Positions 1-64,000 of a stretch of DNA of 64,000 nt are shown here, in pieces (position 1 is the first letter of the stretch; every line of letters starts with the position of its first letter). The position numbers and the translations under genes were made by a program. Below the pieces are notes generated by a model. It was not told where the DNA came from. It worked only from the letters and a program-made list of their open reading frames with translations, and searched no databases. This DNA comes from Lachnospiraceae bacterium (GTDB lineage: Bacteria; Bacillota; Clostridia; Lachnospirales; Lachnospiraceae): contig JAFQLS010000008.1 in NCBI GenBank assembly GCA_017396555.1, forward strand, positions 1-64,000. Reading direction: 5' to 3'.

Positions 1-882
1 TCTGCCATAAGATGTAGCAGCCGCAAGGTATACATTGTTTTTTTCCTTATAGAAGCATATTCCCTGAGTATACCTAGGAGCTTTTATATATCTTACCGCT
101 GTAAGTGTAGGTGTACCATTTGAATAATTTACAGAATAACCATATATGTGTCCGGAACCATATTCATTAAATGTTCCAAACCACACCTTGTTATCAAAAT
201 ATGTACAATAGCTTGCTTTTGAAAGCTTGCTTAAATTTATCTTATATATACCAGATAATTTAATGGATTTTGCTTTTTTCTTAGTGGCAACTTCAGCGGC
301 TCTTAGAATATTAGTCTTGCTGATTGCACTTACACCACTATCTCCCTCTGCTATCCATACATATTTGCCATCATAGGTGACACCACCCATATGGCAGGCT
401 TTATTATAAACCAGAGTTGTAATATATGTGCCATCTACAGTTAATAAATATATGACAGAGTTGTAAGCATTTCTTGCTAAATAACTGCTTTTTTCTTCAT
501 AGCTACCTATCTCTGAATTAAATTTACGTTCACTTTTTTTAGGAATTCCATCATAAGCGGTAATTAATATATAATTATCCATTCTGCATATTCCCTGTGG
601 AACCATCGTAGCACAGTTTTTACCGAGGACGTTAGTGTTTCTCACACCAGGAATAGGATAATATATATTACCACCTACAAGATAATGCCCCAATGTGCCA
701 TTGTAGGTTTTACCGGTAAGATGGTTTTTCTCTGAGGCCTCGTAAATTTCTATGTTTACAATTGCTCTCAAAATAGGAAATTCTGAGGTTACCTTTCCGG
801 TTTTGGAATAAGTGTATCCCGTTTCTTCGTCCTTTATAGTTGATGCCTCGGCTCTCACGATTAAACCATTTGCTACAATCAT
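1..882 (-). CDS. Propeller-like surface protein, C-terminus beyond window
   Basis: The 294 codons seen are open from the ATG at 882 to the window edge, so the C-terminus is missing. The start follows an AAAGGA site and an in-frame TAA lies 21 bases upstream, so no longer start is available. The N-terminus MIVANGLIVRAEA resembles only the end of a signal peptide with an AxA site, which is unusually short. The rest has short beta-type repeats such as GVTYDGKYVWIAEGDSG and YTQGICFYKEKNNVYLAAATS, which suggests a beta-propeller (inference). I do not recognise a family. The gene lies directly behind a c-di-GMP-I riboswitch and terminator, so expression is probably tied to c-di-GMP and a role in surface or adhesion biology is likely. 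Confidence 0.7.
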   Translation of the reverse strand, partial: MIVANGLIVRAEASTIKDEETGYTYSKTGKVTSEFPILRAIVNIEIYEASEKNHLTGKTYNGTLGHYLVGGNIYYPIPGVRNTNVLGKNCATMVPQGICRMDNYILITAYDGIPKKSERKFNSEIGSYEEKSSYLARNAYNSVIYLLTVDGTYITTLVYNKACHMGGVTYDGKYVWIAEGDSGVSAISKTNILRAAEVATKKKAKSIKLSGIYKINLSKLSKASYCTYFDNKVWFGTFNEYGSGHIYGYSVNYSNGTPTLTAVRYIKAPRYTQGICFYKEKNNVYLAAATSYGR

Positions 883-924
883 AATTAATAATCCTTTGTC
901 TTATGAATAGGACTTACTCAATCA

Positions 925-967
925 TAAAAATAAAAAAGGTCGCAACGAAAATAAATTCATTGCAACC
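925..967 (-). terminator. Riboswitch-controlled intrinsic terminator
   Basis: On the minus strand GGTTGCAATGAA (967-956) pairs with TTCGTTGCGACC (949-938), with two G-U wobbles, followed by a T run (937-925). The 5' arm overlaps the 3' edge of the c-di-GMP aptamer. Aptamer folding and terminator folding should therefore compete, which predicts read-through when ligand is bound (inference). Confidence 0.8.
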
Positions 968-1052
968 GAACTACCATAATAATATATGTACTACTTTAGG
1001 TTTCTAGCTTTGCGTCCCCACGTTTCCATTGAGTTTGCCCTCATAATTATTT
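961..1052 (-). promoter_or_regulatory. Cyclic di-GMP-I (GEMM-I) riboswitch
   Basis: Read on the minus strand, the conserved GEMM-I core is present in order: GGGCAAAC (1040-1033), a GGAAAC loop, GGGACGCAAAGC (to 1007), CCTAAA (1000-995), a variable P3 arm, GGTAG (975-971) and CGGTTGC at the 3' end. These match the c-di-GMP-I aptamer (Vc2 class), including the ACGCAAAGC segment and the A-rich loop. It starts just downstream of a strong promoter and runs into an intrinsic terminator in the leader of the gene at 1-882. Confidence 0.92.
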
Positions 1053-1062
1053 TATAATTTGA

Positions 1063-1091
1063 ATTATATCATATTTTAATTGGCGCGTCAA
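1063..1091 (-). promoter_or_regulatory. Sigma-A promoter for the riboswitch leader
   Basis: On the minus strand TTGACG (1091-1086), a 17-base spacer and a perfect TATAAT (1068-1063). The predicted start near 1056 is immediately before the aptamer. Confidence 0.8.
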
Positions 1092-1140
1092 ATTATTAGC
1101 AATTTAGATGTGTAAAGTAGGTGTAAAAGCCAACTTTTTC

Positions 1141-1169
1141 TTGCTAACCTGATAAAAGAATGTTATTAT
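1141..1169 (+). promoter_or_regulatory. Sigma-A promoter for the 1223 gene
   Basis: TTGCTA, 17 bases, TATTAT, ending 53 bases before the chosen ATG. It is divergent from the riboswitch promoter. Confidence 0.6.
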
Positions 1170-1222
1170 GTTGAGGTTAATAAATTAGAATGTACATACG
1201 TTATAAAATGGAGGCTAAATTA

Positions 1223-2944
1223 ATGAAAAAGAAAAGCTTATTATTAGTATTAATAACATTCATACTTAGCGTAGTATGTATGAATATCACAAAAAAAGAA
1301 GCAATGGCAAGTGAACAATATACTTGTGTGTGTAATGGTGAATACTATACATCATGGACTGTGGCAGCAGATGAACTGTCCGCAAAAAGTAAAAGTGGAA
1401 CTATTAAGATGATAACAGATGAGACTATGTCTCAAGGGTATAAGATAAATAATCCGGGACAGACAATAACACTTGATCTTAACGGTAAAAATATTAAGAT
1501 TTTAGATTATTATTTTGTTGTGATATCAGAAGAAGAAAATACGTTTATACTGGAAGATTCAGTGGGGACTGGGTCTGTTATACAAGAACAAGGATACGGT
1601 TGCATAGATATATATGCCGGAAGTTTTATAATGAATGGTGGTTCAATTATTAATAAATCCAGTGGAGATGGTTATGGTACAGAAGGGATATATTCAGAGG
1701 GGGGAAGCGTTACTATAAATGGTGGTAGAATCGAAGCAACATGTCCGGTAGATATAACTTACTATGAAACTACAACATATTTTACTATGACAGGCGGAAC
1801 ATTAATTGCTGACTATTGTAGTGTTATAGCGTCAAATTCTGAAGCTGTTATTAGTGGTGGAAGCTTTTGGAGTAATGGAAATGAATTTGGGGCATTAGTA
1901 ATAGATAATATGACTTACAACACGGGGGCTTCTTACAATAATGATAGAGAAAAGATATTTCCAAAGGTTAAAATAACAGGAGGAGAATTTCATAATCCTA
2001 ATTTTTCAGGGATTCAGATTATGGGTTATAATATAGATACAACAGGTAACAGCAATTTTGGTAACGTAATTGGTGAGGGATATAGGTTATCAGATATGGT
2101 AGTTACAGGGGATAGAACAGATACAATTGAGGAGATAATATATAAAAGCTACTTAACTGCACCTTATGTAAAAGTAGTTCAGACAGAATCAAAAGTTACA
2201 TTTGATGCAAATGGAGGAAGTGTTAGTCAGACGAGCAAGATTGTATCTTATGGAAATGAATATGGTGAATTGCCAACACCAATAAGAAATGGTTACGAAT
2301 TTGAAGGCTGGTATACAGATAAAACTGCAGGTGTAAAAATAACAGAACAGACTAAGTTTGAAGAAGGCAAAGATATTACACTATACGCTCGTTGGAAGAA
2401 AGTCCCAGAAGCTCCAAAGCCTGTAGTGAAAGAAAAAATAAAGGCAAATAAATCCAATACAAAGATTACAGGAATATCTAATAAGGTATATACAGGTAAG
2501 AGTATAAAACCAAATGTAAAGGTAGTATGTTCAGGAAAAACATTAGTTAAAAACAAAGATTATACATTAAAATATTCATCAAATAAAAAAGTAGGAAAGG
2601 CTAGTGTTAAGATAACTTTTATAGGTGATTATACAGGGACTATAACTAAGAACTTTAATATCAAACCTAAATCTACTAAGATAACAAAGATAACAGCCGG
2701 CAAAAAAAATATACAGATAAAGTGGACTAAGAGAAAAGCACAGGTTAGCGGCTATCAGATTATTTGTTCAACTTCAAAGAATTTTAAGTCAAAGAAAGTA
2801 GTAAATATCAAGACATACAAGACAACTATTAAGAAACTTAAGTCTAACAAGAAATATTATGTGAAGATAAGAACCTATAAGGTTGTAAGAGGAAAGAAAT
2901 ATTATTCTGAATGGAGCAAAGTTAAGAGTATAAAAGTTAAATAA
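1223..2944 (+). CDS. Secreted protein with InlB-type repeat and Fn3-like C-terminus
   Basis: I chose the ATG at 1223 (573 aa) over an in-frame ATG 33 bases upstream because GGAGG at 1210-1214 has ideal spacing and the protein then starts with a classic signal peptide ([15 protein letters not shown]..., cleavage near AMAS). Residues about 40-320 are glycine/serine/isoleucine-rich repeats (e.g. [26 protein letters not shown]), as in right-handed beta-helix surface proteins. Then comes a Listeria-Bacteroides (InlB B) repeat, [10 protein letters not shown]...[10 protein letters not shown]...ITLYARW. A lysine-rich beta segment and a fibronectin-III-like domain ([11 protein letters not shown]...YYVKIRTYK) end the protein. 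It is probably an adhesive exoprotein; no wall anchor is visible and the basic C-terminus may hold it at the surface. Confidence 0.8.
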
Positions 2945-2960
2945 GATAATTTTATTATGC

Positions 2961-2986
2961 GAGCAGGAGATTAATCCTGCTCTTTT
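2961..2986 (+). terminator. Intrinsic terminator
   Basis: Perfect 8-bp stem GAGCAGGA/TCCTGCTC with a 6-base loop, followed by TTTT. It closes the 1223-2944 unit before the flagellar genes. Confidence 0.75.
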
Positions 2987-2987
2987 C

Positions 2988-3015
2988 TAATATAATTTCC
3001 CTTTTCTGCCGAAAT
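2988..3015 (+). promoter_or_regulatory. Possible sigma-28 promoter
   Basis: TAAT (2988-2991), 16 bases, GCCGAAAT (3008-3015). The -10 is close to the sigma-28 consensus GCCGATAA; the spacer is one base longer than usual. It sits 40 bases before the FliK-like gene. Confidence 0.45.
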
Positions 3016-3054
3016 ATAGACTAGTAGAAAAAGTGACGTGAAAGGGTGACAGCT

Positions 3055-5889
3055 ATGCAGGTTAATTTAAATAATATTTTACCGGGAAATAAAGTAAATT
3101 CAATATATAGAAATGATGTACAGAAGGTGTCAGGAAGCTATTTTGATGCCTCTATTTCTGATGAGTATACTATCAAGAGTGCTAATACTATGCCTGATGA
3201 TGAGGTTATTACCAGAGTAAAGCAACAGGAGAAAGAGCCAATAGCACTTACGCAGGAAAATATTAAGACATTATCAGAGAACATTGGTGCAAATGAAATG
3301 TCAAAGTACGAGGAACTTGGAATCACACCGGAGCAGGATGAGCTTGGCAGAGTAGTAACTGTCGCAGAGAGAATTAAAATTCAGCTTGCAACTCATTGTG
3401 AAAATTATAAGGGAGACCTTTCTAATATCAGTGATGAACAGTTAAAGGAGATATACGGAGAAGCCGGAGTTCATATGGCAAAGCAGCAGATGCAGGCTAT
3501 GGAAATGGCTAAAGAGCTTAAGAATTTAGATGATAACTCAAAGACATATATTCTTAAAAATGAGATGACTCCATCCATTGAAAATGTATATATGGCAGAG
3601 CACAGTGGTAATGCAAGTAATGTAAATAAACTTACAGATGCACAGTGGCAGGAGTTAAAGCCACAAGTAGCTTCTACTGTAGAAAAGGTTGGGATTCAGG
3701 CTACAGAAGAGGTGATGAACGAGGGAAGATTCTTAATAGAGCATGGAATACCTCTTACAGCAGAAAATATTATGTCTTCGATGGAAATGAACGTAAATAT
3801 TGAGGGCAGAACTAATGAACAGTGGTTAAATGACATAGCAAAAACAATGACACTTGGAATGTCGCCTACAGATACACTTGTAACAGGAAATGTTCCGGAT
3901 ATGGCAATGGTAGAGGATATTATAACTGCTCTTGAAAATGGAAATGAGGAGCAGGTAAATGCAATACTTCAGTCGGGTAAGGAAGTAACCGTATTAAATC
4001 TTAAAAATCCACCTACATTAGAAGAAATTAAAGAGAAAATTGCAGATGAAAGATTACTTGCAGCAAGAGAGAAATTAGAAGAAATCCGTCAGAAAATGTC
4101 GTATGAATCATGTATCACAATGCTTAAACATGGCATAAAAGTAGAGATTACAACGATTGAAGTGCTTGCAGTTACTGTAGATGACTATAACAAAAATAAT
4201 GCAATGGTATTTATGCCGGATGCAGAGGATACAGCCTTAGATTTATTCAATGATACACTTAACGCAATGGAACAGATGAAGAGTGTTCCAAGTGCCGTAC
4301 TTGGCAGAGTATATGCTGGTCAGGTGGAATTCAGTATTGGAAGCATTGTAAGTGCAGATAGAAATTATACAGTAAAATATGCCGAAGCGGAGATGCTTTA
4401 TACAAGTGTCGGAACAGAGGTTAGAAGGGATTTAGGCGATTCTATAGGAAATGCATTTGCAAATTCATATGAAATGCTTAGTGAACTAGGAATTGAAATA
4501 ACAGAGAGTTCAAAAAGAGCTGTAAGAATATTAGGCTATAACGAGATGGAAATAACAGAGGAATCTATAGCCGCAATTCAGGGACTTGAGGAACAGGTAG
4601 GAAAATTATTTAGAAATCTTACACCACAGGCAACAGCATATTTAATTGAAAATGACATAAATCCATTAGAGACAGATATAGTAACCCTTAACGATAATCT
4701 GACAGAATTAAATATGGAGCTTGGATATGCAGGTACAGAAAGCTTTAGTAAATTCCTTTGGAAACTAGATAAGAATAATGGTATTTCGAAGGAAGACAGG
4801 GCTGCTTATATAGGACTTTACAAGCTTATCAACAGAATAGAAAAGGGTGACCATAAAGCGATAGGAAGAGTCCTTAAATCAGGTCAGGAAATGACACTTA
4901 AGAACCTTTACCATGCGATACAAAATGATTCCTACAAAGGAAAAGAATTTAATATAGATGATGATTTTGGCTTAACTGAAAGCATCACAATTGATGAAAA
5001 TAATTTGTCACAGCAGCTATCACATTTTGAAAAGAAATACAGTGGTATGACGGATAAGGTATGGCATTATACTTCACCGGCTAAAATGCAGGAAATAGGA
5101 CTTGAAAATTATCAGAATATGCCACTTGATGAGCTTGCAAAAGCACATGAGCAGGAGAACATCTCAGATGATTACTATCAGATGAAGTTATCAGAAATGC
5201 AAGAAGCAAGATATGTAACTGAGGAAAGTATTCAGATGCTTATGAATTCGGATTTAACTTTATCTGCTTCCAATATGCTTGCAATGAACACGCTTGTTAA
5301 CAGTTCGTTAGGCATTTGGGGAAAGCTTAGAGAAAATAATAAGGATATTGTGGATAAACTCGAAGAAATAGATATGGAAAATATCGAAGAAGAATATAAA
5401 GAAGCGATGGAATTTGCAGAAGAGACACTTGTCGACAATTCTAATGAAATGGATGTGCAGCAATTTAGAATGTTTAACAGAACCATTAGATTAATGGGTA
5501 CTCTTTCTAAAAAACAGTCATATTTTGTTCCTGTTGATATTCATGGTGAGTCATCGACAATGAAGGTAACATTTGTTAAGGATTCTGAAAATAAAGGACG
5601 AGTATCTATTGATATTTATTCGGAGAAAACAGGTAAAATTTCTGTGCAGTTTAAGGATGGAAGGGAAGGACTTAGTTGTAATGCATTTACAGAAAGTAAT
5701 GAGGGAATGGATGTTGCTTCTCGCGCTGTAAAACAAATGGAAGAAGAATTTGGAGAAATTAAGCTTGAGAAGGGAATTATCAAGAATATTAGAGGCGACA
5801 TATTTGCAAATGAGGAAAATGTAAGTGCATCAACAAAAAGATTGTATCATATAGCAAAATCCTTCTATGAATGTGTTAAGAATAATTAG
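3055..5889 (+). CDS. Flagellum-associated protein with FliK-like C-terminus (DUF6240-like)
   Basis: 944 aa, soluble, Glu/Met-rich and mostly helical. I prefer the ATG at 3055 over the GTG at 3046 because AAAGGG overlaps that GTG but has good spacing to the ATG. It has no signal peptide or membrane segment. Repeated helical units carry signatures such as ITEESIAAIQGLEEQ and LTAENIMSSMEMN. The last 120 residues (VPVDIHGESSTMKVTFVKDS ... ASRAVKQMEEEFG) resemble the C-terminal export-switch domain of the hook-length protein FliK. From memory it matches the uncharacterised DUF6240 family of Lachnospiraceae; this was not searched. It lies just before flagellin, behind a possible sigma-28 promoter, so a flagellar assembly or ruler role is likely but unproven. 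Confidence 0.65.
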   Translation: MQVNLNNILPGNKVNSIYRNDVQKVSGSYFDASISDEYTIKSANTMPDDEVITRVKQQEKEPIALTQENIKTLSENIGANEMSKYEELGITPEQDELGRVVTVAERIKIQLATHCENYKGDLSNISDEQLKEIYGEAGVHMAKQQMQAMEMAKELKNLDDNSKTYILKNEMTPSIENVYMAEHSGNASNVNKLTDAQWQELKPQVASTVEKVGIQATEEVMNEGRFLIEHGIPLTAENIMSSMEMNVNIEGRTNEQWLNDIAKTMTLGMSPTDTLVTGNVPDMAMVEDIITALENGNEEQVNAILQSGKEVTVLNLKNPPTLEEIKEKIADERLLAAREKLEEIRQKMSYESCITMLKHGIKVEITTIEVLAVTVDDYNKNNAMVFMPDAEDTALDLFNDTLNAMEQMKSVPSAVLGRVYAGQVEFSIGSIVSADRNYTVKYAEAEMLYTSVGTEVRRDLGDSIGNAFANSYEMLSELGIEITESSKRAVRILGYNEMEITEESIAAIQGLEEQVGKLFRNLTPQATAYLIENDINPLETDIVTLNDNLTELNMELGYAGTESFSKFLWKLDKNNGISKEDRAAYIGLYKLINRIEKGDHKAIGRVLKSGQEMTLKNLYHAIQNDSYKGKEFNIDDDFGLTESITIDENNLSQQLSHFEKKYSGMTDKVWHYTSPAKMQEIGLENYQNMPLDELAKAHEQENISDDYYQMKLSEMQEARYVTEESIQMLMNSDLTLSASNMLAMNTLVNSSLGIWGKLRENNKDIVDKLEEIDMENIEEEYKEAMEFAEETLVDNSNEMDVQQFRMFNRTIRLMGTLSKKQSYFVPVDIHGESSTMKVTFVKDSENKGRVSIDIYSEKTGKISVQFKDGREGLSCNAFTESNEGMDVASRAVKQMEEEFGEIKLEKGIIKNIRGDIFANEENVSASTKRLYHIAKSFYECVKNN

Positions 5890-5903
5890 ATTTGTTCCGA
5901 TAA
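5877..5903 (+). promoter_or_regulatory. Sigma-28 promoter of flagellin
   Basis: TAAGAATA, exactly 11 bases, TCCGATAA: the sigma-D/sigma-28 pattern TAAAGTTT-N11-GCCGATAA. It overlaps the end of the preceding gene (stop codon at 5887-5889) and lies 51 bases before the flagellin ATG. Confidence 0.85.
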
Positions 5904-5954
5904 CTATTACAGATAAAAAAGAGTGAGACATATAGCGGGAAAGGATTTGATTAC

Positions 5955-7040
5955 ATGAGAATAGGAACAAATATGTCAGCGATAGTTGCTTGCGGGCAGT
6001 TATCTGTAACAGAAAGAAATATAGCGACATCACTTGGAAGATTATCTTCTGGATATAAAATTAACAGTGCGAAAGACGATAGTGCAGGTATGGCAATATC
6101 TGAGAAGTTAAGAGCACAGATTAAGGGTCTTGATAGAGCAAGTATGAATGCGTCTGATGGTATTTCTGTTTCACAGTCTGCAGAAGGAGCATTAAACGAA
6201 GTTCATTCGATGCTTCAAAGAATGAGAGAGCTTGCGGTTCAGGGTGCTACAGATTCATATTGCGATGATGATAGAGAAAGCATACAGGAAGAAATCGAAG
6301 CTCTTCAGGAAGAAATTAATCGTATTTCAACAGACACAGATTTTAATGGAACAAAGTTATTGAATGGTGAGATGCAGAGAAGAACATATACGTTAGATGA
6401 TGAAGGAAAGCTTAATTCTGATTTAAGACTTTCGTATATCACCAATGATGTTCCGGTAGGTGAATACAGTCTTACAATGAATGCCGATGGAACAGTAGCG
6501 CTTGGTGCAGGATTTACAGGCTCAGCAATAATCAGCTATGACAATAACAAGGTAAATATAACAGATCATAACGGATTTAAAATGATGTTAGCATATGATG
6601 AGGAAAATATACCTTCAGGTGATTTTACATTAGAGGTATGGGATATAGGTACTATGGCTATCCAGCTGGGTGCTAATTCAGGTCAGGAAATGGCTATTTG
6701 TATTCCTGAGATAAGCAGTGAGAGTCTTAATGTTGATAAGCTTGATCTTACTACGTCAGAAGGATGTAGAAGTGCAATTACTAAGATTGACGAAGCAATT
6801 TCAAGAGTGTCATTAACAAGAGCACAGGTTGGTGCAGATCAGAACAGATTAGAATGTGCTATATCGAGCTTGGATGTAACATCAGAGAATATGTCATCTG
6901 CATTATCAAGTATACAGGATACGGATATGGCAGAAGAAATGTCTACATATACACAGTTAAATGTTATGCAGCAGGCAGGGATGTCAATGCTTGCACAGGC
7001 AAATCAGTTGCCTGAGAAGGTTCTTCAATTACTACAGTAA
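5955..7040 (+). CDS. Flagellin
   Basis: 361 aa. The N-terminal D0/D1 segment (residues 1 to about 140) has the diagnostic SLGRLSSGYKINSAKDDSAGMAI stretch and the VQGATDSY/INRISTDTDFNGTKLLNG helices. A short variable domain (about 150-255) is rich in Asn, Asp and Gly. The C-terminal D1/D0 segment (about 260-361) ends QQAGMSMLAQANQLPEKVLQLLQ, typical of the filament core. It is a mid-sized flagellin with an ordinary AAAGGA ribosome site and a sigma-28 promoter directly upstream. It is followed after 14 bases by a FliS-like gene. A flagellin lysine methylase gene (36856-37959) in the same window may modify it. Confidence 0.95.
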   Translation: MRIGTNMSAIVACGQLSVTERNIATSLGRLSSGYKINSAKDDSAGMAISEKLRAQIKGLDRASMNASDGISVSQSAEGALNEVHSMLQRMRELAVQGATDSYCDDDRESIQEEIEALQEEINRISTDTDFNGTKLLNGEMQRRTYTLDDEGKLNSDLRLSYITNDVPVGEYSLTMNADGTVALGAGFTGSAIISYDNNKVNITDHNGFKMMLAYDEENIPSGDFTLEVWDIGTMAIQLGANSGQEMAICIPEISSESLNVDKLDLTTSEGCRSAITKIDEAISRVSLTRAQVGADQNRLECAISSLDVTSENMSSALSSIQDTDMAEEMSTYTQLNVMQQAGMSMLAQANQLPEKVLQLLQ

Positions 7041-7054
7041 GGAGGATATGACTT

Positions 7055-7519
7055 ATGACTAAGGAAGAAATAAATGTTTTTTCGAAAAGAGTAGCTCAAA
7101 GCTCAAAAAGTGAATTGATTGTGATTTCATATGAAATAATTCTTAATTATATTGAATCAGCAAAAATAGAGCTTGCAAAAGAAAATACAGAAAAGTTTGT
7201 ATTTAATGTTAAGAAGGCAAAACAGTTTGTAAATGATTTATCCTCAGTATTAGATTTTTCACAGAAGATTTCCTTTGAACTTATGAATATATATATGTTC
7301 ATAGACAGATGTCTGATTAAAAGTATGGTAAAGAAAATGGATTGCGAGCTTGACCTTGTAGAAAGTATTATAGGTAAGCTTAAAGTGGCTTTCGAGGAAG
7401 TTAGTAAAAGTGATGATTCGGGAGCAATGATGAAAAACGGTGAGCATATTTATGCAGGTTTAACTTATGGTCGGGGAGTGCTTAATGAAGTGGCTATAAG
7501 AGGAAATACCTATGCTTAA
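7055..7519 (+). CDS. fliS: FliS-like flagellin export chaperone
   Basis: 154 aa, all helical. The pattern SELIVISYEIILNYIESAKIEL ... KKAKQFVNDLSSVLDF ... LMNIYMFIDRCLIKS follows the FliS four-helix layout (LI.LYDG...A...I..KA..II.EL...LD......L..LY.Y). The family binds the flagellin C-terminus in the cytoplasm and stops premature polymerisation. AAGGAGG precedes the ATG and only 14 bases separate it from flagellin, so the two are cotranscribed. It is longer at the C-terminus than classic FliS (about 130 aa) and divergent, so the name is by pattern plus context. Confidence 0.75.
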   Translation: MTKEEINVFSKRVAQSSKSELIVISYEIILNYIESAKIELAKENTEKFVFNVKKAKQFVNDLSSVLDFSQKISFELMNIYMFIDRCLIKSMVKKMDCELDLVESIIGKLKVAFEEVSKSDDSGAMMKNGEHIYAGLTYGRGVLNEVAIRGNTYA

Positions 7520-7532
7520 AAAAAAATGGTAC

Positions 7533-7560
7533 TAAAAGACTAGAGATTTTTTGTCGAATA
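7533..7560 (+). promoter_or_regulatory. Possible sigma-28-like promoter for second riboswitch
   Basis: TAAA (7533-7536), 16 bases, GTCGAATA (7553-7560). A sigma-A-like TATAAT at 7566-7571 has no convincing -35. Either could start the leader carrying the riboswitch; this is a weak call. Confidence 0.3.
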
Positions 7561-7589
7561 AGTTGTATAATAAGTTCAGATAATAAAAA

Positions 7590-7690
7590 GAGAATATTAC
7601 GATAATAGCAAAGCTGTTGAAAGGCAGTGACGCAAAGCTAAGGGTCTAACGTATAATATACTATGATAGCCGGTTACCGAAAATATTGTC
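7590..7690 (+). promoter_or_regulatory. Cyclic di-GMP-I (GEMM-I) riboswitch
   Basis: Conserved elements in order: outer helix AATATT (near 7593 and 7682), AGCAAAGC, GAAA loop, GTGACGCAAAGC (to 7638), GGGTCTAA, a variable arm, ATGATAGCCGGTTACCGA (to 7680). The GACGCAAAGCnnnGGnCTAA core and the GGTTACCG 3' element are typical of the c-di-GMP-I aptamer. A terminator follows 23 bases later, in the leader of the secreted glycosidase-like gene at 7852. Confidence 0.92.
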
Positions 7691-7712
7691 TGAATGACGA
7701 ATCGAATTGGAC

Positions 7713-7746
7713 CCTACACTTTTATAACAGAGTGTAGGTTTTTTTT
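7713..7746 (+). terminator. Intrinsic terminator downstream of riboswitch
   Basis: Perfect 8-bp stem CCTACACT/AGTGTAGG with a 10-base loop, then eight Ts. It lies between aptamer and coding region, so it is the probable expression platform. Unlike the first riboswitch the stem does not overlap the aptamer, so an intermediate antiterminator would be needed. Confidence 0.85.
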
Positions 7747-7851
7747 CTCTAAATCCTCCAATAAGATGGCAATATCTTCCAATAATCGGAAAGGTATTGC
7801 CTTTCTTGTTATTTGATATTCTCGGTATAATGAATGTATGGAGGCGGGAAT

Positions 7852-10653
7852 ATGATTAATTCTTCTAAAAAGAATTTGAAAAAAATAATAGCATTTATTT
7901 GTGTAGTTACTATTATATCTAGTAGTACATTTTCTAATGTATATATAACAGAGGCAGAGGGTGCATCTTTCTGGCAGTTTTTTGAAAGGATTTTTAACAA
8001 TAATAAGAAGCCGGAAAAGGAGACAACTACTCAGGAGGTAACTACTACAATTAAATTTACAGAAGAGGAAACAACAATTGTAGCTATACCGGAACAGACA
8101 ACAGAGCCGGAAGTAACAACACAGAAGGTTATTGAGGAGACAACTGAGAAGGTTATAGAAGAAACAACAGAAGAACAACATACAAAAGACAGCGTTAAGG
8201 TGACAGAAGAAGAGACAACAAAGTTGACAGAAGAGGAAACGACAGAAAAATCTACAGAAGAGGAGACTACAATAAGAGGTCTTACACCGGGAATTGCTAA
8301 CAAAAAAGAAATATCGACAGATAAGGTGGATTATAAGACCTCTTTAGTAGCTGACACAAGTAAACTTAAGTTTTATGTTGATGGAGATAATTATAGATTT
8401 GCAATTACCTCGTCAGGAAAAGAAGTTATTGCATTTAAGGATGCAGATGGAACATTTATTGATACTATTAAAGGTGCAGGGGAATATGTTATCAGAGATA
8501 AATCCTTCTGGGGTTACATTTCGTATCCAACTGCGATAAACGGATATAAGGAGACTATAGAAGATGGTGTTAAGACCGTAACCGTAAGCTATAATACTTC
8601 TAATGCTACAGCTACAAGTAGCACGACATATAAGTTTTATGATAATCATATAAATGTTGTTGCAAATATTGATAATGTTACTAACACGGCAGAGGTGGGA
8701 GATTCGTATTTCCAGAGGAGCTTTTATAATGATTTTATAGATTCAGAGCTTAGACAGAATCAGAAGTGGGTATTTCCGGAAGATGGAGATTTCCCTTATA
8801 ATGATTTTGAAAGCATTGTGATAACACATTATTTTGATTCAGAGCATAAATTATACACCTTTTACAGAGGAGAAAATGCTAACTCTTGTAAATATTTTGA
8901 TACCTATTCAAATGAGCATTTACCATTAATAGTTGAAGACAATAATCTTACAGAATATGAACTTACATATGATTTGGTATTTGAAAATCTCACAGATGAC
9001 AGAGACTCTGACTATCTTGCATTATTTGAGAGTACAGAAGAAGCAATGGCAGTTGGTATCACACCTGTAACTAAGAGTGTTGCTTCATCTACAATATTTA
9101 CAACCCCTAATGTGGAATTTAATATCAATCTTACGAATCTATTAGAGAGAGCAACAAAATACGATATTGAATATCGAATATATGATTACTATGGAAAGGT
9201 TTATAATGAAACAGAGGAAAAAGGAAGCGTAGAGGCCGATAGAGAAAAGAATTATTCAGTTTCAATGAAAAATATGAAGCAGGGTATATATTATCTTGAC
9301 CTTCTTGTTACTACGGAAACAGGTGAATATCATGAATTGTATCCATTTGGATATTTAAAGAATCACACTTACAGATATAATAAAACCAGTCCTTTTGGTA
9401 TTAGTGGTGTAAGATTTGGTGATTATCAGCAAAATGATACAACTATTGAGCTTATGGCTTTGCTTGGAATGGCAAATGCAAGAGTTGGTATTTCAAAGCC
9501 GGAATATGTAAATGAGACATATGACTTATTGGTAAATTGTTTATCAAGATTAAAGGAAAATGATGTAAATATTACAGGCCAGTACCTTCTTATGAATGAT
9601 TGGAGCTTTTCGACAGATGGAGAAGCATTTGCAGCAGAAATGGATACAGCACTTAGTTATGTATCAGAGTATCTTGATAATGTAGAAGTCGGCAATGAAA
9701 CCAATCTTTATCCGGTATATGATACGCTTGAGGAAGCAATGGAAAGGTATCTTGAATGTGAATACAGACCGGGATATAGTGTTGTTAAAGAAAAATATAA
9801 CCTTCCTATAATTGGTTCAGGTGTATATTTATGTAAAACTGACTGGTATATGCTTATGTATAAATCAGGATTGTATGATAATATGGATATATTATCGACT
9901 CATGCATATTCATTTCCTCATTCGCCTGATGCAACAGCAGATATGTCGATAAGTCATAGCTTTGAAAGCTGTCTTGCAAGAACCAGAGATTTACTTAATA
10001 ATGCAGGCGACAAAGAATGGCATTTAACCGAAATGGGATATCCAACAACACCAAACAACAAAAAAGATATGTTTAGTGGAGTTGACCTCAGAACACAGGC
10101 AGATTATACATTTAGGGAATTTATACTTGCTTTAAGTTATGGTGCAGATGTTGTTGATTCGTATGGTTTTTATGACCAGCAGAATATGCAGAAGGGTACT
10201 AATCCGGATGGGGCAGAATACCATTATGGAATGTTTTATGATCAGGATTATTATGGAAGAGTAATGCCTAAACCACTTGCCATAGCATATGGAAGTATGA
10301 CAAGAAAGCTTGAAAGTATTAAAGGATGTTATGGTATAGAAACATCATCAAAGACAATTAGAGCATTTCAGTTAGATTTGGAAGAGTCAGATACAAGTAC
10401 ATTTGTATTGTGGTCAAATTGTTCACCACTTACTAATAATGCAGTGGATGGATACAGAACAGTTAATCTTCCATGGAACAATCAGTGGGAAAAGACCGAA
10501 AATGTTGTATTATATGCTTCGTCTATAATTGAAGTAACAGATATAATGGGTAATGTAACATTATATACACCGGATGAAAAAGACGCCACAGTTACAATTC
10601 CTGTAAGTGGTTCTCCTATAATTGTAAGTGGAAGCTTACATGGAGAGAAATGA
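7852..10653 (+). CDS. Secreted clan GH-A-like glycosidase under riboswitch control
   Basis: The ATG at 7852 gives 933 aa. An in-frame ATG at 7834 overlaps the GGAGGCGGG ribosome site and is rejected. A signal peptide (KKNLKKIIAFICVVTIISSS) is followed by about 90 residues of E/T-rich linker (TEEETTKLTEEETTEKSTEEE), then a beta-rich region (about 160-470) and a TIM-barrel-like region (about 500-850). Two Glu occur in the right places and contexts for a retaining GH-A enzyme: Glu616 in VEVGNETN (acid/base NE) and Glu727 in WHLTEMGYPT (nucleophile). The last about 80 residues are beta-rich. I cannot name the GH family or substrate. The riboswitch suggests a matrix- or surface-linked role. It could be an inactive barrel. 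Confidence 0.7.
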   Translation: MINSSKKNLKKIIAFICVVTIISSSTFSNVYITEAEGASFWQFFERIFNNNKKPEKETTTQEVTTTIKFTEEETTIVAIPEQTTEPEVTTQKVIEETTEKVIEETTEEQHTKDSVKVTEEETTKLTEEETTEKSTEEETTIRGLTPGIANKKEISTDKVDYKTSLVADTSKLKFYVDGDNYRFAITSSGKEVIAFKDADGTFIDTIKGAGEYVIRDKSFWGYISYPTAINGYKETIEDGVKTVTVSYNTSNATATSSTTYKFYDNHINVVANIDNVTNTAEVGDSYFQRSFYNDFIDSELRQNQKWVFPEDGDFPYNDFESIVITHYFDSEHKLYTFYRGENANSCKYFDTYSNEHLPLIVEDNNLTEYELTYDLVFENLTDDRDSDYLALFESTEEAMAVGITPVTKSVASSTIFTTPNVEFNINLTNLLERATKYDIEYRIYDYYGKVYNETEEKGSVEADREKNYSVSMKNMKQGIYYLDLLVTTETGEYHELYPFGYLKNHTYRYNKTSPFGISGVRFGDYQQNDTTIELMALLGMANARVGISKPEYVNETYDLLVNCLSRLKENDVNITGQYLLMNDWSFSTDGEAFAAEMDTALSYVSEYLDNVEVGNETNLYPVYDTLEEAMERYLECEYRPGYSVVKEKYNLPIIGSGVYLCKTDWYMLMYKSGLYDNMDILSTHAYSFPHSPDATADMSISHSFESCLARTRDLLNNAGDKEWHLTEMGYPTTPNNKKDMFSGVDLRTQADYTFREFILALSYGADVVDSYGFYDQQNMQKGTNPDGAEYHYGMFYDQDYYGRVMPKPLAIAYGSMTRKLESIKGCYGIETSSKTIRAFQLDLEESDTSTFVLWSNCSPLTNNAVDGYRTVNLPWNNQWEKTENVVLYASSIIEVTDIMGNVTLYTPDEKDATVTIPVSGSPIIVSGSLHGEK

Positions 10654-10670
10654 ACAGAAGATAATAAGAT

Positions 10671-10711
10671 GACAGGCGTCCCACTCCTTTCATGTGTAGT
10701 GGACGTCTGTC
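10671..10711. terminator. Hairpin between convergent genes
   Basis: Long stem GACAGGCGTCCCACT/AGTGGACGTCTGTC between the stop at 10653 and the minus-strand stop at 10724. The T tracts on both sides are poor, so it may end transcription inefficiently or mainly protect 3' ends. Confidence 0.5.
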
Positions 10712-10723
10712 AATATTTGATAA

Positions 10724-11770
10724 TTATACTAGCAGTCGTGTGTATTTGTTGTCTAGTTTATAGAAAATGGTTCCGCTAATAAGTGATATAATGGTAATAA
10801 TAAAGAACAAAGGGGTGTTGCTAATATGTTTTCCTATAATTGAAGCCCCAAGTTCAATAATTGCAATAAATATTGGATGTACAAAATAAATGTAATTTGA
10901 CATTCGTTTACAATAGCCTGTATATTTTCCATATTGCGGATATGGATGTTTAAGCAGGAACACAAAGAAGAAAAACAGAGTAGGAAGTAGCATTATTGCT
11001 ACACAAATTTCTTCGGCGGCACTATCAAGAGGTGTAGTTAAAAAAGCACAAATCGTCTCTATTATATATCCCCCAAACCAAAATAAAAATAACACTGTCG
11101 ATTGCGATGGTGTTATTTTTTTGTACCAGTCCTCAGTAACATTTACAAAATATCCCATCATAAAAAAAGGAAGTCCCATACCAAGTATTCCTCTAATAAC
11201 TTCATATTTATTAACTTTATACAGATTATTTATAAGAGGAATATACTGTCCTAAGTTTATATAATCCGTACCGATAAAGAAAATAACATAAATTATTATA
11301 GAGGTATAAGCAAGTACTTTTATTCCTTTCATTTTACCGATTTTATAGCACAATGCAGCTAAAATAAAAGGATAAATAAGAGCAGGAAAATACCAAAGAT
11401 GGTAATAGCTTCCTTCAAAGAAAAAGTTAACAAATCTCTCTTTAAAAAAGTTTCCCATTGACTCGTTATTCTTAATGGCAAGAACCAGACTTAGAGAGTA
11501 GTATATAACTGTCCAGGCTATGTATGCTTTTAAAATATATTTGATTTGTTTGACAAAAGTATTTTTCCCATTTTTAAGACCATGGATATAAAAGTATCCG
11601 GTGGTACATAAAAAAAATGGAACACATATTCTTGGGAGAAATCTTGCCGCCCAAAAACCAGCTATGGGTGAGATATCTTTAAGAAAATAAGTATGCCCCA
11701 TAATAATCATAATGGCACAACATAGTCTGAATATATCAATAGATGAATTTCTTGTTTTTTTTTCGCTCAT
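10724..11770 (-). CDS. Acyltransferase family 3 membrane protein
   Basis: 348 aa with about ten hydrophobic segments. It opens with RNSSIDIFRLCCAIMIIMGHTYF, the acyltransferase-3 signature with catalytic His26, and has the VPFFLCTTGYF motif typical of sugar O-acetyltransferases (OatA/WcaO type). It would move an acyl group across the membrane onto an exported polysaccharide. It is the last gene of a six-gene minus-strand unit, 16 bases after the flippase gene, so it probably decorates that repeat unit. The substrate cannot be told from sequence. Confidence 0.85.
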   Translation of the reverse strand: MSEKKTRNSSIDIFRLCCAIMIIMGHTYFLKDISPIAGFWAARFLPRICVPFFLCTTGYFYIHGLKNGKNTFVKQIKYILKAYIAWTVIYYSLSLVLAIKNNESMGNFFKERFVNFFFEGSYYHLWYFPALIYPFILAALCYKIGKMKGIKVLAYTSIIIYVIFFIGTDYINLGQYIPLINNLYKVNKYEVIRGILGMGLPFFMMGYFVNVTEDWYKKITPSQSTVLFLFWFGGYIIETICAFLTTPLDSAAEEICVAIMLLPTLFFFFVFLLKHPYPQYGKYTGYCKRMSNYIYFVHPIFIAIIELGASIIGKHISNTPLFFIITIISLISGTIFYKLDNKYTRLLV

Positions 11771-11785
11771 ATCAAGATTCCCTTT

Positions 11786-13201
11786 CTAAAACATAATTGA
11801 TTTGGCAGATTTAATAGTATATTTAATATTTTTCCATTTAATTATAAGGTAAATACCAAATGCTACAATATAAAGTACAAGTCCCGGGTAACCGCCTATT
11901 ATCCAACTGCCGATAATGAATATGGCTGTCAGTAGAATTTCTAATAGGGTATCCTTATAGATGCTAATATTAATAAGCTTAGATATAAGAAGCTCGGCTA
12001 CAAAGCATTTGAATATCATCATAACAATAATTGCAGCAACTGCAACATCCATATTTTCAAAGACGTACACACTAATTCCTGTTGTAACAAGGCTAATAAA
12101 TACAGTTAAGATGTTAACTGTAAGAATAAGGTTTTCTTTTCTAAGGGTCTTCAAATATGTGTTGATAAGTAACTGGGTTCTACCTTCAAAAACACACATA
12201 GGAAGAAGGATAGCCAGATATTTAAGACTCTCTGCATATTGTGGAAGCCACATAGATAATAGTAATTTCATTGGCATATAGAACATCAAAATTGCGAGCG
12301 AAGGAACTCCTATAAAGGTTCTGATTACCATATATATCTGTGGCAGCTTTTCTTCACTTGTACGTCTAAGAGTAGGGAACAAAACTATTCCAATTGCTGA
12401 TATACATGTAATTAACATATTTGACATACTAAGGGTAAGAGAAACCTTACCAAATTGGATAGTTCCCCATTTATCTTCAATTGCAAATCGTACAATACCT
12501 ATTACAAGCTGGCTGGTTAGGTTGGCGCATAATAATTTGTAGCCACCTTTAATAAGGTCTTTAGCTTCGGTAAGGGTTTCCTGACAAGGAAGCATTTTTG
12601 AAAAGATAACCCTTCGGCAGTATAGCATACCTACAATAGCAGCGATAGTTCGTGCTACTACCTCTGAATAAATGAGAAATCGATAGTCATCAATATGAGC
12701 AATCCAGCATATTCCGACACCGGTAACGAACAACAGTCTTTCTGTTATTATAATAGTTGAATATTCGCGAATTCTGTTAGTAGCTTCCAAAATATACTGA
12801 AGCATATAGCGTAAAATATTTATTGTGGTTGAAATGAATGAAATAATAATAACAAATCTTTTATCAATTCCATCAATAAATAATATTAAAGCCCCGGCAA
12901 AAATTATGCTAAACAGTGTTTCGTATATTGCAAGATACCAAAATTGTGACGAAATCATTTTAGGATTTAATTTGTCATATTCTTTGCCGCCATATTTCAG
13001 ATAAAGACCATCACACCAGCCAAGAGAGGAGTACATAATGTAGGTTCCGTAGAACAGGTACAATTGCCAATAGCTGAATTCTTCCACTCCAAGTATTTTT
13101 GGCAGAAAAAGAGTCATAATTACTGAAATAAGCATTGTAATTACATTTGCCATAAATGCATATGAAAAATTTTTTATAAATGATTTAAATTTACTGTTCA
13201 T
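11786..13201 (-). CDS. Wzx-type polysaccharide flippase
   Basis: 471 aa with 12 or more hydrophobic segments. The N-terminus FSYAFMANVITMLISVIMTLFLPKILGVEEFSYWQLYLFYGTY is characteristic of the polysaccharide-exporter branch of the MOP flippases. It would turn lipid-linked repeat units to the outer face. It sits 18 bases after the EpsG/Wzy gene, as expected for a Wzx/Wzy pathway. Confidence 0.85.
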   Translation of the reverse strand: MNSKFKSFIKNFSYAFMANVITMLISVIMTLFLPKILGVEEFSYWQLYLFYGTYIMYSSLGWCDGLYLKYGGKEYDKLNPKMISSQFWYLAIYETLFSIIFAGALILFIDGIDKRFVIIISFISTTINILRYMLQYILEATNRIREYSTIIITERLLFVTGVGICWIAHIDDYRFLIYSEVVARTIAAIVGMLYCRRVIFSKMLPCQETLTEAKDLIKGGYKLLCANLTSQLVIGIVRFAIEDKWGTIQFGKVSLTLSMSNMLITCISAIGIVLFPTLRRTSEEKLPQIYMVIRTFIGVPSLAILMFYMPMKLLLSMWLPQYAESLKYLAILLPMCVFEGRTQLLINTYLKTLRKENLILTVNILTVFISLVTTGISVYVFENMDVAVAAIIVMMIFKCFVAELLISKLINISIYKDTLLEILLTAIFIIGSWIIGGYPGLVLYIVAFGIYLIIKWKNIKYTIKSAKSIMF

Positions 13202-13218
13202 ACAGCTTCCTTTCGATA

Positions 13219-14280
13219 TTATCTGCTAAATAAGGTCTGGTATGGAACGACATAGTACCAACCATTTACATAAACATCATAGAATAGTTTTATAAGATAA
13301 ACGGAAACAATTATCATATAGAGAACAATTCGTCTCGTCGGTTTTTTCTCGCTAAGGATTACTTCCGGTATTATTAATATTTCAACAAAGTTAAAGCAAT
13401 AATATACACGGTCACTCTGAGGAATTACTGATGAGAATAGGAGTGCAATTAAACCGATAAACTTCATATTAAGCATCAGATTATATCTCAAATCATTTTC
13501 TCTATGTCCATAGTAATAGTAAAAATAACAAAGTACAAGAGTACCCACGGCGAATAAAAATCCAAGGAGATAGAAGTTGTTTTCGTCGAAAATAGAGCCG
13601 AGATACCAGCTATATTTACTATTAGAGATAACTAAAATGATTATTTTCTTCAAAATAGGAAATCCCAAAAGACAACCAAAAAATGCATACAAATGATATT
13701 TTAGCTTAGCCTTAAACCCATACATAAAATATACAGGAATATAGAAAAGTGCAGAGGTATGCATAGTTAGCGCAAATGCTATCCATAAAAAATATGGAAG
13801 TTTTCTTCTCTGATATATGTATTTGGATGCATATAGGAATATAGACATAGCTATTGCCTGTCTAATCTGGTTCATTGAGTTAAAAAATATAGCACTAATG
13901 AAAAAAATAAGTATACTAAAACATATATGGTTTGATTGATCGTATATAGCTAAAAATACAAACACATATATTATAAGAGAAACTATTGCAAACATAACCG
14001 CCGGGTCGGCATAAACAAAGTAAGCAATGCGGTTAAGAATATTGAAGCCCTCTTCTGTAAATTTATCTGTACCTTCATTGATGTAATAGAAATACTTCTC
14101 GTAGATAAACCAATAGTCAGTACCTACGTTATATCTGATAGCAGATATTATAAAAAATGGGAGAAAAGAAGCAATACAGAATATCTTATAGGTAGTATGA
14201 AGTTTTGGTAAATGACGTATGTTTATTGCACATTTTGCCATTATCATTGAAATTATAGTAATAATAAAGTATACTGCCAT
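13219..14280 (-). CDS. EpsG-family polysaccharide polymerase (Wzy-like)
   Basis: 353 aa, about ten membrane segments. The motif AIRYNVGTDYWFIYEKYFYYI near residues 45-68 is the EpsG-family signature (RY.vGtDY..Y). EpsG proteins act as polymerases of exopolysaccharide repeat units. It lies between a GT4 gene and the Wzx flippase with gaps of 10 and 18 bases. Confidence 0.8.
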   Translation of the reverse strand: MAVYFIITIISMIMAKCAINIRHLPKLHTTYKIFCIASFLPFFIISAIRYNVGTDYWFIYEKYFYYINEGTDKFTEEGFNILNRIAYFVYADPAVMFAIVSLIIYVFVFLAIYDQSNHICFSILIFFISAIFFNSMNQIRQAIAMSIFLYASKYIYQRRKLPYFLWIAFALTMHTSALFYIPVYFMYGFKAKLKYHLYAFFGCLLGFPILKKIIILVISNSKYSWYLGSIFDENNFYLLGFLFAVGTLVLCYFYYYYGHRENDLRYNLMLNMKFIGLIALLFSSVIPQSDRVYYCFNFVEILIIPEVILSEKKPTRRIVLYMIIVSVYLIKLFYDVYVNGWYYVVPYQTLFSR

Positions 14281-14290
14281 ATTTACTCCT

Positions 14291-15406
14291 TTAACCTTTT
14301 ATTTGAGAAATGTACCATTTTTCCAGTTCCTTTGCAGCAGAATCTATTTCATATCCTGCATTTAGTATAGTAGACTTCATGCATATTCTTGGCTGATAGT
14401 TGTAGTTGTTTATATTTTCAGCCCATTCCCTTACGTTCATGGAAAGTGAATAAAACTCTACTAATTCGCTTACCTTGGCTTCGTGTGGAACTACATCCGA
14501 GCTAAAGCATGGAAGGGAGGCAGACTGTGCTTCTACCAGAACAATTCCGAGTCCTTCATAAATGGAAGGGAAAAGAAACGCATCCATAGCCTGATAATAT
14601 TTGTAAATATCATTTTTAACGCCTAAAAATTTTACACTATCATTTAACTTATAGTTATTTACCTTTGATTTAATTTCATTTTCTAATTCTCCGGTACCAA
14701 TGAGAATGAGAATAGAATCAGGTTTAAGCTTATGAAATTCGTTAAAAATGTCAATAAGCATCGTATGATTTTTTTGTTCGGTAAATCTTCCTACATGACC
14801 TATACAAAAGCGATTTCCGATATTTAGCTCAGTTCTTATGAGATTTCTTGTATCTTCATTATACAAAAAATTATTTATGTCAATTGCATTTTTTAATATA
14901 TAAACATTACCATTTTTAACATTTTTTTTGCCAAACAGGTATGTGCCGGCAGTTTCGCCACATGCAAAATATCTGTTGGCAAACATTTTATTTAATAGCT
15001 TTTTAATGCCTGCAACAGTCTTTGCGACAGGGTTAGAAGGAAATTCTACAAGGTGAGAATGAGCTATTCTAACCTTAATACCCGTAAGTGCTCCAAGGAA
15101 GGTATGATAAAAGCTATTAAGGTTCATGTGCGAATGAAGAATATCAAAATTGTTTTCTTTAAAGATTTTGATGGTTTGCTTCAAATTTCCCACAAAATCC
15201 TTCTTGCGTTCGGGTAAAACATGAATTATGAATCCCAGTTTTCTAAAACTGTCTTCACATTCTTTGACAGAAGGACTGTTAGAAATGATGTGAACCTCAA
15301 AGCTATCCATATTTATATGTGAAAAATAGTTATATATTACAGCCTCAACGCCTCCGCTGTGAAGACCGCCGACAATATGAGCTATTTTGATTTTTCTTTG
15401 TTCCAT
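14291..15406 (-). CDS. GT4 family glycosyltransferase (EpsF-like)
   Basis: 371 aa, GT-B fold. The N-terminal domain carries KIAHIVGGLHSGGVEAVIYNY and HSHMNLNSFY, as in EpsF-type enzymes. The C-terminal nucleotide-sugar domain has IGHVGRFTEQKNH and the E-x7-E motif in FPSIYEGLGIVLVEAQ. It is a cytoplasmic or membrane-associated retaining transferase acting on lipid-linked intermediates. It precedes the polymerase gene by 10 bases. Donor and linkage are not predictable. Confidence 0.85.
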   Translation of the reverse strand: MEQRKIKIAHIVGGLHSGGVEAVIYNYFSHINMDSFEVHIISNSPSVKECEDSFRKLGFIIHVLPERKKDFVGNLKQTIKIFKENNFDILHSHMNLNSFYHTFLGALTGIKVRIAHSHLVEFPSNPVAKTVAGIKKLLNKMFANRYFACGETAGTYLFGKKNVKNGNVYILKNAIDINNFLYNEDTRNLIRTELNIGNRFCIGHVGRFTEQKNHTMLIDIFNEFHKLKPDSILILIGTGELENEIKSKVNNYKLNDSVKFLGVKNDIYKYYQAMDAFLFPSIYEGLGIVLVEAQSASLPCFSSDVVPHEAKVSELVEFYSLSMNVREWAENINNYNYQPRICMKSTILNAGYEIDSAAKELEKWYISQIKG

Positions 15407-15412
15407 AGTGTG

Positions 15413-16387
15413 TTACTTCTTTCCTAAATGTTTAAGATTTTTCAATCTATAGAAGGTGTTAAATCCTGCATATGTCAACAACAGAGCAAGCCTTGTTCCA
15501 CGCCGTGCTTTCTTATCTAAAAGCACATCTTTTCTAATTGCTTTTATGTTATTTTCAATTCTCTTCCTATAGGGCTTATAATCTTTATTTCTTGGTATTT
15601 GAAGATAAATGTGAAAATTTGCCCTAACCTTTCTTGAATATATAGGTAGTCTTAATTCGGGATATCTTTTAAGCAGGTAATCCTGCATTTCATCTATAAC
15701 ATCTATCAAATCCATTTTTTTTGGCTTGAATTTTATTAGTGTGGTGCCGCTATTTCGTATTGTATAAAAGTAACCGGCATAGTCCGTATATGATATTATT
15801 TTGGCTCTTTCAAAAATTTTATAAATGATTGCAAGATCCTCATACAAATTGCCCTCTGGGAAAAATATCCCATCAAATAAACTTGATTTATAAAGCTTAA
15901 CCCACATAGCAGAATCAAATTCTACCTGATACATTAGAGCTTCCAGCCCGGAAAGTGTATCATATGTTTTGATATAGCTCTGTTGTAATGCTTTTGGTTC
16001 AGCATGTTCATATATATCAACCCATTTACAAATGGAGATATCAGCATTTTTATCAACCATAGCATTATATAATGTTTCGATATAAGTAGAATCTACAAAA
16101 TCATCACCATCTATAAATGTAAGAAGTTCGCCGTTTGTTTTGTTTAGTGCAACATTTCTTGCATGAGCTGCACCGCCGTTTTCTATATGAAATACAGTGA
16201 TTCTTGAATCTATAGTACTATATTTATCGCATAATGATGGTGAATTGTCTGTCGAACCATCATCTACAACAAGAATTTCAAGATTTTTATAGGTCTGTGA
16301 TAATACACTAATTAGACATCTCTCTATGTAATTTTCCAAATTATATACAGGTATAATAACGCTGATTAGTGGTTGGTTATTCATCAT
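15413..16387 (-). CDS. GT2 family glycosyltransferase
   Basis: 324 aa, GT-A fold. LISVIIPVYNLENYIERCLISVLSQTYKNLEILVVDDGSTDNS and TFIDGDDFVDSTY give the nucleotide-binding and DxD regions. It has no clear membrane segment and ends in a basic tail. Two adjacent ATGs are possible; the second (16384) has better spacing to AAGGAG. The start overlaps the end of the preceding gene by 11 bases, so translation is coupled. Confidence 0.85.
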   Translation of the reverse strand: MMNNQPLISVIIPVYNLENYIERCLISVLSQTYKNLEILVVDDGSTDNSPSLCDKYSTIDSRITVFHIENGGAAHARNVALNKTNGELLTFIDGDDFVDSTYIETLYNAMVDKNADISICKWVDIYEHAEPKALQQSYIKTYDTLSGLEALMYQVEFDSAMWVKLYKSSLFDGIFFPEGNLYEDLAIIYKIFERAKIISYTDYAGYFYTIRNSGTTLIKFKPKKMDLIDVIDEMQDYLLKRYPELRLPIYSRKVRANFHIYLQIPRNKDYKPYRKRIENNIKAIRKDVLLDKKARRGTRLALLLTYAGFNTFYRLKNLKHLGKK

Positions 16388-17465
16388 TTACTCCTTTATT
16401 TCTATAGAGTATGGCATATTTGCTACTCATAACTGATGTATTATATTCTTTTAGTATTTCGTTGTAAGCAGTAGAAACAATTTTCTCGATGTCATATTTG
16501 CCATTTATAATATTATTTATGATTGTGATATATTCCAGCGGTGTACTGGCGAAAAACCCATTTGCTCCATGTCGTATAACATCTTTGTTACCAATAACCG
16601 GACTTACGATTGCAGGTTTACCTGCATACATAGCTTCTAATAATGATATTGGAAGACCTTCCCATAATGATGGAAGCAGAAAAATATCAGCAGTATTTAA
16701 TTTTTCAATAGCTTCAGCTCTTGGTATCCAGCCGGTCACCGTTATATTTGGCGCGGTTATTGTATCACGCATCTCTCCGTCACCAATCCACATAAAATTA
16801 ATGTCTGGCAGATTTTTGGCAACTTGATTGAAGACCCAGGGATTCTTTTGGTAACATATTCTTCCAACTGTACATATTAGAGGTTTTTGAGTGTTGACCA
16901 TATTGGGCATTGGAGAATTTATATCAATATTAATCCCGTTATTTATGAAAAGAGCACGTTTTGATAATTTGAGTGCTATTTCATATTCACCCTTTGATAC
17001 AGCAATGGTTGTACAATGAGTCAATGCGGCAATTTTTTCTATGAAATAATATATCTTTCGTTTTAGCGGTGTATCATCTAATTTTAGAAATGCATAACCA
17101 TGAGGGGTGTAAAAAACAGTGTTCTTTTTACAATTTATTGCCATTCGACCTATAAATCCCGATTTTGATGAGTGTAAGTGTATAACGTCCGGTTTAACAT
17201 CTTTAACAATTTTTTTAATTTCAAAAAATGTTTTTATATCTTTAATCGGACTTAAACTTCTTACAAAATTCTTTCCTTCAATCAAATGGATTTTGGAATC
17301 GATTTGATTCTTATAATCCTTAGGCGTTTGAGGACGAAGAGCGTATGCAATTGTTGTATCGAATTCTTCACAGGTAGCGTTCATAAGTGGAACGAGAAAT
17401 GTGTATACTCCCCCGCCAAATGCTTCAACTATGTGGAGAACTTTTCTATGCTTGGTTTCGTTCAT
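16377..17465 (-). CDS. GT4 family glycosyltransferase (EpsD-like)
   Basis: 362 aa, GT-B fold. KVLHIVEAFGGGVYTFL, VIHLHSSKSGFIGRMA and FYTPHGYAFL mark the acceptor domain; TVGRICYQKNPWVF and the E-x7-E motif in LPSLWEGLPISLLEAM mark the donor domain. It resembles EpsD/CapM-like enzymes that add early sugars to the lipid carrier. It is the first gene of the 17465-10724 unit, with AAGGAAG as ribosome site. It is divergent from the metallophosphoesterase. Confidence 0.85.
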   Translation of the reverse strand: MNETKHRKVLHIVEAFGGGVYTFLVPLMNATCEEFDTTIAYALRPQTPKDYKNQIDSKIHLIEGKNFVRSLSPIKDIKTFFEIKKIVKDVKPDVIHLHSSKSGFIGRMAINCKKNTVFYTPHGYAFLKLDDTPLKRKIYYFIEKIAALTHCTTIAVSKGEYEIALKLSKRALFINNGINIDINSPMPNMVNTQKPLICTVGRICYQKNPWVFNQVAKNLPDINFMWIGDGEMRDTITAPNITVTGWIPRAEAIEKLNTADIFLLPSLWEGLPISLLEAMYAGKPAIVSPVIGNKDVIRHGANGFFASTPLEYITIINNIINGKYDIEKIVSTAYNEILKEYNTSVMSSKYAILYRNKGVNDE

Positions 17466-17539
17466 AATATTATACTTCCTTGAATGGTAAAAGTAATTGT
17501 GTTAATATATTTGTAAGATACCGGATTTCGGAGGTGCTT

Positions 17540-18358
17540 ATGAAATATATTAAGAAATTTAAGTGGTTTATAATAATTTTTATTTTATTATGTGTTTATA
17601 TAATTGTCGGATTCACAAGAACAGAGCTTGAGGTTACCGAGTATACTTATTCCAGTACTAAACTTCCAAAGGAGTTTGAAGGATATAAAATCGTGCATTT
17701 ATCTGACCTTCATCATAAAAATTTTGGAGAGAATCAATCAGAGCTTATTAAATGTATTAAGGCTCAGGAGCCGGATATAATTCTTTTGACCGGTGATATT
17801 GTGGATAAAAATCATACAGATATGTCACCTGTTGAGAACCTGTTTAAAGGAATAGAGGGAGTAGCTCCAATATATTATATAACAGGTAATCATGAGCTTG
17901 ATCCACAGGCTTCTGTACAATATGATAGGCTTTGTGCATTGATGGATAGTTATGGTATTATAGATATTGATGATGACTTTGTTGAGATAAAAAAGGGTAA
18001 TTCATCAATATTTATTCATGGTCAAAAGTTTCGTTCATATTATGTTACAGATTATCTTCCCGAAGCGGATAAGGGTGAATTTAATATCCTTATGTACCAT
18101 TGTAGTGATTATTTTGATTTAATCAGTGATTATGGTTATGACATAATTTTATCAGGTCATAGTCATGGTGGAATTGTACGTTTACCTTTTATTGGTGGAG
18201 TATTTGGTAATTCCGGAGATTATTTCCCTGATTATGCCGGTGGAGTATTTGAAAAAGATAACTGTACGTTGTTCTCAAATAGAGGATTAGGTGATGCCAG
18301 GGTTCCCAGGTTTTATAATCCACCGGAAATTATTAGCATCACCTTAAAGTGTCAATAA
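17540..18358 (+). CDS. Membrane-anchored metallophosphoesterase
   Basis: 272 aa from the ATG at 17540, chosen because GGAGG sits 5 bases upstream; an in-frame upstream start lacks such a site. One N-terminal membrane helix (residues about 8-27) is followed by a calcineurin-like domain with HLSDLHHKNF, LLTGDIVD, YITGNHE and LSGHSHGG, all metal ligands in order. It resembles the YkuE/YkoQ type, some of which act on wall or lipid substrates. It lies between two minus-strand polysaccharide units, and its stop codon abuts the opposite stop of the Wzz-like gene with no gap. Confidence 0.85.
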   Translation: MKYIKKFKWFIIIFILLCVYIIVGFTRTELEVTEYTYSSTKLPKEFEGYKIVHLSDLHHKNFGENQSELIKCIKAQEPDIILLTGDIVDKNHTDMSPVENLFKGIEGVAPIYYITGNHELDPQASVQYDRLCALMDSYGIIDIDDDFVEIKKGNSSIFIHGQKFRSYYVTDYLPEADKGEFNILMYHCSDYFDLISDYGYDIILSGHSHGGIVRLPFIGGVFGNSGDYFPDYAGGVFEKDNCTLFSNRGLGDARVPRFYNPPEIISITLKCQ

Positions 18359-19048
18359 TTACTTGAATTTTGGAATAACACCAAATACATCAAGGGTGCC
18401 ATATAAGCTGGCATCCTTTGGACTGTACATTTTTAATGAAAATACCTCTCTTATAAATACAAATGCACAAGAAAGAACAAATCCTAATAAGCCACAAAGA
18501 CCGATTGTTTTGAATTTGGCAATAGTAGCATTATATGTCTGTTCAGCATCATAAGCCTTATCTAATTGTTTAACATCTTCCTTACCCGAAGTACTCGAAA
18601 TCTCTAATACAAATGCTTCATTTACTGCATTTACTACTTTGACTGCAGTATTTCTGTCAGATGATTTAGCATAAATGTCAATTACCGATGTATATGTATA
18701 ATTAGTGTTTTCGTATTCAGTAGATATCATACTTTGGATTGTCTCAGCATCAAGGTCTTTTTCACCTATAAGAAGGGAAGCCCTTTCAGCAACCTTATAG
18801 CTGGTAGCGATTTCAGCATAAGCTATCATTGTTTGTAAACTGTTTGTTGAATCACTATAGGAGCCGTAAACAATACTATATACACTGGAATGTGCGGTAT
18901 ATTCATCCTCTTGTGAAATAACAATACCTGATAATCCAACTCCGACGAGCATTAAGGCAAGGGTAGCGATAAATATAGCTCTTGAATATAATATTAAGGC
19001 TTTAAAGCAACGTTCAAAATCTATTTCTATAATTCTATTAACATCCAT
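18359..19048 (-). CDS. Wzz/YveK-like chain-length protein
   Basis: 229 aa with a membrane helix at about 24-45, an extracellular part, and a second helix at about 183-203 followed by a short cytoplasmic tail (SLKMYSPKDASLYGTLDVFGVIPKFK). This matches CapA/YveK adaptor subunits that control polymer length and activate the BY-kinase partner. The outer part includes VIDIYAKSSDRNTAVKVVNAVNEAF, typical of the family. It overlaps the preceding gene by one base and is the last gene of its unit. Confidence 0.8.
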   Translation of the reverse strand: MDVNRIIEIDFERCFKALILYSRAIFIATLALMLVGVGLSGIVISQEDEYTAHSSVYSIVYGSYSDSTNSLQTMIAYAEIATSYKVAERASLLIGEKDLDAETIQSMISTEYENTNYTYTSVIDIYAKSSDRNTAVKVVNAVNEAFVLEISSTSGKEDVKQLDKAYDAEQTYNATIAKFKTIGLCGLLGFVLSCAFVFIREVFSLKMYSPKDASLYGTLDVFGVIPKFK

Positions 19049-19977
19049 TAGCTATTGTACTCCTTTCTCTTAGTATTAACCAAGCTTATTATACCTATGG
19101 TAAAGGCAATTGTAATAATTACAACAAATACAATAAGAATAATGGCCGGTGTAGTAAGCTGATTGGTATTCTTTGTTACAGAGCTTGTACTTGGTTGATT
19201 AACTTCAACAGTATATGTTTTAGGCTCTAAGGTGAATTTATTACCATTTTTATCTTCGTATTCAAATGAAATGATAAGCTCCTGTGTACCGTCTTTTGTG
19301 AAATTTACATAACAGTCTTTCATAACCTGTTCATTTGAAATAAGTGAACCGAGAGAAACGATTTTTTGATTTTCGTGTATTTCACCTTCGATTTTCATAA
19401 CAATATTTTCGATATCATTAATTCCATCGTTTGTACAACGCACATTTACAAGTGAACGTTCTTCAATAGTTGCAGTATCTGCTACCGACAAAACGTTGAG
19501 GTTGAGCTTACAAGGTGTAATAACAAGTGGAGTGATAATTGTTCTGTTATCGTATTCTTCCCCTTTTTCATCACAATAGTAGAAGGTAAATGTAAGCATA
19601 GCCGAGTTGTATGGATACCGTTCCTCAAGTTTATAGGTCTGTTTAAATGTCTTAGTTTCTCCAGGTGCAAGACTTGGATAGTAATGCTGGTTTACAGCAC
19701 CATTAACCATTCTTAAATCTAAATCCTCGGATGCCGTATCAACTAATACATTGTAGGCGGTAGCGTATTTATTCATATTTTGAATAGTAACCTCGATGGT
19801 AAATTCCTGTCCTATTTCCACGCTGCCATCGACAATTTCATATTCGGTTGCTACAATAACAGGATCTGCACCCTTAAGAACAGAAGCAACATTTGCTGCA
19901 TTTACATTAATAGTGACAGAAGACATGATAGTTGCTAAAGTCATCATAAATACAGTTATTTTCTTAAATAATTTCAT
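19048..19977 (-). CDS. Membrane-anchored extracellular protein, CARDB-like
   Basis: 309 aa from the ATG at 19977, which has AGGAGG 8 bases upstream. It has a signal peptide (KKITVFMMTLATIMSSVTINVNA), then two beta-sandwich-like repeats of the CARDB/S-layer type (GQEFTIEVTIQNMNKYATAYNV..., ERSLVNVRCTNDGINDIENIVMKIEG) and a C-terminal membrane helix (PAIILIVFVVIITIAFTIGIISL) with a basic tail. No enzyme motif is seen. It lies between the CpsD-like and Wzz-like genes and may be an extracellular partner of the assembly machine (inference). Confidence 0.7.
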   Translation of the reverse strand: MKLFKKITVFMMTLATIMSSVTINVNAANVASVLKGADPVIVATEYEIVDGSVEIGQEFTIEVTIQNMNKYATAYNVLVDTASEDLDLRMVNGAVNQHYYPSLAPGETKTFKQTYKLEERYPYNSAMLTFTFYYCDEKGEEYDNRTIITPLVITPCKLNLNVLSVADTATIEERSLVNVRCTNDGINDIENIVMKIEGEIHENQKIVSLGSLISNEQVMKDCYVNFTKDGTQELIISFEYEDKNGNKFTLEPKTYTVEVNQPSTSSVTKNTNQLTTPAIILIVFVVIITIAFTIGIISLVNTKRKEYNS

Positions 19978-19989
19978 TATCATATCCTC

Positions 19990-20703
19990 CTAATCAATTT
20001 TTCCGCGATGGCGTCGGGCATATTTTTTATCATTAAAGTAATCATAATCCTTGATATATTGCTTATATTGATCCAGTGATACCATATTACCAATCACTCC
20101 AATCAAGTTAGCTCCGTCTTTTAGAAGTAAATCTCTTGAATTTTCAAGATATTGTTTACTGTTTCCATCCAGAGAGGCAACAAGTAATGTTGCATCACAC
20201 TTGACAGATAAAATGTGTGAGTCAACAGAAGAATTTACAGAAGGACAATCAAGTATTATGTAGTCATATTCCTCTGTAAGCTTATTCATAAGATATGTTA
20301 GATTCTGTGAATAAAGCATTCTAAGCGGATTATCGTCTTCTATTGCACCTCCGGGAATAAAATCAAGGAGCTTCCAATTGGTTCTACAGATTATATCATC
20401 AACAGTAGCAAGATTTTTTACATAATCGGTTAATCCCTTTTTAATATCCTTGTTGTGTCGTTTGAATTCAGTGCCTTTTCTCATGTCACAGTCAAGAAGC
20501 ATAGTTTTCCAGCCTGCCATCGAAAGAGAAATCGCAAGCTCAACGGCAATTGTTGTTGTACCAACACCGGCTTCACAGCCTGTAAGTAAAAAAGATTTAT
20601 AGCCTTTTTTCTCCTTTTGAAGACAGATATTTGCAACGATATTATCAAAAGCATCATTTACAATTTTATTTTCGCATCGATATAAATTAATTCTGTTACT
20701 CAT
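19990..20703 (-). CDS. CpsD/YveL-like P-loop protein with altered Walker A
   Basis: 237 aa. Layout as in bacterial tyrosine kinases of the CpsD type: Walker A region GCEAGVGTTT (residues 42-51), Walker A' MLLDCDMRKG (Asp71, Asp73), Walker B IILDCP (Asp152), and a C-terminal tyrosine cluster (Tyr213, 216, 220, 222, 228). The invariant Lys of GxGKS/T is replaced by Thr, so ATP binding or phosphotransfer may be weakened or lost. It is encoded in the same operon as a Wzz-like protein, the usual activating partner. It overlaps the adhesin gene by 8 bases. It is either an atypical kinase or a pseudo-kinase scaffold. Confidence 0.75.
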   Translation of the reverse strand: MSNRINLYRCENKIVNDAFDNIVANICLQKEKKGYKSFLLTGCEAGVGTTTIAVELAISLSMAGWKTMLLDCDMRKGTEFKRHNKDIKKGLTDYVKNLATVDDIICRTNWKLLDFIPGGAIEDDNPLRMLYSQNLTYLMNKLTEEYDYIILDCPSVNSSVDSHILSVKCDATLLVASLDGNSKQYLENSRDLLLKDGANLIGVIGNMVSLDQYKQYIKDYDYFNDKKYARRHRGKID

Positions 20704-22939
20704 CTAAATGTTCCTTTCTTTTGGCGCAGGAAAATGTTAAAATCATACAAGCGCATAAGCCTGTTAATATAAGCCAAATAATCCCGTCAGTATTATCTCC
20801 TGTTCCAACAGGTGTCACCTTGTCAGATTCAGTTGATTTGTCAGTTTCGTCTAATTCACCCTTAAACTCATCCTTTTCATGGTCTTTAGAGGTAACGTTT
20901 TCAGTAGTTTCTTCTTCTAAAGAGGTAAGCTCTTCTGCAGTAGACTCTTCGGTAGTAGTTTCTTCAGAGGTAGGCTCCTCAGTAGTAGTTTCTGTGCTTG
21001 TGGTTTCCTGAGGTTCAGTCTCGCTAGACTCAGTTTCAGGAGGAATATATGTATTTGTAATATTGTAACCATTAATGGTTGTCTGATAATTTTCTACAGC
21101 ATCCTCTGTAACAGTATAATTAATTAGGTTATGAGAAGCATCATATTTAGGGAGATTAGTAAATGTATATTCCCAATTGTCAGCTTCAGTAACAGTCATA
21201 GATATTACAGTAGTTGCCCCATTCATAAGATTAACTGTAATTGAAGCAGGACGTTTGTTTGCTGCATTGTTATTATCTGCCCAAGTCTTAGAACCACTTA
21301 TGCTGATTGGAAGCACCTTGTTAGTAGCAGTTATTTCATGACCTGTGGTATCAGAGCTTGATATTGTAAATGTGTCAGAGGAATATTCTACTGTGTTAAT
21401 ATCATATCCATCTGCAGCAGTGACCTCTACAAATTTATATGTACCAGTTCCAAGATTATCAAATATTACTTGTCCACTATTATCTGTTGTTCTGACAGTA
21501 TTTCCTGAAATTGGTGTATAATCTTCCCAAACTACACCATTAAGGTATTGAAGCTTAAAGCTTGCGCCGGGGATAATTGCGTTTGTATCATAGTCTTTCT
21601 TGGTAAGAATAACCGTCTTTGGTGTAGTTCCTTCTATTCCAGCATCCATTTTTTCTACATCTAATTGATCATTAGCAGTTCCGGATACAGAATTTTTTGC
21701 AGTCAATGTTACACTGTTGTCATATGATTCTTTTTGTAAGGTTTTATTTGTGCTATTACTAATTGTCTTAAGACCTATGTTTATACCATATACAGGATAG
21801 CTTCCTAATTCATCATTGTAACATATATCTGCAAGAGCATTTAACTCTGCTGTTGTAAGAAGACCGTTATAGCTTTTAAGTAATGCTTTATAGCTATCAG
21901 GATTTGTACCTAGGTTTAATGAGCCTGGAAGATTACCCAGGTTAGCAATAAAGGTCTTTCCATCTAGGGATATACCGTAGCTTAAAGCAGTATCCTCAAT
22001 TGACTGTTCCCAGTCCGTAATAGATTGAGATTCGCTTTGATTTTTTATAGTAAATTTGTCATTTAATTTAATCTGACAAGCTGCTCTGGTAGTTAATTGA
22101 GTGGTATTTTTAGGATTATTAACAGGTGTCATGATTGACACTGAATCTGCAGATTCCAAAATTAAATCATCAGGGAGTGTGTCTTTTATAATTACATTTT
22201 CTAGTGTTGTTGGTGTATTACCCATACCAGCCTGTATGGTATTAGCATAATTTACATAAATATTCCAGCTTAAATAATTATTACCCTTATAGTGTGTGCC
22301 GAGCTTGTCAATCAAAGAACCACCACCTGATAATGCAGGCAAACTCTCGTAAGGGAAATCTCCAGTTACAGTATTAACATCTATTTCGATAGGGATTCCG
22401 CCCAATGTAATAGTGCATGTTCCCGTATTTGTAGTCTTTAATTCGCCCTCTGCTTCAAAATATCCGGATACCTGAGTGTAGTTTGTACAAGCATCAGTAA
22501 ATTCACAATAAATTTTATTTTCCTGAATTTTCCATTTACCAATAGTTACACCTTCATATACAAGGTTGTTTTCTGTAAAAGAGTTGGAAAATGAAAAATA
22601 GTTGTTGCTTATATCCAACCAGAAGTAATCTCCAGCTTCTACATGATTTTGGTATTTTGACGTTTCAATTGCCCAATTAATTTTTACAGCATAATAAGAG
22701 CCGCTGTATATTGGTTTGCCAGTTACGGCTACATTGTCAATGACATGTTGGGTGCCATCATTAATTGATGTAATATTAACCTTTATATTAGAAAGAAGGT
22801 CCGTTACCTCGCCTGGTGTGCCGTCAAGAGCACTTACAGTAGAAATGTTTTTTACTCCTACAAAAAATGTTGTTGCAACAAGAATGAGACTTAAGATAAT
22901 AGTCATTAACTTTCTTGTTAATAAATTAATTTTTTTCAT
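20696..22939 (-). CDS. Cna-B/SpaA-type wall-anchored adhesin
   Basis: 747 aa from the ATG at 22939 (GGAGG 9 bases upstream); the longer frame to 22981 lacks a site. Order: signal peptide, a beta-rich adhesive region (about 40-430), a SpaA/Cna-B domain (KVILTKKDYDTNAIIPGASFKLQ...YKFVEVTAADGYDI), a second Cna-B domain (ISGSKTWADNNNAANKRPASITVNLMNG), an E/T-rich wall-spanning stretch, then PVGTGDN, a hydrophobic helix and a KRKEHLDE tail. That end is a variant LPxTG sorting signal. Cna-B domains often carry internal isopeptide bonds. It lies within the polysaccharide operon between the priming transferase and CpsD-like genes, which is unusual. No sortase gene is in the window. Confidence 0.85.
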   Translation of the reverse strand: MKKINLLTRKLMTIILSLILVATTFFVGVKNISTVSALDGTPGEVTDLLSNIKVNITSINDGTQHVIDNVAVTGKPIYSGSYYAVKINWAIETSKYQNHVEAGDYFWLDISNNYFSFSNSFTENNLVYEGVTIGKWKIQENKIYCEFTDACTNYTQVSGYFEAEGELKTTNTGTCTITLGGIPIEIDVNTVTGDFPYESLPALSGGGSLIDKLGTHYKGNNYLSWNIYVNYANTIQAGMGNTPTTLENVIIKDTLPDDLILESADSVSIMTPVNNPKNTTQLTTRAACQIKLNDKFTIKNQSESQSITDWEQSIEDTALSYGISLDGKTFIANLGNLPGSLNLGTNPDSYKALLKSYNGLLTTAELNALADICYNDELGSYPVYGINIGLKTISNSTNKTLQKESYDNSVTLTAKNSVSGTANDQLDVEKMDAGIEGTTPKTVILTKKDYDTNAIIPGASFKLQYLNGVVWEDYTPISGNTVRTTDNSGQVIFDNLGTGTYKFVEVTAADGYDINTVEYSSDTFTISSSDTTGHEITATNKVLPISISGSKTWADNNNAANKRPASITVNLMNGATTVISMTVTEADNWEYTFTNLPKYDASHNLINYTVTEDAVENYQTTINGYNITNTYIPPETESSETEPQETTSTETTTEEPTSEETTTEESTAEELTSLEEETTENVTSKDHEKDEFKGELDETDKSTESDKVTPVGTGDNTDGIIWLILTGLCACMILTFSCAKRKEHLDE

Positions 22940-22967
22940 AATAAATGTCCTCCTTAAAATATTCACA

Positions 22968-24341
22968 TTAAAATGCACCATCTTTTGAAAAGACTGACAA
23001 AACTGTTTTTATTAATATTTTAAAATCGAGAAAGATGCTCCAGTGATCAATATACTCTGTATCCAGTTCTACGATTTTATCAAAATCTTTAATGGAGCTA
23101 CGTCCATTTACCTGCCACATACCTGTGATGCCTGGCTTTATACTTATTCGTCTCCAGTGAGAACGTTTGTATAAATCGACTTCATCAAGAGTAGGTGGTC
23201 TTGTGCCTACAAGACTCATATTACCAATCAGTACATTAAAGAACTGTGGCAATTCGTCAATGCTTGTCTTTCGTATTATATGTCCGACCCTGGTTATTCG
23301 AGGGTCGTCCTTTATTTTAAACATTAAGTTACCTTCTACTTCATTTTTAACAAGTAATTCCTTTTTCTTAGTTTCTGCGTCAACGCACATACTTCTAAAC
23401 TTATACATATTGAAGTGTCTTCCGTTTTGTCCGACTCGTCTTTGTTTAAAAATGACGGGTCCTTTGGAATCAAGCTTGATTGCTATTGCGGTAATAAGCA
23501 TTACCGGAGATGATAAAGCAATTCCTAAAAGAGCACCAAATACATCAATAATACGTTTGGCAACTAGTGCCCACGGACTTAAGCAAATTCTATGATATGT
23601 AACAACAGGATAGGTACCTACATTATTAACGTAGTTTCTTGCATCAACAAGTGTGTAGGCATTCATAATTATCTTAATGGTTATACCCATTTCCATACAC
23701 ATATCAACGATAGGAGTGATGTCAAGGTTATATAAATGCCGATGCATAATATATATCTGGTCAATCGCTTTTTCGTGAATTATGTCTTCAAGGTCCTCAA
23801 TTGAACCAAGATATTTATTAGAGTGTTCTTCGGAAATACTGATATATCCGATTGTATTGCATCCGATATTACTTTTCTCCAGATATTCGTTAAACTTGGT
23901 AAAATGCTTTCGGTATCCGATTAATAAAGTTCTTGGAGCTAATCGCTTCGTATGTTTTATTACTAAACGTGCTATTAACGTACTGGTTAATATAGCCATA
24001 TAAAATGTAATTATAAATTTGACATAAAATTCAAATTTTATATTAGATGTACCAGATACATAACACAGAGTATATGTAACTGCTAATGCTATCAGATATG
24101 ATGTGCTTATAATTCTAAGAACACGGTCTATATAAAAGAATGTAGTAGTATCATATAATCTAAGTGTAAAATTTGACAAAATATAAATAACCAGAAAAGA
24201 TAAATACAAATAAAGGTAAATGTTATATTCTCCCGGTGGAATTATCGTGTAATAAAGGACACAAAAATAAAGAGCAGTACAGAAAATATCAACTGCTACA
24301 TAAAAGATGTTTGTAGAAACACTTCTATTATGTTTGTTCAT
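22968..24341 (-). CDS. Priming polyprenyl glycosyl-1-phosphate transferase (WbaP/CpsE type)
   Basis: 457 aa. Four to five N-terminal membrane helices, a central Rossmann-like part, and the C-terminal bacterial sugar transferase domain: RIIDVFGALLGIALSSPVM, VGQNGRHFNMYKFRSM, ITRVGHIIRKTSIDELPQFFNVL, MSLVGTRPP and KPGITGMWQVNGRS. It transfers a sugar-1-phosphate to undecaprenyl phosphate and starts the repeat unit. Second gene of the 25191-18359 unit. Confidence 0.92.
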   Translation of the reverse strand: MNKHNRSVSTNIFYVAVDIFCTALYFCVLYYTIIPPGEYNIYLYLYLSFLVIYILSNFTLRLYDTTTFFYIDRVLRIISTSYLIALAVTYTLCYVSGTSNIKFEFYVKFIITFYMAILTSTLIARLVIKHTKRLAPRTLLIGYRKHFTKFNEYLEKSNIGCNTIGYISISEEHSNKYLGSIEDLEDIIHEKAIDQIYIMHRHLYNLDITPIVDMCMEMGITIKIIMNAYTLVDARNYVNNVGTYPVVTYHRICLSPWALVAKRIIDVFGALLGIALSSPVMLITAIAIKLDSKGPVIFKQRRVGQNGRHFNMYKFRSMCVDAETKKKELLVKNEVEGNLMFKIKDDPRITRVGHIIRKTSIDELPQFFNVLIGNMSLVGTRPPTLDEVDLYKRSHWRRISIKPGITGMWQVNGRSSIKDFDKIVELDTEYIDHWSIFLDFKILIKTVLSVFSKDGAF

Positions 24342-24345
24342 TAAT

Positions 24346-25191
24346 TTAGCCTCCCGTATTATTAAGTACTTTTAGATGGCATTTCTCCACACAACGACGA
24401 ACAACAACATATACACTCCATGCAACGAGTGTATTGACAAACAAAACAACAAATGCGTTAAGTGCAGGAGAAATTACGCCATCCAAAAGTCTTATTTCAT
24501 ATTTATATAAAAAGAAAGACAAGGTTGATGAAATGTTAATAACATCTATCTTTCGCCCTTGGCTGTAAACAGGTACACAAGTGATAATTAAAAAAATAAG
24601 TACACTTATGCCTATTGTTGATATAGAAAGTGCTGAGTTAGGACTGTACACAACATATCTTCTAAATAGATTATCAAGCAATACAACAGTAAATATAGGG
24701 ATAATATAATTTCCCATAGGTATATAGTGTATGGATTTTCTGAATTTGGCAAAGCTCATTCCAATATAAACTAACAGAAAACCAAAAAGCGCCAAATTAT
24801 TTGATGCAATACCTGCCATTCCAAAAGTAAATGCCATAAGGGCCGACAGGAATTGAATATTTGAAAATAAACAAAAAGCACAAATAATTGTATAGGTTGT
24901 AGCAAATACAAATATATAGTCTGCACGGAAGATAATAAAAATCAAATAAAAAACTAATCCGTGGGTAATTATTGAGAAATGTAGATTTCTGGAGCGCTCA
25001 AGCCAAAGGTAATTAGCATATCCCATACACATAAAAAATAACGAATAAATACTGCTGTTAAGTGCTACTGAATTATCACTTATAAAATTATGTGTCAAAT
25101 TAAATCCACAGGTATTGTAAAAAACAATAAAAGCAACGACGAGAAATTGTATAGAAAAAATTAAAGAAAATTCTTTTTGGCCATTATTCAT
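24346..25191 (-). CDS. Polytopic membrane protein, unknown
   Basis: 281 aa with about eight hydrophobic segments and short polar loops. I do not recognise a family. The size and topology recall half of an acyltransferase-3 or TraX-like protein, but the acyltransferase His and Arg motifs are absent. It is the first gene of the upstream polysaccharide unit, with AAGGAGG 7 bases before the ATG, and its stop is 4 bases before the priming transferase ATG. A role in making or modifying the polymer is inferred from position only. Confidence 0.6.
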   Translation of the reverse strand: MNNGQKEFSLIFSIQFLVVAFIVFYNTCGFNLTHNFISDNSVALNSSIYSLFFMCMGYANYLWLERSRNLHFSIITHGLVFYLIFIIFRADYIFVFATTYTIICAFCLFSNIQFLSALMAFTFGMAGIASNNLALFGFLLVYIGMSFAKFRKSIHYIPMGNYIIPIFTVVLLDNLFRRYVVYSPNSALSISTIGISVLIFLIITCVPVYSQGRKIDVINISSTLSFFLYKYEIRLLDGVISPALNAFVVLFVNTLVAWSVYVVVRRCVEKCHLKVLNNTGG

Positions 25192-25250
25192 ACTCTCGCC
25201 TCCTTGCTATTAAAAATGGTCCTTAGTGCTAAAGTACCATAGATAATTTA

Positions 25251-25279
25251 AAAGTAACATTATTAGAGATTGATGTCAA
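25251..25279 (-). promoter_or_regulatory. Promoter of upstream polysaccharide unit
   Basis: Minus strand: TTGACA (25279-25274), 17 bases, TACTTT (25256-25251), 60 bases before the first gene. The -35 is perfect, the -10 weak. Confidence 0.5.
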
Positions 25280-25306
25280 ACGTTTTTTGCAATATTATGT
25301 AAATTT

Positions 25307-25335
25307 TTGAAAAAATGTAGTAGAATATATATGAT
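25307..25335 (+). promoter_or_regulatory. Promoter of the yaaO-like housekeeping unit
   Basis: TTGAAA, 17 bases, TATGAT, 44 bases before the ATG at 25379. It is divergent from the polysaccharide promoter. Confidence 0.6.
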
Positions 25336-25378
25336 AAAGTAAATTTTGTATTAAGACGTGTGTAAAATGGAGACTAAA

Positions 25379-26791
25379 ATGGGAGAATTAAGCAGAAAAT
25401 TAACAGAATACTTAAATAGTGGCGTATATCGGTTTCATATGCCGGGACACAAGGGAAATTCTGACAGCTTACATTACCAAAAGGACATAACAGAAATAGA
25501 TGAATTTGATAATTTACATCATCCGGAAGGTATACTTAAAGAAAGTATGTTGCAGGCGTCAAAATTCTATGGAAGTAGAAAAACATGGTATCTTGTTAAT
25601 GGAAGTACCTGTGGTATTTTATCTGCAATAGCAAGTGTTGTTGATGCTGGAGATAAAATTGCCATTGCCAGAAATAGCCACAAGGCTGCGTACAATGCGA
25701 TATACCTGAATAAACTGAAGGTTAGTTATTTATATCCGGAATTTATTGAAGAATTTAACATAAATGGAGGAATAACCCCTAAGTCCGTAGAAAATTTGTT
25801 AAAAGAAGAAAAAGATATAAAGGCTGTTTACATTACCTCGCCTACTTATGAGGGGATTGTATCGGATATTAAAGGAATTGCAGATGTGTCTCATAAATAT
25901 GGAATACCTTTGATAGTTGATGAGGCACATGGAGCACATTTTGGAATTAGTAAGGAGTTTCCTGAATCTGCGCTTAAATGTGGGGCTGATATTGTAATTC
26001 AAAGCTTGCACAAGACTATGAACGCAATGACACAAACTGCATTAATTCATACCGGAAAAAATTCAATGGTGTCTGATGGCGAAATAAGTAAATATTTGGG
26101 AATGTATCAAAGTTCGAGTCCATCGTATGTTTTGATGGAGTCAATTGATTTATGCATAAATGAGATTATTTCGTGGGAAAAACAGAGTTTTGCAGAATAT
26201 GAAAATTTATTATACGAATTTTATGATGAAATGAAGTGTCTGAAAAATATAAAGATTATTGATAATACCATAGTAAATTGCAAAGGTGTATTTGCCCGTG
26301 ATATGGGAAAGCTTGTAATCTCTCTAAAAGGAACTGATAAGAATGGAAAATGGCTATATGATGTTCTAAGAACCAGATACAAATTACAGCCGGAAATGGC
26401 ATCTGGCGATTATGTTATTTGTATGACATCGTATATGGATACAAAGGATGGTTTCAAAAGATTACAAAATGCTCTAAAAGAGATTGATAATGAAGTGAAT
26501 TTATTAGAAAAAAAGGTTGACATTATTTCGCTAAAGTCTAGTATAGTATGTGAAGATATATATAATGCGATGATTAGAGAACGACAGGTTCAAATAAAGT
26601 TGCCTGATAGTATAGGCAGAATTTCAGGAGAGTTCATATATGCTTATCCGCCGGGGATTCCGCTTGTTGTTCCGGGTGAAAGAATTACCGGAGATATCCT
26701 TGCGATAATAGAAAAATATATAAATGATGGTTTAAGCATACAGGGAACTGAAGATGAAAGCTGTCAATATATTTATGTGCTTAGGCAATAG
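25379..26791 (+). CDS. Orn/Lys/Arg decarboxylase family PLP enzyme (YaaO-like)
   Basis: 470 aa from the ATG at 25379, with GGAG 6 bases upstream; in-frame starts at 25358 and 25367 are less well placed. Fold-type I PLP enzyme of the short Orn/Lys/Arg decarboxylase group: RFHMPGHKGN at the N-terminus, LVNGSTCGI, VDEAHGAHFG and the PLP lysine in IQSLHKTMNAMTQTA. The C-terminal domain has AYPPGIPLVVPGE. It probably decarboxylates arginine, lysine or ornithine; the substrate is unclear. It heads the conserved yaaO-rsmI cluster, 12 bases before the guanylate-kinase-like gene. Confidence 0.85.
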   Translation: MGELSRKLTEYLNSGVYRFHMPGHKGNSDSLHYQKDITEIDEFDNLHHPEGILKESMLQASKFYGSRKTWYLVNGSTCGILSAIASVVDAGDKIAIARNSHKAAYNAIYLNKLKVSYLYPEFIEEFNINGGITPKSVENLLKEEKDIKAVYITSPTYEGIVSDIKGIADVSHKYGIPLIVDEAHGAHFGISKEFPESALKCGADIVIQSLHKTMNAMTQTALIHTGKNSMVSDGEISKYLGMYQSSSPSYVLMESIDLCINEIISWEKQSFAEYENLLYEFYDEMKCLKNIKIIDNTIVNCKGVFARDMGKLVISLKGTDKNGKWLYDVLRTRYKLQPEMASGDYVICMTSYMDTKDGFKRLQNALKEIDNEVNLLEKKVDIISLKSSIVCEDIYNAMIRERQVQIKLPDSIGRISGEFIYAYPPGIPLVVPGERITGDILAIIEKYINDGLSIQGTEDESCQYIYVLRQ

Positions 26792-26803
26792 AATGGAGGA
26801 AAT

Positions 26804-27382
26804 ATGGGATATATATATTTTGTTATGGGGAAAAGTTCTTCAGGAAAGGACACTATATATAAGAAGTTAATGAGCGATAAGGAGTTAGGATTTGAAACCC
26901 TTGTAGGCTATACTACGAGACCTATGCGCCAGGGAGAAGAAAACGGTAAGGAATACTTCTTTGTATCTGAGGAAGAAATGAAAAATATGGATGTAGATGG
27001 CAAGGTGATAGAATCAAGATGTTATCATACAATATATGGTGACTGGTTTTATTTTACGGCAGATGACGGACAAGTGGGCCTTGACGATAAAGATTATCTT
27101 CTTATTGGAACTCTTGAGTCGTATGCTAAAGTGAGGGCATATTATGGCGAAGAGATAGTTAAGCCTATATATATCGAGGTGGAAGACGGCGAACGTCTGA
27201 TTAGAGCGATTAATAGGGAAAAGCAGCAGGATACGCCTAAATATGAGGAAATGTGTAGAAGATTTTTGGCGGATTGTAAAGATTTTTCAGAAGAAAAAAT
27301 ACTTGAGTGTGGGATTAAAAAGAGATATATTAATAACGATATAGAGAAGTGTATATTGGAGATAAAAAAGGATATTTTATAG
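26804..27382 (+). CDS. Guanylate kinase-like P-loop protein
   Basis: 192 aa. P-loop GKSSSGKD (about residues 9-16) and TTRPMRQGEENGKEYFFVSEEEM, the GMP-binding signature of guanylate kinases (TTRxPRxGExxGxDYxF). The C-terminal part is divergent and ends in helices. It occupies the slot of thymidylate kinase (tmk) in the Bacillus yaaO-tmk-yaaQ-yaaR-holB order. It may be a paralogue rather than the essential Gmk, because the lid region lacks the usual Arg-rich pattern. Confidence 0.75.
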   Translation: MGYIYFVMGKSSSGKDTIYKKLMSDKELGFETLVGYTTRPMRQGEENGKEYFFVSEEEMKNMDVDGKVIESRCYHTIYGDWFYFTADDGQVGLDDKDYLLIGTLESYAKVRAYYGEEIVKPIYIEVEDGERLIRAINREKQQDTPKYEEMCRRFLADCKDFSEEKILECGIKKRYINNDIEKCILEIKKDIL

Positions 27383-27406
27383 GCAGATATATTGGAGGAT
27401 ATAAAA

Positions 27407-28762
27407 ATGAAGATAATTATTGTTGGTTGCGGCAAAGTGGGTAGGGCTTTGATTGAACAGTTAGTTGCAGAAGGTCATGATATTACCATCATAGATAATA
27501 ATGCCCAAAAGGTTCAGGATTATGCAGAAATGTATGATGTTATGGGTGTGGTTGGAAATGGTGCAAGCTATAGTGTTCAAATGGAAGCGGGAATTAAGAC
27601 TACAGATTTAATTATTGCAGTTACGGATTCTGATGAACTTAATTTGTTATGCTGTACTATTGCAAAACAGGTTGGTGAGTGTGATGCGATTGCAAGAGTT
27701 AGGACACCGGATTATAGTGAAGAGGTTGCATATCTTAGGGAGAAGCTGGGTCTTACTATGATAATTAATCCAGATCTTGAATCAGCAAAGGAATCAGCAA
27801 GAGTTTTATATATGCCAACTGCATTAGAAATAAATAGTTTTGCACACGGTCAGGTTGAATTAATTAAATTTAAGATTCCGGAAGGAAATATTCTTGATGA
27901 AATTACCGTAGAGAGTGTGGGAAAAGAAATCACAAATAATCTCCTTATTTGTGCTGTTCAACGAGAAGGCAATATATTCATACCATCGGGTAAATTTATA
28001 TTAAAAGCCGGAGATGTTGTATCGTTTGTAGCCAGCAGAAATGAAGCAAAGTTTTTCCTTAAGGAAATTGGATTTGATACTAAACAGGTTAAGGATACAA
28101 TGATTGTTGGAGGAGGTAAGGCGGCTTACTATCTTGCAAAGCAATTAATTTCGATGAATATCAGTGTTAAAATTATTGAGCAGGATCCAATCAGATGTGA
28201 AGAGCTTAGTGTATTGCTCCCAAAGGCAATAATTATAAATGGAGATGGAACTAATGAAGAACTTCTTAAAGAAGAAGGTATACAGTTCTGCGAATCATTC
28301 GTTCCTCTCACAGGAATAGATGAGCAGAACATCTTGCTTTCTCTTCATGCAAAAAGTGTTTCGAAGGCAAAGGTTATAACAAAGATTAATAGAAATACAT
28401 TTTCTGGAATTATTAGTTCTATGGATTTAGGTAGTGTCATGTATCCTAAATATATTACATCTGAAGCAATTATTGCATATGTAAGAGCAAAGAATAATTC
28501 TACGAGCAGTAATATTGCAACGCTATACCATATGTTTGATTCGAAAGCAGAGGCTATAGAATTTACTGTTGATAGGGAATCAGAGGTTACAGGAAAGCCG
28601 TTGATGGAATTGTCAATTAAGAAGGATTTGCTTATAACATTTATTAATAGAAACGGTAAAATAATAATTCCTAGTGGTCAGGATACTATAGAGGTTGGCG
28701 ATAGTGTGATGATATTTACTACACACACGGGCTTTAACAGTATAAAAGATATTTTAAGATAG
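27407..28762 (+). CDS. trkA: TrkA K+ uptake regulatory subunit
   Basis: 451 aa from the ATG at 27407 (GGAGG 8 bases upstream; the TTG at 27392 is rejected). Two Rossmann RCK modules are visible, each starting with a glycine-rich loop: KIIIVGCGKVGRAL at residue 2 and TMIVGGGKAAYYLAKQL at about residue 230. Each is followed by a TrkA-C domain. Such proteins bind NAD(H) or ATP/ADP and gate the TrkH channel on the cytoplasmic face. The trkH gene follows after 10 bases. Confidence 0.92.
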   Translation: MKIIIVGCGKVGRALIEQLVAEGHDITIIDNNAQKVQDYAEMYDVMGVVGNGASYSVQMEAGIKTTDLIIAVTDSDELNLLCCTIAKQVGECDAIARVRTPDYSEEVAYLREKLGLTMIINPDLESAKESARVLYMPTALEINSFAHGQVELIKFKIPEGNILDEITVESVGKEITNNLLICAVQREGNIFIPSGKFILKAGDVVSFVASRNEAKFFLKEIGFDTKQVKDTMIVGGGKAAYYLAKQLISMNISVKIIEQDPIRCEELSVLLPKAIIINGDGTNEELLKEEGIQFCESFVPLTGIDEQNILLSLHAKSVSKAKVITKINRNTFSGIISSMDLGSVMYPKYITSEAIIAYVRAKNNSTSSNIATLYHMFDSKAEAIEFTVDRESEVTGKPLMELSIKKDLLITFINRNGKIIIPSGQDTIEVGDSVMIFTTHTGFNSIKDILR

Positions 28763-28772
28763 AGGTAAGGAA

Positions 28773-30236
28773 ATGAATAATTCAATTATTAGATATATGC
28801 TTGGTATGTTGTTAAAATTTGAGTCGATTTTTCTTTTGCTTCCTTGCTTAATAGCGGTTATATATGGAGAAAGAGAAGGACTTTCATATCTTTTAGTAGC
28901 TGTTGTATGCGCAATACTTGGTATAGTTTCCACGGCAAAAAAGCCTGAAAATACTACTTTTTACTTAAAAGAAGGTTGCGTAGTTACCGCATTATGTTGG
29001 ATTATATTGAGTATGTTTGGTGCAGCACCTCTTGTGCTTACCGGAGAAATCACATCATTTGTAGATGCGTTATTCGAAATCGTGTCAGGTTTTACTACTA
29101 CAGGTGCAAGTATACTTAGTGATGTTGAGGCTTTATCCTATACAAGTAATATGTGGAGATGTTTTACTCATTGGATAGGTGGTATGGGAGTTCTTGTATT
29201 TATATTAGCGATAATGCCATTGAATACAGGTAGCCATATAAATATTATGAAGGCAGAAAGTCCGGGCCCTTCGGTTGGTAAACTTGTACCAAAGGTAAGA
29301 CAGACTGCAAGATTATTGTATGTTATTTATTTTGTTCTGACAGTTGTTCAGGTTATTTTGTTAGTTGTAGGAGATATGACATTATATGAATCACTTGCAA
29401 CTGCGTTTGGTACAGCAGGAACAGGTGGCTTTGGAATTAAAAATACAAGTATTGGTGGATTTTCAGCTTATACACAGTGGGTAGTTACTATATTTATGAT
29501 ATTATTCGGTGTCAATTTTAATGCGTACTATTTGTTATTGCTTAGACAGTTTAAGAAAGCAATAAGCATTGAAGAAGTTAAGTGCTATTTTGTGATTGTA
29601 TTTGCTGCAATAGGTATTATTTTTGTTCAGGTGTTTGAGGTGTTTGGAAATGTAGCAGATGCATTAAGACATTCGGCATTTCAAGTGGCAGCAATAATTA
29701 CTACTACAGGATTTTCTACTACTGATTTTAATGTATGGTCTCAGACAGCTAAAACAGTACTTGTAATGCTTATGTTTATTGGTGCGTGTGCAGGTAGTAC
29801 AGGCGGTGGAATGAAAGTGTCACGTTTTATGATAGCCTTTAAAACCATTGTTAAAGAACTTAATTCTTACATTCATCCTAGAAGTGTGAAAAAAATTAAA
29901 ATGGACGGAAAACCAATTGAACATGAAGTTGTACGTTCTGTAAATGTGTATTTTTTGACATATATGATTATTTTTAGTATATCAGTGTTGCTGATATCGT
30001 TTGAAGGAAAGAGTCTGGTTACTAATTTTACGGCAATTGCAGCAACTATTAATAATATAGGACCAGGACTTGATGCAGTTGGTCCGACTCAAAACTTTTC
30101 TATATTTAGTCCGTTTTCTAAGTTGGTTATGGTTTTTGATATGCTGGCGGGAAGACTTGAATTATTTCCACTATTAGTGTTGTTCCATCCTGCGGCTTGG
30201 AAGGAAATTGTTAACAGACGTAAAAAACAGGTGTAA
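28773..30236 (+). CDS. trkH: TrkH K+ transporter membrane subunit
   Basis: 487 aa, about ten membrane segments with the four pore-loop repeats of the Trk/Ktr family: SGFTTTGASIL, FGTAGTGGFGIKN, TTTGFSTTDF and NNIGPGLDAVGPT. Motif THWIGGMGVLVF is diagnostic. It forms the K+-conducting pore with the TrkA ring. The pair is inserted in an otherwise conserved information-processing cluster. Confidence 0.92.
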   Translation: MNNSIIRYMLGMLLKFESIFLLLPCLIAVIYGEREGLSYLLVAVVCAILGIVSTAKKPENTTFYLKEGCVVTALCWIILSMFGAAPLVLTGEITSFVDALFEIVSGFTTTGASILSDVEALSYTSNMWRCFTHWIGGMGVLVFILAIMPLNTGSHINIMKAESPGPSVGKLVPKVRQTARLLYVIYFVLTVVQVILLVVGDMTLYESLATAFGTAGTGGFGIKNTSIGGFSAYTQWVVTIFMILFGVNFNAYYLLLLRQFKKAISIEEVKCYFVIVFAAIGIIFVQVFEVFGNVADALRHSAFQVAAIITTTGFSTTDFNVWSQTAKTVLVMLMFIGACAGSTGGGMKVSRFMIAFKTIVKELNSYIHPRSVKKIKMDGKPIEHEVVRSVNVYFLTYMIIFSISVLLISFEGKSLVTNFTAIAATINNIGPGLDAVGPTQNFSIFSPFSKLVMVFDMLAGRLELFPLLVLFHPAAWKEIVNRRKKQV

Positions 30237-30239
30237 GAA

Positions 30240-30268
30240 TTGAAGAAATACGTATTTTGTGGTATAAT
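30240..30268 (+). promoter_or_regulatory. Promoter of yaaR-holB-yaaT unit
   Basis: TTGAAG, 17 bases, perfect TATAAT, 36 bases before the yaaR ATG. It gives the downstream genes their own start after the trkAH pair. Confidence 0.7.
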
Positions 30269-30303
30269 TAAGTGCTTGATAATTGAAGTTATGTGAGGGT
30301 ATT

Positions 30304-30744
30304 ATGGAGATTAAAGTAAATGAACTTAATAGTATAATGCAGACGGAACAGGTTAAATCTACCCAGGAAACGGATGGTAGCTTTAAGTTTATGCTTGCTA
30401 GTAATATTGAGGAAAGTGATCTTCAGGCAAAAATCACTTCTCTTATGGGAGAAATATCCGAGCAGGGTAAGAAATTGTCAAAGCACACAGATATTAAGGA
30501 TATGCGAAGATACAGAGAGTTGATTAAAAGCTTTTTAAATGAGGTTGTATACCGTTCTCATAGTTTTTCACGAGAGAACTTTTTAGATAGAAAAGGACGT
30601 CACAGAGTGTATGGTATTATTAAGCTTATTGACAAGAATTTGGATGAGTTAGCAGAAGCATTACTGGCAGATGAAAAGGACAATATTAGTATTCTTAATA
30701 AGATAGGTGAGATAAGAGGGCTGTTGTTAGATATTATAACCTAA
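30304..30744 (+). CDS. YaaR family protein (DUF327)
   Basis: 146 aa from the ATG at 30304, with GAGGG just upstream; the TTG at 30283 would overlap this site. Helical protein with the family signature [21 protein letters not shown] and [22 protein letters not shown]. Length equals that of YaaR-type proteins. The function is not established. Position before holB matches the Bacillus order. Confidence 0.85.
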
Positions 30745-30765
30745 GCGTGTGTATGGGAGATTGAT

Positions 30766-31761
30766 ATGGCAGGATATGAACATATAATCGGTGAAAATCA
30801 GATTAAGGAACACTTTAGAAATGCTATAAAATATAATAAAATTTCTCATTCATATATTATTAGTGGAGAATCGGGAATGGGCAAAAAGACGCTTGCAAAA
30901 GCATTTGCAATGGCATTGCAATGTGAGAATAAAACAGGCGAACCATGTATGGAATGTGTATCATGCAAGCAGGCTCTATCTGGAAACCATCCTGATATTA
31001 TATGGGTTACACATGATAAAGATACGGTTATTGGTATTGATGAAATAAGAGAACAGCTGGTTTCAGACATTCAGATTAAGCCATACAAAAGTCAGTATAA
31101 GATTTATATTGTTGACGATGCGCAGAAGATGAATGTAGCAACGCAGAATGCAGTACTAAAGACGATAGAAGAACCACCGGAGTATGGGGTTGTAATTTTT
31201 TTAACTACTAATATGGACATGTTTTTACAAACGATTTTATCAAGATGTATTAAGCTTAATGTTAAGCCGTTACAAAAGGATGTTATTAAAAAGCAGCTTA
31301 TGAAGGAATACAAGATTCCGGATTACAGGGCGGAGATTATTTCATCATTTTCAGGAGGGAATATGGGAAAAGCAATCAGACTTGCTTCGTCTGAGAGGTT
31401 TAATGAACTAAAAGATGAGGTTGTTCACTTAATTAAATATATAGGAGATATGGAAGTATATGAGATGGTTGCAGCAGTTAAGAGAACTGCAGACTATAAA
31501 TCAGAGATAGAAGATTATCTGGATATGTTTGTACTTTGGTTTAGAGATGTGCTTATGTATAAGGCATCGAAAGATGTTGATGAGCTATTGTTTAAAGAGG
31601 AGCTTTCTACAATAGCAGAACAGGCTGGTAAAGCGTCTTATAATGGACTTGAAAGTATTATAGATGGTATAGATAAGGCTAAGGTTAGATTAAGGGCAAA
31701 TGTTAATTTTGATCTTACTGTTGAATTGATGTTTTTGAATATAAGAGATAACTTGAAATAA
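30766..31761 (+). CDS. holB: DNA polymerase III delta-prime subunit
   Basis: 331 aa. AAA+ clamp-loader subunit: HSYIISGESGMGKKTLAKAFA (P-loop, about residues 33-41), zinc-binding cysteines in CENKTGEPCMECVSCKQAL, Walker B IYIVDDAQKMN, and sensor motif LSRCIKLNV with the SRC arginine. It works with the tau and delta subunits to load the sliding clamp. Twenty-one bases after yaaR. Confidence 0.92.
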   Translation: MAGYEHIIGENQIKEHFRNAIKYNKISHSYIISGESGMGKKTLAKAFAMALQCENKTGEPCMECVSCKQALSGNHPDIIWVTHDKDTVIGIDEIREQLVSDIQIKPYKSQYKIYIVDDAQKMNVATQNAVLKTIEEPPEYGVVIFLTTNMDMFLQTILSRCIKLNVKPLQKDVIKKQLMKEYKIPDYRAEIISSFSGGNMGKAIRLASSERFNELKDEVVHLIKYIGDMEVYEMVAAVKRTADYKSEIEDYLDMFVLWFRDVLMYKASKDVDELLFKEELSTIAEQAGKASYNGLESIIDGIDKAKVRLRANVNFDLTVELMFLNIRDNLK

Positions 31762-31779
31762 ATTAGGAGGAATACTATT

Positions 31780-32682
31780 GTGATAGAGATTATAGGCGTT
31801 AGATTTAGAAATGCAGGTAAGATATATTTTTTTGATCCTGCTGGAGAAAAGATAGAAAAAGGTGAACATGTTATCGTTGAGACAGCAAGAGGCGTCGAAT
31901 ATGGTATGGTTGTTCTTGGAAATAAATTTGTTGAAGAAGAGAAGGTTATTCAGCCTCTAAAGCCGGTTATTAGAAAGGCAACACCTGAGGATGACAAAAA
32001 GGAAGAGGAAAATAAAGAAAAAGAGAAGAAGGCATTTGAAATTTGTCTTGAGAAGATTCAGAAGCATGGTCTTGAGATGAAATTGATTGATACCGAATAT
32101 ACATTTGATAATAATAAAGTATTATTTTATTTTACAGCAGACGGAAGAATTGATTTTAGAGAATTAGTTAAGGATTTAGCAGCAGTATTTAGAACGCGTA
32201 TAGAGTTGAGACAGATTGGTGTAAGAGATGAAACTAAGGCGCTTGGAGGTTACAGTATATGTGGAAGACCACTTTGCTGTAGCACATATTTGTCAGACTT
32301 TGTTCCGGTATCTATAAAGATGGCAAAGGAACAGAATTTGTCACTTAATCCTACTAAGATTTCAGGCGTGTGTGGAAGGCTTATGTGTTGTCTTAAAAAT
32401 GAAGAAGAAACCTATGAATATCTTAACAGCAAATTACCTGATATAGGCGATAGGGTTACAACTATCGATGGACTTAAGGGTGAGGTACAGAGTGTATTTG
32501 TGCTTAGACAAAAGGTTAAGGTTATAGTTGAGATTAATGATGAAAAAGAAATCAGAGAATATCATGTAGATGACTTGAAGTTTAAAAAGAAATTCAGAAA
32601 AGAACACGTTAAGCTTGATGATGAACTTAAGGCGCTTGAAGAGTTGGAGAGGCAGGAAGGAAAGTCTAAATTCGATGACTAA
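31780..32682 (+). CDS. YaaT/PSP1 family regulatory iron-sulfur protein
   Basis: 300 aa, starting at GTG 31780 with AGGAGG 9 bases upstream. The N-terminal half is a PSP1 domain (EIIGVRFRNAGKIYFFDPAG...). Cysteine clusters CGRPLCCSTYLSDF and GVCGRLMCCLKNE match YaaT (RicT), which in Bacillus works with YlbF and YmcA in an Fe-S-bearing complex on RNA processing and development. A C-terminal acidic/lysine-rich tail overlaps the next gene by 8 bases. Confidence 0.9.
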   Translation: MIEIIGVRFRNAGKIYFFDPAGEKIEKGEHVIVETARGVEYGMVVLGNKFVEEEKVIQPLKPVIRKATPEDDKKEEENKEKEKKAFEICLEKIQKHGLEMKLIDTEYTFDNNKVLFYFTADGRIDFRELVKDLAAVFRTRIELRQIGVRDETKALGGYSICGRPLCCSTYLSDFVPVSIKMAKEQNLSLNPTKISGVCGRLMCCLKNEEETYEYLNSKLPDIGDRVTTIDGLKGEVQSVFVLRQKVKVIVEINDEKEIREYHVDDLKFKKKFRKEHVKLDDELKALEELERQEGKSKFDD

Positions 32683-33421
32683 GATATATTCTTATGAGAG
32701 GTTAGATGACCTTGAGAGAAATGGTTATAAGATAATTCAGAATCCGGAGAAGTTTTGCTTTGGTATGGATGCAGTGTTACTTTCATCTTTTGCTGAAATT
32801 AGAAAAGGAGAATCATGTGTTGACTTGGGAACGGGTACAGGAATTATTCCGATTCTTATGGAGGCAAAATATGGTGGTGAGTTCTACACAGCACTCGAAA
32901 TTCAGCCGGAAAGTGCTGACATGGCGTTGCGAAGTGTTGAGTATAACGGGTTGGATGACAAGATAAGCGTGGTATGTGGAGATATTAAAGAGGCATCTAT
33001 GTTGCTTGGGAAAGCTAAGTTTGATGTGGTTACTTCTAATCCACCTTATATGAATGATAATCATGGTCTTAAGAATCCTGACTTGCCAAAGGCGATTGCG
33101 AGGCACGAGGTGTTATGCACTCTTGAAGATGTAGTTAGAGAGGCGAAGAATCTTCTTAAACCGGGTGGCAGATTCTATATGGTACACAGACCACACAGAC
33201 TTATAGAAATAATAACTTGTCTTAAAGCTAATGGAATGGAACCTAAACGGATGAGAATGGTACATCCTTATGCGGACAAGGAAGCAAATATGGTTCTTAT
33301 TGAATCGGTGCGAGGTGGCAAGTCTATGCTTAAGATGGAAGCGCCTATTATAGTGTATAAAGAAGTTGGTGTATATACAGATGAGATATACAGAATTTAT
33401 GGTAAAACGATTGGAGAATAG
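32675..33421 (+). CDS. tRNA1(Val) A37 N6-methyltransferase TrmN6 (YabB)
   Basis: 248 aa from the ATG at 32675; a start 60 bases upstream would lie deep in yaaT. SAM-binding motif CVDLGTGTGIIPILM and the N6-adenine catalytic motif SNPPYM are present, with the family lead-in NPEKFCFGMDAVLLSSFA. It methylates A37 of a valine tRNA or acts on a related tRNA. It overlaps yaaT by 8 bases and lies 2 bases before rsmI. Confidence 0.9.
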   Translation: MTKIYSYERLDDLERNGYKIIQNPEKFCFGMDAVLLSSFAEIRKGESCVDLGTGTGIIPILMEAKYGGEFYTALEIQPESADMALRSVEYNGLDDKISVVCGDIKEASMLLGKAKFDVVTSNPPYMNDNHGLKNPDLPKAIARHEVLCTLEDVVREAKNLLKPGGRFYMVHRPHRLIEIITCLKANGMEPKRMRMVHPYADKEANMVLIESVRGGKSMLKMEAPIIVYKEVGVYTDEIYRIYGKTIGE

Positions 33422-33423
33422 AG

Positions 33424-34263
33424 ATGGGAATGCTTTATTTGTGTGCAACACCTATAGGTAATCTTGAAGATATAACCTATAGAGTAGTGCGTATTTTAAA
33501 TGAAGTTGATATTATAGGGGCAGAGGATACCAGAAATAGTATCAAGCTACTTAATCATTTTAATATAAAGACTCCGATGACAAGCTACCATGAACACAAT
33601 AAGGTAGAGAAGGCAAAATATCTTGTGAAACAAATGCAGGAAGGCAAGAATGTAGCAATCATTACTGATGCAGGAACTCCGGGTATATCAGACCCTGGCG
33701 AAGAGCTTGTGCGTCAGTGCTATGAGGCAGGAATACAAGTTACATCACTTCCGGGGGCAGCAGCGTGTATAACAGCGCTTACCATGTCGGGACTTCCTAC
33801 TAGAAGATTTGCATTTGAAGCATTTTTGCCAAGTGATAAGAAGGAAAAAGCCAGAATTCTTGAAGAATTAAAAAATGAAACTAGAACAATTATTATATAT
33901 GAGGCCCCTCATAGATTGATTAAAACTCTTGAGGAGTTAAAGAATACCATTGGTAACAGAAGAGTAACCTTATGTAAGGAACTTACCAAGCGATATGAAA
34001 ATGCTATGCTAACAACATTTGAAGAGGCTATTGAATATTATGAGGAAAATGAACCTAAAGGTGAATTTGTTCTTGTGATTGAGGGTAGAAGCCATGAAGA
34101 AATAGACGAGGAAAATAAGCAGGAATGGCTCGCTATGACAGTTGAAGAACATATGGAGTTTTATGAAAAACAGGGAATTTCTCATAAGGATGCAATGAAA
34201 ATGGTAGCTAAGGACAGAGGCGTATCTAAGCGAGATATATATGCACAGATTGATGTGAAATAG
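33424..34263 (+). CDS. rsmI: 16S rRNA C1402 2'-O-methyltransferase RsmI
   Basis: 279 aa, tetrapyrrole-methylase fold. LYLCATPIGNLEDITYRVVRIL, GAEDTRNSIKLLNHF, ITDAGTPGISDPGEELVRQC and SGLPTRRFAFEAFLP are family hallmarks. It methylates C1402 in the ribosomal P site. It ends the cluster and is followed by a strong terminator. Confidence 0.95.
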   Translation: MGMLYLCATPIGNLEDITYRVVRILNEVDIIGAEDTRNSIKLLNHFNIKTPMTSYHEHNKVEKAKYLVKQMQEGKNVAIITDAGTPGISDPGEELVRQCYEAGIQVTSLPGAAACITALTMSGLPTRRFAFEAFLPSDKKEKARILEELKNETRTIIIYEAPHRLIKTLEELKNTIGNRRVTLCKELTKRYENAMLTTFEEAIEYYEENEPKGEFVLVIEGRSHEEIDEENKQEWLAMTVEEHMEFYEKQGISHKDAMKMVAKDRGVSKRDIYAQIDVK

Positions 34264-34281
34264 TAGTGTAACATAAAAAAG

Positions 34282-34319
34282 CAAGACTAGATGTAAATAA
34301 ACATTTAGTCTTGTTTTTT
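34282..34319 (+). terminator. Intrinsic terminator after rsmI
   Basis: 13-bp stem CAAGACTAGATGT/ACATTTAGTCTTG with one G-U pair, 6-base loop, then TTTTTT. Confidence 0.85.
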
Positions 34320-34374
34320 AGTTATTTTGCTGGCCATATATGAATAATATAATAAAAAATAATAAAGGTTTTTT

Positions 34375-34968
34375 ATGCTTAACTATATCTGGGGAGGAAT
34401 GATTATTATTGGTATTGCCTATGCTATTTGCACTGGCAATATGGAAGCGGTTACTAATGGTATTATCTCATCATCCAAGGAAGCTATAAATTTAAGTATA
34501 ACAATGCTTGGTGTGGTTAGCTTATGGATGGGACTTATGGAAATAGCTGAGAAATCAGGGATAATGGACGGACTTGTAAAGGCAGTGGAGCCTTTTGTTA
34601 AGTGGTTTTTCCCGGAGGCGTCTAAAGATGAAACTGCTAGAAAATACATAGCAATTAATATAGTAGCTAATATAGTGGGACTGGGGCAGGCAGCAACACC
34701 AGCCGGACTTAAAGCGATGGAAGCAATGTCTGTGGCTAGAAAAGATAGTAAAAAAGAAATCGCAACGGATGATATGTGCGCATTTATTGTGTTGAATATT
34801 TCGTCGCTACAATTGATTCCGGTGAATATGATAGCCTATAGAAGTCAGTATGGCAGTGTCAATCCGGCAGGAATAATTGTGCCGGGGATAATAGCTACTA
34901 CAATAGGGACTATAGTGGCTGTTATATATTGTAAATTGAGATGCGGTAAAAAAAATAGAGGGCTTTGA
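34375..34968 (+). CDS. spmA: Spore maturation protein A
   Basis: 197 aa, nucleoside-recognition (Gate) membrane protein. GLGQAATPAGLKAMEAM and the segments LGVVSLWMGLMEIAEKSGIMDGLV and FPEASKDETARKYIAINIVANIVGLG are typical of SpmA. In Bacillus SpmA and SpmB help spore-core dehydration. spmB normally follows directly; here it lies 1.3 kb away on the other strand. Confidence 0.88.
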   Translation: MLNYIWGGMIIIGIAYAICTGNMEAVTNGIISSSKEAINLSITMLGVVSLWMGLMEIAEKSGIMDGLVKAVEPFVKWFFPEASKDETARKYIAINIVANIVGLGQAATPAGLKAMEAMSVARKDSKKEIATDDMCAFIVLNISSLQLIPVNMIAYRSQYGSVNPAGIIVPGIIATTIGTIVAVIYCKLRCGKKNRGL

Positions 34969-34992
34969 CAAATCAAATGTCAAAGCCTTATT
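34960..34992. terminator. Bidirectional hairpin between spmA and the Rpn gene
   Basis: GGCTTTGACA (34961-34970) pairs with TGTCAAAGCC (34979-34988); the spmA stop codon lies inside the stem. The T run is good on the minus strand (CTCTATTTTTTTT) and poor on the plus strand. Confidence 0.6.
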
Positions 34993-34995
34993 AAG

Positions 34996-36197
34996 TTACT
35001 TAGGATCTTTAATTTTTTCTAATTCTTCTTTGAGTTTCTTAATGATTTCGTCTTTTTCCTCGAGCGATTTCCTGAGCTTGTCCTCGTTCTTCTTGAGTTC
35101 AGCCTCGTTTTTCTTGAGTTCAGCCTCGTTTTTCTTGAGTTCAGCCTCGTTTTTCTTGAGTTCAGCCTCGTTTTTCTTGAGTTCAGCCTCGTTTTTCTTG
35201 AGTTCAGCCTCGTTTTTCCTGAGTTTGTCCTCGTTTTTCTTGAGTTCAGCCTCGTTTTTCTTGAGTTTGTCCTCGTTTTTCTTGAGTTCAGCCTCGTTTT
35301 TCTTGAGTTTGTCCTCGCTTTTCTTGAGTTCAGCCTCGCTTTTCCTGAGTTTGGCCTCACTTTTCCTGAGTTTGGCCTCACTTTTTTTAAGTGTCTCCTG
35401 CTTTTTATCTAACTCGCTTGTCTCTTATCCAGATTTTCATATCTTTTTTCTAAATGATCATATTCGAGAATTAATGATTCGTCCATTTCTTCTATAACCT
35501 CCGTATTATATTCAGAATAGAGATGGCTGTATAATTTTATGGTTAATTGAATAAGTCGTCTGGCATCGCTTCCTGTTATATTACCCATAGAGTAATTAGT
35601 TTGTATGCTTCCGAGTATATCATTTTTAACAAGGGATTTCAAGGTGTTCAAATTATCTTCGGTATGTTCCTTTTTTAAAAGTTCTCTAAATTTTAAGAGT
35701 TCAAAAGGAATAAGAACAATCATTTTCATTTTGTTAATATCTTCAACGGTATAATCTTGATATTTAAATGTCTTAACTCGATATTCAAATTTTCCCTGAC
35801 CTTCAAAATCGAGATTGAGAGTATAAAAATCCGGAGCATCTTTTGCTTCACAAAAAAAGATGACTCTTGGTGCGGGGAATCTTAATGTAGCCGAATCACG
35901 ATTATACTTAACAGAATGTCCAAAACCATATTCAAAAACGCGCAATACAATATCCTCATCTTGATACATTTGAGCTTCAATGTGATAATTATAAAAATCA
36001 TTAATCGTAATTATAGTATCTGCAAGGGTTCTTCTTAGATTATTATCAATAGATTCGGTCCAATGATAAGTAATTTCGCTGTCGAGGGAATGATTGGTTC
36101 CATATAAACCGTTTATAAGATTAATAACAGCTTTTTGAGACATTGTAAGAATCTTTTTGAATATTTTATCATAGATATGTGTAATTTTTTCTTCCAT
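34996..36197 (-). pseudogene. Frameshifted Rpn-type PD-(D/E)XK nuclease/transposase with heptad-repeat tail
   Basis: An intact first part (36197-35409, 262 aa) starts MEEKITHIYDKIFKKILTMSQKAVINLINGLYG and has TIITINDFYNYHIEAQMYQDEDIVLRVFEYGFG. This matches the Rpn/PDDEXK_3 family of recombination-promoting nucleases, with Asp and E-x-Q as likely catalytic residues. It stops at TAG 35409. In another frame (35424-34996) the coding continues as ETSELDKKQETLKK, then EAELKKN heptads, ending KKLKEELEKIKDPK. Loss of one GA unit in GATAAGAGACAAG would explain the shift. The full protein would be about 400 aa. Family members elsewhere have such coiled tails. The 262-aa part may still work alone. Confidence 0.7.
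35066..35380 (-). repeat. About fifteen tandem 21-bp units encoding heptads
   Basis: Units of 21 bases, read on the minus strand as variants of GAGGCTGAACTCAAGAAAAAC (Glu-Ala-Glu-Leu-Lys-Lys-Asn). Five central copies (35108-35212) are identical; flanking ones vary to Glu-Asp-Lys-Leu-Arg/Lys. It forms a charged helical or coiled-coil rod and is prone to length change by recombination. Confidence 0.9.
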
Positions 36198-36292
36198 AAA
36201 CCTCCAGACGTGCGCACAACAAATATATTTAGTATACTATATATATGATAAACTTATTTAAACGAAATGTCAATACAAAAAATATACAATAT

Positions 36293-36820
36293 TTACATGA
36301 TGCACGACACGGTTATTATGCTTCCGAGGATTCCTGCAAGAGTACAAATAAGTGCTCCTGCAAGAGTCCATTTTGTTTTAATGACTTTTGCAGCGATAAA
36401 ATAGACAGACATAGTATAAAAGATGGTTTCGGTGCTCGCTAATATAACAGAACCAAGAAATCCTTCATAGGAATCGGGTCCGTATTCTTTGAATAAATCT
36501 ATTACAAGACCATTTGCTGCTGATGAAGAAAAAATTTTTACAATAGCTATTGGTACTACTGGAGCAGGTAATCCTATAGTTTTAGTGGTATTACCTATTA
36601 GCCCTGCTAGAAATGTTAAAAATCCTGAAGAACTAAGAGTTCCAACTGCTATCATTAGACCGATAAGAGTTGGAACCAGATTGACAACAATTTTTATCCC
36701 TTCAGTTGCACCTTTGATAAAGTCGGAGTATATATTTTGTTTATTTATTAATCCATGTGCAACTATGTAAAAAATAACCAAAGGGATAATAGAATTTGAG
36801 ATAAATAAAATTAAATTCAT
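36293..36820 (-). CDS. spmB: Spore maturation protein B
   Basis: 175 aa membrane protein of the nucleoside-recognition family. SDFIKGATEGIKIVVNLVPTLIGLMIAVGTL, PAPVVPIAIVKIFSSSAANGL and STETIFYTMSVYF are SpmB signatures. It is the expected partner of SpmA but encoded on the opposite strand. It lies 35 bases downstream of fliB and could be cotranscribed with it. Confidence 0.88.
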   Translation of the reverse strand: MNLILFISNSIIPLVIFYIVAHGLINKQNIYSDFIKGATEGIKIVVNLVPTLIGLMIAVGTLSSSGFLTFLAGLIGNTTKTIGLPAPVVPIAIVKIFSSSAANGLVIDLFKEYGPDSYEGFLGSVILASTETIFYTMSVYFIAAKVIKTKWTLAGALICTLAGILGSIITVSCIM

Positions 36821-36855
36821 ATAATTATACCGTTTTAGTTAATTATATGTAGATG

Positions 36856-37959
36856 TTAATTAAATCTTTCCATAAATATTTCTTCTAAGGTATTTAGATT
36901 AATATCAGAATGTTCTACTTCTCTGGCGTATCGATAACTAATCTCTATGCAATCTTCGAAAGTTATTTGCTTGTGGCGGCTTAACCAAGTACTAATAATT
37001 ATTTCTTCAATAAAGAATACGGAAAATGTTGCAAGGGCAAGCTTGCTATATACACAGTCGTCATATACTGCTCCACAAAAATATGTGTAGACAAAAAACA
37101 TTAATAGTTGTTCTTTAAAAATATCCCATCTCTCAATAGATAAAAAACATACGAAATCCTGATAAAATTCATCTCTTATAATAGAGTAGTTATCAAAGGA
37201 TATGTCATACAAATTGTGTTTTAGTTCACTAATAATTTCAGGCCATTTCTTATCTAAAATTTCCAATTCGATAAATAACATATATGTAGCAGTCGCATTT
37301 TCGTATCTGTGGTGAGGAGTTATTGGAGGTACATCAGGTTTGGTATTTATAATATCCTCAATTTTATATATTTCTCCGTTATCCACACATAACTGCATTT
37401 CTTTGGCCAGAGTCATAATGTGTGCCATTCGCTCATCCGCAGACAATTCTCGGTTCTGAATTATACCAAACAAAACCTCTCTTGCCTGTTCTAATTGAGT
37501 GTGCATAAAGAAATCGAAATCTTCAAACTCATCAATTAATGGCTCTTCTAAATCGTCTTCCTGGGTGAGAAAAGTAAGCTTGTTTATTTCGTTTAGAATC
37601 ATATTGGCTGCCACAGGACAGGATAATGAAAGTGAGAATTCTCTTACACTTTCAAATTCTTCGATATGTCTAGGATATAAATGACATGTCTTGCAGAGAA
37701 ATTCTTCGCCTTTAGCGGTTACTAAATCACATAAATTATTATCATTAAGCATAGCGCATCTGCCGTTATTCTGAAAAAATGCCCCTTCTTCCCAATCGAT
37801 AGAATTCTTTAAACGGTGGCTAAATTCATCTTTTTCCTTGCTGTATTTTTCAAGGGTACCTTCATCAATCATTATTTGCCATCCGGCACAACAGGTGCTA
37901 GGGCATTTATCAGCTATGCATTTAAAATTGTCGTAGTAATGTGGCTTGACATATCTCAT
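36856..37959 (-). CDS. fliB: Flagellin lysine N-methylase FliB-like
   Basis: 367 aa. The N-terminus KPHYYDNFKCIADKCPSTCCAGWQIMIDEGTL with its clustered cysteines, and further cysteines in CAMLNDNNLCDLV, CKTCHLYPR and LSLSCPVAA, match the FliB family and suggest a metal or Fe-S site. FliB methylates surface lysines of flagellin in Salmonella; here the flagellin at 5955-7040 is a likely target. The C-terminal 200 residues are helical and poorly conserved. It has its own promoter. Confidence 0.85.
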   Translation of the reverse strand: MRYVKPHYYDNFKCIADKCPSTCCAGWQIMIDEGTLEKYSKEKDEFSHRLKNSIDWEEGAFFQNNGRCAMLNDNNLCDLVTAKGEEFLCKTCHLYPRHIEEFESVREFSLSLSCPVAANMILNEINKLTFLTQEDDLEEPLIDEFEDFDFFMHTQLEQAREVLFGIIQNRELSADERMAHIMTLAKEMQLCVDNGEIYKIEDIINTKPDVPPITPHHRYENATATYMLFIELEILDKKWPEIISELKHNLYDISFDNYSIIRDEFYQDFVCFLSIERWDIFKEQLLMFFVYTYFCGAVYDDCVYSKLALATFSVFFIEEIIISTWLSRHKQITFEDCIEISYRYAREVEHSDINLNTLEEIFMERFN

Positions 37960-37992
37960 GGTTTTTACCTCGGTTGTTTGTAAATGATATTG

Positions 37993-38021
37993 ATTATAAC
38001 ATTTTGAAAAGGGGAGTTCAA
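37993..38021 (-). promoter_or_regulatory. Promoter of fliB
   Basis: Minus strand: TTGAAC (38021-38016), 17 bases, perfect TATAAT (37998-37993), 34 bases before the ATG. Confidence 0.7.
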
Positions 38022-38096
38022 TGTGGTTGGGATAGAACTATGAAAATACTTATATGTACATATAGTAATTAAAGAGTGTTAGAGATAAGCTTTATC

Positions 38097-38125
38097 TTGA
38101 CCATAAACGAACTATCACTTATACT
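38097..38125 (+). promoter_or_regulatory. Promoter of the rhamnose-polysaccharide region
   Basis: TTGACC, 17 bases, TATACT, 31 bases before the ATG at 38156. Confidence 0.65.
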
Positions 38126-38155
38126 TATACTGATGTAATATATGGAGATGAGTTA

Positions 38156-39196
38156 ATGAAGACAAGAAATTCCAATTTAGAAATGTTGAGAATATTATGT
38201 ATGTTGATGATTATTTCGCATCATTATTCAGTACATGGTTTTGCATCGTTTGGTTTAACATATGGTACAAATAGACATTTAGTGGATATTTTGTCAATGG
38301 GCGGAAAATTAGGTGTTAATATATTTGTGTTGATCTCAGGATATTTTGTAATAAAAACGGAGATAAGTATTTATAAAATAATATCAATTATAGTTCAGAC
38401 TTGGTTTTATTCTATTGGGATACTTGTATTATTCTTGACTGTATTATCAACCGAGAAAACAATCGAAGGTATAGACATAAAAAAAAGTATTATGCCATTA
38501 TCGTATCAAACATATTGGTTTGTTACGTGCTATGTTATTTTGATGATACTAACACCGTATATAAATATTTTAGTAAATAACATATCAAAAAAGATGCACT
38601 GTAAATTAATAGTGATATTTCTATGTATGTGGTCAGTAATACCGTCTATATTCAGAGAAAACTTATTAATGTATAGTGAATTAGGATGGTTTGTGTTGTT
38701 GTATTTTATAGCGACATATATTAGAAAATATGTAGACAATGATAAAATTAACCTTAAAAAACATATAGGTATAACTATTTTATCAGGAGTTTTATTAGTT
38801 GTTTCTGTGGTAATGCTGGATTGTATAGGACGTACGTATATGATAGAAGAATTATCAGTTATGAGAAGATGGTACTCTAGTATGAATAGTGTGATTGTAA
38901 TAGTACTATCTATAGAGCTGTTTTTGGTTTTTCTTGCAATGAAAGAAAAAAGTAACAGATTCGTCAATACAATAGCAAGTGCTACATTTGGTGTATATTT
39001 GATACATGATAATTTTTTATTAAGGCCATATATATGGGATGTTATTTTTAAAAATAAGGAAATGTATTCATCGCAATATTTGATTGTACATGCTATATGC
39101 ACGATAAGTATTATATTTGTAGTGTGTCTAATAATTGACTTGATAAGACAATTACTTGTTAAATTATTTATTAAATTTATTAGGAGGTTAAAATGA
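38156..39196 (+). CDS. Acyltransferase family 3 membrane protein
   Basis: 346 aa with about ten membrane segments. NSNLEMLRILCMLMIISHHYS gives the family signature with the catalytic His pair at 22-23; GVNIFVLISGYFVIK is the second conserved motif. Likely O-acetyl (or similar) transfer to an exported glycan. It is the first gene of the plus-strand unit and overlaps the methyltransferase gene by four bases (ATGA). Confidence 0.85.
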   Translation: MKTRNSNLEMLRILCMLMIISHHYSVHGFASFGLTYGTNRHLVDILSMGGKLGVNIFVLISGYFVIKTEISIYKIISIIVQTWFYSIGILVLFLTVLSTEKTIEGIDIKKSIMPLSYQTYWFVTCYVILMILTPYINILVNNISKKMHCKLIVIFLCMWSVIPSIFRENLLMYSELGWFVLLYFIATYIRKYVDNDKINLKKHIGITILSGVLLVVSVVMLDCIGRTYMIEELSVMRRWYSSMNSVIVIVLSIELFLVFLAMKEKSNRFVNTIASATFGVYLIHDNFLLRPYIWDVIFKNKEMYSSQYLIVHAICTISIIFVVCLIIDLIRQLLVKLFIKFIRRLK

Positions 39197-40587
39197 ACTA
39201 TAATATTAAAGTAATTAGACCGGGATCAACACATGCTAAATTTTTGGATGAGATAGAACCAGGAAGTACTGTGCTTGAATGTGGATGTGCTACAGGATAT
39301 ATGACAAGATACATGAGTGAGGAGCTTGGTGTCAAGGTATGGATTGTAGAGTATGAGAAAAAAGCCTTTGATTTGGCTATAAATTATGCTGAAGGTGGAC
39401 TCTGTGCAGATTTAATGGGTGATGAATGGAGAGAATATTTTAGAGGATATAAGTTCGACTATATTATGTTCGCGGATGTTCTTGAACATGTATATGATCC
39501 TAAATATGTATTGCAGTCAGCAACTGCCTTGCTAAAGAAGGAAGGTAAAATATTAGTTTCGCTTCCAAACATCGGACATAATGACATAATTATGAGTTTA
39601 TACGAGGATAATTGGAATTATAAAACAACAGGTCTTTTAGATGAAACACATATAAGGTTCTTTGGTTATAAAAATATAGACAAATTTTTTAATGAGGCAG
39701 GACTTTCAATAATCAAAAAAGATCATGTATTTACTAATCTTGGAGAAAGCGAACATAGAACAAAATTTAACAATAACAATGCTGTATTATTAGATGCCTT
39801 AAAACTAAGAAAATATGGAAATATATATCAATTTGTTATAGTTGCGCAAAGAACAGACTATGTAGTGACAAATGATATTAAACAGGAAGAGATGCCGGTT
39901 AAGCCGATTAGTTTTATTGGGAATGCGTTTTATAATGATACGATGGCATTTTCAGGAAACAAAAGAATAGATTTGAGGCTGAATGTAGATGGTATAATAA
40001 GAGAACAGTTTGATTACACGAAGATAAATGATAAATATTTTAGATATGATCCGATAGAGGGAACTCATTGTGTAGTAAAGGGAATTCAATTTGAAGCAGA
40101 TGGAAAAGTGTTGGATATAGAATCGCACAATGGCGTACAGCTTAATGGTAGTGATAAGATTATATTTGAAAATGATGACCCAAGAATAATTGTTAGTGTT
40201 CCAGAGGGAACTAAGGAATTAAAGATTTCTGGAAGGGTTATTCCTATATTTACTAATTTAGAAAGAGAACTGGCAAAGAAGGCTGTCGAATTTGATAATA
40301 TGAGACTTGAGGCCGAGAGAGAAAAGGAACAGATACGAATTGCCTTGGAGAATGCATATAAGCTATTAAATAATTGTACCAGTTCAGAAATAGTTGAGCG
40401 TGCAGCAAAGCTAGAAGCTATGTATGAGGAATATGAAAATGCAGAAAAGAAAGAAAAGAAACAGTTGCTTAAGAATTATTCGAATGGTGTTATAGAAAAT
40501 ATTAATGTATCATATGAAGAGACGGAGATTGCAAAGAAAAGCAATGAAATAAAAAATGTTATTAATTCTTTGAAAAAATATGTATAA
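39193..40587 (+). CDS. SAM-dependent methyltransferase with coiled-coil tail
   Basis: 464 aa. The N-terminal class I methyltransferase domain (about 1-220) has TVLECGCATGYMTRYM (motif I), FADVLEHVYDPKYVLQS and LLKKEGKILVSLPN. A beta-rich middle (about 230-350) is followed by a charged helical stretch (about 355-464) likely to form a coiled coil, similar in layout to enzymes that cap or size O-polysaccharide chains. Coupled to the acyltransferase by a 4-base overlap. It may methylate a sugar or phosphate of the polymer (inference). Confidence 0.8.
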   Translation: MNYNIKVIRPGSTHAKFLDEIEPGSTVLECGCATGYMTRYMSEELGVKVWIVEYEKKAFDLAINYAEGGLCADLMGDEWREYFRGYKFDYIMFADVLEHVYDPKYVLQSATALLKKEGKILVSLPNIGHNDIIMSLYEDNWNYKTTGLLDETHIRFFGYKNIDKFFNEAGLSIIKKDHVFTNLGESEHRTKFNNNNAVLLDALKLRKYGNIYQFVIVAQRTDYVVTNDIKQEEMPVKPISFIGNAFYNDTMAFSGNKRIDLRLNVDGIIREQFDYTKINDKYFRYDPIEGTHCVVKGIQFEADGKVLDIESHNGVQLNGSDKIIFENDDPRIIVSVPEGTKELKISGRVIPIFTNLERELAKKAVEFDNMRLEAEREKEQIRIALENAYKLLNNCTSSEIVERAAKLEAMYEEYENAEKKEKKQLLKNYSNGVIENINVSYEETEIAKKSNEIKNVINSLKKYV

Positions 40588-40601
40588 AAGAAGGATAAAA
40601 T

Positions 40602-41405
40602 ATGGAAATAGTAAAGACTACAGAAGACATAAAAAGTGTCGTAAATAATACTATTGAGTCTGGTAAAATCGAGTTGATTAATAGTACTATAACATTTTGT
40701 GGAGAAGGCAATATATTGGTGCTTGAGGATGGAGTTAAACTGGTAAATAGCAATATAAGATTTGAATCAGACAATTCGTTGATATATTTATCATCTTGTT
40801 ATTGGGGTTATAGTTTGGAAATTCAAATATACAAGAATTGTGTATGTTCATTTGGAAAAAATAATTATATTAATGCAAGAATGTCGCTAATTATTGGAGA
40901 GGGAATGAACTTCTTTTGTGGAAAAGAATCCTTATTTGCAAGAGAAGTAAAAATCAGAACCTCCGACCATCATTTAATATACGATATTGATTCTATGAAA
41001 AGGATTAATTACGGAAAATCTGTATATCTAGGAGACCATATTTGGCTAGCTGATGGATGTAGAATTTTTAAAGGTTCGATGATAGGTTCGGGTTCAATAA
41101 TAGGAGCTGGAGCTACTATAACTAATAAAGTTATAGGAAGTAATGAAATGTGGGCTGGAACTAAACGAATTAAGAAAAAAGTATGTTTTCTTAGTGCGAG
41201 TCCTCTTAAGGATTATGGCGCAGAATTAGAAAAATATGATGAACTGGATAACAACAAATATATTTATAGTGAAGAAGGACAAATAATATCTTTTACCGAT
41301 ATCGAAGAGAAATTACAGGTAATGAATGTAAATGATAAAAAGCAATATATTAAAGAGTTGTATCAGAACACCTCTAAAAATCTATTTTATATTAAAAGCT
41401 TATAA
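40602..41405 (+). CDS. Left-handed beta-helix (hexapeptide) acyltransferase
   Basis: 267 aa. Hexapeptide repeats from about residue 60 to 190; YLGDHIWLADGCRIFKGSMIGSGSIIGAGATITNKVIGSNEMWAGT is the classic LbH acetyltransferase end, and SDHHLIYDID carries the probable catalytic histidines. It resembles colanic-acid type WcaF/WcaB enzymes. Acetyl-CoA would be the donor and a sugar the acceptor. It lies 14 bases after the methyltransferase gene. Confidence 0.85.
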   Translation: MEIVKTTEDIKSVVNNTIESGKIELINSTITFCGEGNILVLEDGVKLVNSNIRFESDNSLIYLSSCYWGYSLEIQIYKNCVCSFGKNNYINARMSLIIGEGMNFFCGKESLFAREVKIRTSDHHLIYDIDSMKRINYGKSVYLGDHIWLADGCRIFKGSMIGSGSIIGAGATITNKVIGSNEMWAGTKRIKKKVCFLSASPLKDYGAELEKYDELDNNKYIYSEEGQIISFTDIEEKLQVMNVNDKKQYIKELYQNTSKNLFYIKSL

Positions 41406-41429
41406 AATATAATAAAGGGAGTGACAACA

Positions 41430-43256
41430 ATGTTTTTTGGAAAAAAGAAAGAAAAGAAAAAAATTCTTATTATAGAAAGTCTTACAAGAGAAAATATAAA
41501 AAGATTAACAGTTGAGTTTCCGATAATGCATTATGACAACGTGTATGTTAAGAATGCGAATGGTACAACGCTTCCAAAGGAATATACCAATGTTATATAT
41601 AACGAAGATGCATCAGATGTGGATGGCGATAAGTATTATCTGGGAGTGGATAAGGCTGAAGGTCATATTATTAAGGAAGAGGAAGTGACATTTCCTGAAC
41701 TTAATAAGCCATATATGAAGTATAATTTTGGTAGTTTAAATCCAGATAAAACATTTTGTGTGTTTGTACCGGAAGAAAAAAATGGTTTGTTTTATTTTGT
41801 GAATTATTTTTCAAGATTACTTGATTTCTGTGAAAAAAATGGAATAGAGCCAGTAGTAGATATGTCTAATTTCAGAAATCTTTATATATCCGATGATAAT
41901 CTAGGAAAGTTCAATGCTTGGGAAAGTTATTTTGAAAATTTTACGAACATACCACTCAAAGAAGTATACAGTAGTCAAAATGTAATAATTGCTTCACAGG
42001 ATATGAATAGCATAACTTACAATAAATTTGGTAACGGCGATAGAATCAAAATATATGAAAAGTATTTCAAACTTAGCAAGAACTTAAATGCTGCAGCAGA
42101 AAAAGAAATTGAAAGATTAGGACTAAATAATAGAAGAGTTCTAGGCGTATTGTGTAGAGGTACAGATTATCTTACAGCATATAAGCATGCTATCCCACTT
42201 GATGCTCACGAGATGGCTGCGGTGGCTATGAGGCATATGTTTGAATATCGTTGCGACTATGTATTCTTAAGTACTGAAGATCAGAGCATACTTGATTATT
42301 TTATATCAGTGTTTGGAGATAAATGTTTGTATACTAATCAGCAGCGTTTCTCAAATATAGGTAATGAGAAGATTGGTCATATAATGAGAGATGTTAAAGA
42401 GAAGAGAGAGAATGATGAGTATTTAAGAGGAGAGGAATATTTTATAACTATTCATTGTCTTAGTAAATGTCATAATCTCACAGCTACTCATTGTGCAGGA
42501 ACAAGAGCTGCAATTGTATTAAATGGAAATAAATATGAGCATGTTAATGTAATGAATAAAGGAATATCTTGTGTTAATGGAGACAATCCTTTGTTTGTAG
42601 AAAGTCATAATAAGAACCTTATTTCAATTAAATTGGATAAGACTATACAAAAGTCTGGAATTACAATGGAAAATGCTGTAGATGGAAAGGTTCATATATT
42701 TGGAAAAGCTGAGGGCAAGGTTTCTCTATATATCAAGACCAGATGTAGAAGCTTCATTTGTGATGGTGTAACCTATTCAATGTCTATTAAAGGTTTTGAA
42801 AAGTATGATGTTAACGATGCTCATTTCACAATGAAAACGTACTCATTGAATGATAAGGGTGAAGCTGTAGATAACAAATGGTGGTGCAAAAACGGAGAAC
42901 ATTTTGCCTACGAAAAAAAGCCTGAATATTATGACATATATATTGTGTTAGAAGAAGGTGTTGAAATAGATACCACAATTTCAGTTCAGTTTGAAATGGG
43001 AAAGGATTGTACAGCGTATGTTCAGAGCCACACGAGCATAACTGAGATAGGCTTAAAGGATGATAAAGGACAGTTTCATGAACTAGCTGAAGGTGATAAG
43101 ATAAATCTGCAGAATGGTGTTATGACTATAGGTTCTAAGAGAGTCGCCTTAAATCATGATGAGTTTAAGAAATATAGAAATATAGTACGTTATCAGAATG
43201 GAATTGTTTGTTATAAATATAAGGATTCATATATAAATGATGATATGATATTATAA
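41430..43256 (+). CDS. Fucosyltransferase-fold glycosyltransferase with beta-rich C-terminus
   Basis: 608 aa from the ATG at 41430 (AGGGAG 8 bases upstream). The central region RVLGVLCRGTDYLTAYKHAIPLDAHEM and YVFLSTEDQSILDYFISVFGDK resembles the NodZ/GT11/GT23/O-fucosyltransferase fold, in which H/C-x-RGTD binds the GDP-sugar. The last 210 residues (from about 400) are a beta-rich domain without a recognised family. It could transfer fucose or another deoxysugar to the polymer. No GDP-fucose synthesis genes are in the window. Confidence 0.6.
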   Translation: MFFGKKKEKKKILIIESLTRENIKRLTVEFPIMHYDNVYVKNANGTTLPKEYTNVIYNEDASDVDGDKYYLGVDKAEGHIIKEEEVTFPELNKPYMKYNFGSLNPDKTFCVFVPEEKNGLFYFVNYFSRLLDFCEKNGIEPVVDMSNFRNLYISDDNLGKFNAWESYFENFTNIPLKEVYSSQNVIIASQDMNSITYNKFGNGDRIKIYEKYFKLSKNLNAAAEKEIERLGLNNRRVLGVLCRGTDYLTAYKHAIPLDAHEMAAVAMRHMFEYRCDYVFLSTEDQSILDYFISVFGDKCLYTNQQRFSNIGNEKIGHIMRDVKEKRENDEYLRGEEYFITIHCLSKCHNLTATHCAGTRAAIVLNGNKYEHVNVMNKGISCVNGDNPLFVESHNKNLISIKLDKTIQKSGITMENAVDGKVHIFGKAEGKVSLYIKTRCRSFICDGVTYSMSIKGFEKYDVNDAHFTMKTYSLNDKGEAVDNKWWCKNGEHFAYEKKPEYYDIYIVLEEGVEIDTTISVQFEMGKDCTAYVQSHTSITEIGLKDDKGQFHELAEGDKINLQNGVMTIGSKRVALNHDEFKKYRNIVRYQNGIVCYKYKDSYINDDMIL

Positions 43257-43341
43257 TAAAAAGTTTACACTTTGAATTTACAATGTTAAAATGAGACAAG
43301 TAGTGTATGTGAATAAATATCGAAAGAAGGAAAATCGCATT

Positions 43342-46314
43342 ATGATAAAGAAAAAAACGAAAGAGTATAAAGCAATTGAAAATTCGGAATTCTTTGACAG
43401 TGCATATTATGCAAGTCATAGAAAGTCATTGGCGTCTAAGGATGTGGATTTAGTTGAACATTATTTAAAATCCGGTTGGATAGATGGTTTAAATCCAAGC
43501 AAAGATTTTATAGGTGATGATTACCTAACCTTGAATCCGGATGTAAAGGAGCAGAATATTAATCCCCTTGCACATTATGAGATGTTTGGTAAAAATGAAA
43601 AACGTAAATACAAAATCATTCAAAAGAAAATGAGAAGAAAAAAGGTTGAAAAGCCGAAACTTGATACAAGATTTGTTGATGTAGCAAGAGTGCAGGCGGC
43701 TATGTTTAAGATTGAGGAAGAAGCAAAGGGAAGTGTGAAATTTATTTTGCTTTTCTCGCATATGCTGAATCTTACAGGAGCACCTAGAGCATTATTTAAT
43801 ATGGCTATGGTGTTAAAAGAACAGGGATATTATCCGGTTATTCTGTCACTTAGAGGTGGTGACATGTCAAAGGAGCTTGAAGAGAATAATATTCCTTATC
43901 TTGTGGTAGCAGATTTCAAGGATCCTACAACCTGCCAGATCATATCTGAATTTATGAATTTATTTGATGTTACAATATTCAACACATTGGTAACAGTGAA
44001 GCTTGTGAATAAGCTTATGGACAATAATACTTATAAAATTGCATGGATTCATGAAGGCTCGTTTGAGTATGATAATGCTACCGCGGATACAGATATTGGA
44101 AAGTCTCTTAATTGCTTCGATAAGGTATATTCTGTTGGTTCATATTCAAAGAGTTTTACAGATAAGTATATATCAAATGAGAAATCGTCTTCCCTTTTAT
44201 ATGGTATGGATGACACTGCATCTGGTGATGATTATACAACATCTCACGATAAGGTGGTATTTTCTGTAACGGGGTCTATTAGTGAAAGAAAGGCGCAGTC
44301 AGTTTTGCTTGATGCTATAGAGCTGATGCCAAAGAATCAGCTTGATAAGTGTGAATTTGTATTTATGGGACCATCCCTCGACGTTGAAACTACAGTTCGA
44401 TTATTTAGAATGGAAAGAGAATATTCTAATATTAAATATTTGGGCTCGCTACCATATGATGAGATTCTTGATATGATGCATCATATTGATGTAGTAGTTA
44501 CTCCTTCACTTGATGATCCAATGCCAATAGTTGCTACAGAGGCAATGATGTTTAAAAAAGTTTCAATTGTATCTAGAAACACAGGAACAGCTTCGTTTAT
44601 TAAAGATGGAATAAATGGATATGTGGTTGAAGCTGGAGATGCTAAAGGCTTATGCGATACTCTTGTAAGAGCTATTAATGAACGTGAGAAATTTGCGAGC
44701 ATGGGTGAAGAAGGTAGAAAGGTTTATGAGGAAAACTTTACTACAGAGTGCTTTACTAAGAATATTAGAGATATTATTGCTGAATATGAGAAATGCATTG
44801 AAATAAAGAGAAATAAAGAAAAAGAAGAGGACTCAGTACAGACATTGGAAGTAAAGCTGTTTGATATTGAATGTGGACAGAATGAGACAAGATTTGCAAT
44901 AGGTATTCCTTGTGAAAATGATGTTACAATGACAATTGATGGAGTAGCAGTTGATCTGCTAGAAACTTATGATAGAGAAGATTATAAATGCTTTAATGAG
45001 TTTTTAGGTGATTCCGAGCAGAAACTATGTATATTTAAGACAGATATATGTAAGGAAAAGTTGTTTGGAAAAGAGATTTTAGTTGTCACAGAAGATGAAA
45101 TTAAGGTCAAACTTATTTTGTCTAACTATGTAAACATGTATGTACTTTCAAAGAAAGGCTACTATGTTCAGATTGTAGACGATAATAAGATTAAGATATG
45201 TGAAAGAGATGAATTTATAGAATATGCAAAGCTTAAGGCGGGAGAAAGAGGGGCAACAAGAGAGATTTTAGATGAGCTTCTTTTAGAGCCAGAGAAGGAA
45301 TATAGCTTGTATATAGAAACTCTTAACAATCATAATGACAATGCGTATAGTTTATTCCTTGAAGATTTAAAGACAAATGATAAGGCATATTTCGTAACTT
45401 CAAAACAGGTATATGACAACGAGCCTAACATATTCTATAAGGATCATTATGTGGTATTAAATACAGAAAAATATAAGAGTATGGTGCCTCGTGCAAAGAA
45501 GATAGTGGCATCTTGGTGGATGTTCCCGGTTTATGGGTATGAAAGATCAGAAATACTTTATCCATTTTTGAATTATGAGTTTACATCAGTTCTTCATGGT
45601 GTATCTTATGATAAGAATTCATATTATCTTCATTACTTCAATTTTGGAAGGGCGAAGGAAACAATTTGTTGTTCGGAATTTGAAAAGGAATATTTAGAAA
45701 CATGTGTTGGTCTTGATAATGTAAAGGTTATGGGTTATCCTCGTATGGACAAATGGGCTGATAAGAAGCTGGATGAAAAAATGATTGTTCTTTTCCCTAC
45801 ATGGAGAAAGGAAGTGTCAGATACATATGTAAATGACATTTGCAGAATCTGTCTTTATATAAAAGATAAGCATCCTGAATATAAGATAATTTATGCAGCA
45901 CATCCATCAGTTCGTCCGGGAATATATAACAAGATAATCGATAGGTTACAGTTCATATCAGAAGATATTATTGCAATTAATGCTATGGATAGTAATGCAT
46001 TCAATGAATATTTTGCTAAAGCGAAATATTTAATCACAGATTACTCTTCTGTTGCGTATGATTTTGCATATAAGAAGGATAGTGTAGTTATTTATTATCT
46101 GAATGAAAAAATGATAGGTAACCATTATGATCTTAGAGATGTATTCTATGAAGGACATTGTGGTGTGCTTACAAAGGAAATCCCTGAAATATTGTCAGTA
46201 ATAGAAGGTAATTATGATTCTAAGAAGCTTGAAGAAAGAAAGAAGAAGTTCTTTACCTATAGAGATGGAAAGAATGTAGAGAGAGTAATGAAAGAAATAG
46301 AATCTAATTCATAA
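43342..46314 (+). CDS. GT4 glycosyltransferase fused to CDP-glycerol phosphotransferase
   Basis: 990 aa from the ATG at 43342 (AAGGA upstream); a start 51 bases earlier has no site. Order: (1) residues about 12-85, a module with DLVEHYLKSGWIDGLNPS...YLTLNPDV...PLAHYEMFGKNEKR, often seen at the start of wall-glycan transferases; (2) about 130-490, a GT-B domain with LTGAPRALFNMA and SLDDPMPIVATEAM in place of E-x7-E; (3) about 650-985, a TagB/TagF-like polyol-phosphate transferase domain (VLHGVSYDKNSYYLHY, YPRMDKWADKK, LFPTWRKE, YAAHPSVRP, LITDYSSVAYDFA). It may add a sugar and a glycerol or ribitol phosphate to the same glycan. Confidence 0.82.
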   Translation: MIKKKTKEYKAIENSEFFDSAYYASHRKSLASKDVDLVEHYLKSGWIDGLNPSKDFIGDDYLTLNPDVKEQNINPLAHYEMFGKNEKRKYKIIQKKMRRKKVEKPKLDTRFVDVARVQAAMFKIEEEAKGSVKFILLFSHMLNLTGAPRALFNMAMVLKEQGYYPVILSLRGGDMSKELEENNIPYLVVADFKDPTTCQIISEFMNLFDVTIFNTLVTVKLVNKLMDNNTYKIAWIHEGSFEYDNATADTDIGKSLNCFDKVYSVGSYSKSFTDKYISNEKSSSLLYGMDDTASGDDYTTSHDKVVFSVTGSISERKAQSVLLDAIELMPKNQLDKCEFVFMGPSLDVETTVRLFRMEREYSNIKYLGSLPYDEILDMMHHIDVVVTPSLDDPMPIVATEAMMFKKVSIVSRNTGTASFIKDGINGYVVEAGDAKGLCDTLVRAINEREKFASMGEEGRKVYEENFTTECFTKNIRDIIAEYEKCIEIKRNKEKEEDSVQTLEVKLFDIECGQNETRFAIGIPCENDVTMTIDGVAVDLLETYDREDYKCFNEFLGDSEQKLCIFKTDICKEKLFGKEILVVTEDEIKVKLILSNYVNMYVLSKKGYYVQIVDDNKIKICERDEFIEYAKLKAGERGATREILDELLLEPEKEYSLYIETLNNHNDNAYSLFLEDLKTNDKAYFVTSKQVYDNEPNIFYKDHYVVLNTEKYKSMVPRAKKIVASWWMFPVYGYERSEILYPFLNYEFTSVLHGVSYDKNSYYLHYFNFGRAKETICCSEFEKEYLETCVGLDNVKVMGYPRMDKWADKKLDEKMIVLFPTWRKEVSDTYVNDICRICLYIKDKHPEYKIIYAAHPSVRPGIYNKIIDRLQFISEDIIAINAMDSNAFNEYFAKAKYLITDYSSVAYDFAYKKDSVVIYYLNEKMIGNHYDLRDVFYEGHCGVLTKEIPEILSVIEGNYDSKKLEERKKKFFTYRDGKNVERVMKEIESNS

Positions 46315-46331
46315 GTTTGTGAATATTAAAT

Positions 46332-46375
46332 ATCCCCGTAAATCAACAATTTTAGTTGACTTGCGGGGATTACTT
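46332..46375 (+). terminator. Intrinsic terminator between convergent genes
   Basis: ATCCCCG...TCAAC (46332-46347) pairs with GTTGA...CGGGGAT (46355-46370), then TACTTTTT, which runs up to the opposite stop codon at 46377. Confidence 0.75.
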
Positions 46376-46376
46376 T

Positions 46377-48164
46377 TTAAAACTTTATCGCATAATAAAT
46401 TACATATATCCAATTAAGAAGTCCATGTAAAATTGCCCAACCGATTGACTTCCAAGCTGTATATGAGATGACAATTGCAAGTGAAGCACCGAATGAAAGG
46501 AACATTCTAAATGCTGTCCATAGCTTAGGAACAATTATGGATTTAAACTTTTCTTTCTTTAACTGCTGTGGGTCTTTTGCAAAAGAAACCTTTAATACTT
46601 TTGCTTTATAATTTTCACCATATAGATGCATTAAGCAACATGCTCTATGCTGACCGTCAAGCAGGATGTTTGTTTTGCTGACTACTATTATATTATCAGG
46701 ATTATATCCGTTTTCTTTTATGCTATTAATTAATGTATCAAATCTAAGTCTTGTCATATCAGGAAGATTATTAATGTGATGATATTCGCAGTACTCATCA
46801 TACGCCTTTGTATCTCCCTGGAGATATTTGTATGGTGCACATTCTGTAAGAGAATAAATTAGACCATCAAACCATCTTCTTCTGATTTTGTTAAGAGGCA
46901 TCTCAACAATTTCCCAACTCTGAACTCTTCTGTGTTCAAGACCACGATAAAAGAATTCATCATCAAGCGTAAATCTGTCGTCGTATAACATTCTTATTGC
47001 CGATGTCTTACGATAGTCATCTACACCGATACTTCTAATTTTCTGTCTTAATCTGCATACCTTTGTTCCGTAGAACTTATATCCCTGCTCTGTTATGTCA
47101 AGACAAACGACTCTTTCCATTCCGTGAGCAAGTGAAAATGTTCCTCTTGCAGAATCCGCAAAGCTGTCAAGATTCATATTAAGACGTTTAATGTTATTCT
47201 GAAGTTCTGCTCTTACGGCAAAACATGTTCCGGCAATATATTCATAACCATTCTTTGGTCTTTCAATATTAAGCTCGTCCATCCATTTATATAGAAGATT
47301 CTGTTTGTGAGGAGGATCTTCTACAATAAGATTTGAAGAAGCAACTAATCCGTATTCGTTCTTTTCCGAAAGAATCTTAATAGTCTTATGAACATTGAAG
47401 CTTCCGAGAACACCTTCAAAAAGGTATAAGAACCAGTCTCTCTTTTTAAAGAAGTTATTATATATAAATATTTTTTCGCGGGCAGTTCCCTTTGAATGAA
47501 GCTTGAAAATTATATCATATTGTGTTAAGTCGTATGAATTAAGAGCTTCAAGATAAGGACCTACATCAAAGCCTTTGTTTGCACAAGCAAATATCTTTGC
47601 ATCAGGCTTGAATTTCTTTATATCATTCATAACAGATTCATCATACAAACCTTCAGGATATGTTATACATAAATCGAAGTCGTAAGGCTTGAGGTTCTTA
47701 AAATATTCCTTAATTTCCTTCCAACTCTGCATATAGAACAAATGAAGGCAAAGAAGAATCTTTTTATCTTTATTTTTACGAATCGTATTGCAATAAATAA
47801 TTCTACCTAAGTGGCGTCCGATAAATCTTCTAACAGCATGTCTCTTGTACTTGCTGATTTCAAATTTCTGTGCTTCGCCATAGGTACGACCTTCTTTCTT
47901 TCCGAATAATTCATAATGAAGAAGAGGACACATTCCGCTATCTTCTACATCAGAGTACATACTCAGATATTCCTGATTCGAAAAGCTGGTTGAAGGGTTA
48001 AAAGATTTTTGCCAACCTTCGGTAAGGTAATGCTTTTCAGGAGAAATTTTCTTGAAGTCAATATCAAGGTGTTGATTCATATACCATCTTCTATCAAACA
48101 AGCCTGATTTTTTGATGGCTTTAACATTTCGACGCATCTTAATGCTTTCTTTCAAATTGCTCAT
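46377..48164 (-). CDS. RgpF-like rhamnan protein fused to ParB-like domain and membrane tail
   Basis: 595 aa. Residues about 18-97 carry the same lead module as the enzyme at 43342 (EKHYLTEGWQKSFNPS...YLSMYSDV...PLLHYELFGKKEGR). Residues about 135-370 are RgpF-like: CANKGFDVGPYLEALNSYDLTQYDIIFKLHSKGT. Residues about 445-540 resemble the ParB/sulfiredoxin fold: TRLRFDTLINSIKENGYNPDNIIVVSKTNILLDGQHRACCLMHLYG, with DGQHR at 503-507. Two hydrophobic segments end the protein. RgpF homologues start or extend rhamnan chains. It is oriented against its neighbours and has its own promoter. Confidence 0.75.
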   Translation of the reverse strand: MSNLKESIKMRRNVKAIKKSGLFDRRWYMNQHLDIDFKKISPEKHYLTEGWQKSFNPSTSFSNQEYLSMYSDVEDSGMCPLLHYELFGKKEGRTYGEAQKFEISKYKRHAVRRFIGRHLGRIIYCNTIRKNKDKKILLCLHLFYMQSWKEIKEYFKNLKPYDFDLCITYPEGLYDESVMNDIKKFKPDAKIFACANKGFDVGPYLEALNSYDLTQYDIIFKLHSKGTAREKIFIYNNFFKKRDWFLYLFEGVLGSFNVHKTIKILSEKNEYGLVASSNLIVEDPPHKQNLLYKWMDELNIERPKNGYEYIAGTCFAVRAELQNNIKRLNMNLDSFADSARGTFSLAHGMERVVCLDITEQGYKFYGTKVCRLRQKIRSIGVDDYRKTSAIRMLYDDRFTLDDEFFYRGLEHRRVQSWEIVEMPLNKIRRRWFDGLIYSLTECAPYKYLQGDTKAYDEYCEYHHINNLPDMTRLRFDTLINSIKENGYNPDNIIVVSKTNILLDGQHRACCLMHLYGENYKAKVLKVSFAKDPQQLKKEKFKSIIVPKLWTAFRMFLSFGASLAIVISYTAWKSIGWAILHGLLNWIYVIYYAIKF

Positions 48165-48214
48165 AACAATAAGCTACCTCCAAAAATAATTATTAAAAAT
48201 TTACATACAATTTC

Positions 48215-48244
48215 ATAATAACATTAACAATATACATTAGGCAA
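48215..48244 (-). promoter_or_regulatory. Possible promoter of the RgpF-ParB-like gene
   Basis: Minus strand: TTGCCT (48244-48239), 18 bases, TATTAT (48220-48215). GGAGG lies just before the ATG at 48164. Confidence 0.4.
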
Positions 48245-48291
48245 GAGAATTTTGAATTAACTTCACCGAAGAGGTAAAGAATCTTCTATAC

Positions 48292-48320
48292 TTTACAATA
48301 TTGGTAAGTTATGTTATTAT
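48292..48320 (+). promoter_or_regulatory. Promoter of the ABC exporter unit
   Basis: TTTACA, 17 bases, TATTAT, 41 bases before the permease ATG. Confidence 0.55.
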
Positions 48321-48360
48321 GCAAACGTATCCAGAAAATATATAGATTGGAGATAATATA

Positions 48361-49137
48361 ATGAAGCATTCTATTGAGAATTTCCTTAAGTACAGATTTT
48401 TGCTTATGGAGCTTGTTAAGAAAGGTGTTAAATTAAAGTATAGACGTTCATACCTTGGTATTATATGGACATTATTAGAGCCGTTGCTCACAATGATAGT
48501 TCTTACGGTTGTATTTGGAACTCTATTTGGAAATACTGATAAGTCATTTCCTGTATATATTTTAACGGGAAGATTGTTGTATTCGTTCTTTTCACAGGCA
48601 ACGAGTGGTGCGCTTAAGTCAATACAGAGTAATGCAGCTATGATAAAGAAGGTATATGTTCCAAAATACCTCTATCCGCTTGCAAATGTATTATTTAACT
48701 TTGTTATTTTCTTATTATCATTAATAGTGCTTATTGCGGTTTCATTAGTTCTTGGTGTATATCCTACATGGAGTACATTATTGCTTATAATTCCACTGAT
48801 AACTATATTGTTATTCTCATTTGGCGTGGGTATGATTTTGGCAACGGTAGGTGTATATTTCAGGGATATGGAGTATTTATGGAGCGTTGCGTTAATGCTA
48901 GTAATGTATTCGTGTGCAATTTTCTATTATCCGGATGTTATTCTTAATAGTAAATTTGCATGGATTCTCAAGTTTAATCCTTTATATAGAATAATAGAGT
49001 GCTTCAGAGCAACTATTTTTGGAACTGCAATTAACGTAAAGGGAATGGTATATGCATTCGGATTTAGTGTGGTTACAATAATTATTGGTTTGATTTTATT
49101 CAAGAAAAAGCAAGATAATTTTATTCTTCATATATAG
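48361..49137 (+). CDS. Polysaccharide ABC exporter permease (Wzm/TagG-like)
   Basis: 258 aa, six membrane segments, ABC-2 type. KYRFLLMELVKKGVKLKYRRSYLGIIWTLLEPLLTMIVLTVVFGTLF is the Wzm/TagG/RgpC N-terminus. It exports undecaprenyl-linked glycan made in the cytoplasm. Followed after 13 bases by its ATPase. Confidence 0.92.
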   Translation: MKHSIENFLKYRFLLMELVKKGVKLKYRRSYLGIIWTLLEPLLTMIVLTVVFGTLFGNTDKSFPVYILTGRLLYSFFSQATSGALKSIQSNAAMIKKVYVPKYLYPLANVLFNFVIFLLSLIVLIAVSLVLGVYPTWSTLLLIIPLITILLFSFGVGMILATVGVYFRDMEYLWSVALMLVMYSCAIFYYPDVILNSKFAWILKFNPLYRIIECFRATIFGTAINVKGMVYAFGFSVVTIIIGLILFKKKQDNFILHI

Positions 49138-49150
49138 AATGGAGGACATT

Positions 49151-49888
49151 ATGGGAAAAGAAGTATTGCGTGTTGAAAACGTAAGTATGAGATTTAATCT
49201 TAGTAAGGAAAAAATTGATTCCATAAAAGAATATGTAATTAAGTTCATAAAGGGTCAGATTAAGTATCAGGAATTCTGGGCACTGAAAAATATTAATTTT
49301 ACATTGGAAAAGGGTGACAGAATAGGAATACTTGGACTTAATGGTGCGGGTAAAAGTACTCTTCTTAAGGTTATAGCAGGTGTATACAAGCCTTCAGAGG
49401 GTTCTGTTACAAGAGAAGGAGTGGTTGCACCACTTCTTGAACTGGGTGCAGGTTTTGATCAGCAGTATACGGGAGCAGAGAATATTTACCTCTATGGTTC
49501 GGTGCTCGGATATTCAAAGAAATTCATTGATGAGAAGTTTGATGAAATTGTTGAGTTTTCGGAGTTGAAGGAATTTATAGATGTACCTATTAAGAATTAT
49601 TCGTCAGGTATGAAGGCAAGACTTGGTTTTTCGATTGTAAGTCTTATATCACCAGACATACTTATCCTTGATGAGGTGTTGGCGGTTGGTGATGCAAGAT
49701 TCAGGAAAAAAAGTGAAGCAAAGGTAATGAGCATGTTTGATGCAGGAACAACAGTATTGTTTGTTTCACATTCTCTTGCACAGGTTAAGAGACTTTGTAA
49801 CAAGGCGATGATACTTGAGCATGGTGAAATAAAAGCAATTGGCGACATTGATGAAATCGCTAAGATTTATGAGACGATGATAGAGTAG
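49151..49888 (+). CDS. Polysaccharide ABC exporter ATPase (Wzt/TagH-like)
   Basis: 245 aa from the ATG at 49151, with GGAGG 5 bases upstream. Walker A GLNGAGKST, signature YSSGMKARLGFS, Walker B ILILDEVLAVGD and switch His in VSHSL. The N-terminal insert DSIKEYVIKFIKGQIKYQEFWALKN is typical of wall-polymer exporters. It lacks the C-terminal carbohydrate-binding domain of some Wzt proteins, so it probably does not read a chain-end cap. Confidence 0.92.
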   Translation: MGKEVLRVENVSMRFNLSKEKIDSIKEYVIKFIKGQIKYQEFWALKNINFTLEKGDRIGILGLNGAGKSTLLKVIAGVYKPSEGSVTREGVVAPLLELGAGFDQQYTGAENIYLYGSVLGYSKKFIDEKFDEIVEFSELKEFIDVPIKNYSSGMKARLGFSIVSLISPDILILDEVLAVGDARFRKKSEAKVMSMFDAGTTVLFVSHSLAQVKRLCNKAMILEHGEIKAIGDIDEIAKIYETMIE

Positions 49889-49890
49889 AT

Positions 49891-51459
49891 ATGAATAATA
49901 AGATATTGGGAATATGCATTCTAAAAAATGCAGAGGAAAAAACTGAAAAAAATACCGAGTACATTTTAGCTGAGCTTGAGAAGCTTTGTGATAAGGTAAA
50001 ATTAGTTGAGGCTTCGCAGTATACAGATATTGCTGATGCAGTGATGTACACGGAATGGGAAGAATATGAGTATGTATTATTCGTTGATACAGAAGGCTTT
50101 GGTCCTGTCAGAAGCTTTGAACAGGTGCTTTTAAATGTGATAGATAATGGTGCTGCATTTTATCAGATACCTCATCTTATATGGGTTAATTCCAAGGCGG
50201 AGCTTTCGAATATGAAGGAATGTTCAGACGAAATATATAATTTGTATGAGGATGTAGCATTTAATAATTTTGCCTTTTTACCTAAGAAGGCATTTATTAA
50301 TGAAAAGTCGGATACACTTATTCATAACAATGGTTCAGACTTGAGGAAATGTATGGATTATTTGCAAAACGAATCAGACTATGATGTGAGCATTATTTAT
50401 GACTATCTGATAAGGCATTGTAATCTTGATGATATTAAGGAAAGTCTAAATCTAAACTTTATTTTACCGGAGCTGTATAAGCCTGTCTGCGACTATGGTA
50501 ATAAGAAGATCGCGGTAGTATCACATATGTATTACGAAGATTTGTTTGAGTATGATTTAAGATATTTAAGGAATCTTCCTAAAAATGCAGATTTATATCT
50601 TACAACTGAATCACAGGAGAAAAAAGCAAAACTAGAAGAAATGTTTGAGCCTGTATTTGGTGATAGATTAAAGGTTATAATTGTAGAGAAAAGAGGAAGA
50701 GAGTTGTCGGCATTATTGATTAGCTGCAAGGATATTCCCAAGAATTATGACTATTTTTGTTTTATTCATGATAAGAAATCTTCTCAGGCTGGATTTGCTA
50801 CAGTGGGCGCGGCATTTAGGGATTTGTTGTGGGAAAATATGCTGTATAATGAGAATTATATTGGTCATATTATAGATACGTTTGAAAAGAATCCATGGGT
50901 AGGTATGCTTGTACCACCGAATGTGTGCCATGGAACTTATTTTGGAACTAGTGCTGATTATTGGACTATTTGCTATAAAAAGGCAAAGAATATTGCAAAA
51001 AGACTTAAGCTTAATGCTGATATAGACAGGGATAAGCCACCGATTGCTATTGGTTCGGTATTCTGGTGCAAGTCGGATGCAATAGAGCCACTTATGAAGG
51101 AGCAGTGGTCTTACGAAGATTTTCCGGAGGAGCCTTTGCCGGATGATGGCAGCTTTAGCCATGCACTTGAGAGAATTTTTCCTTATGTTGCACAGTCACA
51201 GGGTTATTTATCCGGAATTGTAATGACTACAGAGTGTGCCAGAACAGAGGTATCAAATTACAGATATATGACAACAGGAATGATTAAGTCACTTATCGGA
51301 CTTCCGATTGTAAAGATGACTACATATGAGGAAATGTCTGATACAGTTAAAGAGGTTTCAAGACTGATAAATGAAGGTGAGTTTGATGTGGGGCTTAAAC
51401 GCACGGTTAAGAATTTTATTAACAAGCGTACACCACTAAATATAGGAGGTAGGAAATAA
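49891..51459 (+). CDS. RgpF-family rhamnan synthesis protein
   Basis: 522 aa. The N-terminal 200 residues are divergent (LGICILKNAEEKTEKNTEYILAELEK). The C-terminal RgpF domain has KKIAVVSHMYYEDLFEYDLRYLRNLPKNADLYLTTES, YDYFCFIHDKKSSQ, PWVGMLVPPNVCHG and IAIGSVFWCKSDAIEPL. Family members act in rhamnose-polymer assembly. It starts 3 bases after the ATPase gene and its stop overlaps the rmlD start by one base. Confidence 0.85.
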   Translation: MNNKILGICILKNAEEKTEKNTEYILAELEKLCDKVKLVEASQYTDIADAVMYTEWEEYEYVLFVDTEGFGPVRSFEQVLLNVIDNGAAFYQIPHLIWVNSKAELSNMKECSDEIYNLYEDVAFNNFAFLPKKAFINEKSDTLIHNNGSDLRKCMDYLQNESDYDVSIIYDYLIRHCNLDDIKESLNLNFILPELYKPVCDYGNKKIAVVSHMYYEDLFEYDLRYLRNLPKNADLYLTTESQEKKAKLEEMFEPVFGDRLKVIIVEKRGRELSALLISCKDIPKNYDYFCFIHDKKSSQAGFATVGAAFRDLLWENMLYNENYIGHIIDTFEKNPWVGMLVPPNVCHGTYFGTSADYWTICYKKAKNIAKRLKLNADIDRDKPPIAIGSVFWCKSDAIEPLMKEQWSYEDFPEEPLPDDGSFSHALERIFPYVAQSQGYLSGIVMTTECARTEVSNYRYMTTGMIKSLIGLPIVKMTTYEEMSDTVKEVSRLINEGEFDVGLKRTVKNFINKRTPLNIGGRK

Positions 51460-52313
51460 TGATAAAATTATTTATTACAGGCTGTAACGGACAGCTTGGA
51501 AGAGAGATTAACAAGAAGTATGCAGGAAGAGATGACATTGAGTTAATCAATACAGATGTTGCTGAACTTGATATTACAAATGTGGATGCAGTTGTTAAGA
51601 TGATTGAAGAAGTTAAGCCTTATGCAATTATTAACTGTGCAGCGCATACAGCAGTTGATAAGTGTGAGGATGATGTGGATAATGCGTATAAGATAAATGC
51701 AATTGGACCAAGAAATCTTAGCATAGCAGCTAACAAGGTGGGGGCTAAGATGGTACACATTTCAACAGACTATGTATTTGAAGGAAATGGAACTAAGCCA
51801 TATACAGAGTTTGATGAAACTAATCCACAGGGTATGTATGGAAGAACAAAGCTTGAAGGCGAGAAGTTTGTTGAGAAATTTGCAGATAAATATTTTATAA
51901 TAAGAACAGCATGGCTTTATGGTGATGGTAAGAATTTTGTTAAGACTATGCTTAGATTATCAGAGACAAATGACGAAGTAAGAGTTGTTGGTGATCAGAT
52001 TGGTTCACCTACAAGTACTGCAGTTCTTGCAGATATTATTGATAATCTTATCTGGACAGATAATTACGGATTGTTCCATGGAACATGCGAAGGTGTATGT
52101 AGCTGGGCAGATTTTACTGAAGAGATATTCAGACTTGCGGGAAAGACAACAAAGGTTAATCATATAACAACAGCAGAGTATCCAACGCCTGCTAAGAGAC
52201 CTGCATATTCAGTTCTTGATAATTATATGCTTAAGATTACTACAGGTTATGTTGCGGCTGACTGGAAGGATGCTATTGCAGTATATATGAAAGAATTATT
52301 AGAAAATAATTAG
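51459..52313 (+). CDS. rmlD: dTDP-4-dehydrorhamnose reductase
   Basis: 284 aa, short-chain reductase fold: FITGCNGQLGREINKKY, NCAAHTAVDKCEDD, HISTDYVFEGNG and the catalytic Tyr/Lys in YGRTKLEGEKF. Last step of dTDP-L-rhamnose synthesis. Together with the next three genes the pathway is complete. Confidence 0.95.
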   Translation: MIKLFITGCNGQLGREINKKYAGRDDIELINTDVAELDITNVDAVVKMIEEVKPYAIINCAAHTAVDKCEDDVDNAYKINAIGPRNLSIAANKVGAKMVHISTDYVFEGNGTKPYTEFDETNPQGMYGRTKLEGEKFVEKFADKYFIIRTAWLYGDGKNFVKTMLRLSETNDEVRVVGDQIGSPTSTAVLADIIDNLIWTDNYGLFHGTCEGVCSWADFTEEIFRLAGKTTKVNHITTAEYPTPAKRPAYSVLDNYMLKITTGYVAADWKDAIAVYMKELLENN

Positions 52314-52320
52314 AAACAAT

Positions 52321-52349
52321 TTGACATATTATACTATTTTGACTATGAT
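52321..52349 (+). promoter_or_regulatory. Promoter of rmlB-A-C
   Basis: Perfect TTGACA, 17 bases, TATGAT, 38 bases before the rmlB ATG. It gives rmlBAC a start independent of the exporter unit. Confidence 0.65.
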
Positions 52350-52387
52350 ACAAGTATGTACAATATTTAATATTTTTGGAGGTAATA

Positions 52388-53467
52388 ATGAGAACTTATT
52401 TAGTAACAGGCGGTGCCGGATTTATCGGTTCTAACTACATTCATTACATGTTTAAGAAATATGACAACGAGATTAGAATTATCAATGTTGACTGCTTAAC
52501 ATATGCAGGTAACCTTGAGAATCTTAAAGAAGTAGAAGATAGAGACAATTATACATTTGTAAAGGCTGACATTTGTGATAAAGATGCAATTGCTAAGATA
52601 TTTGCAGAAAATGATATTGACAGAGTAGTTCATTTTGCAGCAGAGAGTCACGTTGACAGAAGTATTCGTAATCCTGAAGTATTTGTTCAGACTAATGTAC
52701 TTGGTACAGCAGTTATGCTTAACTGTGCTAAGAATGCTTGGGAATTACCAGATGGAACATTTAAGGAAGGTAAGAAGTTCCTTCATGTATCAACAGATGA
52801 GGTATATGGTTCTCTTCCGGATGATGAGAATGCATTTTTCTATGAGACATCACCAATCGATCCTCATAGCCCATATTCAGCAAGTAAGGCTTCATCTGAT
52901 ATGTTAGTTAAGGCTTATATTGATACTTATAAGTTCCCTGCTAATATTACTAACTGCAGTAACAACTATGGTCCTTACCAGTTCCCAGAGAAGCTTATTC
53001 CACTTATCATTAACAATGCACTTCAGGGCAAGAAGCTTCCGGTATATGGTGATGGAAAGAATGTAAGAGACTGGTTATATGTTGAAGACCATGCTAAGGC
53101 TATTGATATGGTTCAGGAATATGGTAAGCTTGGTGAAAGATACAATGTTGGTGGACATAATGAGAAACAGAACATTGAAATCATTACAATCATTCTTGAG
53201 ACACTTCAGGAAATGCTTCCAGAGGGAGATCCAAGAAAGGAACTTGTAAGCAAGGATCTTATTACTTATGTTGAAGATAGAAAGGGTCACGATAGAAGAT
53301 ATGCTATCGCTCCTGATAAGATTAAGGAAGAGATTGGCTGGTATCCGGAGACAATGTTCAAGGATGGTATTAAGCTTACAATTAAGTGGTTCTTTGAAAA
53401 TGAAGATTGGATGAAGAATGTAACAAGTGGTGACTATCAGAAATACTATGCTGATATGTACAAATAA
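52388..53467 (+). CDS. rmlB: dTDP-glucose 4,6-dehydratase
   Basis: 359 aa from the ATG at 52388 (GGAGG upstream; the TTG at 52376 is not a likely start). YLVTGGAGFIGSNYIHYMF, HFAAESHVDRSIRNPE, STDEVYGSL and SPYSASKASSDMLV (Tyr-x3-Lys) identify RmlB. It converts dTDP-glucose to the 4-keto-6-deoxy sugar. Confidence 0.95.
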   Translation: MRTYLVTGGAGFIGSNYIHYMFKKYDNEIRIINVDCLTYAGNLENLKEVEDRDNYTFVKADICDKDAIAKIFAENDIDRVVHFAAESHVDRSIRNPEVFVQTNVLGTAVMLNCAKNAWELPDGTFKEGKKFLHVSTDEVYGSLPDDENAFFYETSPIDPHSPYSASKASSDMLVKAYIDTYKFPANITNCSNNYGPYQFPEKLIPLIINNALQGKKLPVYGDGKNVRDWLYVEDHAKAIDMVQEYGKLGERYNVGGHNEKQNIEIITIILETLQEMLPEGDPRKELVSKDLITYVEDRKGHDRRYAIAPDKIKEEIGWYPETMFKDGIKLTIKWFFENEDWMKNVTSGDYQKYYADMYK

Positions 53468-53487
53468 TTATTTACAAGTAAATTATA

Positions 53488-53518
53488 ATGGGAACATGTT
53501 AGATATACGTGTTCCCAT
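53488..53518 (+). other. Hairpin in the rmlB-rmlA gap
   Basis: 11-bp stem ATGGGAACATG/CGTGTTCCCAT with a 9-base loop and no T run. It may stabilise or partly attenuate the transcript rather than terminate it. Confidence 0.5.
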
Positions 53519-53558
53519 TCGGTGTGTTAAAAAATAAGTTTATTCTGGAGGTCAAATT

Positions 53559-54428
53559 ATGAAAGGTATTATTTTAGCAGGCGGTTCAGGAACTCGTCTT
53601 TACCCATTAACAAAGGCTGTATCTAAACAGATTATGCCTGTATATGACAAACCAATGATTTATTATCCACTGTCAACACTTATGTTGGCTGGAATCAACG
53701 AGGTATTGATTATTTCTACACCAAGAGATCTACCGGTGTTTAAGGAATTACTTGGTTCAGGTGAGCAGCTTGGTATGAGATTTGAATATGCCATTCAGGA
53801 ACAACCAAGAGGACTTGCCGATGCGTTTATTATTGGTGCTGATTTTATCGGTGATGATAGTGTTGCACTTGTACTTGGAGATAACATTTTCTATGGTCAG
53901 AGTTTCTCAAAGGTATTAAGAAGTGCTGCTAGCAGAGAAAAGGGAGCAACAATATTTGGATACTATGTAAAGGATCCAAGAGAATATGGTGTTGTTGAAT
54001 TTGATGAAAATGGTAAGGCTTTATCAATTGAAGAAAAGCCTGAGAATCCAAAGTCGAACTACGCAGTTCCGGGACTTTACTTCTACGATAATGATGTAGT
54101 TGAGATTGCTAAAAATGTTAAGCCTTCAGCTAGAGGAGAAATCGAAATCACATCTATTAATAACGAATACCTCAACAGAGGAACACTTATGGTTGAGACT
54201 CTTGGTAGAGGATTTGCATGGCTTGATACAGGTAACCACGATATGCTACTTGATGCGGCAGATTTCGTGGCTGCATTCCAGAAGAGACAGGGATTATATA
54301 TTTCATGTATCGAAGAAATTGCTTATAAGAGAGGTTTCATAGACAGAGAGCAGTTGCTTAAGCTTGCAGAGCCACTTATGAAGACTGCGTATGGACAGTA
54401 TTTGGTAGATGTAGCAAACGGACTATAA
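53559..54428 (+). CDS. rmlA: Glucose-1-phosphate thymidylyltransferase
   Basis: 289 aa. [36 protein letters not shown] is the nucleotidyltransferase signature of Rml[11 protein letters not shown] and [12 protein letters not shown] are further family motifs. It makes dTDP-glucose from dTTP and glucose-1-phosphate. GGAGG lies 9 bases before the ATG. Confidence 0.96.
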
Positions 54429-54470
54429 AATTATTGATTTCGAAAAAAGAAAGAAAAAAGGAGATTTGAT

Positions 54471-55034
54471 ATGGGTAAGATTACAGTTGAAACCTGTGAT
54501 ATTGAAGGATTAAAGGTTATTACACCAACAGTGTTTGGTGATGAAAGAGGATATTTTATGGAGACCTATAATTACAACGATTATAAGGCTGCAGGTATTG
54601 ATATGGAGTTTGTTCAGGATAACCAGTCAAGCTCTAAAAAAGGAGTTCTTAGAGGACTTCATTTCCAGATTAATTTTCCACAGGACAAGCTTGTTAGAGT
54701 TGTAAGCGGAGAAGTGTTTGATGTGGCTGTTGATCTCAGAGAAGGCTCGGAGACATTTGGACAGTGGTATGGAGTTGTATTATCAGCAGAGAACAAAAAA
54801 CAGTTTTTTATTCCTAAAAACTTTGCACATGGATTTGTAGTTTTATCAGAGTCAGCAGAATTTGCATATAAATGTACAGATTTTTATCATCCAAATGATG
54901 AAGGTGGGCTTGCTTGGAATGACCCTGAAATCGGTATTGAGTGGCCTATACCAGAGGACATGGAGCTTACTATTTCTGAGAAGGATCAGAATTGGGGCGG
55001 CATAGCGGAATTTGTAGCAAATAAGAAAAAATAA
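54471..55034 (+). CDS. rmlC: dTDP-4-dehydrorhamnose 3,5-epimerase
   Basis: 187 aa, cupin fold. VFGDERGYFMETYNY, NQSSSKKGVLRGLHFQ and FFIPKNFAHGFVVLSE carry the conserved residues (the catalytic His in LRGLHFQ). Third enzyme of the dTDP-rhamnose route. Confidence 0.95.
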   Translation: MGKITVETCDIEGLKVITPTVFGDERGYFMETYNYNDYKAAGIDMEFVQDNQSSSKKGVLRGLHFQINFPQDKLVRVVSGEVFDVAVDLREGSETFGQWYGVVLSAENKKQFFIPKNFAHGFVVLSESAEFAYKCTDFYHPNDEGGLAWNDPEIGIEWPIPEDMELTISEKDQNWGGIAEFVANKKK

Positions 55035-55057
55035 GCTTTGGAGATAGTGTGAAATAA

Positions 55058-56044
55058 ATGGAACAGGTTACAGTTATTATACCTAATTACAATGGAATAA
55101 AATTTCTTGAAGCATGCCTAAGTTCACTTAGTAAGCAGAATTATACGGATTTTAAGACGGTGGTAATTGATAATGCGTCAGAGGATGGTAGCCAGGAATA
55201 TATTAGAGAAAATTATCCTGACGTTGAGATTGTTCAGATGGATAAGAATTATGGTTTTACAGGTGCTGTAAATGAAGGAATCAAGAGGACAAAGACACCA
55301 TATCTTATACTGCTTAACAATGATACAGAGGTTGAACCGGATTTTGTTGAAGAATTATATAAAGCTATCGAGAAAAGTGACGATATATTTTCTGTAAGCA
55401 GTAAAATGATAAATTATCACAATAGAGAAGATATTGATGATGCAGGAGATTTGTATACTGTTGTTGGATGGCAGGCACAAAGAGGAACAGGGCTTGATGT
55501 CGAGGATTATGACAAGGACTGTGAGGTATTTACAGCATGTGCAGGTGCGGCAATATACAGAAGAGATGCATTTGACATAATAGGCTTTTTTGATGATATG
55601 CACTTTGCTTATCTTGAGGATATTGATATCGGATACAGAGCAAGAATATTTGGATATAAGAATATGTATTGTTCGAAGGCGGTTGTTTATCACATTGGAA
55701 GCGCAACAAGCGGGACAGGATATTCGGACTTTAAGGTTAAGCTATCTTCAAGAAATAACATTTATCTAATTGTTAAGAATATGCCGGTACTTCAGCAAGG
55801 AATTAATTTCTTCCCTATTCTTGCAGGACATATTGTTAAATACAGACATTTTAAAAAGATAGGATTTGACAAAGCGTATTTGGAAGGGATTAAGGAAGGT
55901 ATTCTTACTTCGTATAAATGCAAGAAGGTCGAATACGATAAAAATAATTTGTTAAATTATGTAAATATTGAATTACAGTTGATTAAAAATACCTTTATAT
56001 ATGTCAGAGAACATATGTTATTAAAAGAAAAGAAAAATTTTTAA
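55058..56044 (+). CDS. GT2 glycosyltransferase, rhamnosyltransferase-like
   Basis: 328 aa. VTVIIPNYNGIKFLEACLSSLSKQNYTDFKTVVIDNASEDGS and LLNNDTEVEP (metal-binding motif), then YLEDIDIGYRARIFGYKNMY, follow the WbbL/RgpB type of GT2. Placed directly after the rhamnose genes, it probably transfers rhamnose. The ribosome site GGAG is 14 bases from the ATG, farther than usual. Confidence 0.85.
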   Translation: MEQVTVIIPNYNGIKFLEACLSSLSKQNYTDFKTVVIDNASEDGSQEYIRENYPDVEIVQMDKNYGFTGAVNEGIKRTKTPYLILLNNDTEVEPDFVEELYKAIEKSDDIFSVSSKMINYHNREDIDDAGDLYTVVGWQAQRGTGLDVEDYDKDCEVFTACAGAAIYRRDAFDIIGFFDDMHFAYLEDIDIGYRARIFGYKNMYCSKAVVYHIGSATSGTGYSDFKVKLSSRNNIYLIVKNMPVLQQGINFFPILAGHIVKYRHFKKIGFDKAYLEGIKEGILTSYKCKKVEYDKNNLLNYVNIELQLIKNTFIYVREHMLLKEKKNF

Positions 56045-56052
56045 ATTAGGTA

Positions 56053-56082
56053 TTGAAATCAGCTTATGAAATATAGTACAAT
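56053..56082 (+). promoter_or_regulatory. Promoter of the 54-aa gene
   Basis: TTGAAA, 18 bases, TACAAT, 59 bases before the ATG at 56142. Confidence 0.5.
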
Positions 56083-56141
56083 AGTACTAGAAGACAACGT
56101 AAACATTAAAATATATTATAAAAAGAGGGAGGCTTTTAAAA

Positions 56142-56306
56142 ATGGAAAATTTTGTGGCTGCATTTGATTTTGAATCAGTTGTTGAAGAACTTAACAAGAA
56201 CAACGAAGGTAAAGACATGAGCATTGTTTCACAGAATATGAGCGAAGAGATGGAAGCTTCAAGGAGAAGGGTAGAAGAATATATCTTAAAGAATAAGGGC
56301 GAATAG
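56142..56306 (+). CDS. Small acidic helical protein, 54 aa
   Basis: 54 aa from an ATG with GGGAGG 9 bases upstream. Sequence pattern: MENFVAAFDFESVVEEL, then NKNNEGKDMSIVSQNMSEEM, then EASRRRVEEYILKNKGE. It is charged, probably helical, soluble and without cysteine or a signal peptide. I do not recognise it. Its promoter, strong ribosome site and terminator make it a self-contained gene. Confidence 0.7.
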   Translation: MENFVAAFDFESVVEELNKNNEGKDMSIVSQNMSEEMEASRRRVEEYILKNKGE

Positions 56307-56323
56307 AATATGTTTTACGAAAA

Positions 56324-56357
56324 GGACTATTGCTGTGGTAGCGATAGTTCTTTTTTT
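56324..56357 (+). terminator. Intrinsic terminator after the 54-aa gene
   Basis: 11-bp stem GGACTATTGCT/AGCGATAGTTC (two G-U pairs), 5-base loop, then seven Ts. Confidence 0.85.
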
Positions 56358-56375
56358 GATTTATAGGAAATTCCT

Positions 56376-56760
56376 ATGAATCAAAAGCTTCAGGACTCTT
56401 TGGTTAAAAGCGGTGAAATTACTCCGATAATTAACGGATCAAAAGAGAATATCGTATGATAGAGTTGGAGTATAAGCAGGCAAAATATATGGCAACGAAT
56501 TATAGAAATAAGTACAAGAATAAAAGTAAAATTTGTGTGGTTTATGTATCGTTGGCTATGTTGATGGTTTTGTTTTACAAGGGGACTTTTACCCATACCG
56601 TACCTATGTTGTCTCCTATTATTATTATATTGAGACCAATTTTTTGGGTTATAGGGGGTATTTATGGTGTTTTTTTGATAAAAAAGCTAATCATTATGCT
56701 AATATTTTGAAAGATATTGAAGATTTGATAATGGAGGAAGAAATAAAAGAAAAATGTTAG
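56376..56760 (+). pseudogene. Probably decayed small membrane-protein gene
   Basis: Three short reading stretches in three frames join end to end: MNQKLQDSLVKSGEITPIIN... (56376-56459, AGGA site upstream), then MIELEYKQAKYMATNYRNKYKNK with two hydrophobic segments (56456-56710), and a charged tail YANILKDIEDLIMEEEIKEKC in the frame that ends at 56760. The second shift falls near TTTTTTTGATAAAAAA, a slippery run. This looks like one gene of about 125 aa with two frameshifts. Alternatively the first two, overlapping by ATGA, are real coupled genes. Confidence 0.4.
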
Positions 56761-56995
56761 ATTGATGAGATTTAATAAAGACTATCCTTAAAAAGTAAGG
56801 TCTGTATCAAGTGATATTGACAAATAATGACAAAAGATATATACTTGGTCGTATATTATTTGTATATACCTTAAGGTGTATGCAAGTAATAGAATGGTAA
56901 CTAAATTGTGTTTATATAAATCTAATGTATATCTAAGAGCAAATGTTATGATAAATGTGATAGGATATATGTATATGTTTTAAGTTGGTGATAAA
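56761..56995 (+). promoter_or_regulatory. Non-coding leader with promoter and imperfect inverted repeat
   Basis: TTGACA (56817-56822), 17 bases, TATACT (56840-56845) forms a good promoter. Directly after it GGTCGTATA (56847-56855) faces TATATACC (56863-56870), a possible operator. The remaining 125 bases to the ATG at 56996 form a long AU-rich leader with nothing else recognisable. Confidence 0.5.
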
Positions 56996-57553
56996 ATGGT
57001 ACAAAGTGAATCAATATATATAGTGGTATCAAGAACAAATACCAAAATGGGCAGATTTATACGAAAATTTACTAGATATGATTATAATCACATATCCGTA
57101 TCGTTGAATGATGCATTAGAGCCGATGTACTCATTTGCTAGAGAGTATTATAATAATTGTTTACAGGGAAGATTTGTTGAAGAATCTCTTAATCGTTATG
57201 GAATGAATAATATGCAAAGTAAATTGAAGATATATGAGATACCGGTTGATAGAGAAACATATATAAGAGTTAAAAGCAAAATTAAACAAATGTATATTGC
57301 TAGAAAAGAATATCCTTACGATTTTGTTGGTGCTGTAGTTAAGAGAAAAAGAGGTAAGAATCAGAAATATACTTGTATATCGTTTATAAATGAGATATTG
57401 GAAGATGTTTTGGACAATGAAGGTTACGAAACGCAGAATAGCGTGAAAGGTATATGTAAAGAATTAGAGAAATACTTTTTAAAAGATTTGTCTATCTGTA
57501 ACGAAAACCATAGTTGGGGAAATGATTTGTACTACAGTAAAAAAATATCTTAG
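56996..57553 (+). CDS. Permuted papain-like (YiiX/C92-type) protein
   Basis: 185 aa. SIYIVVSRTNTKMGRFIRKFTRYDYNHISVSLNDALEPMYSFARE gives the conserved His early, and NQKYTCISFINEIL the conserved Cys late; this His-before-Cys order is that of circularly permuted NlpC/P60-like amidases. No signal peptide, so it acts inside the cell if active. Substrates of this group are mostly unknown. The ribosome site is weak (GGTG). Confidence 0.65.
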   Translation: MVQSESIYIVVSRTNTKMGRFIRKFTRYDYNHISVSLNDALEPMYSFAREYYNNCLQGRFVEESLNRYGMNNMQSKLKIYEIPVDRETYIRVKSKIKQMYIARKEYPYDFVGAVVKRKRGKNQKYTCISFINEILEDVLDNEGYETQNSVKGICKELEKYFLKDLSICNENHSWGNDLYYSKKIS

Positions 57554-57559
57554 TTTAAG

Positions 57560-57593
57560 AAAGGGAACGTAAAATTGTAACGTTCCCTTTTAA
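57560..57593. terminator. Bidirectional terminator
   Basis: 10-bp stem AAGGGAACGT/ACGTTCCCTT with a 9-base loop, A-rich before and T-rich after, between convergent genes. Confidence 0.8.
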
Positions 57594-57603
57594 AAATTTG
57601 TTT

Positions 57604-59463
57604 TTATTTCTGCTCTTCAATCCATTCTTCCATATAATCTTCAATTACACTAAATTGTGCAGGTCCAAAATCAAGTATAAAAGTATGGAATTCTTTTAAA
57701 TCAAAATCATCGCCCAGCGCCTCTTTAGCTGTATCGCGAAGGTTAATCAGTTCCAAATATCCAACATAATAATTAAGATAATTACCCGGTTCTTCTATGA
57801 GAGATTTATAAATCTCCTCGGCATATTCATCAGCGGTTTCTTCACCAAAGTTAGTAGTAATAAAATCAGCCACTTTTTTCTGATCCCAACCATAATAGTT
57901 AACGCCTATATCCATTTGACAGTAGATGTTCAAGGTCAGGGTTTTGTTAATACGATTAAAGTCGGCAGCAGCCTCACTAAGTCCGCCATAGCCATATGAA
58001 TATGTTTCAGCATAGGTTGCCCAGCCTTCAGAATATCCGGTGCAATGGAAGAGACATCTTATTAGTGAAGGATTTGTATTTGCATAATAGGTATTCTGAT
58101 ATAAATGTCCAGGGTATCCCTCATGAGCAAGAGTAACCACGTATTCAGCACCGGTGCTCTCGCTCGAATTATTTATATAAATAATATTTTCATTAAGCTT
58201 GTCTAGTGCAGGTGTAAGATACATGGCAGGTGACAGATGTTCTTCAAGAGATTTATCGACATATTTAACTGTGAAATTATCACTGCAACCCTCAGGAAAT
58301 ACATCTTTAATACTTGTTTTTAAATAATTTAGAAGATTTTCCGGTGTATCATCCGGATTTATCTCGCTGTAATCATCCAGAGTATCCAAAATATTTGGAT
58401 GGAATGTATAAAGCAATGAAAGCTCTTGTAACTGGTCGTTATAGTCCTCCTTGAGCATTTCGTTGATTTCATCTATTGAGCGATAGGTGCCGGCACCTGT
58501 TTTAACAAGGTATTCATAGTATTCCTTACCATATTCATAATTACACAAACCACCTTGATTTTTGCCGTTTCCTTTAAGCTTTGTAAGCTCGTCGATGAGA
58601 TATTGATATGCCGGGATGACCTTATTAATGACGGTATCCTTATTCTGCTTTTTGTAGGATTTTTTTGTGTTGTCATCTATATCCAATTTGTCAATTGAAT
58701 TATTAAATGTTGAAATAAGAAGGTTGCTTTCGGGATTTTTAATATATCCCTGGCATTGTGCGACTATATCATCTACTGCAAAGTCAGCCATAAATAATCC
58801 GGCTTTAACCTTTCTGTTTTCAAATTCTATTATACTTTTGAAATAGCCGTCTATCAATTCAAGTGTTTTAAGATAGTCTTTAACATCACCTTCATCGTAA
58901 AAATGATATTCAGCCAAAAGTATTGGAAGCTGAGCCTGCTCTCCAATTGTAGGGGATAAATTTTCAGTATACAAATACAAATCCCTGTATTCCTTTTCGG
59001 TCTCAAAAGAGAGGGTAAGTATGTCATAAGTAATCTGCTGTGACTGTGTTAAAATTTCGTAGTCAAAGTCATAAAGCTCCTCTAAATATTCATCAATGTC
59101 TTCATTGTATTCGTCCATACTTTCTTCGGAATAATCACCAAGTGTTACTTCGTAATCTGTAATTCCGTAATTCTCAGGATGTGCAAGATTATAATGCAAA
59201 TTGATAATATTTGCGGATACCTCATCACGAAACATTTCGTCTGTGAATTCATCAAAAGCTTCCTGCTCTTCAATAGCTTCTTTAGAAGTAATATCAACAC
59301 TTGCCTCTGTTGTTGGCGACTCGGTAGTGGTCTGGGCAGTAGTAGTAGTTTCAGATGAGGAAATACTCTCGGACGTTTTTTTACTATGTGCACAGCCTGA
59401 AAATACAAGTGCACAAGATAGAGTAAGTGATAATAAAAGTTGATATATGTTGTGTTTTCTCAT
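57604..59463 (-). CDS. DUF885-family lipoprotein, predicted zinc metallopeptidase
   Basis: 619 aa from the ATG at 59463; the ATG 9 bases earlier directly touches GGAGG and is rejected. A lipoprotein signal ends in the lipobox LVFSGC, followed by an S/T-rich linker (SSETTTTAQTTTES). The rest follows DUF885: paired helices, then VTLAHEGYPGHLYQNTYY (HExxPGH zinc motif) and YSEGWATYAETYSYGYG. It would be anchored to the outer face of the membrane; peptides are the expected substrate. Confidence 0.85.
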   Translation of the reverse strand: MRKHNIYQLLLSLTLSCALVFSGCAHSKKTSESISSSETTTTAQTTTESPTTEASVDITSKEAIEEQEAFDEFTDEMFRDEVSANIINLHYNLAHPENYGITDYEVTLGDYSEESMDEYNEDIDEYLEELYDFDYEILTQSQQITYDILTLSFETEKEYRDLYLYTENLSPTIGEQAQLPILLAEYHFYDEGDVKDYLKTLELIDGYFKSIIEFENRKVKAGLFMADFAVDDIVAQCQGYIKNPESNLLISTFNNSIDKLDIDDNTKKSYKKQNKDTVINKVIPAYQYLIDELTKLKGNGKNQGGLCNYEYGKEYYEYLVKTGAGTYRSIDEINEMLKEDYNDQLQELSLLYTFHPNILDTLDDYSEINPDDTPENLLNYLKTSIKDVFPEGCSDNFTVKYVDKSLEEHLSPAMYLTPALDKLNENIIYINNSSESTGAEYVVTLAHEGYPGHLYQNTYYANTNPSLIRCLFHCTGYSEGWATYAETYSYGYGGLSEAAADFNRINKTLTLNIYCQMDIGVNYYGWDQKKVADFITTNFGEETADEYAEEIYKSLIEEPGNYLNYYVGYLELINLRDTAKEALGDDFDLKEFHTFILDFGPAQFSVIEDYMEEWIEEQK

Positions 59464-59515
59464 AGATTTCATCCTCCTGTTAGTATTATGTTATAGTAAC
59501 ATAAAAAATATACTA

Positions 59516-59544
59516 TTGCAATTGTTAAACAAAAATGATAATAT
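59516..59544 (+). promoter_or_regulatory. Possible promoter of the 859-aa secreted protein
   Basis: TTGCAA, 17 bases, TAATAT, 41 bases before the ATG at 59586. Confidence 0.45.
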
Positions 59545-59585
59545 ATAAAATATATTATCGGTATTATTTTCGGAAATGAGGGATA

Positions 59586-62165
59586 ATGAAAAGGATTTTA
59601 ATTTTGATTATTTTATCGACAATTAGTATTATTTTGTTTAATACCAGAATCATGGCAGCAGATGTTTCGGATTATTATAAGGAGATTCTTGAATTTGATG
59701 AGGAAGGCAATTTATTAATGACTACTCATGATAAGAAGGCAACATCTAAGATTACATACAAGACTCTTGGATGGATAATTAAGAGGTATGATGCACCTCT
59801 TGATGCGCCGGGACAGAAGTATGCAGTGATAAAAATGAAATATGCAGATATAAGCTACAGAGATGATCCGAGTGACAGTGCATATATGTATTGCTATTAT
59901 TATGGTGATAAGCAGGATATATATTTAGCTATATCCGATGCTAATTCCAAATGGCAGCAGATTTTGTATAACTACGGAGATTATGTATACATTGATGAGG
60001 TTATGACTGTTTGTTCCAATGGTGTTCCGCTTGGTACACTTACCTCTGATTCAAGTAATTGTATAAAATATACAGGAGAGGTTTATTATGATTATGAGGG
60101 GATATCAGGAGCAAGAAATTGGGCATCAAAAGCAAGTCTTTTAACACATTTTGACAAAAAGGTAAAGTATCCAAGTATGGTAAGGGCTCCTGAATTTGCA
60201 ATTAGGGAAGGTAAGGGCAATTCAGTAGAATATAAGAATAATGCAGTGGCAATCGGCACAATTGGAAGTAATGAATTGGGGGAAGAGATATATGACGTTG
60301 TACAGGGTATACCGGTCAATGAGGGTTTGTATGTTAAAGCTGTAGCAGATTCTGCTGTATATGAAATGAGATTTGATAAATATGGGGGAAGTGCACTATT
60401 TCCGGTTAAGGTTATAACTACATATCATTTTAAATGGACGGACTATTATGGAGTAGCAAGAGAAGAAGATGTTAAAGCCATAAGATGGTATTTGATTGAG
60501 AGGGCATTTTCATATTGGAGAGTAGGTAAATTTACATACAAATATTTGAGTGGAATTAAGATTAATAATTACGCTATTCCGGGTGGAAAATACCAGGTGT
60601 CAGGGCTAAGTGGTCCGGATATAGTTTTGGAACAGAGTGCAGGATATAATAATCATATAAGCATATCTTCGTATACCAAGTCGATTAAGGTTGACGGAGG
60701 TACTGTAAAAGGTAAGAACGGATTACGACCAAGTATTCCGGATGAGGATTATTCTGATGTGGCAGAGGAATGTGTTGGGGAATATAAGGTTTGGAATGAT
60801 TATCTCAAAATAGGAAGTAAGGTTGTCCTTAAAAAAGCTAAGACGGAAAAGGCAGGAACTAATCCGGTGACTTTTTCGTCGGAGGACAAGACATTTTATA
60901 AAAAAGGTTTGATTATTCCGGAAGATAGGCTGAATGGAAAGAATTATGAGAGTACCGGTACGGCTTATTATACAGGCTATAAGAATGGTACGGTGTATTC
61001 AGCGGAGGTTCAGGCAATAGAGCCGGTTACTATATATACGCCAGTTTTATGTGAGAGTAGTATGAACTCAACTAATGAGTTTAATCAGAGTATTGCACCG
61101 GATTTATCTATGAATAATGTGGTTATCGGTAAAGCATTTTTGATTAATTATGGTTGTACCGGAAATCATCTTAATATTCCGGGATATGGATATCGTAATT
61201 ATAGTGAATATGTCGCTGTAAGTCAGGTACGTTTTCCTATAGAGATATATTATGATGGTAAACTTTATTCTAAGATGACGTGGATTAGAATAAAGGGTGG
61301 AGCGTCATTTGTGGTTCCGGTAGGGGTAAAAGAGGGGCGATATACTTATGAGATAAGGAATATAGCCATTAATGCACCGGGTGGAGAACAATATACAGGC
61401 GCAGGTTATGCTATTTACAATAGAAGTATCAATAGTTATGCGGCACTAGATACAGGTGAATTTAATGTTGTTGGAAGAATTTATGATTTTAAAGTAAGAT
61501 TAAGGAATGAAGATGTCTGGCATACTGTTGGAAATAAAGATAAAAATGGTAATAAAAACAATTCTCAATATTTTATGCCGGTAGAAATAAATAATTCGAG
61601 TGTAAGATTTGAGGTTACAACCATTGGTGGATATGCAGATACGAATGATAGCATAAGACTATATTTAAATTATTATTTTATCAAAGACGGAGAGAGAATT
61701 CCGGTTAATATTTATCGAAGAAATGATAAGGAATGTACTATCTTGGGTGATTATTTGGAGCTTTCACATAGTCAGATGAGATGCGTAGGAGACAAGGAAT
61801 TGATAAAAGTATCTTCTGTAAGTGATGCAAAGAAGGGGGCACAGATTTGGAATGGAGAAATAGATTTAAGTGGAAAGCTTGTTGTTGTGGGTAAAGGAGA
61901 TTATGGAAAAAAAGTGGCTTATAATAAGCTTAAGTCTGAGATATTAAAGGGTGGAAATATTATTGTTAATGCGGATATCTATGCAGTGGACGCAGGAACC
62001 GAGGAATTATCCTATATTAATGCGGACAACTGGAAAAAGGGATGTTGCAATATGTGGAATAAAGAAGGCTTTGACTATAAGGAAGGGTTTATTGACGGTG
62101 ATTTTCTTGTAGGTAATGTTAAAAATGCAGAAAGAGAAGATTATGTAGTTGTTGGGACACATTAG
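59586..62165 (+). CDS. Large secreted protein of unknown function (possibly DUF5704)
   Basis: 859 aa with a signal peptide (KRILILIILSTISIILFNTRIMAAD). The mature part is Tyr-, Asn- and Gly-rich and mostly beta: YGDYVYIDEVMTVCSNGVPLGTL, VITTYHFKWTDYYGVAREEDVKAI, GVKEGRYTYEIRNIAINAPGGEQYTG. No wall anchor, membrane tail or catalytic motif is seen. It may belong to DUF5704, exported proteins of Clostridia, but this is from memory only. It ends 91 bases before metG, and no terminator was found between them. Confidence 0.65.
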   Translation: MKRILILIILSTISIILFNTRIMAADVSDYYKEILEFDEEGNLLMTTHDKKATSKITYKTLGWIIKRYDAPLDAPGQKYAVIKMKYADISYRDDPSDSAYMYCYYYGDKQDIYLAISDANSKWQQILYNYGDYVYIDEVMTVCSNGVPLGTLTSDSSNCIKYTGEVYYDYEGISGARNWASKASLLTHFDKKVKYPSMVRAPEFAIREGKGNSVEYKNNAVAIGTIGSNELGEEIYDVVQGIPVNEGLYVKAVADSAVYEMRFDKYGGSALFPVKVITTYHFKWTDYYGVAREEDVKAIRWYLIERAFSYWRVGKFTYKYLSGIKINNYAIPGGKYQVSGLSGPDIVLEQSAGYNNHISISSYTKSIKVDGGTVKGKNGLRPSIPDEDYSDVAEECVGEYKVWNDYLKIGSKVVLKKAKTEKAGTNPVTFSSEDKTFYKKGLIIPEDRLNGKNYESTGTAYYTGYKNGTVYSAEVQAIEPVTIYTPVLCESSMNSTNEFNQSIAPDLSMNNVVIGKAFLINYGCTGNHLNIPGYGYRNYSEYVAVSQVRFPIEIYYDGKLYSKMTWIRIKGGASFVVPVGVKEGRYTYEIRNIAINAPGGEQYTGAGYAIYNRSINSYAALDTGEFNVVGRIYDFKVRLRNEDVWHTVGNKDKNGNKNNSQYFMPVEINNSSVRFEVTTIGGYADTNDSIRLYLNYYFIKDGERIPVNIYRRNDKECTILGDYLELSHSQMRCVGDKELIKVSSVSDAKKGAQIWNGEIDLSGKLVVVGKGDYGKKVAYNKLKSEILKGGNIIVNADIYAVDAGTEELSYINADNWKKGCCNMWNKEGFDYKEGFIDGDFLVGNVKNAEREDYVVVGTH

Positions 62166-62256
62166 GAAATAATATGACTAGACAAAGCATTGTAATTATT
62201 GTAAAATTTATCCTATATATGCAAATATGATAGACGGAAAAGAGGTTTCACATATT

Positions 62257-64000
62257 ATGGAAAAAAAGAAATATTATTTAACAACAGCTATTGCTTATAC
62301 ATCAGGTAAGCCACATATTGGTAACACATATGAAATTGTGTTGGCTGATAGTATAGCAAGATATAAAAGACTTGAAGGATATGATGTAAAGTTTCAGACA
62401 GGTACAGATGAACATGGTCAGAAAATTGAGCTTAAAGCAGCCGAGGCATCGGTTACGCCTAAGCAGTTCGTAGATGATGTTTCTACAGAGATTAAGAGAA
62501 TTTGGGATCTTATGAATACATCATATGATAAATTTATCAGAACAACAGATGATTACCATGAAAAGCAGGTTCAGAAGATATTTAAGAAGTTATATGAACA
62601 AGGAGATATTTATAAAGGGCATTACGAAGGAATGTATTGCACACCTTGTGAGTCTTTCTTTACACCAAGCCAGCTGGTAGATGGAAAATGTCCTGACTGT
62701 GGAAGAGAATGTCAGGCAGCACAGGAAGAAGCATATTTCCTTAAGTTAAGCAAATATACGGACAGATTAATTGAGCATATTAATACACATCCTGAATTTA
62801 TTCAGCCGGAGTCTAGAAAGAATGAGATGATGAATAACTTTATTCTTGCAGGGCTTCAGGATCTTTGTGTATCCAGAACCTCATTCAAATGGGGCGTACC
62901 TGTAGATTTTGATGACAAGCATGTTGTGTATGTTTGGATTGATGCGTTATCTAACTATATCACAGGACTTGGATATGATGTGGATGGTAACCATGATAAC
63001 TTATATAATGAATACTGGCCTGCAGATTTACATTTGATTGGTAAGGATATTTTAAGATTCCATACTATTTACTGGCCTATTATGTTAATGGCTCTCGACG
63101 TTCCGTTGCCTAAGCAGATATTTGGACATCCTTGGTTATTACAGGGAGACGGCAAGATGAGCAAGTCAAAGGGAAATGTTATATATGCAGATGACCTTGT
63201 TGATGTATTTGGTGTAGATGCTGTAAGATTCTTTGTACTTCACGAAATGCCATTTGAAAGTGATGGTATTATAACATGGGATTTAGTTGTTGAGAGAGTT
63301 AATTCAGAGCTTGCTAATACACTTGGTAATCTTGTTAATAGAACAATCTCTATGTCTAACAAATATTTTGGTGGAGTTGTTAATAACAAGGGTGTATCAG
63401 AAGAGGTAGATAATGACCTTAAGAAGGTGGTTCTTGACACTCCTGTTAAGGTGGCACAGAAGATGGAGAAACTTCGTGTTGCGGATGCAATTACAGAGAT
63501 ATTTACGTTGTTTAAGAGATGTAATAAATATATTGATGAAACTATGCCTTGGGCACTTGCAAAGGAAGAGGATAAGGCAGAGAGACTTGAAACGGTATTA
63601 TATAATCTTATTGAAAGTATCACTATTGGCGCGAGCTTGTTAGAAGCATTTCTTCCTGAGACAAGTGAGAAGATTTTAAAACAGCTTAATACAGTTAAGA
63701 GGAATCTTGATGATATGACTGAGTTTGGAAAATATCCATCAGGAAACAAAGTGACAGATGCTCCTGAAATTTTATTTGCAAGACTTGATGCGAAGGAAGT
63801 GCTTGCTAAGGCAGAAGAGATTAAGAAGGCTCAGGCAGGACCAAAATATCCGGAGGTAGAGCCAAAGGCAGAGATAACAATTGAAGATTTTGATAAGATT
63901 CAGTTACAGGTAGGAGAGGTTATCGCTTGTGAAAAAGTTAAGAAGGCTAAGAAGCTTCTTGTATCTCAGATTAGAATTGGAAATGAAGTTAGACAGATTG
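62257..64000 (+). CDS. metG: Methionyl-tRNA synthetase, 3' end beyond window
   Basis: 581 codons are seen, open at the right edge. I chose the ATG at 62257 (MEKKKYYLTTAIAYTSGKPHIGNTYE) over an in-frame ATG 30 bases upstream. Class I motif KPHIGNTY (HIGH type), zinc cysteines in CTPCESFFTPSQLVDGKCPDCG, and KMSKS in GDGKMSKSKGN are present, and an EMAP/tRNA-binding domain begins near residue 545 (IEDFDKIQLQVGEVIACEKV). It charges tRNA-Met. It follows rsmI in many Firmicutes, but here stands 28 kb away. Confidence 0.96.
   Translation, partial: MEKKKYYLTTAIAYTSGKPHIGNTYEIVLADSIARYKRLEGYDVKFQTGTDEHGQKIELKAAEASVTPKQFVDDVSTEIKRIWDLMNTSYDKFIRTTDDYHEKQVQKIFKKLYEQGDIYKGHYEGMYCTPCESFFTPSQLVDGKCPDCGRECQAAQEEAYFLKLSKYTDRLIEHINTHPEFIQPESRKNEMMNNFILAGLQDLCVSRTSFKWGVPVDFDDKHVVYVWIDALSNYITGLGYDVDGNHDNLYNEYWPADLHLIGKDILRFHTIYWPIMLMALDVPLPKQIFGHPWLLQGDGKMSKSKGNVIYADDLVDVFGVDAVRFFVLHEMPFESDGIITWDLVVERVNSELANTLGNLVNRTISMSNKYFGGVVNNKGVSEEVDNDLKKVVLDTPVKVAQKMEKLRVADAITEIFTLFKRCNKYIDETMPWALAKEEDKAERLETVLYNLIESITIGASLLEAFLPETSEKILKQLNTVKRNLDDMTEFGKYPSGNKVTDAPEILFARLDAKEVLAKAEEIKKAQAGPKYPEVEPKAEITIEDFDKIQLQVGEVIACEKVKKAKKLLVSQIRIGNEVRQI

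Follow-up and report, generated by a model that had tools for sequence, protein, structure and literature searches.

A c-di-GMP-I-class riboswitch, predicted to be a transcriptional OFF switch, precedes the gene for a probably secreted clan A hydrolase in a Lachnospiraceae genome, and we propose that it controls this enzyme, which would trim or degrade the exopolysaccharide (EPS) of the neighbouring gene cluster. We hold this reading with somewhat more belief than doubt. The window analysed is a 64,000-nucleotide stretch of DNA from a 2.34-Mb assembly that is about 85% complete. Its relevant features, and those of comparable loci in other genomes, are listed in Table 1.

Table 1. Coordinates of features in the window and of GEMM-I-associated products at EPS loci of other genomes.
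Sequence	Feature	Position	Strand	Evidence or remark
Window	First GEMM-I aptamer, G20, ON type	958-1049	-	RF01051, 61.5 bits
Window	Flagellin gene and fliS, directly upstream of leader	5955-7519	+	Domain matches
Window	Perfect TATAAT, possible -10 element	7566-7571	+	Read by eye; good -35 absent
Window	c-di-GMP-I (GEMM-I) aptamer	7597-7681	+	RF01051, 75.4 bits
Window	Antiterminator strand 1, AGGGUCUAA, in 5' strand of aptamer P3	7641-7649	+	Predicted
Window	Antiterminator strand 2, UUGGACCCU, overlapping terminator 5' arm	7707-7715	+	Predicted
Window	Intrinsic terminator, 10-bp stem (7713-7738) and U8	7713-7746	+	Terminator scan
Window	Second strong hairpin, weaker U-tract	7760-7810	+	-22.2 kcal/mol; terminator-like site 7788-7806
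Window	GGAGG ribosome-binding site	7840-7844	+	Sequence
Window	Probably secreted GH clan A protein, 933 aa	7852-10653	+	Best start, after GGAGG
Window	E616 codon, predicted acid/base	9697-9699	+	Invariant in 12/12 aligned, and in 2 more covering the position
Window	E727 codon, predicted nucleophile	10030-10032	+	Invariant in 12/12 aligned, and in 3 more
Window	Strong hairpin between convergent enzyme gene and EPS cluster	10670-10712	.	-23.5 kcal/mol
Window	EPS biosynthesis cluster	10724-25191	-	Domain matches and gene reading
G009	858-aa PF12708 beta-helix protein			Convergent with glycosyltransferases and a gene read as pyruvyltransferase
G092, C1	918-aa GH5 protein			Within cluster of chain-length protein, kinase and glycosyltransferases
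G092, C204	702-aa GH5 protein			Adjoins one flippase gene; 4.4-kb contig
G096	LRR_5 protein			At EPS locus
G047	821-aa protein			Sub-threshold transglutaminase match; at EPS locus
G082, L221	Tandem GEMM-I before 1146-aa DUF4832/DUF4874 protein	5952-9389	-	EPS locus

Aptamer and leader architecture

The leader of the hydrolase gene matches RF01051 over the whole model (positions 1-87 of 87, E 5.4e-13) and far exceeds the gathering score of 35, which places the element in the family; it is also the highest scoring of eight RF01051 matches in the assembly. This covariance search, suggested in a preliminary description made from the sequence alone, bears out the second independent GEMM-I aptamer reported there. 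The terminator which that description placed after the aptamer is likewise present, as a hairpin with an 8-T tail. Two terminator-like sites fall within 7400-7900, where shuffled sequences lead one to expect 0.2, and three within 5800-11000 (1.7 expected). The fold of the leader (7590-7752) is more stable than that of shuffles (z -2.4), with an equally good fold in 5 of 200. The hairpin that follows the main terminator is a possible second terminator and recalls the dual terminators of Bc1.

Scans for sigma-70 promoters found none on the + strand upstream of the aptamer, and the TATAAT hexamer is no more than a possible -10 element of a promoter belonging to the leader itself. A candidate sigma-28 promoter 5' of the aptamer (TAAA-N16-GTCGAATAA) was dropped because such patterns are less frequent in the genome than their reversed controls (19 and 46, respectively; 10 and 20 in a second scan), and the site also deviates from the flagellin promoters of this genome. 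The scans gave no terminator-like site on the + strand from fliS to the aptamer, and transcription of the flagellin operon may therefore read through into the leader. Directly 5' of the flagellin gene is a gene for a 947-aa DUF6240 protein (3046-5889, + strand, E 3.1e-86).

Predicted antiterminator and direction of control

Folding of 7590-7746, also proposed in the preliminary description as a way to find an antiterminator, yields an explicit one: the two strands listed in Table 1 form nine contiguous pairs, and the resulting helix is incompatible with both aptamer P3 and the terminator arm. A separate terminator combined with an antiterminator that excludes both structures is the OFF-type arrangement of the Cd1 kind, and the leader has it at a level only moderately above chance. 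For transcripts that stop at 7722 or 7730 and start no earlier than 7578, the antiterminator ensemble lies 8-9 kcal/mol below the ensemble in which the Rfam P2 and P3 are enforced, and this advantage shrinks to about 5 kcal/mol when a 12-bp P1 is permitted, all energies being exclusive of tertiary and ligand contributions. Once the 3' arm of the terminator has emerged, the terminator fold is the most stable structure of the full-length RNA without ligand, and switching would thus depend on co-transcriptional trapping.

The evidence for the antiterminator is moderate. Helices of at least 9 bp arise in 133 of 5000 shuffles, and the duplex energy is matched by 211 of 5000 dinucleotide shuffles, by 79 of 5000 mononucleotide shuffles and, in natural sequence, by 5 of 392 windows. 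Among 45 separate-terminator loci placed by script, the duplex of this leader ranks sixth. An antiterminator position conserved across the family was considered and rejected, as the segment is used in 11 of these 45 loci, no more than in shuffles (0.29). Both ortholog loci described below lack the riboswitch.

Ligand that holds the aptamer together would leave the terminator free, and this modelling predicts an OFF switch. At low ligand concentration the nascent RNA would pair the P3 strand with the segment overlapping the terminator, removing the 5' arm of the latter so that the enzyme is made, and read-through from the flagellin-fliS operon possibly adds to its expression. At high ligand concentration the aptamer would be held, the antiterminator blocked and the terminator free to form, turning the enzyme off. 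Motile cells, in which c-di-GMP is low, would in this way use the enzyme to free themselves from their own matrix.

The seven other GEMM-I elements of the genome are built differently, the terminator 5' arm being the last 10 nt of the aptamer in every one. With the terminator constructed from the aptamer 3' end, ligand should prevent termination, as in an ON type, and the glycosidase leader is predicted to be regulated in the opposite direction to all seven. By eye, a -35 box reading TTGACA or TTGACG precedes six of the seven. Nine genes near six of the seven were compared with Pfam, the element at a contig end (L008) being left out, and eight had no match, the ninth matching LRR_5. The ON-type element within the window precedes an open ORF (1-882, - strand), which is truncated by the contig end and matches no Pfam family.

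Ligand specificity

The base at 7607 corresponds to specificity position G20 of Vc2, which is itself equivalent to G11 of Bc1 in the available passages of PMC11218506. It is A rather than G, as in GEMM-Ib aptamers. Passages of PMC6456294 report that an A20G change in a Geobacter GEMM-Ib riboswitch shifts selectivity from cGAMP to c-di-GMP, and further passages on cGAMP riboswitches are found in PMC6274999 and PMC8835794. Across 117 family aptamers from 46 genomes, base 20 is G in 99, A in 14 and unclear in four, and A20 and G20 aptamers coexist in the window genome. In the roughly 85% complete assembly, no Hypr serine (HxxGS) was observed among the 22 GGDEF matches; 14 have HxxGD and eight are off-motif, one of these being a fragment. 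From these sequences c-di-GMP appears the likelier ligand, with cGAMP or mixed sensing as alternatives.

A20 was considered as a rare mark of polysaccharide-linked switches (2 of 37 at first), and this idea was abandoned at 14 of 117, with varied downstream genes. One A20 GEMM-I element with an ON-type layout (L148, 257-3751, - strand) precedes a 1165-aa CBM_2 and subtilase protein.

The downstream enzyme

The gene encodes a protein with a signal-like N-terminus, a Thr/Glu-rich linker, a middle region and a C-terminal catalytic domain (about residues 501-930); the ORF list offers an alternative start at 7834, giving 939 aa. A basic stretch followed by a hydrophobic one at the N-terminus suggests that the protein is probably secreted, in agreement with the secreted 933-aa product that the preliminary description placed after the terminator.

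Clan A enzymes carry, in order, an Arg, an Asn-Glu pair with the acid/base, a His-x-Tyr and the Glu nucleophile. The equivalent residues R544, N615-E616, H684, Y686 and E727 occur in this order and are kept in all 12 aligned sequences, which places the protein in the clan. The alignment consists of three orthologs and nine relatives. A search of 391 genomes of the class with the ortholog alignment gave matches in 13 (G000 included) and 16 rows from other genomes, of which nine were used. Four rows (L029, L030, L034 and L035) were omitted as lying outside the catalytic pair, and three (L021, L024 and L031) were initially omitted because the ORF or motif script did not show both motifs or because they were overlooked. 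In a later alignment L024 and L031 keep both glutamates, and the L021 fragment keeps the nucleophile.

No glycosidase match was obtained for the protein itself in Pfam, NCBIfam or a PDB sequence search, and the three orthologs alone retrieved neither a PDB chain at E<=10 nor a Pfam GH family. GH39 (PF01229) gave no match at E<=5 to the window protein and its two orthologs; two relatives score 22.7 and 25.7 bits against its cut-off of 26. Of five relatives compared with Pfam, two match GH5 or Glyco_hydro_cc above the cut-off, one below it and two not at all, and four contain CBM9 domains; the window protein itself gave no match to a carbohydrate-binding module. Aligned with hhalign, the three orthologs match the nine relatives with a probability of 99.7 (E 5e-27), and both glutamates are aligned. 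The profile of the nine relatives alone retrieves PDB 5jvk (4e-58), PslG (3.9e-20) and GH39 xylosidases, and that of all 12 sequences retrieves PslG at 1.6e-23. Since the orthologs alone match nothing in the PDB, the link to PslG runs through the relatives. We class the enzyme as a divergent hydrolase of clan A that lies near GH39/PslG but outside GH39 itself. The GH-A catalytic pair noticed beforehand is thereby identified, by alignment and by profile comparison, as E616 and E727. The label "exo-glycosidase" given to it finds no support, the nearest characterised EPS enzyme by profile being PslG.

Linkage to an exopolysaccharide cluster

Seventy bases past the enzyme gene, on the opposite strand, begins an EPS biosynthesis cluster that includes genes for an acyltransferase, a flippase-like membrane protein (named by eye, with no family match), EpsG, three glycosyltransferases, a chain-length-like protein with a sub-threshold TIGR01006 match, a tyrosine autokinase, a Cna_B protein and an initiating sugar transferase. 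The hairpin between these convergent units is a possible bidirectional terminator. RF01051 found no riboswitch on the EPS operon itself. A calcineurin-like phosphoesterase gene (PF00149, 17480-18358, + strand) is located inside the cluster on the opposite strand; homologs with 37-42% identity sit in EPS loci of G009, G092 and G047, and the phosphoesterase may belong to these clusters.

A scan of the genome collection yielded two orthologs, from Lachnospiraceae bacterium RM5 (L009, 54% identity) and from a goat-colon MAG (L010, 41%). At both loci the enzyme gene is convergent with the same EPS cluster, separated from it by two intervening genes in L009 and one in L010. Identities in L009 and L010, respectively, are 68% and 51% for the flippase-like protein, 61% and 43% for EpsG, 63% and 44% for GT1a, and 45% and 36% for the acyltransferase. 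The other flank of the enzyme gene differs between loci. Linkage to an EPS cluster, a PslG-like trait, is thus present at all three loci, and enzyme and cluster form a linked unit, which makes EPS the likeliest substrate; by this inference from gene order the enzyme probably acts on the EPS of its neighbouring cluster. Among 397 family genomes searched for further orthologs only the window's own was found; likewise, the genus-level search returned only its own genome and the class search only distant relatives.

Conservation of the riboswitch with the enzyme was rejected, as neither ortholog locus nor ortholog genome gave an RF01051 match; the same model does match in the window genome, and the ortholog-genome search itself included no matching control genome. 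Both ortholog genomes are without an above-threshold flagellin, a single weak match occurring in G777, and they have 12 and 22 GGDEF matches above the cut-off. The joint absence of riboswitch and flagellin is a correlation only, drawn from three genomes.

Recurrence at EPS loci across the family

RF01051 matches are present in 46 of 120 family genomes, the window genome included, with filters that lose weak matches. Flanks around the matches covered 1.5 kb for 29 relatives and up to about 7 kb for 80. When 30 downstream proteins were compared with Pfam, three were GH5 or pectate-lyase-like (L066, L138 and L217) and one was DUF4832, from which it follows that sugar enzymes are a minority of GEMM-I targets. 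The remainder mostly have CAP, LRR, SH3, solute-binding or other surface-type domains, or none. Eight regions (L114 and L217-L223) were extended, chosen for a large secreted-looking product or an EPS marker rather than at random. EPS genes occur in six of the eight, from other genera, with two GH5 proteins, a beta-helix protein, a DUF4832 protein and two other proteins as products; the marker comparison found no EPS markers in L222 and L223. The initiating transferase near the tandem GEMM-I of G082 is 49% identical to that of the window.

Counting the window, the products encoded under GEMM-I elements at EPS loci comprise four enzymes resembling glycosidases or lyases and one DUF4832 protein; the G096 and G047 products are not clearly sugar enzymes. 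A clan-A-like motif (TTEMGY) in the G096 protein was discarded because it sits near the N-terminus of an LRR_5 protein. A counter-case is L181 (G050), which has EPS genes downstream, but whose first ORF is of 178 aa. Enrichment of GEMM-I at EPS loci is suggested rather than shown by these chosen regions. By eye, the hairpins are separate in the window, L063, L066, L068 and L138; L144 has the appearance of an ON type, and L143 is without a hairpin. Two further observations were made in these regions: the second tandem aptamer of L221 abuts an AGGAGA ribosome-binding-like site, and the EPS locus of G047 also encodes a GH5 protein (L220, 3490-5442, + strand, E 1.5e-56) that is not itself behind the riboswitch.

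We put forward tentatively, granting it a little less than an even chance, that GEMM-I in Lachnospiraceae gates a recurrent cassette, namely a large and interchangeable secreted enzyme that acts on polysaccharides (GH39/PslG-like, GH5, beta-helix or DUF4832) and is encoded within an EPS locus or at its border. Each strain would thus have its own-matrix cutter under direct dinucleotide control, OFF here in contrast to the seven ON elements. The riboswitch family itself is known; novelty lies in the kind of target and in its repeated occurrence at EPS loci. Among the matches listed from the open-licence literature (titles and abstract starts), we recognised no c-di-GMP riboswitch controlling an EPS hydrolase, no account of the recurrence at EPS loci, and no report on c-di-GMP riboswitches in Lachnospiraceae.

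Alternative explanations and significance

GH39- and GH5-like clan A enzymes commonly act on plant polymers, and CBM9 domains accompany most of the scanned relatives, so a plant or host polysaccharide might be the substrate and adjacency to the EPS cluster incidental. Such a substrate is nevertheless distinctly improbable given that the link to the same EPS genes persists at 41-54% protein identity, that the pattern recurs at other EPS loci, and that the search of the window protein gave no carbohydrate-binding module. The same switch and enzyme might instead take part in making or maturing EPS, a role proposed for PslG, or in remodelling the matrix, rather than in dispersal. This would suit the conserved EPS-cluster linkage and the two genomes in which the gene occurs with neither a riboswitch nor an above-threshold flagellin, and passages of PMC9075953 describe PslG as affecting Psl production and as a proposed helper in its release. 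A helper of synthesis ought, however, to be switched on along with EPS when c-di-GMP is high, a state in which the riboswitch is predicted to be OFF, and the enzyme gene is on the opposite strand, outside the EPS operon; we consider a synthesis role unlikely, if the most credible of the alternatives to dispersal under an OFF switch.

The riboswitch might also be ON, or the leader might be a mere terminator after flagellin-fliS with little response to ligand. The only + strand terminator-like sites between fliS and the enzyme gene are indeed in the leader, the antiterminator is just moderately above chance, and Bc1, according to passages of PMC11218506, binds c-di-GMP yet hardly regulates. Against this, the ON layout of the other seven elements is absent from the window leader, and the rank of this aptamer as the best scoring of the genome suggests selection; we place this possibility second among the alternatives and likewise think it unlikely. 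Least probable of all is an aptamer that senses 3',3'-cGAMP or both dinucleotides, to which the A at 7607, the selectivity swap in Geobacter (PMC6456294, in part) and the other A20 aptamers of the family would lend themselves. It is opposed by the failure to see a Hypr serine among the GGDEF matches, in a scan of the incomplete assembly confined to GGDEF synthases, and by A20 and G20 aptamers side by side in one genome.

The preferred reading thus remains an OFF riboswitch over an enzyme directed at the strain's own EPS. The coupling of c-di-GMP to glycan remodelling envisaged in the preliminary description survives as a plausible link, shorn of its exo label and with cGAMP as a less likely alternative ligand. 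Its interpretation is supported in part, and it did not include the OFF polarity, the conserved EPS linkage or the A at the ligand-specificity position. If the reading is true, an EPS-cutting enzyme under a direct riboswitch would be the glycan counterpart of the C. difficile adhesin-releasing protease; a single signal would lower adhesion and start matrix breakdown, with no protein regulator needed, and matrix release would become easier to approach in anaerobes that are difficult to manipulate. Enzyme/polysaccharide pairs could also be sought from sequence, by way of GEMM-I elements at EPS loci.

Comparison with known systems

A close parallel in architecture is Cd1 (Cdi-1-3) of the C. difficile flgB operon, an OFF switch whose antiterminator, in the passages available from PMC9262584, disrupts the aptamer and is itself only transiently stable. 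Both leaders have a GEMM-I aptamer, a separate terminator and an aptamer-breaking antiterminator, and the motile-state gene that Cd1 turns on at low c-di-GMP has the same sense as that predicted here. The antiterminator uses the P3 5' strand in the window and the aptamer-stabilising strand A in Cd1, and the window differs further in its A at position 20, its glycosidase target and a direction that is predicted only. Bc1 of B. thuringiensis, by comparison, has terminators and binds c-di-GMP, yet hardly regulates in vivo (passages of PMC11218506). Geobacter GEMM-Ib cGAMP riboswitches share the A at position 20 (PMC6456294, in part); unlike them, the window aptamer has a separate-terminator layout, and no Hypr GGDEF signature was seen in its genome.

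PslG of Pseudomonas aeruginosa resembles the window enzyme in belonging to clan A, in being encoded with an EPS cluster and in having two catalytic glutamates. As described in passages of PMC9075953, its key residues are E165 and E276, and it is co-transcribed with the psl genes and found mainly at the inner membrane, with some in the periplasm. The window enzyme is instead a larger protein from a separate convergent gene that is predicted to be riboswitch-controlled.

A parallel in function is again found in C. difficile, where flagella, pili and adhesins are under c-di-GMP riboswitch control, as is an adhesin-releasing protease, PPEP-1; the protease has a class I OFF switch and its targets have class II ON switches (passages of PMC6366702 and PMC11477304). 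The pair of PPEP-1 (ZmpI) and CD2831 is similar to the arrangement proposed here in that a secreted releasing enzyme is under a class I OFF switch and surface targets are regulated oppositely. The C. difficile enzyme is a protease acting on protein adhesins; that of the window is a glycosidase with EPS as its likely target, and the ON-type elements of its genome are of class I and sit on other genes.
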